From: Cymodocea nodosa
Lineage: Eukaryota; Streptophyta; Magnoliopsida; Alismatales; Cymodoceaceae
Direction: 5' to 3'
Assembly (NCBI GenBank): GCA_036874045.1
Contig: CM072335.1
Location: forward strand, 11,676,001 to 11,740,000
Length of the DNA: 64,000 bases
Position numbers and translations under genes: made by a program. Numbering within the stretch: position 1 is the stretch's first letter; every line of letters starts with the position of its first letter. Of this stretch, positions 1 through 64,000 are shown one piece after another. The notes beneath the pieces were generated by a model. That model was not told the origin of the DNA, searched no databases, and saw only the letters and a program-made list of their open reading frames with translations.

Positions 1-505
1 CTTGTATTTCCAACATTATTTTCCCACGGCTGTTTTAGATGACATTCAACAGTATATAGATGAACAGAAAACTACCATTAGGAAAATGGGCATTCGAAGT
101 GAAGGACAAAAAGTTTATCAACTAAAAATGGCAAAGGTTGAGAGCTTAAAACTCTATATTCCATTATTACCACCTAGGCATCATGGTGAAGGACCATCAC
201 GACCACAAGTGCCTTTAACAAGAGAAATTAAGAAAATTTTAGAACTTCCTGAACAACCAGAAACATTGTAGACATATAGTCAGAAAAAGAAAAAGACAAT
301 AGAATATTTTGGACTAACTACAGATGTACAAGGAATATTGCAGCAAAAAGAAGAATCATTGAAAAATGGAAAATTATGTTCCATTGCAGAAGCTAGACAG
401 ACGTTTGTGACAAGAATCCCAATAGATGTGACAAATATTGGATTACACGCATACACTCTAAGGTATTATGTCACATTAGTGCATAATGTATCTTTTAATA
501 CAATG
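1..505 (+). pseudogene. duplicated fragment of the accessory ORF
   Basis: This stretch is nearly the same as 2713-3218, the N-terminal part of the accessory ORF downstream, with scattered substitutions and a short indel near 325. Two open stretches remain (2-271 and about 338-505) separated by a stop. Similarity ends sharply after the codons for FNT at about 505, where unrelated AT-rich sequence begins. The left limit is the window edge. It is best read as a tandem partial duplication within the element, or the remnant of a neighbouring copy. Confidence 0.75.
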
Positions 506-1492
506 GAAATTCCAACTGGGATATTTAAAATTTGGATATTTAAGAATTAAAAGAAACCTATATTTCACTAATAGTTTTAGAAATTAATGTCTTTATTATT
601 AAAAAAAAATGAAACAAAATATCTATTTTCGAATTACAGTTTTCTAGTAGTTAAGAATTTATGAAATTCTGATTTTTATTGAAGTTAATTTATTTAAGAA
701 AAATTTAGAAAAGATTACTTAAGGAAAGTTAAATTGATTCAATGTGAGTGCCAACTGTATTTTTGTTACTTATGTATATGCGCTATTATAGAGATTTTAA
801 CAAGAAAATACATAGAAAGTATGTACTTTTTATTAAAGGAAAGTTATTAACATTCTGTTAGAAAAATTAAGTCTTGCGGTTGCCTCTAATTTAATTTACT
901 GTTTTGTTTTATTTCTTTTTTGTCTGCAATTACTTGGAGTGGTTAAGTCTGTTGGGGGATCATAAACCCTAGTCACTTAAATAAACTAGTTTGGGATGTG
1001 CTGACTGAAAACTCATTTTGCAAGTAATTCATATTATATTAAAAAAGTTTTACCTATTCTCACTTGCCATTGAGTAACTAGTTATCTTTCCCCTAAGCAA
1101 GGGATACCTTTTTACACATAATATACGTTATTTATTTTCTTAAGTTCATGTACTCATTATTGAATTCTTTTAAAGTTCCTAAAAGTACATCTCTATGAAT
1201 TATCTTTTGTAAACTGAATAAGATAAAAGCCAAAAAGTCTAAATTGTTAAATCTACTACTTATTTCTATATTTAATTCATATTTTAAAATATATATATAT
1301 ATATATCTATAGAGACTCAAATCTATTTAAGGCTTAGCATCCTTTTTAATTAAGCTATTTGACCTTTTAAAGCCCAATCTACTTGGGGCTTGGCAACCTA
1401 GTTTAAGTATGCCATAGATTCTTTAGACTACATTTATGTAGGGGAAGCAATTTCCCATATAATAATTCAACTCTTATGAACTATTATATGTT
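506..1492. other. AT-rich non-coding stretch, nothing recognised
   Basis: No ORF with recognisable similarity, RNA gene or repeat array is visible. A short (AT)n run lies near 1290-1308. It separates the duplicated ORF fragment from the LTR-like piece at 1493 and is probably decayed retrotransposon non-coding sequence. Confidence 0.4.
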
Positions 1493-1853
1493 TTCATGAA
1501 AGAATCTGCATAATTTTAGGAAATTAACGTTAATTAAGTACATTTCTAAACTATCGGTGAAATACAGGTTTTTTTTTTAATTCTTAAGTATCCGAATTTT
1601 CTGTGATTTCGGAAGACTATATTGTATGTATATCGGACAGTTATGTTTTAAATGTTCAATAGAATATTTTATTATTTTCTGAAGTACACATGTCGAAGCC
1701 TAAATGAATATCTTAAGTGAATTTTCGGTAAGTTATCTGGTAACTCTCTGAAATGCATCCGAGCATCGGATAGATAGGTTTGTAAGTATCTGAAAATATC
1801 TGAACACCTTAATTTAGAATTATGCACGTGTTGAATTTCATTGCTTTATTATG
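1493..1853 (+). repeat. fragment similar to the U3 of the Athila-type LTR
   Basis: This segment follows 52791-53136, part of the 3' LTR of the second Athila-type element, in the same orientation. The shared words include GAAAGAATCTGCATAATTT and TACATTTCTAAACTATCG, and the order of the CGGA...GTTA motif remnants is the same. Similarity fades at both ends. It sits upstream of the motif array and start of the accessory ORF, so it may be a captured LTR segment acting, or once acting, as promoter sequence for that ORF. Confidence 0.65.
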
Positions 1854-1907
1854 TCTCAGTTGAAACTCTAACAATTACGTTTAAATCTTCAACTTTCACA
1901 CCTATCC

Positions 1908-2245
1908 ATTCGAGAAACTCGAATAGTTAACTTAATATTCTTATATTTTTTTGAAAGGCTTAATCTCTGACAATAACTATTCTCATTTGTCGTATAGTTA
2001 TGTGCTTTACTACTCACAAAACTCGAATAGTTATCATAAGTCTTCGAGTTTTCTCACTTTTCACTTAGCCCAAACTTATTTTCTTTACACGAACAGTTAC
2101 GCTAAGTATTATGCTTTTATCGATTGTAAAACTCGTAGAATTATTGTAAGCACTCGAGTTATTTATCAGTAACGGATCTTATATTTATGATTTCAATGAT
2201 TGAATCCATTTATCCGTTTATAAACTCAAAGAGTTATAAATGTTT
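1908..2245 (+). promoter_or_regulatory. TAACT-N3-CGA motif array and TATA-like site upstream of the accessory ORF
   Basis: Repeated matches to the motif in both orientations occur here, mostly of the TAACTATTCGA class (for example CTCGAATAGTTA near 1920 and 2021). The same class occurs in this element's own LTR. A TATA-like TTATAAATG lies near 2233-2241, about 100 bp before the ATG at 2343. Promoter function is inferred from position and composition. Confidence 0.45.
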
Positions 2246-4239
2246 TACTAACAACCTTTCGTGTTTCTACCTTGGTAAAACCCTAACTTCACAATCTTTA
2301 CTTCCACTTAGTGCTACAGTGCACAACGAAGATTAATTGACAATGCCAGGATGTGGTAGAATGACAAAAGTGTAGAAAAGAGAGTTGGAACTTCAGAAAA
2401 TACAAAGTGAAATCAACGACATCTACTCAAGGTACACTTTTACAAATGAAGTACTACATGAAATTAGAAAAGCTATTCAAGATGAGAAAAATTTCTATTG
2501 GAAGTTTATTTGCAATTATGTTGAAACATAGTTTAGACTAAAACAGATTGAACTTTCTACATTACAACTATGGAAACGAACTTTACAACCTAACCCTGCG
2601 GTTGTCACAAGTTCTAGACATGTACTAGAAAAATCGGTACAGTCTATCACTTACTATGAAAATAAATGGGGACTAATGATAGAAAATGTAAATAGGGAAT
2701 TAGAATCCTTATATTCCCAACATTATTTTCCCACGGCTGTTTTAGATGACATTTAATAGTATATAGATGAACAGAAAACTACCATTAGGAAAATGGGCAT
2801 TCGAAGTGAAGGACAAAAAGTTTATCAACTAAAAATGGCAGAGGTTGAGAGCTTAAAACTCTATATTCTATTATTACCACCTAGGCACCATGGTGAAGGA
2901 CCATCACAACCACAAGTGCCTTTAACAGGAGAAATTAAGAAAATTTTAGAACCTCCTGAATAACCAGAAACACTACAAACATATAGTCAGAAAAAGAAAA
3001 AGACAATAGAATATTTTGGACTAACTATACAAGGAATATTGTAGCAAAAAGAAGAATCATTGAAAAATGGAAAACTATGTTCCATTACAGAAGTTGGACA
3101 GACGTTTGTATCAAGAATCCCAGTAGATGTGACAAATATTGGATTACATGCATACACTCTAAGGTATTGTGTCACATTAGTGCATAATGTATCTTTTAAT
3201 ACAATGGACAGTTTTTCACATCATGCTGCAAGCACACATTCTTTTCCTACAGAAAGGGAACATGTAGGAAATTTTGATGATACATATACAGATGATATCA
3301 ATTTTGATGATATAGACACTGAGTCTATGAATGTTGAAGATATTTCATCTGAAGAGGAATGTACATATATTCTTCCTCTAACTATATCTCGGATAGAAAC
3401 TTTTGATTTTTGGTATAGTTTCTTATACTACAGTTTATACATATGGTTATGTTTGTTATAGTATATAATATACTTGTTGATAAATGTATATAATCAACAA
3501 CATACACAGTTACAAATTGAATATCACACTGCCAATGTCTCAAGTATAGAAATTTCAAAAATACAGAATGAATCTATTATAGAACATTCTTTCCTACAGA
3601 GACAGTTATTGTATAGATCAATCATAGATATACATGTTGGTGATAGACAGATTAATACAAAGACTGTTGCTATAGATATGTCTCACGAAGATCAAATAAA
3701 AGAATTTCAGCAGATTATTGATACGACAATAACAGATATTTCAGACATTTATACTAGTTTTGATAGAAATTCCACCAGTTCTGAAAGCTCTGAAAATATA
3801 GATACTGCTAATAATTTTGAAACTAGTCCCAGATCAGAACATCATGATATGAAAATACCTAATCATGAATAGAGTTTAGACGAAAATACATTATTATGGT
3901 TCAAAAATAGTTACTGTTATGACAAATTTCAAACATATAAAACTTTTACAGTTTTATATTCAAGACCTATTAAGTTTGAAGGGATGGCACATATATGAGA
4001 AATGTTTGAATTTCAAGGCTTGTTGACTCTAATTCCACAACAACTAGGCAATCTTGTTATACTAGAACTTATCAGTTATTTTTACACAAACTTAACAATG
4101 GAAGAAGGTATTCCTGTTTCCAATATACAAGACAATGACATATATTTAACTCTACATTTACTTTATCAAGTATTTGGTCTGAAAAATGAACGAGTTAAAT
4201 TATCAGAAAGAAAACAGGTTTATCAATTGGGATGGGACA

Positions 4240-4365
4240 TGTTTGATTACCCAACACGACACCCGAAAACTTGTTTTGGATCCCCAGCAACGGTGCCATA
4301 AAACTTGTTTGATTACCTAGCACGACACTAGAAAACTTGTTTTGGATCTCCAGCAACGCACTAGA
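4240..4365 (-). repeat. tandem duplication at the LTR end containing PBS-like sequence
   Basis: A 66-bp unit starting TGTTTGATTACC occurs at 4240 and again at 4306. On the minus strand each unit contains a GTTGCTGG.GATCC core. The outer one reads TGGCACCGTTGCTGGGGATC (complement of about 4279-4298), close to the Athila-type primer-binding site seen at 23376. The LTR terminus therefore seems to have incorporated PBS and leader sequence and then duplicated it. Confidence 0.7.
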
Positions 4366-6626
4366 AAAACTTGGATTTGTTAACTTTTATTTTTACTTAG
4401 TTAATTTATCTTTATGCCTATTCTTTTTTTTAGAAGTAAACAAACAACCTTTCACACAAATTAGATATTACTTCCAATTTGTATTTTAACTATAAGTGCA
4501 CAATGTCTATTGTATTAGTGTTCAAGTATAGGTCGATCCCACAGAGAATTGTTTAACAATTGAGAACTATTTCGTTTTTAACAATCAAATTTATATCTTC
4601 AATAAGCCCTCCATTGAGTTACAGTTAACTCAACGGACAAGTTCGTTGAGTTATGGCTAACTCAACGGACTAACCTCATGGACTTAAGCTAACTCTACGA
4701 GCTTGCCTTTACTTTTTAATACTGCTATTTATAGAGGAATTCGGCCAACCATTGGGTGGTTCCACAGATTGTAAATAACATCAATTAAACTCTTTAATGT
4801 TAGTAAACACTGGATTTATCATTAAGCGTACTAACATTCAGATAATTCAAATAGTAACCTTTAAAATCTTTAAGTCTTTTGAACGAACCAATTTCAGAAA
4901 ACTGTAAAACTAAAACAAACATAAAACAATCACAACACTAACAAAGATAACATTAATCACGATACAACACAAACAATACAACACTCAAATACAAAATACA
5001 AACACAGATAAATTGTTTTTGGTATTTTTGTTTTAATATGAACATGGAAATGGGCGAAAGGTGAAATGTAAAGTAATCTCAGTCGACAGTAAATACTTTT
5101 GTCACTACATACGACGCGATTACACCACTGAAAATTAAACTACTTACAATTCTATCTCCTCTCCCTATAGAATCGCGAGTCCAGAATTGCAAGATGATCT
5201 CCTCTTTAGCACATAGGCATCAACCCGAAGCCAAGGCTAGAAGCTTTACGATCTCCTGAGATATGAGTCGGCACTTGGTGAAAATGGCTTCCCTTCCCGT
5301 GATGCAATCACTCCTCACAGTGGTTGTCAAGCACTGTGTTTGGCTCGGAATCGACCCGACATCAGGAAAGTATCCTCACAAACCTCCGATGGTTGGTGAT
5401 TATGGTGGTGGTGATGATGGTTGGTGTGGTACTTCAGAGAATTGCCGACACTACCTGTAGAAAGCTCGGTGCTCCTCCTCTGTACACATTGGCCATACCC
5501 ATCAATCACACACCCTTACTTCTTTTTCTTCTTTTCTTTTATATTTCTTCAATGGTAACTACTTCTACTTGAATGGTTGGTTGGATTTCCTTCATTCATA
5601 TCAACAATGATGCTTTCTTCTCCCTACGTGATACGTGCGATCATGGTTTTTCCTTCCAACTGTCCTGTGTCTACAACCGCTACAGTGGCATGTTAGAAAA
5701 TAAATAGTCCGTGGAGTTATAGATAACTCAATGGACTTGCTTCATTGATTTAACTATAAAACATGTGCATAAATTTAACTATCCGATGCTCAAGTGCATT
5801 TCGGATACTTACAAACTTAACTATCCGATGCCTAGATGCATTTTAGATAGTTACAAACTTAACTATCCGATGCTCAACTGCATTTCGGATAGTTACAAAC
5901 TTAACTATCTGATGCTCAGCTACATTTCGGATAGTTATAGATAACTCACCGATATATAACTTAAGTAAATCTACCAGATCTCGACACGTGTCAGCAGCAA
6001 TTTTAATAATAAAAGAAACATTTCGGAGAGTTACAGGTCTAACTATCTGATGCTTAGATGCATTTCGGATAGTTAGAGATAACTCACCAAAAATCCACTT
6101 AAGTCACTTTCCCAAAACATGACACGTGTCCACAGCTATTTTATAAGTAAAATAAGATTTCAGAGAGTTACACACATAACTATCCGATGCCCAGCTGCAA
6201 TTTCGGATAGTTATAGATAACTCACCGAAAGTTCACTTAAGTCATGCATTATGGTTTCGACACGTGTACTTCAGGAGATAATAAAATATTCTTTTAAAAC
6301 ATAACTGTTCGGCAATTTAGATATAACTATCCGATACATGTTCAGTATGTTAAACATAACTGTCCGAAATATGTTCGGTATGTTAAACATAACTGTCCGA
6401 AATATCAGAAAATTCGGATACTTAAGAATTTCACAGTCTGCAACTTATCGACAGTTTAGAAATGTACTAAATTAACATTAATTCCCTAAAATTAAATAGA
6501 TTATTTAATTAAAGCATATAATAGTGTAATTATAACATAATGGCTTAATTCTCATATTATAAGCTAAATATTATGCAATTAACCACCATTTAACCGTTAA
6601 TATTATGCACTTTTTCATTCTAAAGA
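4240..6626 (-). mobile_element. solo LTR of the Athila-type gypsy family, inserted in the accessory ORF
   Basis: In minus orientation this 2387-bp segment matches the 3' LTR at 52677-54675 along its length. It is flanked by the 5-bp target duplication GGACA (4235-4239 and 6627-6631), and the ORF reading frame resumes across it. The minus-strand 5' terminus reads TC instead of TG. A TATA-like box lies at 5537-5543 (TATAAAA on the minus strand). U3 carries TAACTATCCGA pairs with 14-bp spacers at about 5776-5940, and TAACTCAACGG sites near 4626-4680. No internal region remains, which fits recombination between LTRs, except for the odd PBS-containing end described separately. Confidence 0.88.
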
Positions 6627-7074
6627 GGACATTAAAAGTTTAGCCAAAGATCCAACTGCCAACAAACCATTGAGATTACTAAATGAATTAAATGGCCAAG
6701 CATGTTTTATTGCAAAAATATTGCATGCTTCATTGTTTCAGAGGTTTGGTCATGGTGCCGAAGTTGGCAGATGTTGTCTTTATGCTACATATGCATTAAT
6801 TAACCATATACAGGTGAACTGGTATGATATTTTTGTTTCTCATATCTTACATTTGCAGAGTAAATTATTTTATGGTAATACGATTTTGAGAATTGTGGTA
6901 AGTCAAATAGATATTACACCTTGGCCATAGAAAAGATTAAAGTCAGGATCTTTCTCTACAAAGGAACTCCAAAAATACCAGGAAGCAGATACACCTGTAA
7001 TTGAACAACAATAATAATAGGATCGGCAAACACAGTCACAATAGCCACAACAACAATCAACACAATTTTCAGAA

Positions 7075-7168
7075 CAACAGCAATATATAGATATAAATAT
7101 AGGTATACATACAGATATAAATACAGGTATACATACAAATACAAATACAGGTATAAATACAAACATCC
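7075..7168 (+). repeat. short degenerate tandem repeat in the accessory ORF linker
   Basis: Words of the type ACAGGTATACATAC and ATAAATACAGGTAT recur with a short period. In frame they encode a repetitive N/T/I/G-rich linker between the conserved domain and the basic tail. Confidence 0.6.
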
Positions 7169-7593
7169 ATTCTAAATTTTTACAGCAACTATCACAAGTT
7201 TCACAAAATGATTTAGATCAAGCAGTAATTGATTAGATAAATAGAGTAAGTATAGAAATTGCAAAGCAAAAATCAAATACACTAATCAATATTTTTCGAA
7301 GACAAAGAGACTTGTGATTATACAAATTATGTATTACATGATTTATTTCTTGTAATTTGTAACCAAAAATATTATGTAACTGTTTACTACATTTAATGCT
7401 CACGTGATTTTTTTTTTCACAATTTATATTTATACAGTTTATGCTTAATCCATGAAAGTTATGCATGTTTAAAAATATTTTTAACAATATGTACTTAGAA
7501 TATTTTTCTTCCTTACATTTTATTTACTTTTTTATAATGCCAAAAAGGGGGAGAAGAGATAGATTATTTGACTTATTAGGTTTTGACATCATC

Positions 7594-7606
7594 AAAAAGG
7601 GGGAGA
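7594..7606 (+). other. polypurine tract of the left element
   Basis: AAAAAGGGGGAGA lies immediately before TGTTAGG at 7608, the standard position of the plus-strand primer for reverse transcription. The copia element at 12833-36833 has the same arrangement on the other strand. Confidence 0.8.
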
Positions 7607-7607
7607 T

Positions 7608-7912
7608 TGTTAGGAATTTTGTTTTAATGATAAATGCTTTATTAAAGTTTTTCAATAAGTCTAAATAATATTCTCTAAGTATATTTCTCTAAGTATAATA
7701 GTTAACAAATTATCGAAAAGTTTTATTTTTATGTCGGATAAGTTAAAGATTTTTGAAGAGTTAGATTTTCGATAGTTAAAATTTCGGATAGTTAACGTTT
7801 CATTTTTATCGAATAGTTTATATTAAAAACTCGTATAGTTAAGTTATCTACACGTGTGTTTTTAATGTTTTAAGTTGTCACGTGTTTTCCATGTGCATTT
7901 GGTAATGAAAAT
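7608..7912 (+). mobile_element. truncated 3' LTR of the left element
   Basis: The sequence matches the first ~305 bp of the reverse complement of the solo LTR at 39780-40987, starting TGTTAGGAATTTTGTTTT. It breaks off at about 7912, where a satellite unit begins in mid-unit. It contains TCGGATAGTTAA, TCGAATAGTTTA and CACGTG-containing words, as does the solo LTR. Confidence 0.8.
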
Positions 7913-10900
7913 GAAAAGGCCATCCTACCATGATGCAAAAATGAGTGCAACACAAGGACTTCCCAAGAGGTCACCCATCTTAGTACTACTCTCACCCAAA
8001 AACATTTAATTTTAGAGTTTTGATGAGATCAGTGCTTTTGAGTTGGTATGATCACACCAATATTTATATATTTGTCATTACTAAAAGATCGAAAACTATG
8101 TTAATTCGCACTAGAAACTAGTTGAATTGGATTATTTAAAGTTTGAAAATAAAGATCCAATTATTTCAACTCATTAGCAATGTTTAAAACTCTATTGAAA
8201 AAACTGCATGACACAACAGACATTAAATGTTTCTCATTTCTTGGTACTCTAATTGTTGAAAGTTAAGATGTTACAAAATTTGAGTTAGAGAATACAACTA
8301 TTTGCATATCAAACACCATTTTAATGGCACATTTTGATCATGATGTCATTCAATATATGACATTAATTTTGGAAACCATTATCGATAACAAGGTCGTCGC
8401 TTAGTGATAATTAGATTTAAAAAAAGGCCATCCCACCATGATGGAAAAATGAGTGCATCACAAGGACTTCCCAAGAGGTCACCCATCTTAGTACTACTTT
8501 CACCCAAACACATTTAACTTTGGAATTCTGACGAGATCCAATGCTTTTGTGTTGGCATGATCACACCAATATTTACATATTTGTCAATACTGAAAGACTG
8601 AAAACTATGTTAATTCAGAGTAGAAACTAGTTGAATTGGATTGTTTAAAGTTTGAAAATAAAGATCAAATTATTTTAACTCATTTGCAATGATTACAACT
8701 CTATTGAAAAATAGCACGACACAACAGACATTAAATGTTTCTCATTTCTTGCTACACTAATTATTGTAAGTTAAGATGTTACAAAATTTGAGTTAGAGAA
8801 TACAACCCTTTGGATATCAAAGACTGTTATAATGGCACATCTTGATCATGATGTTATTCAATATATGACATTAATTTTTGAAACTATTATCAATAACATG
8901 GTTACCCAAACACATTTAACTTTGGAATTCTAATGAGATCCAATACTTTTGTGTTGGTATGATCACACCAATATTTACATATTTGTCAATACTGAAAGAC
9001 CGAAAACTAAGTTAATTCGCACTAGAAACTAGTTGAATTAGATTGTTTAAAGTTTGAAAATAAAGATCCAATTATTTGAACTCATTTGAAATGATTACAA
9101 CTCTGTTGAAAAAATAGCACGACACAACAGACATTAAATGTTTCTCATTTCTTGCTACACTGATTATTGTAAGTTAAGATGCTACAAAATTTGAGTCAAA
9201 GAATACAACCCTTTGGATATCAAAGACTGTTATAATGGCACATCTTGATCATGATGTTATTCAATATATGACATTAATTTTTGAAACCGTTATCAATAAC
9301 AGGGTTGTCTCTTGGTGACAGTTTGATTTTCAAAAAGACCATCCTATCATGATGCAAAACTTAGTGCAAAATAAGGACTTCCCAACAGGGAACCCATCGT
9401 AGTCCTACTCTCACCCAAACACATTTAACTTTGGAGTTCTAATGAGATCTTGTGCTTTTATGTTGGCATGATCGCACCCATATTCGTATATTTGTCATTA
9501 CTGAAAGATCGAAAACTATGTTAATTCGCACAAGAAACTAGTTGAATTGGATTGTTTAAAGTTTGAAAATAAAGATCCAATTATTTCAACTCATTTGCGA
9601 TGATTACAACTCTATTGAAAAAATAGCAGGACACAACAATCATTAAATGTTTCTCATTTCTTGGTACTCTGATTGTTGTAATTTAAGATGTTACAAAATT
9701 TGACTCAGAGAATACAACCCTTCGGATATCAAAGACCGTTATAATGGCACATTTTAATCATGATGTCATTCAATATACGAAATTAATTTTGGAAACCATT
9801 AACAATAACTAGGTCATCTCTTAGTGACAATTTGATTTACAAAAAGAACATCCTACCATGATGCAAAAATGAGTGCTACACAAGGACTTCCCAAGAGGTC
9901 ACCCATCTTAGTACTACTCTTGCCCAAAAACATTTAACTTTGGAGTTTAGATGAAATCCAGTGCTTTTGTGTTGGTATGATCGCACCAATATTCATATAT
10001 TTGCCATTACAGAAATATCGAAAAGTATGTTAATTCACACTAGAAACTCATTGAATTGGATTGTTTAAAATTTGAAAATAAAGATCCAATTATTTCAACT
10101 CATTTGCAATGATTACAACTCTATTGAAAAAATAGCACGACACAACAACCATTAAATGTTTCTCATTTCTTGGTACTCTGATTGTTGTAATTTAAGATGT
10201 TACAAAATTTGAGTAAGAGAATACAACCCTTTGGATATCAAAGATCGTTACAATGGCACATTTACATCACGATCTCATTCAATTTATGACATTAATTTTG
10301 GAAACCGTTATCAATAACAGGATTGTCTCTTGGTGATAGTTTGATTCGCAAAAAGACCATCCTATCCTTTGGAGTTCTAATGAGATCTAGTGTTGTTGTG
10401 TTAGCATGATCGCACCCATATTCTTATATTTGTCATTACCGAAAGATCGAAAACTATGTTAATTCGCACTAGAGACTAGTTGAGTTGGATAGTTTAAAGT
10501 TTGAAAATAAAGATCCAATTATTTCAACTCATTTGCAATGATTACAACTCTCTTGAAAAAATAGCAGGACACAACAATCATTAAATGTTTCTCATTTCTT
10601 AGTACTTTGATTGTTGTAACTTAAGATGTTACAAAATTTGAGTCAGAGAATACAATCCTTTGGATATCAAAGACTGTTATAATGGCACATCTTGATCATG
10701 ATGTCATTCAATATATGACATTAATTTTAGAAACCATTATCAATAACTAGGTCGTCTCTTAGTGATAGTTTGATTTGCAAAAAGAACATCCTGCCATGAT
10801 GCAAAAATAAGTGCAACACAAGTACTTCCCAAGAGGTCATCCATCTTCGTACAACTCTCACCCAAACACATTTAACGTTGGAGTTTTGATGAGATCCAAT

Positions 10901-12832
10901 GCATTCTTGTTGGTATGAACGCACTAATATTTATATAGTTGTCATTATTGAAAGATCGAAAACTATGTTAATATGCACTAGAAACTAGTTGAATTGGATT
11001 GTTTAAAGTTTGAAAATAAAGATCCAATTATTTCGACACATTTGCAATGATTAAAACTTTGTTGAAAAAATAGTATGACACAACAGACATTAAATGTTTC
11101 TCATTTCTTGGTATTCTGATTATTGTAAGTTAAGATGTTACAAAAATTGAGTCAGAGAATACAACAGTTTGGATATCAAAGACTGTTATAATGGGACATT
11201 TTGATCATGATGTCATTCAATATATGACATTAATTTTGGAAACCATTATCGATAACAGGGTCGTCTCTTAGCGATAATTTGATTTACAAAAAGGCCATCC
11301 TACCATGATGCAAAAATGAGTGCATCACAAGGACTTCCCAAGAGGTAACCCATCTTAGTACTACTCTCACCCAAACACATTTAACTTTGGAATTCTTACA
11401 AGATCGAGTGCTTTTGTATTGGTATGATCGCACCAATATTTACATATTTGTCATTACTAAAAAATCGAAAACTATGTTAATTCGCACTAGAAACTAGTTG
11501 AATTGCATTGTTTAAATTTGAAAATAAAGATCCAATTATTTCAACTCATTTGCAATGATTACAACTCTATTGAAAAAATAGCACGACACAACAGACATTA
11601 AATGTTTCTCATTTCTTGGTACACTGATTATTGTAAGTTAAGATGTTACAAAATTTGAGTCAGAGAATACAACCCTTTCGATATCAAACACCGTTATAAT
11701 GGCACATCTTCATCATGATGTTATTCAATATATGACATTAATTTAGAATCCGTTATCAATAGTAGGGTCGTCTCTTAGTGACACTTTGATTTACAAAAAT
11801 ACCATCCTACCTTGATGCAAAAAAGAGTGCAACACAAGGACTTCCCAAAAGGTTACCCGTCTTAGTACTACTCCCGCCCAAACACATTTAACTTTGGAGT
11901 TTTAATGAGATCTAGTGCTTTTGTGTTGGTATGATCGCTCCCATATTACTATATTTGTCATTACTGAAAATCGAAAACTATGTTAATTCGCACTAGAAAC
12001 TAGTCAAACTGGATTGTTTAAAGTTTGTAAATAAAGATCCAATTATTTTTAACTCATTTGCAATGATTGCAACTCTGTTTAAAAAACAACACGACACAAC
12101 AGACATTAATTGTTTCTCATTTCATGGTATTCTTATTGTTGTAAGTTAAGATGTTATAAAATTTGAGTTAGAGAATACAACCCTTTCGATATCAAACATC
12201 GTCATAATGCACATTTTGATCATGTTGTCGTTCAATATATGACATTAATTTTGGAAACTGTTATCAATAACAGGGTCGTCAATTAGTGACAGTTTGATTT
12301 ACAAAAAGACCATCCTACCATGACGCAAAAAAGCATCCAACACATGGACTTCCCATGAGGTCACACATCTTAGTACTACTCTCACCCAAACACATTTAAC
12401 TTTAGAGTTCTAATGAGATCCAATGCTTTTGTGTTGGTATGATCACACCCATATTTTTAAATTTGTCATTACTGAAAGATCGAAAACTATGGTAATTCAC
12501 ACTAGAAACTAGTTGAATTGGATTGTTTAAAGTTTGTAAATAAAGATCCAATTATTTCAACTCATTTGCAATGATTACAACTCTATTGAAAAAACAGCAC
12601 GACACAACAGACATTAAATGTTTCTCATGTCATCGTACCCTGATTGTTGTAAGATAAGATGTTAAAAAATTTGAGTTAGAGAATACAACCCTTTGGATAT
12701 CAAACACCATTATAATAACACATTTTGATCATGATGTCATTCAATATATGACATTAATTTTGGAAACTGTTATCAATAATAGGGTCGTCTCTTAGTGACA
12801 ATTTGATTTACAAAAAGACCATCCTACCATGA
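7913..12832 (-). repeat. 5S-rDNA-derived satellite, left array (about ten units)
   Basis: This is a head-to-tail tandem repeat of about 508 bp. Each unit holds a degenerate 5S rRNA gene on the minus strand (about 117 bp) plus about 390 bp of spacer. 5S-like segments start (plus-strand left end) near 7945, 8453, 9364, 9873, 10811, 11320, 11827 and 12333. Two further copies, 8904-8970 and 10367-10417, lack the 3' half of the 5S segment. The array is cut at 12832 by the copia insertion. The spacer has recurring words such as CACTAGAAACTAGTTGAATT and GATCATGATGTCATTCAA. Confidence 0.93.
7945..8059 (-). pseudogene. degenerate 5S rRNA gene copy (representative, left array)
   Basis: On the minus strand this reads through recognisable 5S landmarks: GATCATACCA near the 5' end, GTTAAAT.TGTTTGGG at the A-box region, GAGAGTAGTACTAAGATGGG and TGACCTCTTGGGAAGTCC at the C-box region, and TGTGTTGCAC at the 3' end. 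Compared with the plant 5S consensus as I know it, the changes are mainly transitions, many at former CG or CNG sites. A T-run follows the 3' end (GAGTGC is preceded on the plus strand by AAAAAT). A pseudogene is more likely than a functional rRNA gene. Confidence 0.85.
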
Positions 12833-14443
12833 TGTAGGATCGTATGGCTACACAAGAGGAGGGTGAATTGTGTATTTTTAATATTTTCTGAAATATAATT
12901 GAAACTTTAAAACTCAAAAACAAGTCGAGACATTGTTTTCATAAAATCATTTTTATTCAAGGTTTCAATTACAATATACAATTCAATTCTCCTCAGAAAT
13001 TGTAGATGCAATTATATTTCGATACCATGTATCATCTAAAATATTTCATAACTACAAACAGAGAAAACTAATTTGCGGAATTTAAAACTTTTCTCCCTGT
13101 TTGAGATCTTTCTTCTTCTTCTTTTTCTTCTTCAGCAATTCTTCAGTGACGAATATCTAGTCTTTTCATGCTTCACCGAATTTGCTTTCTTCTGATACTT
13201 CAAATCTTCAATGACGAAAATCTTACCTTTTTATGCTTCACTAAACTTTCTTCCACTTGAGAGATTTTCCCAATAAGGTGTTTTTGATCCCTGAAAAAGA
13301 TTTTTCTTTTGGTGTGCAGGGATGGTTTGATCTTTGAAAAGATTTTTCCTTTTGTGTGCAAGGATAAAATGATCAACGAGAATTCTATGCTTTTTATACT
13401 GAATCTTCATTTCATGCATATCCTTCACGTTTAACCACTACCAGTTTTCCACTTCTCAACGTCTTTCCTCTTTCCTTCATCGAAACACACACGTTCTAAC
13501 CCACGTTTATATTTCGAATTTTCTTTAATCATCAGTCTTGGATCTCTGAAAAATTTCCTGCAAAATAAACTTTCTCGTCCAAAAGTTTTTCATCAGTGTA
13601 ATAAGAAATCGTTACTTTAATGTTAACTAAACGAGTAACACAAATATATATATAACTTAACGTTTCTAACTTAACGAGTTCCTCATGTGCCATTTCACGT
13701 GACAAGTACTGTAGCTAACTCAACGAACTTAGTCCGTGGTGTTATACTATATCAACGAACCATCTCCGTTGTGTTATGATAACTCAACGAACCATTTCCG
13801 TTGTGTTATGATATCTCAATGAACCAGTAATACACAAATTTTTTATAATAAGAATTTTACCACGTGCAAAAATAACAACTTAAGTTTATAACGCTAACCT
13901 AACGCGTTGCCTTAGTGTTCAATATAGCAACTCAACGCGTTTAGTTATGTTAACTTAACGAGTTAAACATGTGCACCTCATGTGATACAATACAACATTC
14001 GTAACTTATAATTTCACCACGTGTATAACACTAACTTAACGAGTTCGTCTCTTCTTTTACTCACTAACTTAACGAGTTATCACGTGACCTATTTTAACCT
14101 TTAAGCCTCTAACTTAACGAGTTCTCACGTGACCTCTATACAAACAAAACTCTAACTTAACGAGTTGTCTAAACGTGCACTGTTCATGATACAGAAGATA
14201 TAACATTAAAACATATCATGCTTTTCAATAAAAACACACGTTAACTTAACGTTTAGCTAAATGAGAAATTAATGCAACGAAATGACTAGTTATTAACTTC
14301 AAATCCAATACAGACAAGTATTTATATCAGTAAGCTTTTTCTATACTAAATGATGATTTTAATTTCTTTTCACAAGCAATAGTAATTGAGCAAATATGAT
14401 TATTTTCATTCAGCACACATCATCAAAACAAAAATACTCAACA
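12833..14443 (-). mobile_element. 3' LTR of the copia element
   Basis: The LTR is bounded by TGTAGGATCG and ACTCAACA on the plus strand. It holds three convergent motif pairs at exact 32-bp period (starts 13716, 13748, 13780), then a series of TAACTTAACGAG sites at about 13960-14240 mixed with CACGTG boxes. The minus-strand TATA box is at 13392-13398. It differs from the 5' LTR at several dozen positions by eye, so this insertion is older than the nested gypsy element. Confidence 0.93.
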
Positions 14444-14458
14444 ATCTCCCCCTTTTTG
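14444..14458 (-). other. polypurine tract of the copia element
   Basis: On the minus strand AAAAAGGGGGAGAT abuts the LTR terminus TGTTGAGT. This is the expected primer site for plus-strand DNA synthesis. Confidence 0.85.
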
Positions 14459-14918
14459 ATGATGACAAAACCATATTAAATCAATTATGAAATATGTTTA
14501 ACTCAACAAAGCACCTTCGTTGGGTTAACTTTTAATTCAACAAACTTATTTGTTGACTTAAGTTCACTTAAACTTATTTCTATTGTTTGTGTAAATTTTA
14601 CCTCTCAGAACTAACACTCTCAGATGTCAATAATTATATAAGTATCAATTTTCTAATTATCATCTGTCAGATTACAATAACCATTTAAATAGCATCTCCT
14701 TTTATAATATATATATGCAATTAAGATCATGATCATCTTTTTATAATATTTCTCCCCCTTTTTGTCATTAATCAAAAAGATAATCACAGAGAATATATAT
14801 ATGTATATAAGAGATATAATTACAACAACTCTTTCTGTAAACAAGAATAATAATTGAAGACATTTACAGAAAAATGTATTGTTCAATCAAATCAAACAAG
14901 TAATACAAACAAAAATAG
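14459..14918 (-). other. non-coding 3' region between the accessory ORF and PPT
   Basis: This AT-rich stretch holds no recognisable gene. It contains another purine tract on the minus strand near 14750-14762 (AAAAAGGGGGAGA), a second PPT-like site about 300 bp from the LTR, and (AT)n-like runs. Confidence 0.5.
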
Positions 14919-17190
14919 TTATCGACCCCTCCTAAGTATATCACTTATAGCATTACATATTTTATCTCCTAGATGCCTAATATCATTTCTGATGTCGTTA
15001 AGCACTACATCTAAGTTAGGAGGTAGCTAGGTTTGCTGTTCTGCTTGAACTGAATAACTTTGTTGTTGTTATTGTTGTATATGTTCTGTATCAGGTTGTT
15101 GTTGTTGTTGTCGTTGAAGTTTACACATAGCCTGGAATTTTTGCAAATCTTTGACACTAAATGCTCTCATGCCTTTAGTTTCAGAGGGCCAGTCAGATAA
15201 ATTCAATTGGCTTGCAATGAGTCTACATACAGCATCACCATAAAATAACTTTGAACTCATATGCTGTAGTTGAGAAGTGAAAACATCAAACCAATTGATT
15301 TGAATTCTATTCAACAAGCTATAAGTTGCATATAAACAACTTCTGCTGACTTCCATATTGTGTCCAACTCTCTGAAATAAATTTGCATGCAATATATTTG
15401 CAATAAACCTTGCCTCTACATTCAGATTTTCCATTAATCTCATTTCAGAATATACATCTGGAATTTTTGATAAAGACTGAATGTTCCATTCTAGTGGTCT
15501 TATTATGTTAAATCTGTTGGTAACAACAACACCTTCATTCTTTAATCCTAAAACTTCAAAAACTAACTTAGGAGACAATATAAACTCCTATTCATTTATT
15601 TGAGTTTTCAGAAAATTTCTATTCTTGACCAGATTGCTATAAAAAGCTACAATAAGCTCTGTGTATTGCTTCCATTTCGTTCCTACTGGCAAGAATTTAA
15701 TGAGACCTTGAAACTCAAATAGATCTCTTATTTCCATCAAATTTCTGAATTTTATGGGACGAGCATGCAGAATCTGACATGTAATCAGATTATTGTATTT
15801 CTGCAATGCTTCTTCAGATCTAAAATGAATTGCTTTACCTTGAATTTTTAATATTGTACACAAAGAAGGTGATACCTGAAGCTATGATTCAGAGTTTAAT
15901 TCATCTTCAGGAACTTCTACTGCAAAATGAATGTCATGTTGTTCTTCTTCCAAAATATTATCTTGAAGCTACTTAGGTAAGCTTGATTCTTCAGCTTCAA
16001 TAGTGTTAGGAACATTGTCAATATGCTCAACATTCATCTGTTCAGTCTCTATAGAATGTTCAGAGTACAATTTTTCCACAAATTCTACAACCGGTGTATC
16101 TGTCTGTAATTATTCATTTTGTTCAATAGATATTTCTATTGATTCATGCTGTGAATTCTCATACTCTGCTTCTATAGATTTTGTAGAAGGCTGGTTAACT
16201 TTTAGCTCTTCTAGAGTCTTAACATTTTCAATATCTGCTACTCCAGACAATTCAGCCTTTGAACTAGTTACTGCCTCAACATTGTCAATTATATCTGCAA
16301 TAACTTGTTCAATGTCAAGTGCCTGATGCTCTGATTTGTCAATTTCTGCATCATCAAGACTTGTACTAATAGAAAAACTTGAGCTCATATTTGACTTGGA
16401 TTTCTTCTCAAGTTTTCTAGCAAGGGAAAATAAAGTCTCATTATCTTCACCAGTTTCAGTGTGTTCGGAACTGATGAGTTTATCAGATGCACAATAAGGT
16501 ACAATGTCTAGACATACATTGTCCTTTGAAAATAAATTTTCATCTGATTTTCCCTTTTCAAAAGACTTTGTTTCTTTAGACATAATTTTTCCGACTTTCC
16601 TTCTTCTATAACATTTATGTTTCTCCTTTTCAAGTATTACTGTTTTCTTTTCAAATTGCTCCATAAAAGTTTTCCCTTTTTAATTCTTCTAAGGCACTTT
16701 CTATTGCAACATCCTTTCGAAGACTATCAACTTTTGTTTTGTCTACAGCAATATCTGATTCTACTTGTTTTGAATATAAAGGAGTAGGGATAGCTGATTC
16801 ATGCTCTTCCTCAAATGCATGTAGTCTTGTACCGTTTATAGGAGTTTGAGGAGTTCTATTTGATGAGCCTACACCTTTTTCCAAATATTTTGCTTACTAT
16901 TCCAAAAATGCAATCTTAGCACATTTCATTATGTATTCTCTATCATATTTACTTCGAATACTCATGTATGTAATACTTGCATCAGTATGTTAAAGTTCTT
17001 GTCTAACTTCATCTAATATATCTTGAGAAAAGAAGTAATCTCTATAAAGTTCTTCTAACCTTTTGTCCAATCGAAATATTTTCTTGAACCAAGTACGTGG
17101 AACTTCATCATTCTCTATTTCTTTTCCTTTTGCATCTCTTCTACTTTTGACTTTTCCTCTGCCACGACCTTTGTAGAACTTGGAGACCAT
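14919..17190 (-). pseudogene. accessory ORF of the copia element
   Basis: One ORF of roughly 750 codons can be followed from the ATG at 17188-17190 to the stop at 14919-14921, broken by several stops and at least one frameshift (near 16655). Its parts are a basic N-terminus with a GRGRGK stretch, a charged coiled-coil-like segment, a long acidic Ser/Glu-rich middle, and the conserved C-terminal domain at about 15130-15570. That domain carries LGLKNE, IANILHANLFQR.GH, YATYSLLN.IQINWF and LFYGD, followed by a Q-rich linker and a tail ending ILRRGR. The + strand copy at 42751 shows glutamine codons at two of the stops (QEL-stop-HTD and NE-stop-LQTD). The gene lies alone downstream of pol with its own upstream TATA-like site. 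The function is unknown; it corresponds in position to the env-like ORF of SIRE elements, but I see no clear signal peptide or membrane span. Confidence 0.75.
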
Positions 17191-18769
17191 CGTCGTAGGT
17201 AGTAACAGCAACAAGTAGGAAAGATTTTCTTGACAAAGTTTACAAATAACCTAAGTCCCCGTGTTATAAGTGTTTAAATAGGGTTTTTAGGCGTATAACT
17301 CAACGTGAAGATAAGTCAGGTTTAGAAATAAAATAAATATTGAATAAAGCTTATTCAATCAAAGTACCCGAAATATTTAAGTATAACTCGTTGAGTTAAC
17401 TAACCTAACGAGTAAAACGCTGTCTAGAGGCAGTTTTACACGTTACCTTATCTAATATAACATCTAGTTAGTACACTTAAAACAATTTTCAGATGCTTCC
17501 AACTGAAACATTTCGAAAACAACACACATGCTAAACTTAACATTATCTTGAGAACATTGTAAACTATTTGAACTTTGAATCTAAAATAGTTTATTTGTCT
17601 TTTTAAATTATTTCATCAAGATTTTAAGAGGACATTAATTCAGATTAACTAAGATTTGTATTCTAAATTATATTAATCTGTTTTCAACATTCTTAATCCT
17701 CCCCCTACAAATATACTTCAAATATAGTCAATCAAAATACAAAATATACTTGTAGTGACAATAGATGTTAAGTATAACTATACTTTTACATTTTCTTTTC
17801 AGAGACTTCCGTTATCTTGACATCATCAAAAATGATTTCCAGAATCAATTCCTACTATATATGAATCAAAACACAACTTTGAACTCAATTCGATTAATTC
17901 AAGGAGAATAAAAGAATGTATCTCAAATAAACGTTTTCAAAAGTACTAATGTTGATTCAATAAATCAGTAGTCATATTGGTATAAACTATATGTGATTCA
18001 AAGATATCTGTAATTAATGAAACAACTTTTTCTTTTCAAAACAGTAAATATTGATAATTTTCTTTAAAAGTTAGTTTGAAAAGCTTAAATCATACAAGAG
18101 CTTTCTAATGTACCCGTGTAATAAGCTTTCAGTCAACAATCCCAGATCTGATCAAGAACTTAGGTTGCTAGATTTAAAAAATCTTTTTTCACGACAACAA
18201 TCCTTACATACCTATCTGCTCAAGTACAAAAGGCTCGTGATCAAACTGATCAATAAACTCTCAAAGATTTTCACTTTGTAAGCACTTTTCATTTTAAGCA
18301 TAGTATATATGTATTCCATTAATACAGATGCAATAAAACACAAATCTCATACAATTTTTACTTCTATGATTGTACTGAGAATATGAATCAGTTTCAATAA
18401 GCTTATACTTTTGATTAACAGTTTAAGATGAGTTACATATAACTTATTCTACAAGTTTAATCAATTAAGTCAAATTTATGCATGATCATATGCATTTTCC
18501 TTGATTCAAAGAAAACATTTAATCAAAATTTCAGAATGTCAGAAGTATTTAATGTTTTTCATTTACATTTCCACTTAAAATCGTAAAAACCATTAAAATT
18601 GATAAACTACTTAAAATCAATAAGATACTACTATAATTTTACAATAAATACATAGTATCTTAAGCAGCAGCTTAGATATTACTTTAGATATTTATAATAA
18701 GTATATAATATCTATGAGGTGAACAACATCATCAATACTATTTATCTTTTTATGTGGAGTTTAAGCATT
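17191..18769 (-). other. non-coding spacer between pol and accessory ORF, with internal promoter-like region
   Basis: No ORF is recognisable. The part nearest the accessory ORF (17255-17460) has a TATA-like TATTTAAA on the minus strand (complement of about 17270-17277) and TAACTCAACG, TAACCTAACGAG and CGTTGAGTTA sites. The rest (about 17500-18720) is repeated at 41197-42460 and is also similar to 51480-52660 of the second Athila-type element. A purine tract, TTTGTAGGGGGAGGATT on the minus strand (near 17693-17709), resembles a PPT. Confidence 0.65.
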
Positions 18770-21700
18770 TTACACATCACATAGCCTACAAATACCTAAA
18801 TTTAATCTAATGTTGCAGAATGTATTTTCGTCTAGAGGTTTTGTAAATATATCAACTAATTGATTTTTACTAGACACAAATTCTAATTTAATTTTTCCTT
18901 TAATTACGTTATCTCTTAGAAAATGATGTCTAACCTCTATATGTTTTGCTCTTGAATATAATACAGGATTTTTAGAAAGATTTATTGCAGAACTACTGTC
19001 ACAATAAATCTCAGTTGTATCATAAGATAATCCAAAATCTTCTAAAGTTTGCCTTATCCACAGAATCTGAGTGCAACACAGTGCAACAGCAACATATTCA
19101 GCTTCTGTAGTAGAAAGTGCTACACAGTTTTACTTTTTACTAAACCATGACACCAAATTATTTCCCAATAATTGACATGTGCCACTAGTACTCTTTCTAT
19201 CAGATTTAGATCCTGCATAATCAGCATCAGTATATCCTATAAGATCTATTGAACTATCCTTAGAATAATACAGTCTGAAATTTTTAGTTCCTTGTATATA
19301 TCTAAATATTCTTTTAATTGCAATTAAGTGTGATTCCTTAGGATTAGATTGAAATCTAGCACAAACGCACACAGCAAACATAATATCAGGTCTACTAGTA
19401 GTCAAATAAAGTAAAGAACCAATCATACTTCTGTATTTTCTTTGATCTATAGATTTTCCTATGTCATCAATATCTAACTTTAAAGTAGTACTCAAAGGAG
19501 TTCCTCGAATCCTTGTATCATTAAAATTAAATTTCTTAAGCATTTCATCTACATATTTTTCCTAATTTAAAAATATACCTTTATCCATTTGCTTAATTTG
19601 AAGTCCTAGAAAATATGAAAGTTCTTCTATCATACTCATTTCAAACTGATTAGTCATCTCTTCAGAGAATATTTCTATCAACTTATCAAAGGTTGCTCCA
19701 AAGATTATATCATCCACGTATATTTGGACAACAATCTGATCTTTACCATCTCTCTTAATAAATAGAGTATGATCCACTTTTCCCATGATATAGCCTTTTT
19801 CTATTAAAAAAGTAGACAATCTTTCATACCATGATCTAGGTGCTTGCTTCAAACCATATAAGGCTTTCTTCAATTTATACATAAAGTCAGGATTTTTAAT
19901 ATCTTCAAATCCAGGTGGTTGTTTTACAAAGACTTCTTCACTAATTAAACCATTTAGAAATGCACTCTTTACATCTATTTGATATAATTTAAAATCCATA
20001 TAACAAGCATAGGCCACAGGACAAAATGTTTCATCATAATCTAATCCTTCTTCCTATGTATACCCTTGTGCAACTAATCTAGCTTTATTCCTAATAATTT
20101 GACCAGTTTCGTTAGTTTTGTTTCTAAAGATCCACTTTGTACCTATTATGGACTGATTTTCTGGTGGAGAAACTAATTCTCATACATCATTTCTGATGAA
20201 TTGATTTAGTTCTTCTTGCATTGCCACTATCCAATTTCATCAGATAATGCTTCTTGTATATTCCTTGGTTCCACCATAGAAACAAACATACACATACTAT
20301 TTAAATTTACTGAAGCTCTAGTTTTAACTCCCTCATTAATATTACCAATGACTTGAGTAATGGGATGTGATGAAGAATAACGCCAATTTCTCTGATTTTC
20401 CTCAATATTCTCATCAACATCTGAAAGTCCATCACTTTCATCATTAGTTTGATCATTTAAGTTCATATTTTTGATTTTCTCAGATAAATCATCAATCTCT
20501 CTATTGATCTCTAACTCATTTGGAAAATTGATCATATCATCATTATCAGCTTTAGATTGATATTCTCTAAGAGAATTTTCCTTGAAGCTTACATGGAGGG
20601 TTTCTTCAATAGTCCTAGAAGTCTTGTTATATACTCTATAGGCTTTACTTCTAGTAGAGTAACCTACAAAAATTCCTTCATCCGATTTGGCTTGAAATTT
20701 ATCCCTTTTATCCTTAGTATTAAGAATAAAACAGTTGCAGCCAAATGGTTTCATATAGGAAATTTTTGGAACCCTATTAAATATAATTTCAAAGGAGTTT
20801 TATTAACATGAGGTCTTAAATGACTTCTGTTAATAACATAACAAGCTGTATTTACTGCTTCAGCCCAAAGATTTTGAGGTAACTTATGTTCATTCAACAT
20901 AGTTCTGGCCATTTCTCGAAGTGATCTATTCTTTCTCTCAACAACACCATTTTGACACGGTGCTCTTGGAAAAGAAAATCTGTCATCAATGCCATGCTCA
21001 TTACAATAGTTATCCATTTGATCATTATCAAATTTAGTTCCATGATCACTCCTAAGTTTTTGAATAGAGACACTTTGCTCATTTTGAACAAAATTGCAAA
21101 ACATTTTAAATTTTTCAAAAACTTCTGTCTTAGATGCTAGAAAATATACCCAAGTGTATCTAGAGAAGTCATCTACTAAAACAAATACATATCATTTACC
21201 ACCAAGACTCATGATTCTTGTTGGTCCAAATAGATCTATATGTATAAGTTCTAAGACTCTCTTGCTTGAAATATCAGTTTTGGATTTAAAAGAGTTTTTG
21301 TGAAGTTTACCTAACTCACATGCATTACACATAAAGTTCTTTGAGTATTTAATCTTTGTTAAACCTCTCACTAAATGTTTTCTAGATAGTTTATGTAACA
21401 GTCTCATATTTATATGCCCAATCCTTCTATGCCATAGATATGCATCACTAGTTTTAGCTAGCAAACATGAATTTAAATCAACTACACCAGAAGGTAAAGA
21501 TAAAATACATACAGAACCTTTTCTTTTAGCAATAAACTTAATTTCATCTGTATTTTTATCAATTATTTTGCATATATTATCTTCAAACACTACATAATAT
21601 CCATTTTCAGTTAGTTTTATGACACTCAGCAAATTAAATCCTAGGTTTTCTACATATAGTACATTCGAAATAACACAAGTAGGAGTTATTTGAACATTGC

Positions 21701-21842
21701 CCATACCTATGATTTTATCTTTGCTTTTGTTTCCAAATGTTACACTTCCTTTCATGGTATTTGTAAAATTTTGTAATAAACTTTTTTGTCCGGTCATGTG
21801 ACTTGACGCTCCATTGTCTAAGATCCATTTTGATGTTGTTTC
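18770..21842 (-). pseudogene. copia pol, distal part: protease end, integrase, RT, RNase H
   Basis: Starting at the gypsy insertion point, the minus strand encodes the protease active-site region with WILDNGASSHM (DNG instead of the usual DSG) and a GAG-pre-integrase HHCC finger (WHRRIGH...CNACELGK). The integrase follows with catalytic residues in DLFGP, SDHGTKF and NGVVERKN. Next come the RT with QIDVKSAFLNG and YVDDIIFG, and the RNase H with YTDADYAG, LSTTEAEY and IFTKPL, ending at the TAA at 18770-18772. Breaks include a TGA after SLGGK (near 21191), a frameshift near 20751-20760, a stop in 20018-20226, an apparent in-frame loss of about ten codons before AYACYMDFK, and a TAA at about 19128. 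No functional polyprotein can be made. Confidence 0.92.
21838..21842. other. target-site duplication of the nested gypsy element (left)
   Basis: GTTTC here is repeated exactly at 32742-32746, directly outside the two gypsy LTRs. This defines the insertion point inside the copia protease region. Confidence 0.92.
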
Positions 21843-23369
21843 TGTTCAAGCTTTAATTTTGCCCATTTTTAATGAATTTTATAAGTAATTTTGCATGATA
21901 TTATATATCTATGGTGGATAAATGATATTAATTATGGGTAATATAAGTCTTGAAATATAGTGCAATATAGAAATTTAATTAACAAGTGCATCCCCCATTG
22001 GATATAATTTTACATGGAATACATTGATTTATTTTGCATGTCCTATGTTGGCTAACGTCTCTTGGAGTTCAACTTCCATTAATTGTAGGTAACATATATA
22101 TGGGAGGAGCTTAATGCAAAAGACCAAAGAAGATGTAAAGAATCAAAAGTTGGTGGACTAAACTTTAAAGAAGAGGACATGCCAACACCTTATTGGCCCT
22201 CCTAGATCTATAGCATCTTATTGGCTTGGTGATAAAACCAAGGTGCCACATCAAAGAGAGAGAAGACAAAACAACATAAATACAAGGGGAGAGGAATTTC
22301 GGCCAACAACTTGGTGTTTCCAACGAGAGAAAGAAGGAGGAGAAGAAGCTTGGAGGTGAGGCTTGTGCTTCCAAATAGAGACCATCCATTCATGCTATTC
22401 ACCATTCCAAGGGCTAAGGAGAAGACGTCCAAGCTTGGAGGTGGATTTGCTGCCAAGTTCCATTGAATTCAAAGCTCTAGAGAAGAAGATAAGAAGCTCC
22501 TAAGGTAGTGACAACTCTTAGAGTTTATTATTTTCTTGTATAGAAGGAAGAATTGATGAGAAATGGTGGTGAACATCTCAATTATATGTCTTCTTAGCTA
22601 GATAGAGTTCAATGAATGTTTAATTCTTCTTTTCAACTTCTAATTTGCATCCTCTATTCACGTGTATTGTTGGGGCTGTTGGTGAGGCTTTCACACGAGT
22701 GAATGACACTCATCAATGGTGGCTTGGCACATTTGAGAAGAAGGTGTGAATTGAAAGAAGAAGAAAATAAGTGTTGATGTTCATTTGAATGAAGAACCTA
22801 TCACTTATCTCTAGTTGTTAATTTTAATTTTAGTAGTTAATTGAGTTTGTTATATCTTATATTGATCACATTTTGTCCTAATCAATCTCCAAAAAGAATT
22901 TCTAATGCAAGTAGTATAGTATAGTTTAGCTAGATTAGCAAATAGCATAGTTGCATGCATTTAGTATAAATTAGAATAGAGTAGTATAGTCTATTGAACC
23001 TTCTTGTTTTATTTTTCTTTCCTTAATATTGATGCATGGATATCACTTCTGAAATCACGTGGAACTTGTGTGCATGTTATAATTGAATGAGTTGATAGAC
23101 TTACAAGTAAAGAAATTGATTCACATCACCATTTTCCACTACACATTGCCTTGAAATTGCATGATTTGTGAGCTTGTGTTAACTTTGATTATTCTACATT
23201 CACATGTCATTAATTTACTGAAGTATACCTAAGAGCTTGAAGAACAAGTTGAGTAATAGTTGATTAAGTCATAAACACAATCCTTGTGGAAGAATGACCT
23301 GTATTTGCCATGTACACCAAAAGAACTATGCACTTGCAATAAAGCTTGAGCTAAAAATATAGCTCAACA
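21843..23369 (+). mobile_element. 5' LTR of the nested Athila-type element
   Basis: Starts TGTTCAAGCTTT and ends ATAGCTCAACA, with the PBS a few bases beyond. A TATA-like ATAAATAC lies near 22276-22283 and is a possible promoter. The antisense open stretches in this LTR recur at the matching place in the other LTR and are not genes. Confidence 0.94.
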
Positions 23370-23375
23370 AGTTTT

Positions 23376-23393
23376 TGGCGCCGTTGCCAGGGA
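23376..23393 (+). other. primer-binding site (tRNA-Asp type)
   Basis: TGGCGCCGTTGCCAGGGA lies 6 bp after the 5' LTR. It matches the PBS usual in Athila-type plant elements, complementary to the 3' end of tRNA-Asp with one mismatch to the common form. Confidence 0.85.
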
Positions 23394-23518
23394 TTGGCAA
23401 TTTGGCTTAGTTTATTTTTACCATATTTGAAGTTCTTAATTGGTTGTTTGATAAATTTTCATAAACATATCTTTCTTGTGCTTAGTTGTGAATTTTATTG
23501 CTTAAATTTCTTGCAAGT

Positions 23519-24262
23519 ATGTCAAATTTTCATCATGATGATCCTTTTAAGTTTATAAATGATTTTTTATCTGAAAGTGCTTGTTCTTATTGCCATGTAA
23601 AAGGTCATGATGAAAGCATATGTACCAGCAAGTTATTTAATATAAAAATTCAACCAATAGAAGAAACAACTCATGTTATTGATGAATATGATGTCTTGCA
23701 TGATGCTAGTGAATTTTCTTATGATTTTGATATGCATAAATCTCATATTGATGAAAGAAATGATGTTTGTGATTGCTCTCATATTAGTAGTAGTTCTATA
23801 GAAGAGTCCATGAGGAATATAGAGAGAATCATAGAGTTAGGAGATAACTATTATGTTGCCACTAAGCTCCTACAACAAAAAGAAGATGTAATTGTCATAG
23901 ATGATGAAGAAGACTCTAAAGTAGATAAAAACGTGAATTTAATCTTAAGATCTGGAAAAACCATAGAAAGAAACATATTAGAACATGAAAGTGAAGAAAA
24001 ACAAAGTGAAGAAAACGTAGATGAAAAGGAAGAAAATATGTTGACAAGAGATGAACATAAGGATGTAGAACTAGAACATGAAGGAGTTGAACTTGAAAAA
24101 TGTCTAATGGATGAAACTAATGAAGAATTAATTGAAGAAAACCCTGTTATAGACTTAGAAATGGATAAAAAGAAAGAAGAAACATCTGAAAATATGAACA
24201 ACAAACCACCATTTCCTAGTCGGCTTGACAACAACAAAGAAAATGAGGAAATGAAGCTATAA
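23519..24262 (+). CDS. 5' ORF of the Athila-type element: CCHC knuckle and acidic region
   Basis: The first ATG after the leader is 23519, giving about 247 residues. Near residue 23 is a zinc-knuckle pattern, CSYCHVKGHDESIC (C-X2-C-X4-H-X4-C). The rest is strongly acidic (EEKQSEENVDEKEEN-like stretches) and ends with a PPFPSRL motif like that found just before the protease in Athila-type polyproteins. A capsid-type gag domain, expected here, is missing; it lies instead at 28336-29631. The ORF is open but ends before the protease. It appears to be the C-terminal part of an ancestral gag left at the 5' position. Any nucleic-acid-binding role rests only on the CCHC pattern. Confidence 0.65.
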   Translation: MSNFHHDDPFKFINDFLSESACSYCHVKGHDESICTSKLFNIKIQPIEETTHVIDEYDVLHDASEFSYDFDMHKSHIDERNDVCDCSHISSSSIEESMRNIERIIELGDNYYVATKLLQQKEDVIVIDDEEDSKVDKNVNLILRSGKTIERNILEHESEEKQSEENVDEKEENMLTRDEHKDVELEHEGVELEKCLMDETNEELIEENPVIDLEMDKKKEETSENMNNKPPFPSRLDNNKENEEMKL

Positions 24263-24435
24263 GAACCATATTTGAGAAAATCAATGTTAATATGCCTATG
24301 TTAGAATTAATTAGAAAAATTCCAGCATATGGGAGGGTGCTTAAAAACCTTTGTACCAAGCATAGGAAGCCAAGAAAAAAATTAAGTAAGCAAGTTTATT
24401 TAACCAAGTTAAGTAGTTCAATGTTGCTTGATTAG

Positions 24436-27400
24436 CTAAAAAATTCAATGATCCTGGTGTTCCTCTAATAACTTGCTTAATAAGGAATGTTTTAATTGAA
24501 AAAGCATTATTAGATCTTGGTGCAGGAGTTAACGTGATGCCAAAACACTTATATGAACAATTGGGAATCACAGGAATTAAAAAAACTAGAACACTAATTA
24601 AACTAGCTGATAGATCATATAGGAGTCCCATGGGTATTGTAGAAGATGTCTTAATTCAAATTGAAGATTTTATATACCCAGCTGACTTTATAATTTTAGA
24701 AACCAATGCACCAACTTGTGAACCAAATGAATCTACATTGATCCTAGGGAGACCATTCTTAGCAACTATTAATGCCCACATTAATTACAAAAATGGTAAA
24801 ATGTCAATCTCCTTTAACAATAAGGTGATATCATTGAACATTTTTAAAAGAGATAGGACTATAAACCATCAAGTAGATGACAACATTAGTGTAAGCATTT
24901 CTGAATTATTTGAAGAAGTCAAAAATAGTAGTAATGAGGAAGAACTTAGTGCTGAAATTTGCTTTCTAGACGTTGAAGATAATCTAGAACACAAGGCATC
25001 TTTACAAGAGAATAGTGGTGAGCATGAAATGAATAATGACTTGATTTTAGAAGTTAAGGAAAGGAATAAATTAAAAGCACTCCCACAAAATCTGAAATAT
25101 GCATTTATAGATAAGCAAAATGAATATCCTGTTATAATTGGAGCAAACTTAACCCCAAACCAAGAAGAAAAATTAATGAAGATATTAAGTAAAAACAAGA
25201 GAGCTCTTGGTTGGCAATTGAGTGATATTGTAGGAGTTAGTCCCACTATAGTTCAACATAGAATTATCTTAGAAGATGAGAACTATGCCTTTAGAGAACC
25301 TCAACGTAGATTAAATCCCCAAATGAGTGAGGTGGTAAAGAAGGAGATAGTTAAATGGCTTGACAATGGCATTATATACCCTATTAGTGATAGTAGGTGG
25401 GTAAGCCCTATGCATGTAGTACCTAAGAAATCGGGCTTTACAGTAGTTGAAAATCAAAATCATGAGTTAGTGCCTACTAGAATAAAAACTAGTTGGAGGG
25501 TATGTATTGATTATCGTAAATTGAATTCTGCAACTCGTAAAGATCATTTCCCATTGCCATTTGTTGATTAGATGCTAGAAAGGTTAGCTGGACATGAATT
25601 TTATTGTTTTCTTGATGGATACTTTGGGTACAATCAAATACCCATAATCTTTGAGGATCAAGAAAAGATTACTTTTACTTGTCCAAGCGGAACCTATGCT
25701 TTTAGCCGTATGCCTTTCGGTTTATGTAATGCGCTAGCAACATTTCAAAGATGCATGGCAGGAATTTTTTATGATATGAATGAAAAATTTTTAGAATTTT
25801 CATGGATGACTTTTCTGTTTTTGGCAAAAATTTTGATATTTGTTTACATCATTTAGATATGGTTTTGCAAAGATGTGTTGAAAAGAATTTTATTTTAAAT
25901 TGGGAAAAGTGCCATTTCATGGTGAATGAAGGCATAGTTCTTGGGCATGTGATATCTAATAGAGGGATTGAGGTGGATAAGGCAAAAATTAACGTTATAT
26001 CTCATTTGCAGCCACCTAAATCTGTTAAGGAGGTTAGAAGCTTTTTAGGACATGTTGGTTTTTATCGTAGATTTATTCATGATTTTAGCAAGATAGCAAG
26101 ACCTATAACTAATTTACTTGCAAAAGATTCTGAGTTTGTTTTTGATGAACATTGTCTTGCTGCCTTTAATCAACTTCAGCATGCATTAATATCTCCTCCT
26201 ATAATTCATGCCCCAATATGGGATTATCCTTTTGAAATTATGTGTGATGCCTCCAATTATGCAGTAGGTGCAGTACTTGGGCAAATAATTGATAAGAAAC
26301 ATCATGTCATATGCTATGCTAGTAAAACTTTGAATGAAGCTCAAGTAAATTATATTACCATAGAAAAAGAATTTCTTGCTGTTGTTTTGCTCTAGATAAA
26401 TTTAGACCATATTTAGTTTGCAATCAAGTTATTGTGCATACTGATCATGCAGCTATTAAACATTTGATGAGTAAAAAAGATGCAAAACCAAGATTAATTC
26501 GTTGGGTTTTATTATTGCAAGAATTCAACATAGAAATTAAAGATAAGGTTGGAAAAGAAAATTTAGTTGCTGATCACCTCTCTAGATTAGAAAATATTCC
26601 AACATGCAATAATGTGATTAATGAAAAGTTTCCTGATGAGAGTTTATTTCTAGTTGGTAAGTTACCTTGGTTTGCAGACATTGCTAACTATCTTGCTACA
26701 AGGTTAATACCAACTGATTTATCTAAACCAGATAAGAAAAGATTGAGGTACATGGCTAAACATTATGTTTGGATGGAACCTTATTTGTATAAAATGGGTT
26801 CTGATCAAATTTTAAGAAGATGTCTTCCTAAAGATGAAATTGCTAATGTCTTAAATTTTTGTCATAATCATGCTTGTGGAGGTCATCTTAGCTATAGAAA
26901 AACTTCTTTGAAAATTCTTGAATGTGGATTTTATTGGCCTTCTCTAATTAAAGACTCTAAAGATCATTGTAGACATTGTGATAGATGGCAAAGAATGGGA
27001 AAAATTTCCAAACGAAATATGATGCCTTTGAATCCTATCATTGAAGTTGAAATTTTTGATGTTTAGGGCATTGATTTCATGGGACCATTTCCCATTTCTT
27101 TTGGTTATTCTTATATTTTGTTGGCTGTTGATTATGTTTCTAAATGGATTGAAGCTATCCCAACTAAGAGAAATGATGCTAAAGTTGTTGTTGATTTTCT
27201 TAGATCTAACATTTTTGCTAGATTTGGTATTCCAAGAGCTATAATTAGTGATAATGGACCTCACTTTTGCAATAGAGTATTTCAAATGGCTTTGAGGAAG
27301 TATGGGGTTACTCACAAGTTAGCAACACCATATCATCCTCAAACAAGTGGGCAAGTTGAGGTATCCAATAGACAAATCAAGCACATGCTCGAAAAAGTAA

Positions 27401-27960
27401 TCAAACCAAGTAAGAAGGATTGGGCATAAAAGCTTAATGATGCACTTTGGGGTTATAGGACTGCCCATAAAACTATGTTGGGAATGTCACCATTTAGAGT
27501 AGTTTATGGGAAAGCATGTCATTTACCTATAGAAATAGAACATAAAGCAGAATGGGCTATTAGAACATTTAACATGTGTGTTGATGATGTAGGAAAAGCA
27601 AGGAAATATCAACTCAATGAGCTGGAAGAAATAAGAAGAGAAGCTTATGAAAATGCAAAGATTGCAAAAGAAGGAGCAAAAGCATTCCATGACAAGAAAA
27701 TTTTAAGAAAGGACTTTCATGAGGGACAAGAAGTTTTATTATATAACTCTAGATTACATTTGTTCCCTAAAAAATTTAAGACTAGATGGATAGGACCATT
27801 CATCATTAAACATATATATAATCATGGAGCTATAGCTATAGAAAATTGTAAGACAGGATTTAAAACTGTAGTGAATGGTCAAAGACTTAAAGAATATTAT
27901 CCTAGAAAAACCTACAATCATGGAGAGAGTGCTTTGTTGTTGGAACCTAATTATAATTAG
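24436..27960 (+). pseudogene. Athila-type pol: protease, RT, RNase H, integrase
   Basis: The protease contains ALLDLGAGVNVMP and LILGRPFLAT (about 24500-24770). The RT contains SWRVCIDYRKLN, FCLDGY-type and RMPFGLCNA motifs and the MDDF catalytic core at about 25802. RNase H (PFEIMCDASNYAVGAVLG) follows, then the integrase with an HHCC finger (HNHACGGH...CRHC) and acidic residues in GIDFMGP, IISDNGPHF and SGQVEVSN. It ends at the stop at 27958-27960 after a conserved GPFIIKHIY region. There is no chromodomain, as in other Athila-type elements. Breaks are TAG at 25570, a frameshift near 25798, a frameshift near 26392, TAG at about 27064 (a Trp position) and TAA at about 27427. The integrase C-terminus is not followed by an env-like ORF but by gag. 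Confidence 0.93.
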
Positions 27961-28335
27961 TTTTTATATGTATTTAGTTGTAGATGTAGTTTTTCTTTTC
28001 TTAATTCCTAGTAATTTTTCATTCTATGTATTAGTGTGTTAGTAGTTAACAATAAAATTGATTATTGCAAGTTCACGTCAAAATTTTATATGCTTATTAT
28101 CATGCATCTATCCTTGTTGTTTCATGTCATCTTGAATTTATATGGTGAACCATTCATGCTGAAATTTTATGATATATGATGGTACTTGTATACTTTGATG
28201 ATATTTCACCATGTAAATAACTCTTGCATATACTCTTGAATTACATAACTGATGTGAATGTCTTAGTGCATGAAAAGTTGGGAGAGAGGCGCAGATAACA
28301 GGTTGACACGCATCGAGAATCAAAAAGAAACACAC

Positions 28336-29631
28336 ATGGCAGCAAACAACAATGAGAGGAGAGTGGTGCTCAAAGACATGTTCTATCCTACACAGAGAAG
28401 TAGGATCACTTGCATTCAACTACTAGATGAGAATGGAGCACATTTTGAGTTGAAATCCCACTACATCAGTCAATTACCAAAGTTCATGGGACATGATGAT
28501 GAGGATGCTTATGGCTTCCTTGAAGAATTTGAAGATGTATGCAACTTAATGAAGATACAAAATCTGATAGATGATTCCATCCTATTGAGATTTGTTCCCT
28601 TTGCCTTGAGAGACCAAGCAAGAAGGTGGCTTCAAAGTTTACCACCCAACTCTATTACTTCATGGGAGCAATTTAGTGCCATCTTTTTGAAAAGATTCTA
28701 TCCAATTGTCAAAACAAATGAGATGAGAAAGGTTATTAATTCTTGCTATCAAATGCTAGAAGAATCATTTGCTAATTTCTTTAGCAGGTTCAATGAATTG
28801 CTTGTGAGGTGTCCACATCATGGGATACCCTTGTGGAGACAATGCCAAATCGTGTATGATGGAATCCCTACATCAGTAAAGGGCTTGCTGGAATCCATGG
28901 TGCAAGGAGACTTTGCAAATCTTGAAGACACAGTGGCATGGAACTTCTTGGGAGAGTTGGCGGCAAAGACATTAAGTTGGGAGAAATCCTCTCCAAGATC
29001 TGAAACAAGGCAAGAGAAGGGCATTCATTCCATAAATGCAACCACGGCCCTTGAAATGAAATATGGAAGCCTATTGAAAAGGGTTGAAGCAATAGAAGGG
29101 AAAGGGAAAGAACCACTCAAGTGCTTGGGATGTAATATGGTAGGCCATATTGTGAATGAATGTCCTATGTTGGCTAACCCTTCTGCTAATGTTCAGGAAA
29201 TATACACAAGGAACAATCAAAGGCAAGAAGTTTATGGCAACTCCTACAACCCATCTTGGAGGAACCACCCAAACTTTTCATGGAGAAACTCACATTTTCA
29301 AGATAATCAACATGGTGAATCCTCAAATTTTCAAGGCAATCAACCTACACGAAATACTATGGAATTGGCTAAGAAAAATGATCATTTAGCAGCAATAGAA
29401 GACATGGGAAAGAAGATAGACAGCTTGATCAAAGGCATGGAAGCATTTGCCATGAACAACGCTAAGTATCAACCAATTGTGCATGCTAATGCACAATCAA
29501 TCAGCAAGATAGAGGCACAACTATCCCAAATATCAGCAAGGCTTTGCGAGAGGGAGAAAGGAACCATTCCAAGCCAAGCTATCACAAATCCACGTGTCAA
29601 CCAAGTGGAGACAACTTCAGGAGAAAAGTAA
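28336..29631 (+). CDS. gag: gag (capsid plus CCHC nucleocapsid) located 3' of pol
   Basis: This open ORF of about 431 codons has the Retrotrans_gag capsid-like region: HFELKSHYISQLPKF, LRFVPFALRDQARRWLQSLP and FNELLVRCPHHGIP. A CCHC knuckle CLGCNMVGHIVNECP and a GNSYNPSWRNHPNFSW motif follow. The ATG at 28270 is also in frame, but the start at 28336 (MAA) is preferred because the related gag at 48319 also starts MAA. It lies about 375 bp after the integrase stop, with its own ATG and in a different frame, so it cannot be the upstream part of a gag-pol polyprotein. How it is expressed (splicing, subgenomic RNA or internal promoter) is not evident. It is the only major ORF of this element without a stop. 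Confidence 0.9.
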   Translation: MAANNNERRVVLKDMFYPTQRSRITCIQLLDENGAHFELKSHYISQLPKFMGHDDEDAYGFLEEFEDVCNLMKIQNLIDDSILLRFVPFALRDQARRWLQSLPPNSITSWEQFSAIFLKRFYPIVKTNEMRKVINSCYQMLEESFANFFSRFNELLVRCPHHGIPLWRQCQIVYDGIPTSVKGLLESMVQGDFANLEDTVAWNFLGELAAKTLSWEKSSPRSETRQEKGIHSINATTALEMKYGSLLKRVEAIEGKGKEPLKCLGCNMVGHIVNECPMLANPSANVQEIYTRNNQRQEVYGNSYNPSWRNHPNFSWRNSHFQDNQHGESSNFQGNQPTRNTMELAKKNDHLAAIEDMGKKIDSLIKGMEAFAMNNAKYQPIVHANAQSISKIEAQLSQISARLCEREKGTIPSQAITNPRVNQVETTSGEK

Positions 29632-30748
29632 AGAGAAGAATCACTTGCAATCAACAAGATAGCTAGAGGCAACCTTTTATCTCCACAACTTATTCTCGGC
29701 TTATTTGATAAGAGACTTATTTTATTTCATGCTTGAGATGTTTAATTTTAAAGAACAGAATTTGATGATATATTTGAAAGTAGTTAGATGCATGATTTTC
29801 AAATACTTGAAGGGTGTAGAATGGGTTGAAAGACTTTATCATAATATCATGTGTTTGTTTGACAAATTGATGTTCAACCATAATTAGAGTTAAATACAAT
29901 TTATCTACACCACTTGAAGAGCAGTGCACAACAAGTATGCGCTAACATTTTTTTTACTTATTCTTATTGTTGAAACAATCCTTTCTACATTGAGGACAAT
30001 GCAGGGACTAAGTGCGGGGGGGAGGAGAAAGTAAAAAAATGTTTTAGGATGCATACTACAGCAATGAAATTGAAAATTTTCCAAATGTAAGTTTCTTTCA
30101 CAAGCAGGTTGGTGGTAAGTTTGAAAATTCATTCTATATGTTGCATGCCACCATGTTTTATGTGTATCCATGATAAGAACTTGCATGTCAATTTTTTTTT
30201 AGGAAATAGCTTTGTTAGTTTAATTTTGATTTTGAATTATTGCATCTTAGCCTTACTAGCATGCTACTCAATCTCCATTGTATGCTCTTAAGGTTAAGAT
30301 CATTAATTCTTTATTAGTTTTAGCTTTGTTTTCATTTAAACTTAATTTCTTTTTGTGGCATGTTGAATTTTCCTTAGTAATGTTCTTTCCTTATGATGTC
30401 TTACACTTAGAGCTAAGCTTATCTTTAAGGTGAGGATAGGAATATGCATTTGAGATGCCAACCATAGTTTATTACTTATAACATATACACATTCTTGCAC
30501 TAGACTCTTAATCATGTGGTATCTAGAGGACTCTTCTTATGACATGAATCTTGAGGAGTGGCTTAGGAAATCTTTCCAATAGATTGTCCCATGAGAAGGG
30601 TAGATATATGAATTTGGGAATAAGGTTTGATACCCATTCTCATAAGGTTGCTGGGGACGGAGGCTAAGTAACCTCTTAGTCTTCACGTGTAAACCCTTTA
30701 TGGGAGGTATCCTAAGGGTAGTAGTAGGATGTGAGAAAAGAGAGGTTT

Positions 30749-30784
<36 letters not shown>

Positions 30785-31192
30785 AGAAGAAGTTGTTCTA
30801 TAGAATGAATAAAGAAAATACTTTTATAGAAAAAAAAAAAAAAAACTCAATTGAAAATAAAGGGGCAATGTACTAGAGGATAGAAACCTAAAGAAACCTT
30901 CATGTATTCTTGGATTAAGTGAGATGAACCTAGATGCTATTGATTATGGGTCTAAGCACTTTGCACTTAATAGTATCTTAAAAACTTATTTTCCTTAGGT
31001 TGGCATTAGATGTCTATTCTATATTCCTCACCATTACAGGAACTCAACTTGTGAGTGGAGATTATCTATAAGTATTGTTGCATTACTTGGTGAGAATTTA
31101 ATTTGCCTTAATTTTCTTTATTGTGTTTGTTTGTTTAAAAGGGGTTCCTTAATCTTTTCTTCTTTAAATTTTGCCAGAGGACTAGCAAAGCT
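29632..31192 (+). other. non-coding 3' tract of the Athila-type element
   Basis: This region holds no recognisable gene. It has an internal PPT-like site (TTGAGGACAATG then AAGTGCGGGGGGGAGG, about 29990-30022), a pure A tract of about 30 bases ending near 30782 with (GAA)n after it, and a second A tract near 30829-30845. Confidence 0.6.
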
Positions 31193-31206
31193 TAAGTGTG
31201 GGGGGG
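31193..31206 (+). other. polypurine tract of the Athila-type element
   Basis: TTAAGTGTGGGGGGG abuts the 3' LTR start at 31207. The preceding GACTAGCAAAGC is shared with the second Athila-type element at about 52650-52676 (GACTAGCAAAAT then TTAAGTATGGGGG). Confidence 0.85.
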
Positions 31207-32741
31207 TGTTCAAGCTTTAATTTTGCCCATTTTTAATGAATTTTATAAGTAATTTTGCATGATATTATATATCTATGGTGGATAAATGATATTAATTATG
31301 GGTAATATAAGTCTTGAAATATAGTGCAATATAGAAATTTAATTAACAAGTGCATCCCCCATTAGATATAATTTTACATGGAACACATTGATTTATTTTG
31401 CATGTCCTATGTTGGCTAACGTCTCTTGGAGTTCAACTTCCATTAATTGTAGGTAACATATATATGGGAGGAGCTTAATGCAAAAGACCAAAGAAGATGT
31501 AAAGAATCAAAAGTTGGTGGACTAAACTTTAAAGAAGAGGACATGCCAACACCTTATTGGCCCTCCTAGATCTATGGCATCTTATTGGCTTGGTGATAAA
31601 ACCAAGGTGCCACATCAAAGAGAGAGAAGACAAAACAACATAAATACAAGGGGAGAGGAATTTCGGCCAACAACTTGGTGTTTCCAACGAGAGAAAGAAG
31701 GAGGAGAAGAAGCTTGGAGGTGAGGCTTGTGCTTCCAAATAGAGACCATCCATTCATGCTATTCACCATTCCAAGGGCTAAGGAGAAGACGTCCAAGATT
31801 GGAGGTGGATTTGCTGCCAAGTTCCATTGAATTCAAAGCTCTAGAGAAGAATATAAGAAGCTCCTAAGGTAGTGACAACTCTTAGAGTTTATTATTTTCT
31901 TGTATAGAAGGAAGAATTGATGAGAAATGGTGGTGAACATCTCAATTATGTCTTCTTAGCTAGATAGAGTTCAATGAATGTATATGAATGTTTAATTCTT
32001 CTTTTCAACTTCTAATTTGCATCATCTATTCACATGTATTGTTGGAGCTGTTGGTGAGGCTTTCACACGAGTGAATGACGCTCACCAATGGTGGCTTGGC
32101 GCATTTGAGAAGAAGGTGTGAATTGAAAGAAGAAGAAAATAAGTGTTGATGTTCATTTGAATGAAGAACCTATCACTTATCTCTAGTTGTTAATTTTAAT
32201 TTTAGTAGTTAATTGAGTTTGTTATATCTTATATTGATCACATTTTGTCCTAATCAATCTCCAAAAAGAATTTCTAATGCAAGTAGTATAGTATAGTTTA
32301 GCTAGATTAGCAAATAGCATAGTTGCATGCATTTAGTATAAATTAGAATAGAGTAGTATAGTCTATTGAACCTTCTTGTTTTATTTTTCTTTCCTTAATA
32401 TTGATGCATGGATATCACTTCTGAAATCACGTGGAACTTGTGTGCATGTTATAATTGAATGAGTTGATAGATTTACAAGTAAAGAAATTGATTCACATCA
32501 CCATTTTCCACTACACATTGCCTTGAAATTGCATGATTTGTGAGCTTGTGTTAACTTTGATTATTCTACATTCACATGTCATTAATTTACTGAAGTATAC
32601 CTAAGAGCTTGAAGAATAAGTTGAGTAATAGTTGATTAAGTCATAAACACAATCCTTGTGGAAGAATGACCTGTATTTGCCATGTACACCAAAAGAATTG
32701 TGCACTTGCAGTAAAGCCTGAGCTAAAAATATAGCTCAATA
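31207..32741 (+). mobile_element. 3' LTR of the nested Athila-type element
   Basis: Matches the 5' LTR at 21843 with a small insertion near 31980 and about 18 substitutions. The terminal CA has become TA. The target duplication GTTTC follows at 32742-32746, after which the copia gag-protease region resumes. Confidence 0.94.
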
Positions 32742-32746
32742 GTTTC

Positions 32747-35022
32747 CTCCTGCAACAAATTAAGAAAAACTTTTTCTTGGTACCCAATGTTGTTGAGGAC
32801 CAAGTTCATTAAACGCATATTTCTTCTTTTTGTTTAAAAATAGTTTAACATTATCATTTATATTATTGTTAGTTGTAAGTACTATTGATTTATCATTAGC
32901 TTCATACTCACATATAGCATTATTGCTTTTGCAATCATTCTTTTTGTTTTCAGATGTAGTATAATCAAGACCAAACATATTTTTATCAGATGTTAATTTA
33001 TTTTGGTCATGCTTATACATTTCAGTAAGTTCATACCAAGATTTTGTACTTGTATTAAAATTTTCCATACATACAAAATCTTTTTCTGCACAAGAATTTT
33101 TTGTTTTATCACATGTAGAATGAGTAATTGGTCTAATACCAGTGTATTGATTTACATGCTCAGGTTTCTGAATTTTCAGTTTACTACAATTGTTTGAAAT
33201 TTTAGAAACATTAGAAACTGAATTTCCAGAACAAGAAACAAGATTTTTAGAAACATTTATAGTCATGTTAGAAGTACAATTTGACAAATCACCTTGATTT
33301 ATATTATTACTGCATGATTCATCCCTTGAAGTACCTACTTCTACATATTTATTACCTTGTTTCATAATAAAAGGAATTTTAGTCTTAGATTTACTTGAAC
33401 TGCAACTAATAAATCCTTTATTGGCTTTATTGGCTTGAGATTCAGGATATTCAGGATAATCAAATCCTAAGCCAAATTTATAAGACACCGCAGGGGTACT
33501 AGTTAGTTTGTCTAACTTAGTTTGACTTAAATTTCATTTCTCAAAGATAGAATTTAAATCTTGCTCTCTCAGTTTTAATTTATCTATCTCTAAGTCAAGT
33601 TCATTTATATTGTTTCTCAACATTTCATTTTCAGATTCTATCTTTAATTTTTCAGCATTTATTTTTTGTATTTGTTCATGCAAGATACATTCATTAAATC
33701 TAAATTTTTGCAAATCTCTAGCATGCATTATCACATTTAAACTTTTCTAAAGTAGTAGACAGGAAACAATTTTCTTCTTCCATAATGGATGAAGATTTTC
33801 TAATACTCTTATTTTCCAGTTTACATACTTTAAGTTTTTGTAATAATGCATGATAAGCACATAATAATTCAACAAAGTTGAAATCTGAATGACTTTCAGG
33901 ATCAAATATTACCTCAGACTCATCTGCCTTGAAGCACACATGAGCAACGTCTTCTAACTCTTGTTCTTCTTCTGAATGTGAAGATTTAGATGCTGATTCC
34001 TCAGATTCAGACTCTTCAAACGTGTCATCCCAAGTGACCTTCAAAGCCTTTTTCTTGTAAAACTTTTTCTGAGTTTTCTGAGCCGTCTTCTTCTGATTTG
34101 TCCTACTTTGCTTTTCATTTTTCCTCATAGGACAATCTAGAGAAAAATGTCCTGGTTTCTTACAATTGTAACATACATACTTTCTGGATGAAGAATTTTT
34201 GTCATTCAATGATTTTGACGTTGAGGGTTTATCATTTTTGTTCCTTTGCTGTTTCCTAGCTTTCCATGCTTTCTTGAATTTCCTAGTCAGCAAAATCAAA
34301 TCCTCGTCAGAATCAGTAGATATATCAGAATCTGAATTAATTTTGAAGGCTATTTCTTTCTTCATTTTTAGTTTGTTGTGACTCAGCGATTCATTTAATT
34401 GAACTTCATAAGCTGTTAAATTTCCTATAAGTTCATTCATAGTATAAACATTTAAATCTCGTAATTCCTCAATTGATGTTACTTTCTGAGACCATTTAGA
34501 ACTTAGGGATCTGAGAATTTTCCTCACCAAATCCTTCTATTCAAAATTCTTTCCTAAACATTTTAAAGAGTTTATGATATCAAGAAATCTGGAAAACATC
34601 TCAGAAATATTTTCGTCTTCATGCATCTTAAAGAGTTCATACTTATGAATCAACATGTTTATTTTCGTCTCTTTAACTTGAGAAGTACCTTCATGTGAAA
34701 CTTCTAATGCATGTCACACCTCATAAGCAGATTTATATGTCGACACTTTACTGAACTGTTCATAACTTAATGCACAGAATAAAATATTTAAACCCTTAGC
34801 ATTCAGAGTTTCATTTTCTTTTTCAGTAATTGTCCAAGTATTATAAGGGGTAGTTAACGGAGTATATGGTTTAGAAATCATGAACCACAACTTATGATCT
34901 ATACTTTGAAGAAAAACAGTCATCCTATATTTCCAACATTCAAAATGTATTCCATCAAATAAAGGAGGACGATCAAGATTTTGGCCTTCATATAAAGAAA
35001 AATTACCATTTCCAGTAAACAT
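32747..35022 (-). pseudogene. copia gag and start of protease region
   Basis: The minus strand starts at the ATG at 35020-35022 after a ~190-nt leader. It shows a copia-type gag (PPLFDG..FECWKYRM near the start, NAKGLNILFCAL, VRKILRSL), an acidic linker, and a CCHC knuckle CYNCKKPGHFSLDCP at about 34129-34175. A coiled-coil-like segment (about 33540-33730) and a low-complexity region ending in NELGPQQHWVP follow. Breaks are a TGA at about 34713 (at a Trp position), a TAG near 34532, a TAA near 33718, a TGA near 33534 and a TAA at about 32760. The continuation into the protease lies at 21842 on the far side of the gypsy insertion. Confidence 0.9.
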
Positions 35023-35207
35023 TTTACCTTAGATTTTTCAACCTATTTGATTTTAAACAGTCTAAAAACATTAAAACAATTTGAGCCTTAAATCAATAGA
35101 ATTAAACGTATGCTTAGATATTAATTTCCATTTAAAAACAAGGAAGGTAGAATAAGCAATGATATTAAATAAGTTGGTATCGATTTTATATCAAAGATTA
35201 TTCACAA

Positions 35208-35221
35208 AGCTCTAATACCAC
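35208..35221 (-). other. primer-binding site (initiator tRNA-Met type)
   Basis: On the minus strand TGGTATTAGAGC follows the LTR end after a two-base gap. It differs at one position from TGGTATCAGAGC, the PBS usual in plant copia elements. Confidence 0.85.
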
Positions 35222-35222
35222 T

Positions 35223-36833
35223 TGTAGGATCGTATGGCTACACAAGAGGGGGGTGAATTGTGTATTTTTAATATTTTCTGAAATATAATTGAAACTTTAA
35301 AACTCAAAAACAAGTCGAGACATTGTTTTCATAAAATCATTTTTATTCAAGGTTTCAATTACAATATACAATTCAATTCTCCTCAGAAATTGTAGATGCA
35401 ATTATATTTCGATATCATGTATCATCTAAACAATTTTATAACTACAAACAGAGAAAACTAATTTACGGAATTTAAAACTTTTCTCCCTGTTTGAGATCTT
35501 TCTTCTTCTTCTTTTTCTTCTTCAGCAATTCTTCAGTGACGAATATCTTGTCTTTTCATGCTTCACCGAATTTGCTTTCTTCTAATACTTCAAATCTTCA
35601 GTGACGAAAATCTTACCTTTTTATGCTTCACTGAACTTTCTTCCACTTGAGAAATTTTCCCGAGAAGGTGTTTTTGATCCCTGAAAAAGATTTTTCTTTT
35701 GGTGTGCAGGGATGGTTTGATCCTTGAAAAGATTTTTCATTTTGTGTGCAAGGATAAAATGATCAACGAGAATTCTATACCTTTTATACTGTATCTTCAT
35801 TTCATGCATATCCTTCACGTTTAACCACTACCAGTTTTCCACTTCTCCACGTCTTTCCTTTTTCCTTCATCGAAACACACACGTTCTAACCCACGTTTAT
35901 ATTTCGAATTTTCTTTAATCATCAGTCCTGGATCTCTGAAAAATTTCCTGCAAAATAAACTTTCTCGTCCAAAAGTTTTTCATCAGTGTAATAAGAAATC
36001 GTTACTTTAATATTAACTAAACGAGTAACACAAGTATATATATAACTTAACGTTTCTAACTTAACGAGTTCCTCATGTGCCATTTCACGTGACAAGTACT
36101 GTAGCTAACTCAATGAACTAAGTCCGTGGTGTTATGCTATCTCAACGAACCATCTCCGTTGTGTTATGATAACTCAACGAACCATTTCCATTGTGTTATG
36201 ATATCTCAACGAACCAGTAATAGACAAATGTTTTATAATAAGAATTTTACCATGTGCAAAAATAACAACTTAAGTTTATAACGCTAACCTAACGCATTGC
36301 CTTAGTGTTCAATATAGCAACTCAACGCGTTTAGTTATGTTAACTTAACGAGTTAAACATGTGCACCTCATGTGATACAATACAACATTCGTAACTTATA
36401 ATTTCACCACGTGTATAACACTAACTTAACGAGTTCGTCTCTTCTTTTACTCACTAACTTAACAAGTTATCATGTGACCTATTTTAACCTTTAAGCCTCT
36501 AACTTAACGAGTTCTCACGTGACCTCTATACAAACAAAACTCTAACTTAACGAGTTGTCTAAACGTGCACTGTTCATGATATAGAAGATATAACATTAAA
36601 ACATATCATGCTTTTCAATAAAAACACACGTTAACTTAACGTTTAGCTAAATGAGAAATTAATGCAACGAAACGACTAGTTATTAACTTCATATCCACTA
36701 CAGACAAGTATTTATATCAATAAGCTTTTTCTGTTTTAATTGATGATTTTAATTTCTTTCCACAAGCAATAGTAATTGAGCAAATATGATTATTTTCATT
36801 CAGCACACATAATCAAAACAAAAATACTCAACA
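35223..36833 (-). mobile_element. 5' LTR of the copia element
   Basis: Same length and limits as the 3' LTR at 12833. In the element's direction the U3 motif pairs and CACGTG boxes (about 36640 to 36050) come first, then the TATA box, R and U5. The target duplication CATGA follows at 36834-36838, where the satellite unit resumes exactly. Confidence 0.93.
35782..35788 (-). promoter_or_regulatory. TATA box of the copia 5' LTR
   Basis: TATAAAA on the minus strand, in the middle of the LTR and conserved in the 3' LTR at 13392-13398. It lies between the U3 motif arrays and the presumed R region. Transcription would run toward lower coordinates into the PBS and gag. Confidence 0.6.
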
Positions 36834-39779
36834 CATGATGCAAAAAAGAGTGCAAAACAAGGACTTCCATCTTAGTACTACTCTCGCCCAAACACATTTA
36901 ACTTTAGAGTTTTGATGAGATCTAGTGCATTTGTGTTAGTATGATCGACCTATATTTATATATTTGTCATTACTGAATGATCAAAAACTATGTTAATTTG
37001 CACTAGAAACTAGTTGAATTGGATTGTTTAAAGTTTGAAAATAAAGATCCAATTATTTCAACTCATTTGCGATGATTACAACTCTGTTGAAAAAATAGCA
37101 GGGCACAACAATCATTAAATGTTTCTCATTTCTTGGTACTCTGATTGTTGTAATTTAAGATGTTACAAAATTTAACTCAGAAAATACAACCCTTCGGATA
37201 TCAAAGACCGTTATAATGGCACATTTTAATCATGGTGTCATTCAATATATGAAATTAATTTTGGAAACATTAACAATAACTAGGTTGTCTCTTAGTGACA
37301 ATTTGATTTACAAAAGGAACATCCTACCATGATGCAAAAATGAGTGCTACACATGGACTTCCCAAGAGGTCACCCATCTTAGTACTACTCTTGCCCAAAC
37401 AAATTTAACTTTGAGGTTCTGATGAGATCCAATGCTTGAAAATAAAGATCCAATGCAAAAAAGAGTGCAAAACAAGGACTTCCATCTTAGTACTACTCCC
37501 GCCCAAATACATTTAACTTTAGAGTTTTGATGAGATCCAATGCATTTGTGTTAGTATGATCGACCTATATTTATATATTTGTCATTACTGAATGATCAAA
37601 AATTATGTTAATTCGCACTAGAAACTAGTTTATTTGGATTGTTTAAAGTTTGAAAATAAAGATCTAATTATTTAATCTCATTTGCAATGATTACAACTCT
37701 ATTGAAAAAATAGCACGACACAATGGATATTAAATGTTTCTCATTTCATTGTACTTTGATTGTCGTAAGTTAAGATGTTACAAAATTTGAGTCAGAAAAT
37801 ACAACCCTTTCGATATCAAACACCGTCATAATGGCACATTTTGATCATGAAGTCATTCTATATATGACATTAATTTTGGAAACCGTTATGAATAACAGGG
37901 TCGTCAATTAGTGATAGTTTGATTTACAAAATGACCATCCCACCATGATGCAAAAAAGAGTGCAACACAAGGACTTCTCAAGAGGTCACCCATCTTAGAA
38001 CTACTCTCACCCAAACAAATTTAACTTTGAAGTTGTGATGAGATCTAGTGCTTTTGTGTTGGTATGATCCCACCCAAACTTATAAATTTGTCATTACTGA
38101 AAGATTGTAAACTATGGTAATTCACACTCGAAATTAGTTGAATTGGATTGTTTGTAAATAAAGATCCAATTATTTAAACTCATTCACAATGATTATGACT
38201 TTGTTGAAAAAACAACACGACACAACAAACATTAAATGTATCTCATTTCATGGTACTCTTATTGTTGTAAGTTAAGATGTTACAAAATTTGAGTCAGAGA
38301 ATACAACCCTTTCGATATCAAACACCATTATAATGTCACATTTTGATCACGGTGTCATTCAATATATGAAATTAATTTTGGAAACCGTTAACAATAATAG
38401 GGTCGTCTCTTAATGACAATTTGATTGACAAAAAGACCATCTTACCATGATGCAAAAAAGAGTGCAACACAAGGACTTCCCAAGAGGTCACCCATCTTAG
38501 TACTACTCTCACCCAAACACATTTAGGTTTGGAGTTCTAATAAGATCTAGTGCTTTAGTGTTGGCATGATCGCACCATTATTTGTATATTTGTCATTACT
38601 GAAAGATCGAAAACTATGTTAATTTGCATTAGAAACTAGTTTAATTGGATTGTTTAAAGTTTGAAAATAAAGATCTAATTATTTCAACACATTTGCAATG
38701 ATTACAACTCTGTTGAAAAAATAGCACGACACAACAAACATTAAATGTAGCTTATTTCATGGTACTCTAATTGTTGTAAGTTAAGATGATACAAAATTTG
38801 AGTAAGAGAATAAAACCCTTTCGATATTAAACACCATTATAATGGCACATTTTGATCATAATGTCATTTAATATATGACATTAATTTTGGAAACCGTTAT
38901 CAATAATTAGGTCGTCTCTTAGTGAGAGTTTGATTTACAAAAAGGCCATCCTTCCATGATTCAAAACTGAGTGCAAAATAAGGACTTCCCAATAGGGAAC
39001 CCATCATAGTGCTACTATCACCCAAACACATTTAACTTTGGAGTTCTGATGAGATCTTGTGTTTTTGTGTTGGCATGATTGCACCCATATTCGTATATTT
39101 GTCATTATTGAAAGATCGAAAATTATGTTACTTCGCATTAGAAACTAGTTGAATTGGATTGTTTAAAGTTTGAAAATAAAGATCCAATTATTTCAACTCA
39201 TTTGCAATGATTACAACTCTGTTGAAAAAACATCACGACACAATAGACATTAAATGTTTCTCATTTCATGGTACTCTGAGTTTTGTAAGTTAAGATGTTA
39301 CAAAATTTGAGTCAGAGAATACAACCCTTTGGATATCAAAGACCGTTATAATGGCATACTTTTATCATGATATCATTCAATATATGACATTAATTTTGGA
39401 AATCGTTATCGATAACAGGGTCGTCTCTTAGTGAGAGTTTGATTTACAAAAAGGTCATCCTTCCATGATGCAAAAATGAGTGCAACATAAGGACTTCCCA
39501 AGAGGTCACCCATCTTACACTACTCTCACCCAAAAACATTCAACTTTGGAGTTTTGATGAGATCTAGTGCTTTTGTGTTGGTATGATCGCACCAATATTT
39601 ATATATTTGTCATTACTAAAAGATCGAAAACTATGTTAATTCGCGCTAGAAACTAGTTGAATAGGATTGGTTAAAGTTTGAAAATAAAGATCCAATTATT
39701 TCAACTCATTTACAATGATTACAACTCTATTGAAAAAATAGCACGACACAACAAACATTAAATGTTTCTCATTTCTTGG
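36834..39779 (-). repeat. 5S-rDNA-derived satellite, middle array
   Basis: Continuation of the array interrupted by the copia element, in the same orientation. 5S-like segments start near 36850, 37344 (3'-part only, fused at about 37436 into the next), 37465, 37960, 38462, 38971 and 39480. The first and third have a deletion in the middle of the 5S segment (ACTTCC joined to ATCTTAG). The array ends at the solo LTR at 39780. Confidence 0.92.
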
Positions 39780-40987
39780 TGTAGGATCATCTGTATCACA
39801 AGAAGGGGGTGAATTGTGTCTTTAATAATTAAAATACTAGCAGATAAAACAAGAGCACAAAACACTCGTAAATAAAATTCTATTCTTTATGTAAAGACAA
39901 AATTTACAATATCTTTTTAGCTCAATTCCCTTCTCAACGGTTTTGATAGAGTAATGTTCGATATACAATTCAAATAGAAAAATAAAGCTCTTATTCAAAA
40001 CTAATTTCGAATTGTATAAAACCTGATCTTTATGCACACAGCTTCTTTCCTTCTCTTTGCTCAGCTTTTATATCTCTTCTTCTCTAGTTGTCGAATTTTC
40101 AGACTTCTTACGTTTGCAGCTGCTTTTCTGAAATTGCTTGGAATTTCGAACTTCTTCTGATGTTGGAGAACTTTTCAGAATATGAATATTCAAACTTAAC
40201 TTTTCAATTAGGGATCTGGATTGAATATTCAGACTTGGATTTTGAGATTGGGATCCTCTATTGTAATGTAGCTCATACTCTTTATTAGTAGTTGAACTTT
40301 GTTGTCTTTCACGTTCAACATGTTCATCCTCTTAATCCATAATCCACATACTAATTTTTTCATTAATCCAAATTACTATTTTTTTGAGTTTCCACTTTCT
40401 CCACTATAATTTTGAATTTCCACAATCTCCACTTCGTAGATTCACCGAGACTTTATCTTCCTGGAGTCTTATAGAATATCTTCTAAGTCTTCGATTTAGT
40501 CGAGCACTTATCCTTTAAGTCTTGTAAAAACTCGAATACTTATTTGTAACTCTTCGAGTTTTTGCACCTGCAAAACACGTGACTAAACATAGCAAACTTA
40601 TCTGTTCGTTAGTCATTTTATAAAACTCGAATAGTTATCTATCCATGTATATAAAAACTCGAACAGTTATCTAACTATTTGATTTTCATTACCGAACGCA
40701 CATGGAAAAACACGTGACAACTTAAAACATTAAAAACACACGTGCAGATAACTTAACTATACGAGTTTTTAACATAAACTATTCGACAAAAACGAAATGT
40801 TAACTATCCGAAAGTTTAACTATCAAAAATCTAACTCTTTGGAAATCTTTAACTTATCCGACATAAAAATGAAACTTTCCGATAATCTATTAACTATTAT
40901 ACTTAGAGACATATACTTAGAGAATATTATTTAGACATATTTAAAAACTTTAATAAAGCATATATCATCAAAACAAAATTCCTAACA
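39780..40987 (-). mobile_element. solo LTR of a copia-like family in the satellite
   Basis: This 1208-bp segment starts TGTAGGATCATC and ends ATTCCTAACA, flanked by CTTGG (39775-39779) and CTTAG (40988-40992), a target duplication with one transition. The satellite unit continues without loss across it. Its minus-strand start matches the truncated LTR at 7608-7912. It carries CTCGAATAGTTA and TAACTATCCGA sites and CACGTG words (about 40500-40880). No internal region remains. Confidence 0.88.
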
Positions 40988-41193
40988 CTTAGTACTCTAA
41001 TTATACTAAGTTAAGATGTTACAAAATTTGAGTTAGAGAATACAAACCTCTGGATATCAAAGACCGTTACAATGGCAAATTTTGATCACGATGTCATTCA
41101 ATATATGACATTAATTTTGGAAACCGTTATCAACAACAGGGTTGTCTCTTGGTGACAGTTTGATTTACAAAAAGACCATCCTATTATGATGCT
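40988..41193 (-). repeat. 5S satellite remnant (partial unit)
   Basis: About 200 bp of spacer sequence continuing the unit interrupted by the solo LTR. It ends at CTATTATGATG, where the truncated copia fragment is joined. Confidence 0.88.
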
Positions 41194-42479
41194 ATTAGTA
41201 TTGATGATGTTGTTCACCTCATAGATATTATATACTTATTATAAATATCTAAAGAAATATCTAAACTGCTGCTTAAGATACTATGTATTTATTGTAAAAT
41301 CATAGTAGTATCTTATTGATTTTAAGTAGTTTATCAATTTTAATGTTTTTACGATTTTAAGTGGAAGTGTAAATGAAAAACATTAAATACTTCTAACATT
41401 CTGAAATTTTGATTAAATATTTTCTTTGAATCAAAAAAAATGCATATGATCATGCATAAATTTGACTTAATTGATTAAACTTGTAGAATAAGTTATATGT
41501 AACTCATCTTAAACTATTAATCAAAAGTATAAGCTTATTGAAACTGATTCATATTCTCAGTATAATCATAGAAGTAAAAATTGTATGTGATTTGTGTTTT
41601 ATTGCATCTGTATTAATGGAATACATATATACTGTGCTTAAAATGAAAAGTGCTTACAAAGTGAATATCTTTGAGAGTTTATTGATCAGTTTGATCACCA
41701 GCCTTTTGTACTTGAGCAGATAAGTATGTAAGGATTGTTGTCCTAAAAAATGATTCTTTAAATCTGGCAACCTAAGGTCCTGATCAGATCTAAGATTGTT
41801 GACTGAAAGCTCATTACACGGGTACATTAGAAAGCTCTTGTATGATTCAAGCTTTTCAAACTAACTTTTAAAGAAAATTATCAATATTTACTGTTTTGAA
41901 AAGAAAAAGTTGTTTCATTAATTACAAATATCTTTGAATCGCATATAGTTTATACCAATATGACTACTGATTTATTGAATCAACATTAGTACTTTTGAAA
42001 ACGTTTATTTGAGATACATTCTTTTATTCTCCTTGAATTAATCGAATTGAGTTCAAAGTTGTGTTTTTGATTCATATACAGTAGAAATTGATTCTGGAAA
42101 TCATTTTTGATGATGTTAGGATAACGGAAGTCTCTGAAAAGAAAATGTAAAAGTATAGTTATACTTAACATCTATTGTCACTACAAGTATATTTTGTATT
42201 TTAATTGAATATATTTGAAGTATATTTGTAGGGGGAGCATTAACAATGTCAAAAACAGATTAATATAATTTAAAATACAAATCTTAGTTAATCTGAATTA
42301 GTGTCCTCTTAAAATCTTGATGAAATAATTTAAAAAGACAAATAAACTATTCTAGATTCAAAAGACAAACTGTTCAAATAGTTTACAATGTTCTCAAGAT
42401 AATGTTAAGTTTAGCATGTGTGTTGTTTTCGGAAGGTTTTAGTTGGAAGCATCTGAAACTTGTTTAAGTGTACTAACTA

Positions 42480-42675
42480 GACGTTATATTAGATAAGGTA
42501 ACGTGTAAAACTGCCTCTAGACAGCGTTTTACTCGTTAGGTTAGTTAACTCAACGAGTTATACTTGAATATTTCGGGTACCTTGATTGAATAAACTTTAT
42601 TCAATATTTATTTATTTCTAAACCTGACTTATCTTCACGTTGAGTTATACGCCTAAAAACCCTATTTAAACACTT
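42480..42675 (+). promoter_or_regulatory. internal promoter-like region of the copia accessory ORF
   Basis: TAACTCAACGAG and CTCGTTAGGTTAG sites at about 42530-42560, CGTTGAGTTA near 42640 and a TATA-like TATTTAAA at 42663-42670 precede the ATG at 42751 by about 80-220 bp. The minus-strand copy at 17255-17460 keeps the same arrangement. Confidence 0.5.
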
Positions 42676-42750
42676 ATTACACGGGGACTTAGGTTATTTG
42701 TAAACTTTGTCAAGAAAATCTTTCTCGCTTGTTGCTGTTACAACCTACAA

Positions 42751-43918
42751 CGATGGTTTCCAAGTTCTACAAAGGTCGTGGCAGAGGAAAAGGCAAAAGC
42801 AGAAGAGATGCAAAAGGAAAAGAAATAGAGAATGATGAAGTTCCACGTACTTGGTTCAAGAAAATATTTCGAGTGGACAAAAGGTTAGAAGAACTTTATA
42901 GAGATTACTACTTTTCTCAGGATATATTAGATGAAGTTAGACAAGAACTTCAACATACTGATGCAAGTATTACATACATGGGTATTCGAAGTAAATATGA
43001 TAGAGAATACAGAATGAAATGTGCTAAGATTGCATTTTTGGAACAGTATGCAGAATATTTGGAAAAAGGTGTAGGTTCATCAAATAGAACTCCTCAAACT
43101 CCTATAAACGGTACAAGATTACCTACTCCTTTATATTCAAAACAAGTAGAATCAGATATTGCTGTAGACAAAACAAAAGTTGATAGTCTTCGAAAGGCCG
43201 TTGCAATAGAAAGTGCCTTAGAAGAATTAAAGCAGAAAACTTTTATGGAGCAATTTGAAAAGAAAACAGCAATACTTGAAGAGGAGAAACAGAAATGTTA
43301 TAGAAGAAGAAAAATCAGAAAAATTATGTCTAACGAAACAAAGTCTATTAGAAAAGGACAATCAGATGAAAATTTATTTCCAAAGGACAATGTATGTTTA
43401 GACATTGTACCTTATTGTGCATCTGATAAACTCATCAGTTCCGAACACATTGAAACTGATGAAGATAATGAGACTTTATTTTCCCTTGCTAGAAAGCTTG
43501 AGAAGAAATACAAGTCAAATATGAGCTCAAGTTTTTCTATTAGTACAAGTCCTGATGATGCAGAAATTGACAAATCAGAGCATTAGGCACCTGACATTGA
43601 ACAAGTTATTGCAGATATAATTGACAATGTTGAGGCAGTAACTAGTTCAGAGGCTGAATTGTCTGGAGTAGCAGATATTGAAATTGTTAAGACTCTAGAA
43701 GAGCTAAAAGTTAACCAGCCTTCTACAGAATCTATAGAAGTAGAGTCTAAGAATTCACAGCATGAATCAATGGAAATATCTGTTGAACAAAATGAACAAT
43801 TACAGACAGATACACCGGTTGTAGAATTTGTGGAAAAATTGTACTCTGAACATTCTATAGAGACTGAACAGATGAATGTTGAGCATATTGACAATGTTCC
43901 TAACACTATTGAAGCTGG
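42751..43918 (+). pseudogene. accessory ORF, N-terminal part (truncated copy)
   Basis: Starts at ATG 42751 (MVSKFYKGRGRGK). It is open to a TAG at 43584-43586, where the copy at 16320 has CAG, and then continues in frame to the deletion join near 43919. It contains the basic N-terminus, the WFKKIFRVDKRLEELY segment, a coiled-coil-like EEEK/RRRK region and the acidic Ser-rich middle. The C-terminal conserved domain is lost and the frame runs on into LTR sequence. This copy is better preserved than 14919-17190 and shows that the stops there are secondary. Confidence 0.75.
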
Positions 43919-44612
43919 AGAAAATTTGAAATATAAACGTGGGTTAGAACGTGTGTGTTTCGATGAAGGAAAAAGAAAAGACGTGGAGAAGTGGAAAACT
44001 AGTGGTGGTTAAATGTGAAGGATATGCATGGAATGAAGATACAGTATAAAAGGCATAGAATTCTCGTTGATCAATTTATCCTTGCACACAAAAAGAAAAA
44101 TCTTTTCAAGGATCAAAACCATCCCTGCACACCAAAAGAAAAATCTTTTTCAGGGATCAAAAACACCTTCTCGGGGAAAATCTCTCAAGTGGAAGAAAGT
44201 TCAATGAAGCATAAAAAGGTAAGATTTTCGTCACTGAAGATTTGAAGTATCAGAAGAAAGCAAATTCGGTGAAGCATGAAAAGACAAGATATTCGTCACT
44301 GAAGAATTGCTGAAGAAGAAAAAGAAGAAGAAGAAAGATCTCAAACAGGGAGAAAAGTTTTAAATTCCGCAAATTAGTTTTCTCTGTTTGTAGTTATAAA
44401 ATTGTTTAGATGATACATGGTATCGAAATATAATTACATCTACAATTTCTGAGGAGAATTGAATTGTATATTGTAATTGAAACCTTGAATAAAAATAATT
44501 TTATGAAAACAATGTCTCGACTTGTTTTTGAGTTTTAAAGTTTCGATTATATTTTAGAAAATATTAAAAATACACAATTCACCCCCCTCTTGTGTAGCCA
44601 TACGATCCTACA
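43919..44612 (+). mobile_element. partial copia LTR (R/U5 part)
   Basis: Matches the reverse complement of about 35223-35916, including the TATA-like GTATAAAA near 44044-44051 and the terminal CATACGATCCTACA. U3 is missing. Confidence 0.88.
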
Positions 44613-44629
44613 ATTAGAATAGACAGGAT

Positions 44630-45865
44630 AAGAAATTGTTCTTGTCAAGAGTAAAATATTACTATTGGGAAAAACCATACTTATTTAAGAAATGTCCTGA
44701 TATAGTTTTAAGGAGGTGTGTTCTAGAAACTGAATATCAGAGTATATTGTCTTTCTACCATAACCAAGCATGTGAAGGGCATTTTGGTTCAGGGAAAACT
44801 ACTACAAAAATTCTGCAATGTGGATTTTATTGGCCAACACTATTCAAATATGCTTATAAATATTGCTTAAGTTGTTTAAGATGTCAACAAATAGAAACAA
44901 TATCAAAGAGGAATATGATGCCTCTTAATCCTATTGTTGAGGTTGAAATCTTTGATGTGTGGGGAATAGATTTTATGGGTTCATTTCCTATGTCTAATCA
45001 ATTTAATTATATATTGTTGGGGGTGGATTATGTATCTAAATGGATAGAAGTTATTCCTACAAAAACTAATGACAACAAAGTGGTAATACATTTTATAAGA
45101 ACCAATATAATTGCCAATTTTAGAATACCTAAAGCTATTATCAGTGATAGAGGAACTCATTTCTGTAATAGAAGTTTTGAAGCCTTAATGAAGAAATATG
45201 GAGTGAACCACAAAATTGCAACATCATATCATCCGCAAACAAGTGGACAAGTAGAAAGTGCCAACAAACAAATTAAGTTAATCTTAGAAAAAGTAGTAAA
45301 TCCTACTAGAACAGATTGGGCTAATAGATTGATAGATGCACTTTGGGCTTAAAGAACTACTTATAAGACAAGCTTAGGTATGTCGCCTTTTAGGCTAATA
45401 TATGGAAAAAGTTATCATTTACTAGCTGAAATTGAACATAAAGCTTATTGGGCATTAAAAACCCTGAACACTAATTTAAATCAAGCTGCTGAAAATAGAA
45501 AAATACAATTGATTGAATTAAAAGAATTTAGGAATGAAGCTTATTCAAAAATTGTAAAAGAAAAAGTGAAAATGAAGTTCTAGCATGATAGGAAAATTAT
45601 TCCAAAAATCTTTGAAATAGGACAAGAAGTATATCTTTACATGACTAGACTCCATAACCATCCAAGAAAATTAAAATCTAAATGGGTAGGACCTTACATA
45701 GTTCGAAATATTTATCCCTATGGAGCTATTGCGATTGAAAATCCTAAAAATCAGAATATATTTAAAGTAAATGGACAAAGACTTAAACCTATTTTGAAGA
45801 TACTAAAAAGTTCTTTTGGAATTATAGAAGAAGTAAGAGTAAAGGACTACTCGAGCTTTACTTAG
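44630..45865 (+). pseudogene. Athila-type integrase (pol C-terminus)
   Basis: The frame opens just before the HHCC finger (HNQACEGH...CLRC). It contains MMPLNPIVEVEIFDVWG and acidic residues in GIDFMGS, IISDRGTHF and SGQVESAN, then the C-terminal GPYIVRNIYPYGAIAIENP region, ending at 45865. Stops are at about 45351 (ALWA-stop) and 45582. Upstream pol domains are absent: the element is cut at 44613. Confidence 0.92.
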
Positions 45866-46259
45866 TAAGAAATCATTTTTTTTAATATAAAAAAAAACTT
45901 ATTTAAACATAGTTACGGTTAAATTGAAAGGAATTATTAGTTTTATTGAAGCACATTTTAAAAGAAAAAAAATCATTGCGGTTCAACTGACAGGATCCAT
46001 CGATTTGATTGAAACATAAAAACATAAAGAAATTTACATATTATTTAGTAAAAATGTCGGTTTTACCGAAGCATAGCATTAGTTCAACCAATAGAAAAAA
46101 AGAAGAAAGAAAATATTTAATTTCGGTTCAACCAAGGAATATAACAGTTTGACTGAAGAATTTTTAAAATATGGAAAAAGTAAGAGCGGTTAGATCGGAA
46201 ACTTTTTGATCTTGACCGAAGAAAAATTATTATTTTAAATATTTTTATTAGATATAACT
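45866..46259 (+). other. non-coding region with CGGTT/AACCG-type repeats
   Basis: No ORF is visible. Repeated words such as GCGGTTCAACTGA, TCGGTTTTACCGA and TCGGTTCAACCA (about 45970-46220) suggest a second kind of short motif array downstream of pol. Confidence 0.45.
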
Positions 46260-46269
46260 TTACGAAAAG

Positions 46270-46480
46270 TTCGTTGAGTTATAGTTAACTCAACAAACTT
46301 ACTCCATTGAGTCTAGGATTAGTTAACAAACTTACCCCGTTGAGTTAACTATAACTCAACGGAATACTGTAGTTAAGTCCACGGACTTAGTCCGTGGAGT
46401 TAACCGTAATTCCACGGATGAGAGAGCGAGAGTTTTGTATGGGAAACAACCCGATTACCCGCCTAAACGTAGGGCTTATT
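46270..46480 (+). promoter_or_regulatory. motif pairs and TATA-like region upstream of the accessory ORF
   Basis: Convergent pairs with a 7-bp spacer occur at 46286-46314 (degenerate) and 46374-46402 (TAAGTCCACGG, ACTTAGT, CCGTGGAGTTA), plus a divergent pair near 46337-46362. A TATTTATAC lies near 46478. The arrangement parallels that before the copia accessory ORF. Confidence 0.5.
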
Positions 46481-46581
46481 TATACTTAAACTTAGGGTTT
46501 TGGGGGCATTATCCGCAGAATCATTTAGAACTTAGACTAGTAGAGATCAGAGCGACTCCGTGCCATTATGTAACTCCACGA

Positions 46582-47149
46582 TGAGATAACACTAGAGCTT
46601 CTCCACAACATTCTAGGATTGAAAAATGAAGAACTAAAAATTCTAGAAGACACAACTACAATCGAGTGGACAGAACAGACCATAAAGGATTGTTTAGCTA
46701 TCAATCCTGGTGTGCCATTATTAAATAGACTAAAGTAATTAAATGGTAAAGCACACATGATAGCTAACATTTTGATTAAGAATGTCTACCAACGATAAGG
46801 CCACGATATAGAACTGAGTCAATTTGTCAAATGGGCCACATATGCAGTTGTGAATAGAATTCAAATAAATTGGTTTGCAATTTTTATCTCCAAGATAAGA
46901 ACAGTGAAGAAATTATTTTATGGAGATCTAATTCCACTGTTGATGGTGGACTATATCGATTTCACTAAATGAGCATCCAAAAGGATAAGATCTAGAACCA
47001 TTTCAGTGAAAGAGTACAGAAATTATGCTGCTGTAGAGATTGATGAACCTTCTAGAGGAATTACAGGAGTTGTAGAAAGGATTAACTAATTAGAGCAACA
47101 AGTAGAAAGACTCCAAAAGGAAGTAGATGAACTTAGGAGAAGAGATTAA
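46582..47149 (+). pseudogene. accessory ORF of the second Athila-type element, C-terminal domain
   Basis: Only the conserved C-terminal domain is left: LGLKNE, IANILIKNVYQR-stop-GH, WATYAVVNRIQINWF, LFYGD and ISVKEY. A heptad-like tail (LEQQVERLQKEVDEL) and the final LRRRD, stop 47147-47149, follow. In-frame stops occur at about 46737, 46797, 46968 and 47086. The N-terminal half seen in the copia copies is absent. Similarity to the copia domain is clear across the whole block, which places the same module in elements of both superfamilies. Confidence 0.75.
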
Positions 47150-47630
47150 ATTGTATCGTTCATCTACTTGTACTTGTATATATTTGTTTGAAAAATATCT
47201 GATTGATTGTAATGTAAATTATTCATATTAATGAATATATGTTTTTCAAATGTATTTTTCATTCGTGTTTTGAGAATGATGAAATGGATGAACTATATTG
47301 AATATTATATAACTTGTGGAACATTATGCAAGATTGTTTAAAAGATTTACAATTTGTTGAATGACAGGATTAAATGAAAGATAAATGATAGGATTAAATG
47401 AAAGATAACTGATTAATGCTGAAAATATCTGCATGCTGCAAAGTAAAATATAAATTCTGCATAATATAAAATGAGCTGTAAGTTAAATATTTATATAATG
47501 TTCAAATTTAAATGAGTTTTAATTAGAATGATGCATTAATGACATGTATTTAACTTTATTTAAGTTAACAGAATGTAGGAGAGAAAAACATAGAAGTTAG
47601 TACGAGGAGTGAGTTTTAGAAATTTGCCAA
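47150..47630 (+). other. AT-rich non-coding stretch, nothing recognised
   Basis: No ORF, RNA or array is visible between the accessory ORF and the next motif array. A short direct repeat (ATTAAATGAAAGATAA, near 47370 and 47393) is present. Confidence 0.4.
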
Positions 47631-47634
47631 GTGT

Positions 47635-47986
47635 TAACTCAACGAAGTAAGTTCGTTGAGTTAAACTTAACTCTACGAGGTCAATAATATAATATACGGT
47701 CACTCCATTGAGTGATTTGTAACTCAACGAAGTTAGTCCGTGGAGTTAGCAATAGTAATCGAAGCTAATCCGTTGAGTTAACTATAACTCAACGAGGTTA
47801 GTTCGTGGATTAAGCTAAATAGTTATTCTTTTTAGCCACGAACGAAACTTCATGGGTTTAGCGGTTACTAAAAATTTAAAAATTAGAAGTGGCACACGTA
47901 CCCATAAAAATAGGAACCACACTACACGTTACAAGACACGCTCTTGCAACGAGATTTATTTGCTTTATGGACGTGCATTATAAATA
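47635..47986 (+). promoter_or_regulatory. motif pairs and TATA box upstream of gag
   Basis: Convergent pairs with 7-bp spacers lie at 47635-47663 and 47720-47748. A divergent pair (47770-47780 and 47785-47795) and a single TAACTCTACGA (47668) are also present. TATAAATA at 47979-47986 is the clearest TATA box in the window and lies about 330 bp before the gag ATG at 48319. Promoter function is inferred. Confidence 0.55.
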
Positions 47987-48318
47987 TAGAATAGAATGTT
48001 ATTTACTAGTTACTAGCAGTTTTGAAAGAAAAGAGAATTCATTAGGGAACTGGAAGGAAAAGCAGCTGATTCAACTTCATCCGTCAACAAATATTTATTG
48101 AATATAAAGCTTCAGACTGGTATGTAATTAATCTTTTGCTATTTTACTATATGTTAAGATTTTATGAGCACATGGATTCATTTTCCTAGCACTAAATGAT
48201 TAGTAAGAACACCTACCCAGGATTATTCAACACAGAGGCGTACTGAAATATTTTCTGAATTGGACTTTAACGAAATCCTTAGGGGTGTAGCTAACATTTC
48301 TTTAAAGAGAACGAAGAT

Positions 48319-49504
48319 ATGGCTGCTCTAGTAAAAAAACCATTAGGAGAAATTCTGTATCCTGAATTAGTTGATGAACCTTCATGTATTTGATTGCCAA
48401 ACTTTGAGGGAGATAGGTTTGAACTGAAATCTAATTATATTAGTCAATTACCACATTTTCATGGATTAGAAAGAGAGGATGCCTATTATTTCCTTAGAGA
48501 ATTTAACAAAGTTTGTCAAATGATGAAAATGCCAAACATGAGTATAGATGCTATTAAACTTAGATATATCCCTTTTGCTTTAAAAGACAGCTAAAAGATG
48601 GTTATATACTCTGTCGCTTGATTCAATTTCTGCATGGACTGAATTTTACTTTGTTTTTCTAGAAAAATATTATCCAACACATCAAACAATTAAAAAGAAA
48701 AAAGAAATATTAATGTGTAGCCAAAAATAGGGAGAATCTTTTTGAAAATATTTTGAGAGATTTAACGATTTACTAACTCAATGTCCACATCATGCAATGA
48801 GTAAAGCACAATTAATAGGTATAATTTATGAAGGCATAGATGTTTCAATGAAATCTTTATTAGAATCTACTTGTCAGAATGGATTTTTAAAACTATGTAG
48901 TGAAGAAGCATGGGCATATTTAGAAAACTTTGCAAAAAGGACTGCACAATGGGAAAACTCGGCTGAAGCTATTACAGATAAAAGAATATTACCAAGGGGA
49001 ATGCATGAAATAGATTCAAGCACTATGCTTGAAGTAAAATTAACTAAATTAACAAAGAAAATAGAAAAGTTATCATTAAATCAAAATCTAGCAGAAAAGA
49101 ATGCAGACATTAATGATCTAGATATTATTTATGCTAGAAACCAGAAAGATAACTTTGGAAATTCTTATAACCCTAATTGGACAAATCACCCAAATTTATC
49201 TTGGAGAAACAACAATTTCCAGGGAGGAGAAAATATAAATGACAAGAATATAAGTTATGAAGCATTAATTGAATAAGGATCTAGAATAGAGAAATTAGAA
49301 AAGATAATCCAACAATTAAATAATCGTTTGGATCTTGTATTTGGAAATGCTGCAATTCAAAATCAAAATAGAAACATACCACTTAGATAGAAGGAATCAA
49401 TGGAAGTTAGACCTATTGGAGGATTGCCAATACAAGCAATACCTAACCTTGTCAATAGAACTGTTAATGAAATTGATACCTCCTCTAGGAGGGTAGCTGA
49501 ATGA
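48319..49504 (+). pseudogene. gag: gag of the second Athila-type element, downstream of integrase
   Basis: The ATG at 48319 gives MAALVKKPLGEI and parallels the MAA start of the gag at 28336. The capsid-like region follows: RFELKSNYISQLPHF, LRYIPFALKDS, then a frameshift near 48590-48600 and further breaks, FNDLLTQCPHHAMS and LLESTCQNGF. GNSYNPNWTNHPNLSW is conserved, but the CCHC knuckle present in the other gag is not seen before it. The stop is at 49502-49504. Like the gag at 28336 it lies 3' of the integrase, which argues that the pol-gag order is a lineage trait. Confidence 0.82.
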
Positions 49505-49604
49505 AGTAGTGTAACTGAAGTAACTATGTATAATATAGTAAGTAGAAAAATATAAAAAAAAATATAAGTTTACTTATAGTTAATAGTATCTTAGAGTTAT
49601 TACT

Positions 49605-49649
49605 TAACTCAACGAACTTAATCCGTTGAGTTATGACCTAACTCCACGA
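49605..49649 (+). promoter_or_regulatory. motif cluster upstream of the F-box ORF
   Basis: Three sites lie within 45 bp: TAACTCAACGA (49605-49615), then after 7 bp its inverted partner CCGTTGAGTTA (49623-49633), then TAACTCCACGA (49639-49649). The F-box ATG follows at 49718. Confidence 0.5.
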
Positions 49650-49717
49650 GGGTGTGAAGTAGCTATGTTAATTTTTGTCTCTGCTAAATTTTTGTTTATG
49701 TTATACAAAATCAATAG

Positions 49718-50856
49718 ATGGAATTTATGAAATTACCACTAGACGCACTAAGGAAAGTGTTGAGTAGCTTGTCAGCTAAAGATCTGTGCAGATTGTGTTG
49801 TGTATCAAAAGATATTAAAAACTATGTCGAAGAAAAATATTTTCATGGACTACAAGCTGCAAAAATGACTAAGATTAGAGATGGATTTTTATGGAAGTCA
49901 TTTAGTCGTAGTTCAATTAACTATGAATATCTGAATATGAAAGAAATTGCTGGAATTCCACCCAATACATTAAAAGGAATAGATCATATTATGGGGATGG
50001 ATGAAAGATTAATTATATACAGAACCAAACCAAGGTATGCAATCCTATTACCCGACATTTTGATTAGAAATCCTATCATAAGAGAAGAATGGAATATAGG
50101 AAGGGCTAATAGATATGAAGTACCAACTGAAAATTGTGGGTTAGCTTTAATATTTTCTGATAAAAATTTGACCATTCTTGAAAAATTATATTATTAGAGA
50201 CCAACTGGAAATTGTGATGAAGATTTATGCTTAAGTGTGTATAATTTTCTGAATAGATCTTGGACTGAAAATACTATGATATATTTAGGATAGAATCATT
50301 AATTAACAATGTACATGTTATACTTAATGGATATATATATCTAGTCACAGATATATCAGTTGCATTTAGATTTGATTTATACATAGTAAGCATAGATAGT
50401 TATGATAATGACTATATAGAAATTTTGCCTATACCGAGAGATATAGCTAAACCATCATCTGTAGAATATGATAAAATTCAAATAGGGATGTGATATAATG
50501 AATATGATGATCCTACTTTATGTCTGATAAGATGGTGAAATGAATTGATGAAATTTCAAATATGGATTATGAAAGACATAAATGAATAGATGTGGGAAGA
50601 AGAATATATTGAAATAGATGTAGAAATAATAACAGCTACATTATCTTGGAATAGAAAATGATCCCTTTCTGCATTTCATTTCATTAATGGTAATACACTT
50701 GTATTTAGTATTGATAATATACTGCATGTTTACAAATTAAGAAGGAAAATGAATTGCATTAAAACAGAATTAATAGCAAGAAGAATTATGCTAAAAAATT
50801 TTGCATGGACTGACACGTTTATTCCATTTGTTATTACTTTTCAATCATGTTCTTAA
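49718..50856 (+). pseudogene. F-box protein with F-box-associated region, inside the retrotransposon
   Basis: The start at ATG 49718 gives an N-terminal F-box (MKLPLDALRKVLSSLSAKDL, then CRLCCVSKDIKNYV). The downstream frame resembles an F-box-associated domain, with FQIWIMKDIN and LSAFHFINGNTLVF at the expected distances, ending at about 50856. The total span of about 379 codons matches an ordinary plant F-box/FBA protein, a substrate receptor of SCF ubiquitin ligases. It is broken by a TAG at about 50195, a frameshift near 50290 and several later stops, and no intron is evident. It lies between gag and the 3' PPT in the same orientation, which suggests capture of a host transcript by the element. 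An older host pseudogene trapped by rearrangement is the alternative. Confidence 0.72.
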
Positions 50857-51480
50857 ATCAACAAAAATTTGTGATTCTGTGCTTTTAATGTTGTGTGTAT
50901 TTTGCATTTATTTTTAGAAAAAAAGAAGAAAAAGAAATGAAAAAATTTTTAATTTTAGTTTTATTTTAAAAGAAAAGAAAAAACCAAAATATCAATCTAG
51001 TTTGTTGGTATCTGTTCTAGGAAACCAACTAGCTTGCTTGTGAGCCACCAAAGGCATAGGAGCCTAGGTTCCACACAAGACACTAATTTATCAATATCTA
51101 TTAAATGTTATTTTGTTATATATTCTACTTTTATTCGTGAATGAAAAGTTTTTCAGAATCAAAAAATTAGAATATACAGAAGGAGATACAAAAGAAAATG
51201 CATGTAATTGATTACTTATCCTGAATTTAGGTTTAAACTAAATTCGTGAGTTATTCATTAACTCAATGAATTAAGTTCGTTGAGTTAGATGCTAAGTCAA
51301 CGAAACAATATTCATGCTTGCTACAATTATTGTATTTACTGTAAAATCTTTTACATTGAGGACAATGCAAAAAAAATAGGTATGGGGGGAGGTAATTAAA
51401 GTAACAGCTATGTAAGTTTGTTAATTAAAGGAATTAAAAGGATACTGCAAAGTTTTGTGGAAATTGCAAATTTTAATTGA
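50857..51480 (+). other. non-coding region with a motif pair and an internal PPT-like site
   Basis: A convergent motif pair with a 7-bp spacer is at 51259-51287 (TAACTCAATGA, ATTAAGT, TCGTTGAGTTA). TTGAGGACAATG followed by GTATGGGGGGAGG (51355-51393) matches the internal PPT-like site at 29990-30022 in the other Athila-type element. Confidence 0.6.
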
Positions 51481-52660
51481 GACTGTAAAATTTTTAAGAC
51501 TGTAACTATTTGAATGTTATATTTAGAATGCTATATAAGATGCTATAGAATTTACTATTTATACAAATCTAGATATAGTATCTTATGTTTTTGCTGAATT
51601 TTATGAGTTTAACAATTTCATGATTTTAAAATGAAATCAAAATGCTTAACTGAAACTTAATAAATTATCAAAAGTCCTGAAAGAGCTGAAATGTTGATTT
51701 TTAGATTAAATGAAATACATATGATCAAAGATACATTTAATTTGATTGATTAAACTTGTAGAATGATTTATGTGTAAATATTATTAAACTACAAAAAAAG
51801 TATAAGCTTATTGATATGGATTCATATTTTCAGTAAATAATGGAAGCAGGAATATATGAGATTGGTGTTTTATTGCATCTGTATTAATGAAATATGTACA
51901 TATACTGTGTTTGAAAAAAAAGAAAAAAAGAGAGAAAAACTTTGAGAGTTTATTGACTTGTTTGATCACGAGTCTTTTGTACTTGAGTAAATAGGTATGT
52001 AAGGATTGCTGACTTGAAAAAAAAAAAAAGACTCTTTAAATCTAGCAACCTAAGATCCTGATTAGATTTAGGATTGTTGACTGAAAGCTCGATATATGGG
52101 TACACTAGAATGCTCTTGTATGATTCAAGCTTGTCAAATTAACTTTTAAAGTACAAATATGCATATACTGTTCTAAAAAGATACAAGTGTTTTGTGAAAT
52201 ACAGATATCTTTTGAATCAAGTATATTTTTTGTTATCTAAGATTATTGAAGTATGAATCTAGAATAGACTTTTGAAGTTGTTTATCTAAGATACAATTCT
52301 TTATTCTACTTGTCTTAATCATATTGAATTGGATTGTGTTTTGATTCGTTTGTTGTAGAAATTTATTCTGGAAATCATATTGGTAAATTCAGGATGACAG
52401 ATGCTGAAAAGAAGAAAAAATGATAATATAATTAACAACTATGTGATGCTGATATATTTTGTATGTAATTTACATATGTTCTAAATATATTTGTAGGTTG
52501 AAGAGGAGAAAACAAAGTTAAAACAGATTACTGAAACATACAGAAAATCTATATAGTAATCTAATTTATTATTTTGAAGAAGAACGAAGTGAAGAATTAA
52601 TTCTAATACTTCAAAAAGACAAACTAGTTAGATCTTAGTTTGCTAAGGGACTAGCAAAAT
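51481..52660 (+). repeat. non-coding module shared with the copia element
   Basis: This stretch is similar to 41220-42400 (copia spacer, + copy) and to the complement of 17500-18720. Shared words include TTGATTAAACTTGTAGAAT, GTGTTTTATTGCATCTGTAT, ACTGAAAGCTC and CTCTTGTATGATTCAAGCTT. The order is the same throughout. In the gypsy element it lies before the 3' LTR, in copia between pol and the accessory ORF. Confidence 0.82.
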
Positions 52661-52661
52661 T

Positions 52662-52676
52662 TAAGTATGGGGGAAG
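52662..52676 (+). other. polypurine tract of the second Athila-type element
   Basis: GTATGGGGGAAG abuts the LTR start TGTTTAGAATG, preceded by GACTAGCAAAATTTAA as in the element at 21843. Confidence 0.8.
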
Positions 52677-54675
52677 TGTTTAGAATGAAAAAGTGCATAA
52701 TATTAACGGTTAAATGATGGTTAATTGCATAATATTTAGCTTATCATATGAGAATTAAGCCATTATGTTATAATTGCACTGTTATATACTTTAATGAAAG
52801 AATCTGCATAATTTCAGGGAATTAATGTTAATTTAGTACATTTCTAAACTATCGATAAATTACAGGCTATGAAATTCTTAAGTATCTGAATTTTCTATTA
52901 TTTCGGAGAGTTATGTTTTATGTACCGGATAGTTATGTTTTAAAGAATATTTCATTATTTCCTGAAGTACACGTGTCGAAACCATAATGCATGACTTAAG
53001 TGGATTTTCGGAAAGTTATCTGTTAACTATCCGTAATGCATCTAGGCATCGGATAGTTAGGTTTTTAGGTATTCGAAATATTTGAACTTGTTAAGTTAGA
53101 TTTATGCACATGTTGAATTTAAATGCTTTAGTATATCACGTGAGATGCACATGTTTAACTCGTTAAGTTAGCATAACTGTACGCGTAGGGTTACATGGAT
53201 GCACACTAAGGTAACGCATTATGTTAGCAACTTATTTCTTTATTGCACATATTTTATAGTTAAATCAACGAAGTAAGTCTGTTGAGTTATCTGTAACTCC
53301 ACAGACCATTTATTTTCTAATATGCCATTGTAGCGATTATAGAAACAGGACATTCGAAGGAAAACCACAATTGCACGTATCACATAGGAATTCACTCGTG
53401 GAAGGGAGAGGAAATCACCATCATTGATATGAATGAAGGAAATCCAACCGATCCTCTAAATAGAAGTAGTTACTACTAAAGAAATATAAAAGAAAAGGAG
53501 AAAAGACGAAGTGAGTGTGTAGAGGTGGACAACCATGCTATCTACAGGCAACGTTGGAAGTTCTCTGAAGCTCCACACCACCACCATAATCACCAACCAT
53601 CAGAGGTCTATGAGGATACTTTCCTGATGTCGGGTCGATTCCGATCCAAACACGGTGCTTGACAACCACTGTGAAGAGTGATCGCATCGCGGGAAGGGAA
53701 GCCATTTTCACCAAGCACTGACTCATATCTTAGGAGATCGTAAAACCTCTAGCCTTGGTTTCGGGTTGATGCCAGTATGCTGAAGAGGAGATCATCTTGC
53801 AATTCTGGACTCGCAATTCTATAGGGAGAGGAGGTAGAGTTGTAAGTGATTAAGTTTTCAGTGGTGTAATCGCGTAGCATGTAGTGACGGAAGTATTTAC
53901 TCTCGATAGAGAATTTTTACATTTCACCTTTCGCCCATTTTCATGAACATCTCAAAACAAAAATACCAAAAACAACAACTTATCTATGTTTATATTTCGT
54001 ATTTGAGTGTTGTATTGTTTATTTTGTATTGTGATTAAAGTTATCATTGTTAGTATTGTGAATGTTTTATGTTTGTTTGATTTAGAAAATAGACAATAGT
54101 ATTACAGTTTACTGAAATTGATTCGTTCTAAATACTTAAAGATTTTAATGGTTACTGTTTGAAATATCTGAATGTTAGTATTGCCTAATGATAAATCTAA
54201 TATTCACTAACATTAAAGAGCTTAATTGATATTATTTACAATCTATGGAATTGCCTAATGGTTGGCCAAATTCCTTTGTAAATGGTACTATTAAACTGAA
54301 AAGATAGGCTCGTGGAGTTAACTTAAGTCCACGAGATTAGTCTGTTGTGTTAATTGTAACTCAACGGAGTGATTACTAAACACATTATAATATAAAAAAA
54401 CAGAACAGTACACAATTCTTACTCAATTCTCTATGGGATCGACTAGTACTTGCACACAAATACAATATACACTGTGCACTTGTAGTTAAAATACAAATTG
54501 GAATTAATATCTAATTTGTGTGAAAGATTGTTTGTTTACTTCTAAAAAGAAATTATTGATATAAGCACAAGGATAAATTAACCAAGTAAAAACAGAAGAT
54601 AACAAATGCAAGTTTTCTGGTGATGTTACCTGTGAACTAAACAAGTTCTCTAGTGTCGCCTAAAGCAACCAAACA
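52677..54675 (+). mobile_element. 3' LTR of the second Athila-type element
   Basis: This 1999-bp LTR runs from TGTTTAGAATG to CAACCAAACA and matches the solo LTR at 4240-6626. U3 carries a TAACTATCCGT/TCGGATAGTTA pair with a 14-bp spacer (53024-53059) and a convergent pair with a 7-bp spacer at 53261-53289. TATAAA is at 53485-53490. GCACA follows at 54676 in the satellite; the other copy of the duplication is lost with the 5' end. Confidence 0.88.
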
Positions 54676-56745
54676 GCACATTTTGATTATGATGTCATTC
54701 AATATGTGACATTAATTTTGGAAACTGTTCCCAATAACAGGGTTGTCTCTTAGTGATAGTTTGATTTACCAAAAGACCATCCTACCACGATGCAAAAATG
54801 AGTGCAACACAAGGACTTCCCAAGAGGTCACCCACCTTAGTACTACTCTCGCCCAAACACATTTAACTTTGTAGTTTTTATGAGATCTAGTGCTTTTGTG
54901 CTGGTATGATCGCACTAAAATTTATCTATTTGTCATTACTGAATGATTGAAAACAATGTTAATTCACACTAGAAACTAGTTGAATTGGATTGTTTAAAGT
55001 TTGAAAATAAAGTTCCAATTATTTCAACACATTTGTAATGATTACAACTCTATTGAGAAAATAGCACGACACAATATACATTAAATGTTTCTCATTTCTT
55101 GGTACTTTGATTGTTGTAAGTTAAGATGTTACAAAATTTGAATGATAGAATACAACCCTTTGGATATAAAAGACCGTTATAATGGCACATTTTGATTATG
55201 ATGTCATTCAATATATGGCATTAATTTTGGAAACCATTATCAATAACACGGTCGTCTCTTAGTGATAGTTTGATTTACCAAAAGACAATCCTACCATGAT
55301 GCAAAAATGAGTGCAACACAAGGACTTCTCAAGAGGTCACCCATCTTAGTACTACTCTTGCCCAAACACTTTTAACTTTTGAGTTCTGATGAGATCCAAT
55401 ACTTTTGTGATGGTATAATCGCACCCATATTGACATATTTGTCATTAGTAAATGATCGAAAACAATGCTAATTTGCACTAGAAACTAGTCGAATTGGATT
55501 GTTTAAAGTTTAAAAATAAAGATCCAATTATTTCAACTCATTTGCAATGATTACAACTCTGTTGAAAAAATAACACGACTCAGCAGACATTAAATGTTTC
55601 TCATTTCTTAGTACACTGATTGTTGTAAGTTAAGATGTTACAAAATTTAAGTTAGAGAATACAACCCTTTGGATAGCAAAGACTGTTGTAATAGCACATT
55701 TCGATCAAGATGTCATTCAATATAAGTTATTAATTTTGAAAACCGTTATCAATAATAGGGTCGTCTCTTAGTGACAGTTTGATTTACAAAAAGACCATCC
55801 TATCATGATGCAAAAGTGAGTGCAACACAAAGACTTCCCTAGAGGTCACCCATCTCAGTATTACTCTTGCCCAAACACATTTAACTTTGAAGTTCTAATG
55901 AGATCCAACACTTTTGTGTTGGTATGATTACTCCATTATTTATATATTTATCACAACTGAAAGATCGAAAACTATGTTAATTCACACTAGAAACTAGTTG
56001 AATTGGATTATTTAAAGTTTGAAAATAAAGATCTAATTATTTCAACTCATTTGCAATGATTACAAGCTGTTGAAAAAATAGCAAGACACAACAACCATTA
56101 AATGTTTCTCGTTTCTAAGTACTCTGATTGTTGTAAGTTAAGAGGTTACAAAATTTGAGTCAAAGAATACAATCCTTTGGATATCAAAGACTGTTATAAT
56201 GGCACATTGTGAGCATGATGTCATTCAATATATGACATTAATTTTGGAAACTGTTATCAATAACTAAGTCGTCTCTTAATGATAGTTTTATTTACCAAGT
56301 CACAATCCTACCATGATGCAAAAATGAGTGCAACACAAGGACATCCCAGAGGTCACCCATCTTAGTATTACTATTGCCCAAACGCATTTAACTTTAGAGT
56401 TTTAATGAGATCTAGTGCTTTTGTGTTGGTATGATCGCACCCATATTTATATATTTGTCATTACTGAAAGATTGAAAACTATGTTATTTCGCACTAGAAA
56501 CTAGTTGAATTGGATTGTTTAAAGTTTGAAAATAAAGATCCAATTATTTCAACTCATTTGCAATGAGTACAACTCTATTGGAAAAATAGCATGACACAAC
56601 AAACATTAAATGTTTCTCATTTCTTAGTACTCTAATTGTTGTAAGTTAAGATGTTACAAAATTTGATTCAGAGATTACAACCCTTTGGATAGCAAAGACC
56701 ATTATAATGGCACATTTTGATCATGATGTCATTCAGTATATGACA

Positions 56746-56912
56746 CAAGTAGATCCATGTGAGGGAAATTAGTAATGTGTTAGGAGAAGTTGGTACAAGA
56801 AGCCATGGATACGCTTCTTGATAATGGAATTCGTGGACAAAAAATGTGGGACAGTCTTTATAAAGTTCACAAGTCCTTTTTAGATGTAATTGAGGGCAAG
56901 GAGGGAAGATTT
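56746..56912 (+). pseudogene. rpoC1: plastid rpoC1 fragment inserted in the satellite
   Basis: A 167-bp insert splits a satellite unit between TATGACA and ATTAATTTTGG. In one + strand frame it encodes [18 protein letters not shown], then a KVHKSF segment and [10 protein letters not shown], which I recognise as the conserved region of the RNA polymerase beta' subunit (plastid rpoC1). This identification is from known protein motifs, not a search. It is truncated at both ends and out of context, so it is a nuclear plastid DNA fragment. No target duplication is evident, which fits repair-type insertion. Confidence 0.85.
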
Positions 56913-59900
56913 ATTAATTTTGGAAACCGTTATCAATAACAGGGTCGTCTCTAAGTGACAGTTTAATTAAAAAAAAGACCATCCTATCATGATGCAAATG
57001 TGAGTGCAACACAAGGACTTCCCAAGAGGTCACCCATCTTAGTACTACTCTTGCCCAAATACAATTAACCTTGAAGTTTAAATGAGATCCAGTACTACTG
57101 TGTCGGTATGATCAATCCATTATTTAAAAATTTGTCAATACTGAAAGATCGAAAACTATGTTAATTCGAACTAGAAACTAGTTGAATTGGATTGTTTAAA
57201 GTTTGAAAATAAAGATCCAACTATTTCAACTCATTTGCAATGATTAAAACTCTGTTGAAAAAATAGGACAACACAACAACCATTAAATGTTTCTCATTTC
57301 TTTGTACTCTGATTGTTGTAAGTTAAGATGTTACAAAACTTGAGTTAGAGAATACAACCGTTTGGATATCAAAGACTATTATAATGGCACATTTCGATCA
57401 TGATGTCATTCAATATATGACATTAATTTTGGAAACCGTTATTAATAATAGGGTCATCTCTTGTTGAAAGTTTGATTTACCAAAAGACTATACTACCATG
57501 ATGCAAAAATGAGTGCAACACTAGGACTTCCCAAGAGGTCACACATCTTAGTACTACTCTCGCCCAAACAAATTTAACTATAGAGTTTTGATGAGATCCA
57601 ATGCTTTTGTGTTGGTATGATCACAACCATATTTATATATTTGTCATTACTAAAGGATCGAAACCTAAGTTAATTCACACTAGAAACTAGTTGAATTGGA
57701 TTGTTTAAAGTTTGAAAATAAAGATCCAATTATTTCAACTCATTCGCAACGTTTACAACTCTATTGAAAAAATAGCACGATACAACAACCATTAAATGTT
57801 TCTCATTTCTTGGTACTCTAATTGTTGTAAGTTAAGATGTTAAAAAATTTGTGTCAAAGAATACAACCCCTTGGATTTCAAAGACCATTATAATGGCACA
57901 TTTTGATCAAGATGTCATTCAATATATGACATTAATTTTTGAAACCGTTATCAATAACAGGGTTGTCACTTAGTGAAAGTTTGATTTACCAATATTCCAT
58001 CCTACCATGATACAAAAATGAGTGCAACACAAGGACTTTGCAAGAGGTCATGCATCTTAGTACTTCTCTCACCCAAATACATTTAACTTTGAAGTTCTGA
58101 TGAGATCCAGTGCTTTTGTGATGGTATGATCGCACCCATATTTTCATATTTGTCATCACAAAAAGATTGAAAACTATGTTAATTCGCACTAGTAACTAGT
58201 TGAATTGAATTGTTTAAAGTTTGAAAATAAAGATCCAATTATTTCAACTCATTTGCAATGATTACAATCTGTTGAAAAAATAGCACGACACAACAGCCAT
58301 TAAATGTTTCTCATTTCTTGGTACTCTGATTGTTGTAAGTTAAGATGCTACAAAATTTGAGTTAGAGAATACAACCCTTTGCATATCAAAGACCGCTATA
58401 ATGGCACATTTTGATCATGATGTCATTCAATATATGACATTAATTTTTGAAACTGTTATCAATAATGGGTGATCTCTTAGTGTTAGTTTGATTTACCAAA
58501 AGGCCATCCTACAATCATGTAAAAATGAGTGCAACGCAAGGACTTCCCAAGTGGTCAACCATCTTAGTACTACTCTTGTTCGAACCCATTTAACTTTGGA
58601 GTTCTAAGGAGATCCAGTGCTTTTCTGTTGGTATGCTCGCACCCATATTTATTTATTTGTCATTACTGAAAGATGGAAAACTACGTTAATTTGCACTAGA
58701 AACTAGTTGAATTGGATTGTTTAAAGTATGAAAATAATGATTCAATTATTTCAACTCATTTGCAATGATTAAAACTCTATTGAAAAAATAGTATGACACA
58801 ACAGACATTAAATGTTTCTCATTTCTTGGTATTCTGATTGTTGTAAGTTAAGATGTTACAAAAATTGAGTCAGAGAATACAACTGTTTGGATATCAAAGA
58901 CTGTTATAATGGGACATTTTGATCATGATGTATTCAATATATGACATTAATTTTGGAAACCATTATCAATAATAGGGTTGTCTCTTGGCGACAATTTGAT
59001 TTACAGAAAGACCATCCAATCATGATGCAAAAATGAGTGCAACACAAGAACTACCCAAGAGGTCATCCATGTTAGTACTACTCTCACCCAAACATTCAAC
59101 TTTGGAGTTCTGATGAGATCCAGTGCTTTTGTGTTGGTATGATCCCACCCATATTTATATATTTGTCATTACTGAAAGATCGAAACCTATGTTAATTCAC
59201 ACTAAAAACTAGTTGAATTGGATTGTTTAATGTTTGAAAATAAAGATCCAATTATTTCAACTCATTTGCAATGATTACAACTCTATTGAAAAAATAGCAC
59301 GACACAACAGCCATTAAATGTTTCTCATTTCTTAGTACTCTGATTGTTATAATTTAATATGTTACAAAATTTGAGTCAGAGAATACAACCCTTTGGATAT
59401 CAATGAACGTTATAATGTCATAGTTTAAACATGATGCCATTCAATATGTGACATCAATTTTAGTGACTATTATCAATAATAGGGTCGTCTCTTAGTGATA
59501 GTTTAATTTACCAAAAGACCGTCATACCATGATGCAAAAATTACTGCAACACAAGGACCTCCTAAGAGGTCACCCATATTAGTACTACTCTCGCCCAAAC
59601 AAATTTAACTTTGGAGTTCTAAAGCTTTTGTGTTGGTATGATCGCATGCATTTTTATATATTTGTCATTACTAAAAGATCAAAACCTATGTTAATTTGCA
59701 CTAGAAACTAGTTGAATTGGATTGTTTAAAGTTTGAAAATAAAGATCTAATTATTTCAATTCATTTGCAATGACAACAACTCTGTTGAAAAAATAGCACG
59801 TCACAATAGCCATTAAATGTTTCTCATTTCTTAGTACTCTGATTGTTGTAAGTTAAGATGTTACAAAATTTGAGTCAGAGATTACAACCCATTGGATAGC

Positions 59901-62900
59901 AAAGACCGTTATAATGACACATTTTGATCATGATGTCACTCAATATATGACATTAATTTTCGAAACCGTTATCAATAATAGGGTCGTCTCTTAGTGACAA
60001 TTTGATTTACCAAAAGACCATCCTACCATGATGCAAAAATGAGTGCAACACAGGGACTTCCCAAGAGGTCACCCATATTAGTACTACTCTGGCCCAAACA
60101 AATTTAACTTTGGAGTTCTGATGAGATTCAATGCTTTTGTGTTGGTGTGATCGCACCCATATTTATATATTTGTCATTACTGAAAGATCGAAACCAAGGT
60201 TAATTCGCACTAGAAACTAGTTGAATTGGATTGTTTAAAGTTTGAAAATAAAGATCCAGTTATTTCAACTCATTCGCAATGATTACAACTCTGTTGAAAA
60301 AATAGCACAACAATACAGCCATTACATGTTTCTCATTTCTTGGTACTCTGATTGTTGTAAGTTAAGATGTCACAAAATTTGAGTCAAAGAATACAACCCT
60401 TTGGATATCAAACACCGTTACAATGGCTCATTTTGATCATGATTTCATTCAATATATGAATTTAATTTTTGAAACCGTTATCAATAACTAGGTCGTCCCT
60501 TAGTGACAGTTTGATTTACCAAAAGACCATCCTACCTTGATACAAAAATGAGTGCAACACAAGGACTTCTCAAGAGGTCACCCATCTTAGTACTTCTCTC
60601 ACCCAAATACATTTAACTTTGGATTTTTGAAGAGATCCAGTGCTTTTGTGATGGTATGATCTCACCCATATTTACATATTTGTCATCATTGTAAGACGAA
60701 AACTATGTTAATTCGCACTAGAAACTAGTTGAATTGGATTGTTTAAAGTTTGAAAATAAAGATCCAATTATTTCAACTCATTTCCAATGATTAGAATCTG
60801 TTGAAAAAATAGCACGACACAACAGCCATTAAATGTTTCTCATTTCTTGGTACTCTGGTTGTTGTAAGTTAAGATGTTAGAAAATTTGAGTCAGAGAATA
60901 CAACCCTTTGTATATCAAAGACCATTATAATTGCACATTTTGATCTTGATGTCATTCAATATATGACATTAATTTTGGAAACCGTTGTCAATAACAGATC
61001 ATCTCTTAGTGATAGTTCGATTTACCAAGAGACCATCCTACCATAATGCAAAATTGAGTGCAACGCATGGACTTCCCAAGAGGTCAACCATCTTAGTACT
61101 ACTCTCGCCCAAACACATTTAGCTTTGGAGTTCTGACGAGATCCGATGCTTTTGTGTTCGTATGATCCCACCCTTATTTATATATTTGTCATTACTGAAA
61201 GATCGAAACCTATGTTAATTCGCACTAAAAGATAGTTGAATTTGATTTTTTAAAGTTCGAAAATAAAGATCCAATTATTTCAACTCATTTGCAATGATTA
61301 CAACTCTGTTGAAAAAATAGCAAGACACGACAGCCATTAAATTTTTCTCATTTCTTGGTACTCTAATTGTTGTAATTTAAAATGTTACAAAATTTGAGTG
61401 AGAGAATACAAACGTTTGAATATCAAAGACCGTTATAATGCCACATTTTGATCTTGATGTCATTCAATATGTGACATTAATTTTGAAAACCGTTATCAAC
61501 AGGGTCGTCTCTTAGTGATAGTTTGATTTACCACAAGACCGTCATGCTATAATTCAAAAATGAGTGCAACACAATGACTTCCTAAGAGGCCACCCATCTT
61601 AGTACTACTCTTTCACAAAAACATTTAACATTGGAGTTCTGAAGAGATACAGTGCTTTTGTGATGGTATAATCACACCTATATTGAAATGTTTGTCATTA
61701 CTGAAAGATCGAAAACTATGTTAATTTGCACTAGAAACAAGTTGAATTGGATTGTTTAAAGTTTGGAAATAAAGATCCAATTATTTCAATTCATTTGCCA
61801 TGATTACAATCTGTTGAAAAAATAGCACGACACAGCAGCCATTAAATGTTTCTCATTTCTTCGTACTTTGATTGTTGTAAGTTAAGATGTTACAAAATTT
61901 GAGTCAAAGAATACAACCCTTTGGATATCAAAGACCATTATAATGGGACATTTTGATCATGATGTCATTCAATATATGACATTAATTTTTGAAACCGTTA
62001 TCAATAACTGGGTCGTCTCTTAGTGACAGTTTGATTTACCAAAAGACCATCCTACCATGATGCAAAATGAGTGCAACACAAGGACTTACCAAGAGGTCAC
62101 CCATCTTAGTACTACTCTTACCCTAACACATTTAACTTTGAAGTTTTGAAGAGATCTAGTGCTTTTGTAATAGTATGATCGCACCCATATTGAAATATTT
62201 GTCATTACTAAAAGATCAAAAACTTTGTTAATTTACACTAGAAACAAGTTGAATTTGATTGTTTAAAGTTTGAAAATAAAGATCCAATTATTTCAATTCA
62301 TTTGCAATGATTACAATCTATTGAAAAAATAGGATGACACAGCAGCCATTAAATGTTTCTCATTTCTTAGTACTCTGATTGTTGTAAGTTAAGATGTTAC
62401 AAAATTTGAGTCAAAGAATACAACCCTTTGGATATCAAAGACCGTTATAATGGCACATTTTGATTTTGATGTCATTCAATATATGACATTAATTTATTAA
62501 ACCGTTATCAATAACAAGGTCATCTCTTAGTGACAATTTTATTTACTAGAAGACCATCTTACCATTATGCAAAAATGAGTGCAACATAAGGACTTCTTAA
62601 GAGGTCAACCATCTTAGTACTTCTGTCACCCAAAACATTTAACTATGGATTTCTAATGAAATCCAGTGCTTTTGTGATGGTATGACTACACCCGTATTTA
62701 CATATTTGTCATCACTGTAAGATCGAAAACTATGTTAATTCGCACTAGAAACTAGTTGAATTGGATTGTTTAAAGTTTGAAAATAAAGATCCAATTATTT
62801 CAACTCATTTGCAATGATTACAATCTGTTGAAAAAATAGCACAACACAACAACCATTAAATGTTTCTCATTTCTTGGTATTCTGATTGTTGTAAGTTAAG

Positions 62901-63084
62901 ATGTTATAAAATTTGAGTCATAGAATATAACCCTTTGTATATCAAAGACTGTTATAATGGTACATTTTGATCATGATGTCATTCAATATATGACATTAAG
63001 TTTGGAAACCGTTATCAATAACGGGTCATCTCTTAGTGACAGTTTGATTTACCAAAAGACCATCCTACCATAATACAAAAATGA

Positions 63085-63200
63085 GTGCAACACAAGGACT
63101 TCCCAAGAGGTCTCCCATCTTAATACTACTCTCGCCCAAACACATTTAACTTTGGAGTTATGATGAGATCCAATGCTTTCGTGTTGGTATGATCGCACCT
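63085..63200 (-). pseudogene. degenerate 5S rRNA gene copy (representative, right array)
   Basis: The minus strand keeps the 5' GGTGCGATCATACC-like start, GGGCGAGAGTAGTA, GGGAGACCTCTTGGG and the 3' GTGTTGCAC end. A T-run follows the 3' end. The upstream TATATAAATA on the minus strand lies only about 5-13 bases before the 5' end, not at the -28 position known for plant 5S genes. Confidence 0.85.
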
Positions 63201-64000
63201 ATATTTATATATTTGTCACTACTAAAAGATCGAAAACTATGTTAATTCGCACTAGAAACTAGTTGAATTAGATTGTTTAATGTTTGAAAATAAAGATCCA
63301 ATTATTTCAACTCATTTGCAATGATTACAACTTTGTTGAAAAAGTAGCAAGACACAACAGCCATTAAATGTTTCTCATTTCTTGGTACTCTGATTGTTGT
63401 AAGTTAAGATGTTACAAAATTTGAGTTAGAGAATACAACCGTTTCGATATCTAAGATTGTTATAATGGCACATTTTGATCATGATGTCATTCAACATATG
63501 ACATTAATTTTGGAAATCGTTATCAATAATAGGGTTTTCTCTTAGTGACAGTTTGATTTAGAAAAAGACCTTCCTATCATGATGCAAAAATGAGTGAAAG
63601 ACAAGGACATCCCAAGAGGTCACCCATCTTAGTGCTACTCTCGCCCAAACACATTTAACTTTGGAGTACTGATGGGATCTAGTGCTTTTGTGTTGGTATG
63701 ATCGCACTCACATTTTTAAATTTGTCATTACTGAAAGATCGAAAACTATGGTAATTCACACTAGAAACTAATTGAATTGGATTATTTAAAGTTCGTAAAT
63801 AAAGATCCAATTATTTCAAGTCATTTGCAATGATTACAACTCTCTTTAAAAAATAGCACGACACAACTGATATTAAACGTTTCTCATTTCATGGTACTCT
63901 AATTGTTGTAAGTTAAGATGTTACAAAATTTGAGTCAAAGAATACAACCCTTTGGATATCAAAGACCATTATAATGGGATATTTTGATCATGATGTCATT

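Follow-up and report, generated by a model that had tools for sequence, protein, structure and literature searches.

The locus analysed here, a 64-kb stretch of Cymodocea nodosa DNA (the window), raises the question of why a short motif, TAACT-N3-CGR, recurs in convergent pairs ahead of the 3' ORFs of an LTR retrotransposon (element B), and what might bind it. A preliminary description had proposed operator-like pairs with a fixed 7-bp spacing; its motif and positions stand, while its placement of one pair in an LTR, its exclusive 7-bp gap and its argument against duplication do not. As judged from sequence, the paired-motif clusters, which are common to several plant retrotransposon families, resemble a shared genetic switch.

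Motif enrichment and array geometry

The preliminary description had proposed a comparison with shuffled sequence, and shuffled sequence fell far below the observed count: exact TAACTNNNCGR occurred 74 times in 64 kb against 1.23 +/- 1.14 expected, and 0 of 100 shuffles reached 74. The half-site is an 11-bp bipartite TAACT-N3-CGR; in the window, CGR stood 3 bp after TAACT in 74 cases, and in no more than four at every other distance from 0 to 11. Convergent gap-7 pairs with at most one mismatch per arm numbered 12, compared with 0.015 per simulated window, and no convergent pair of this quality in the window had a gap of 0-4 or 8-12 bp. A simple chance origin of the motif is ruled out by the shuffles and the simulated-window pair counts. 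Its limitation to a single element is ruled out as well, with elements A and D and further B-type LTRs also carrying it.

All six 29-bp pairs were recovered at the coordinates reported, every one of them inside a longer array. The arms, previously described as kept, are both exact in the pairs at 47635, 47720 and 49605, whereas one is mismatched at 46374 and at 51259, and both at 53261. The pair at 51259-51287, which had been assigned to the LTR, lies outside it, the LTR starting near 52677, after the polypurine tract (PPT) at 52669. The 7-bp spacing holds for the six pairs, but the arrays that contain them also use gaps of 13-15 bp, and the TAACTATCCGA subtype in LTRs has gaps of 13-15 bp rather than 7. 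Genome-wide, 1361 of 1408 perfect TAACTCAACGA pairs have a gap of 7 (gaps 0-13 counted). The shared 7-bp gap is partly accounted for by common descent. The six spacers are 86% alike (in either reading direction) versus 57% expected, a value reached by 0 of 5000 random sets; the earlier argument, that unlike spacers exclude simple duplication, therefore does not follow, and the 7-bp palindromes look, from their sequence, like duplicates.

Slippage and template switching may, conceivably, have multiplied a single functionless unit of 32-33 or 42 bp. The spacer likeness, the tandem repetition at periods of 32-33 and 42 bp, the 78% likeness of 46274-46361 to 47708-47794, and an N3 conservation on a par with that of the fixed columns (see below) are all consistent with such neutral expansion. 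We nevertheless regard it as quite improbable, as slippage leaves unexplained a half-site common to A and B LTRs that are otherwise barely alignable (over 154 bp only, at 76%), the confinement to inter-ORF gaps, and the tie between TAACT and CGR despite a variable N3.

Motif neighbours no more than 35 bp apart in 264 kb comprised 83 divergent, 64 convergent (20 of them seed pairs used to pick the stretches) and 64 same-orientation cases. Among the latter (64/211), 48 lie at 21-23 or 30-32 bp, spacings that a decayed middle site would produce. The N3 letters are equal in 23 of the 77 divergent pairs, the chance value being 0.25, which fits protein half-sites and not RNA hairpins. Equality exceeded chance in gap-7 pairs (9/14) and in pairs with gaps of 13-15 bp (12/19), and palindrome clusters in maize Sirevirus LTRs are described as attracting small RNAs (PMC10760457); both observations would suit palindromes that act as structured RNA, for example as a small RNA source or as transcript signals. 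The arms, however, need not complement each other: N3 differs in 5 of the 14 unselected gap-7 pairs and in 54 of the 77 divergent pairs, and one pair with N3 CAA versus CCA is retained in 7 of 8 aligned copies. An RNA hairpin as the main constraint was rejected on these mismatches between arms, and we consider the hairpin reading very improbable.

Elements that carry the motif

Feature coordinates are collected in Table 1. Element A, the other large element of the window (12833-36833), is a Sirevirus-like Ty1/copia element according to its RVT_2 domain and PPTs. The target duplication CATGA flanks it on both sides, and its gag-pol is split by the nested element C. The PPT octamer AGGGGGAG occurs near 14759 and 14453, the 14453 copy being followed by AT and then TG. 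As in Sireviruses, the PPT stands 10 bp before the LTR, with the AT/TG attachment and in more than one copy, although A has two copies compared with a published average of four. At the PPT/LTR junction, CATCATCAAAA, which precedes the PPT, is complementary by eye to TTTTGATTATG, inside the LTR, at 10 of 11 positions, giving arms of 11 bp where those of the published Sirevirus inverted repeat average 28 bp. A C-rich integrase signal, CACCCCCCTC, was seen by eye at a distance of about 23 bp from the end of the LTR. One motif pair precedes the accessory ORF of A (17388-17411) and one follows it (14499-14527). In the LTR, motifs occupy offsets 281-810 of 1611, and TATAAAAG lies at 1046. Other TATA-like words in this LTR fall inside the array.

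Element B contains 17 exact motifs internally and 7 in its LTR, and its gag is located 3' of pol. The name Athila for its lineage is that of the preliminary description; the integrase domains found here are of Ty3 type, and Ty3 RT/RNase H was found in sister copies only, not in window B. The single motif at the start of the accessory ORF ends in the A of the ATG that opens this ORF in other copies; it is exact in L008, L019, L022 and window B, is altered once in L016 and twice in L010, and L013 diverges more. The accessory ORF of B has an internal deletion relative to other copies. In two of the other copies, the F-box ORF lies in stop-to-stop frames of 292-293 codons. A TATA-like box lies about 185 bp past the gag array. 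Between the F-box ORF and the PPT, the full palindrome is present in 3 of 7 aligned copies and half of it in L010 and L022, and it is absent from L005 and L008. Motifs in the 3' LTR lie at 52903-53304 and 54310-54367. By offset in this LTR of about 2000 bp, motifs were placed at 230-487, ahead of the TATA at 812, with two more at 1637 and 1684. TATAAAAG, at about 53485, follows the last array motif (53294-53304) by about 180 bp.

Element D has two Sirevirus-type PPTs, by which it may be placed among the Sireviruses, and no pol within the window; its accessory piece is 51% identical to the A accessory ORF (E 6e-40). Element C (10.9 kb) has four motifs with one mismatch, gave no match to the A accessory ORF when accessory queries were searched, and yielded only A/T runs or nothing in a dyad scan for a motif of its own. 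The 17.2-kb satellite contains 0 exact motifs and five with one mismatch. A tRNA scan gave no result. The motif and a homologous accessory ORF occur together in A, B and D, while C has no exact motif and gave no accessory match, a link drawn from four element groups in one window.

Table 1. Positions, strands and supporting evidence for features of the window
Feature	Position	Strand	Evidence
Fragment, partly B-like LTR	1633..2033	.	5 exact motifs; 1477-1855 80% to 52775-53137
B-type LTR, expanded arrays	4300..6640	-	20 exact motifs; 78-82% to B LTR in pieces
Element D fragment	6613..7916	+	accessory piece 6613-7011; LTR start 7608 with motifs
LTR of A	12833..14443	-	97% to 35223-36833; array 13624-14153; 9 exact motifs
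Accessory (ENV-position) ORF of A, broken	14919..17199	-	motif pairs 17388-17411 before and 14499-14527 after
Copia gag-pol of A	18741..34530	-	RVT_2 E 2.9e-40, gag_pre-integrs, SH3_retrovirus, zinc knuckle
Element C, nested Ty3	21843..32739	+	LTRs 98%; 0 exact motifs
Other LTR of A	35223..36833	-	array 36014-36543; 7 exact motifs
D-like LTR fragment with motifs	40484..40887	.	40678-40987 92% to 7608-7916
Ty3-type integrase of B	44618..45865	+	rve E 4.5e-14, Integrase_H2C2 E 3.5e-10
Array between integrase and accessory ORF	46255..46417	.	5 exact, 3 one-mismatch motifs; holds pair 46374-46402
Single motif at accessory ORF start	46571..46581	+	TAACTCCACG / ATG
Accessory ORF of B, broken, C-terminal domain	46586..47146	+	tblastn to A accessory ORF 34%, E 2.9e-23
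Array between accessory ORF and gag	47635..47795	.	7 exact motifs; orthologous array aligned in 8 copies; contains pairs 47635-47663 and 47720-47748
TATA-like box	47979..47986	+	TATA[AT]ATA in 8/8 aligned copies
gag ORF of B, broken, ends approximate	48319..49504	+	34-47% to C gag by tblastn (E 2.7e-62)
Array between gag and F-box ORF	49589..49649	.	3 exact, 1 one-mismatch; aligned in 9 copies; contains pair 49605-49633
F-box ORF, broken	49718..50856	+	PF00646 E 1.6e-9
Array between F-box ORF and PPT	51259..51303	.	contains pair 51259-51287; full palindrome in 3/7 aligned copies
Polypurine tract of B	52669..52676	+	GGGGGAAG then TGTTTAG
3' LTR of B, ends approximate	52677..54675	+	PPT directly before it; 7 exact motifs

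The accessory protein of the B-type copy L016 is 36% identical to that of A over 249 aa (E 3e-49). The PF20167 (Transposase_32) match of the accessory protein, at 19.5 bits versus a cut-off of 45 (E 0.00096), is below the curated threshold, and the Pfam search returned no recognised DNA-binding domain. An NCBIfam search gave no result, a search for PDB relatives of the accessory domain gave nothing convincing (two matches, E 0.57-0.58), and the protein database yielded one hit, from a 745-bp contig.

Conservation in related copies

Absence of conservation in other copies of the family had been named as grounds for abandoning the idea; instead, motifs recur at orthologous gaps. At least two exact motifs are found before the accessory ORF in 7/7 copies, in the accessory-gag gap in 8/9 and in the gag-F-box gap in 8/9, compared with none in hand-set coding spans totalling 47,024 bp, which bears out the earlier claim that motif pairs lie ahead of the 3' ORFs. 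Related stretches were fetched by means of seed pairs, and the gap before the accessory ORF contains no seed pair, so the 7/7 is free of bias from this selection. Fixed positions of the motif had column conservations of 0.875, 0.910 and 0.924 in the three gaps, versus 0.835, 0.833 and 0.889 in the flanks. The free N3 columns, however, scored 0.907, 0.981 and 0.813, above the fixed positions in two of the three gaps, and the column test is therefore no proof of selection on the half-site.

Among ten scanned non-B or mixed stretches, one (L024) has a terminal Sirevirus PPT, with motif clusters either side of its Sirevirus PPTs. In L017, 18 sites with at most one mismatch lie at 2707-3251, ahead of the accessory match, and could derive from the LTR of another element.

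The observed/expected ratio of CpG was 1.15-1.62 in arrays (1.17-1.62 in those of B), compared with 0.18-0.20 for two stretches of B that lie clear of arrays and 0.73 in the B LTR outside its array. Since every motif contains CG, this richness is partly built in; with motifs masked, array flanks had 0.70 versus 0.41. In the neighbourhood of arrays, about one CG position in four shows decay to TG or CA. This decay bears on the possibility that the accessory protein, by analogy with VANC proteins, would bind the arrays and strip silencing marks in cis, in which case the arrays would serve as a self mark and would not have to be promoters. VANC proteins are described as binding short motifs repeated in the non-coding regions of their own elements, in arrays that diverge fast among relatives (PMC5735166, PMC10398659), and two B-type LTRs likewise differ strongly in site number (31 versus 15 sites at no more than one mismatch). 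Substantial CpG decay inside the motif speaks against such anti-silencing, which we judge unlikely.

Discussion

We put slightly above even the chance that these sequences are half-sites of Sirevirus RM-type promoter/enhancer arrays, exchanged between the copia and Ty3 superfamilies. A dimeric or oligomeric sequence-specific protein would bind the half-sites, each array would drive or license a separate transcript of the next ORF (accessory, gag or F-box), and array and accessory gene would have moved together between copia and Ty3 elements through recombination. The binding protein is about as likely to be the element's own accessory protein as a host factor. In favour of the overall reading are the enrichment and strict geometry, the confinement to inter-ORF gaps, the TATA-like boxes downstream of the gag-gap and LTR arrays, the half-site and accessory homology common to A, B and D, the clusters around the L024 PPTs, the unmatched N3 of divergent pairs and the CpG ratio of the B arrays. 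Against it stand the N3 conservation, the same-orientation neighbours, the partly built-in CpG richness and the CpG decay, the failure to recognise a DNA-binding domain by Pfam and PDB searches, the single motif pair ahead of the A accessory ORF and the single terminal Sirevirus PPT among ten stretches.

The sites might instead belong to host transcription factors, with an LTR stress or developmental enhancer (the bipartite site, in which TAACT may be MYB-like, plus G-boxes) copied into the internal gaps, a plausible reading that we rate somewhat short of even. Several families sharing the motif fits a common factor, and CACGTG lies among the motifs: of its 25 window copies, 19 are within 150 bp of one, an area that makes up 12.2% of the window. 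On the other hand, we know of no plant factor that matches the strict 5-3-3 site, and none of the mapped window positions of CACGTG falls in the internal arrays of B. Matches of Sirevirus boxes, in turn, are described as mainly stress-related (PMC2829016), which favours a host factor.

The promoter/enhancer reading could be extended, more doubtfully, to a retrotransposon regulon, in which the Transposase_32-like accessory protein would be a sequence-specific transactivator or anti-silencer on TAACT-N3-CGR arrays, and gene and arrays would form one cis-trans module moving between Ty1/copia Sireviruses and Ty3 elements. In a Ty3 element with a 3' gag, the pol, accessory, gag and F-box genes would then each have a promoter of their own, under joint control. 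Four published Sireviruses that lack an ENV gene keep their LTR boxes (PMC2829016, Table 3), indicating that the accessory gene is not needed in cis.

The role of the Sirevirus palindromic boxes is presented as an open question (PMC2829016), as is the part that ENV-like or Transposase_32-type genes play in plant LTR elements (PMC2829016, PMC11728184). Copia and Ty3 elements that share box and gene, and a gene-less Ty3 element without the box, offer a direct test of whether the gene product binds the box. Such binding would mean that plant retrotransposons possess self-encoded, multi-promoter control, of which foamy virus Tas and VANC are known analogues. Should a host factor bind in its place, the half-site is a defined one with which to look for that factor.

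Comparison with known systems

Palindromic boxes upstream of the LTR TATA box and of the ENV-like ORF were described for Sireviruses in 2010, these RM boxes having a CG-containing core, at least eight copies per element, a clustered position in the upper LTR half and a CpG-rich setting that forms CpG islands, and being regarded as Sirevirus-specific among Ty1/copia elements (PMC2829016). The arrays reported here share the dyad symmetry (convergent arms at gaps of 7 and 13-15 bp), at least eight copies per element in B, and a position before the TATA box in the upper LTR half in A and B and before the ENV-like ORF (46255-46417 in B; the single pair at 17388-17411 in A). Where the published core is CGG-CCG, the core here is CGR-N7-YCG; CGGACTTAGTCCG at 46374 fits the former, whereas in most other pairs one side or both read CGA or TCG. 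The half-site here is longer and bipartite, with arms 7 or 13-15 bp apart, and it is carried by the Ty1/copia Sirevirus-like A and also by B, with its Ty3-type integrase, where it precedes three 3' ORFs. The earlier view that such geometry is unusual for an LTR retrotransposon thus does not hold for Sireviruses (PMC2829016) but does for the Ty3 carrier and the three 3' ORFs.

VANDALs, which are Mu-like DNA transposons, resemble these elements in their short non-coding motif arrays, their extra gene and the quick variation of the arrays, and for them binding and demethylation have been demonstrated (PMC5735166, PMC10398659). The carriers here, by contrast, are LTR elements, most adjacent sites point in opposite directions, and the motif is unlike VANC YAGTATTAY and AGTTGTCC/AGTTGTAC. 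Foamy virus Tas belongs to a vertebrate retrovirus with an LTR and an internal promoter (PMC4929722), and the logic would be the same if the accessory protein binds LTR and internal arrays. The Athila 3' additional ORF, whose sunflower protein is predicted to be nuclear, also has a 3' position and a Transposase_32 (PF20167) match, although here the match scores under the Pfam cut-off; the accessible text mentions no motif arrays for it (PMC11728184). Maize Grande likewise has, between pol and the 3' LTR, a gene that is transcribed separately and has its own promoter (PMC7264820, PMC11963269), but that gene is antisense, and shared operator arrays are not mentioned in the accessible text (PMC7264820). 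Titles and the beginnings of abstracts, with few subscription papers among them, reported neither palindromic operator arrays nor a gag located 3' of pol for Athila or other Ty3 elements. What appears to be new is a Ty3 element that has both the boxes and the accessory gene in common with Sirevirus-like elements, and arrays before three 3' ORFs.

Motif frequency and spacing

The comparison with shuffled sequence that the preliminary description had proposed showed that the counts are not equal: the motif TAACT-N3-CGR (a half-site, N3 being its free positions) occurred 74 times in exact form in the 64-kb window, versus a mean of 1.23 and a maximum of 6 in 100 dinucleotide shuffles. Letter-permuted controls of TAACT gave at most 11 occurrences in the window. 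CGR followed the fixed TAACT at a distance of 3 bases in 74 cases and at every other distance from 0 to 11 in at most 4, indicating that the two parts of the motif belong together. When the window was scanned for convergent pairs, allowing one mismatch per arm and gaps of 0–30, gap 7 was the commonest (12 pairs), followed by gap 14 (6), gaps 5 and 29 (2 each) and gaps 6, 13 and 15 (1 each), while 200 simulated windows predicted 0.015 gap-7 pairs per window. The six 29-bp pairs described earlier were all present, but three of them have one or two imperfect arms.

Across the 374.6-Mb assembly containing the window, the perfect pair TAACTCAACGA-N-TCGTTGAGTTA was found at least 1379 times at gaps 5–9, at least 23 times at gaps 8–13 and at least 24 times at gaps 0–6; its reversed control gave 0 in each of these three ranges. 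Off-gap pairs were listed individually for gap 5 (1), gap 6 (11), gap 8 (5) and gap 9 (1). By subtraction, and with the counts being lower bounds, gap 7 accounted for 1361 of the 1408 perfect pairs over gaps 0–13, which are amplified copies and not independent events. A second subtype, AACTATCCGA, formed at least 14 pairs genome-wide at gaps 0–12, 0 of these at gap 7.

Carrier elements

The window was redrawn from self-alignment together with domain and homology searches (table). Element A, a Sirevirus-like element, has two copies of the Sirevirus PPT AGGGGGAG, the final one with AT/TG after it, as well as a C-rich signal close to the LTR end and an accessory ORF on the 3' side. This ORF is homologous to the accessory ORFs of the Ty3 element B (34%, E 2.9e-23) and of fragment D (51%, E 6e-40), and matched that of another B-type copy, L016, with 36% over 249 residues (E 3e-49). 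Its domain weakly matched Pfam Transposase_32 (E 0.001, 19.5 bits, below the cut-off of 45). Stops break the accessory, gag and F-box ORFs of element B in the window, and the accessory ORF of A. In both Ty3 elements, B and C, the gag ORF lies 3' of the integrase and not before pol, and the two gags are homologous. The satellite, with monomers of about 509 bp, surrounds the LTR elements of the window and is perhaps a centromeric array.

Features of the window and their exact TAACT-N3-CGR motifs
Feature	Coordinates	Exact motifs	Description
Fragment	1400-2110	5	
B-type LTR	4300-6640	20	
Fragment D	6613-7916		accessory ORF piece and Sirevirus-type PPTs
Fragment	7600-7916	2	
Satellite	7914-12834, 36834-39780, 54676-64000	0 in 17,188 bp	
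Element A, LTRs	12833-14443 and 35223-36833	9 and 7	97% alike; target duplication CATGA
Element A, internal		1	Ty1/copia; RVT_2, gag_pre-integrs and SH3_retrovirus domains
Element C	21843-32739	0 in 10,897 bp	Ty3 element nested inside pol of A
Integrase-gag region of C	23498-29631		
Fragment	39781-41195	5	
Inverted partial copy of A	41196-44613	1	accessory ORF and part of LTR; abuts left end of B
Element B	about 44614-54675	internal 17; LTR 7	Ty3 integrase, then accessory ORF, gag, F-box ORF, PPT, LTR; left end lost
Integrase-gag region of B	44618-49504		
F-box ORF of B	49718-50856		PF00646, E 1.6e-9
Non-coding sequence common to A and B	A 17674-18740; B 51519-52530		
CACGTG interspersed with motif in LTR arrays	1825, 5985-6261, 7851-7879, 13696-14126, 36086-36516, 40576-40739, 52970-53137		

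Within the window (n = 4 groups), the motif is present in the groups with an accessory ORF, A, B and D, and absent from the Ty3 element C, which is without it. Exact motifs were also absent from two copia pol or gag stretches and from a 695-bp piece of A's LTR. None of the 17 motifs in the interior of B lies in coding sequence, which makes up 4112 of 8060 bp. The LTRs of A and B can be aligned over just 154 bp at 76% identity, and the half-site is nonetheless common to both. Self-alignment also revealed about 1 kb of non-coding sequence, 74–76% identical, common to both elements, which points to an exchange between A, a copia element, and the Ty3 element B.

Conservation among B-type copies

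We compared 20 stretches of 10 kb from the same genome, all of them picked by a motif pair (the seed); 14 contained a match to the accessory ORF and 6 did not, and the F-box ORF was matched wholly or partially in 13. The order integrase, accessory ORF, gag, F-box is repeated among B-type copies wherever the pieces are present. Motif positions were counted in 11 B-type copies, comprising ten stretches and the window (two further stretches with B-type pieces, L006 and L021, were excluded), on coding spans delimited manually with the help of tblastn matches and open frames. The motif sites recur in other family copies, a point on which the earlier reading had hinged: of 7 copies, all 7 (L016 without integrase) had at least two exact motifs upstream of the accessory ORF; this number was also reached in the non-coding gap from accessory ORF to gag by 8 of 9 copies (the exception, L023, has a short gap), and from gag to F-box likewise by 8 of 9 (exception L015). 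The coding span of these copies contained 0 motifs in 47,024 bp. The seed lay in the accessory-gag gap in seven copies (accessory-F-box in L016); L005 had it in the gag-F-box gap, and L009 and L023 downstream of the F-box. Once seed-bearing gaps were removed, the three counts became 7 of 7, 3 of 4 (counting the window) and 7 of 8, respectively. After the F-box, the full palindrome was present in 3 of 7 copies, half of it in 2 and none in 2. One motif overlaps the ATG of the accessory ORF by a single base, its final A, in element B of the window, L008, L019 and L022; this motif is altered in L010 and L016. A TATA-like box occurs 3' of the gag array in 8 of 8 copies, possibly preceding a 5' intron.

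Column identities were calculated for fixed motif positions, N3, inter-motif bases, flanks (up to 150 bp) and all remaining positions; in this order, they were 0.875, 0.907, 0.814, 0.835 and 0.841 in the accessory-gag gap (8 copies), 0.910, 0.981, 0.768, 0.833 and 0.880 between gag and F-box (9 copies), and 0.924, 0.813, 0.887, 0.889 and 0.859 after the F-box (7 copies). In two of the three gaps, entire half-sites are thus somewhat better conserved than the sequence around them, but the fixed positions do not exceed N3; fast mutation of the CG in the fixed part may explain the latter.

Architecture of the arrays

Neighbor statistics were drawn from 462 exact motifs in the window and the 20 stretches, the 20 seed pairs being dropped for gap counts. 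Convergent neighbors numbered 14 at gap 7, 19 at gaps 13–15, 2 at gap 5 or 6, 5 at gap 26 and 4 at gap 29, with none at gaps 8–12, and 77 of 83 divergent neighbors lay at gaps 4–6. Among 64 close neighbors in the same orientation, 48 were spaced by 21–23 or 30–32 bp, which looks like the decay of a middle site. Tandem repeat finder also gave periods of 32–33 and 42 bp. The sites therefore form mostly alternating arrays with these periods, rather than isolated pairs. Similarity among the six spacers in element B is 86%, compared to 57% for random sets (0 of 5000 reach 86%). Its palindromes were thus probably copied from one another, which invalidates the earlier argument that differing spacers speak against simple duplication.

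N3 was equal between arms in 9 of 14 pairs at gap 7, 12 of 19 at gaps 13–15 and 23 of 77 divergent pairs (chance 0.25). Divergent pairs are near chance; the excess over chance in convergent pairs could stem from common descent or from some pairing. Because the arms need not match in N3, these data favor independent half-sites over an RNA hairpin.

Proposed function and candidate binding factors

Most likely, these are promoter or enhancer arrays bound by a protein that reads TAACT-N3-CGR as a half-site. This protein would act as a dimer; one array lies in the LTR, upstream of the TATA box, and one upstream of each 3' ORF, which would give separate per-ORF transcripts. A natural candidate for the binder is the accessory protein, since it goes together with the arrays in both superfamilies here, and since nuclear localization is predicted for a sunflower Athila protein with a match to the same family in Pfam (Transposase_32; PMC11728184). 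It is equally possible that a host factor binds the arrays. LTR arrays are interspersed with G-boxes: 19 of 25 CACGTG copies in the window are no more than 150 bp from a motif, in a zone that makes up 12.2% of the window (CACATG, 16 of 38). LTR boxes are also present in four published Sireviruses without ENV, according to Table 3 of PMC2829016.

CpG observed/expected was 1.15–1.62 in the arrays, 0.18–0.20 in two stretches of B outside them and 0.73 in the remaining B LTR. The high array values arise partly because the motif itself contains CG; with motifs masked, the ratio was 0.70 in 20-bp flanks versus 0.41 elsewhere. Near arrays, the CG position of the motif was CG in 462 cases versus TG or CA in 159, indicating continuing decay in old copies.

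Comparison with known systems

Ten non-B or mixed stretches were scanned for the PPT octamer, which occurs twice in L024 (once terminally), once in L007 and in none of the other eight. In L024, the PPT is flanked by motif clusters, and the accessory ORF is weakly matched (31% over 75 residues). An A-type accessory match (83%) is present in L017, preceded by 18 sites with at most one mismatch; these sites could belong to the LTR of another element, and the stretch contains no octamer.

The closest functional parallel to the arrays is the set of targets of VANC, the anti-silencing protein of VANDAL transposons (PMC5735166). Recombination between Athila families that are only distantly related, and gain of env through it, are already known (PMC2410132); the word copia is absent from that text. 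The palindromic RM boxes of Sireviruses, as presented in PMC2829016, are like the present arrays in symmetry, copy number and a site before the TATA box and the ENV-like ORF, and probably also in CpG richness; among Ty1/copia elements, they are there said to be confined to Sireviruses. In A and D, the LTR arrays agree with this description. Those of B resemble RM boxes in their presumed working but, unlike in Sireviruses, are carried by a Ty3 element.
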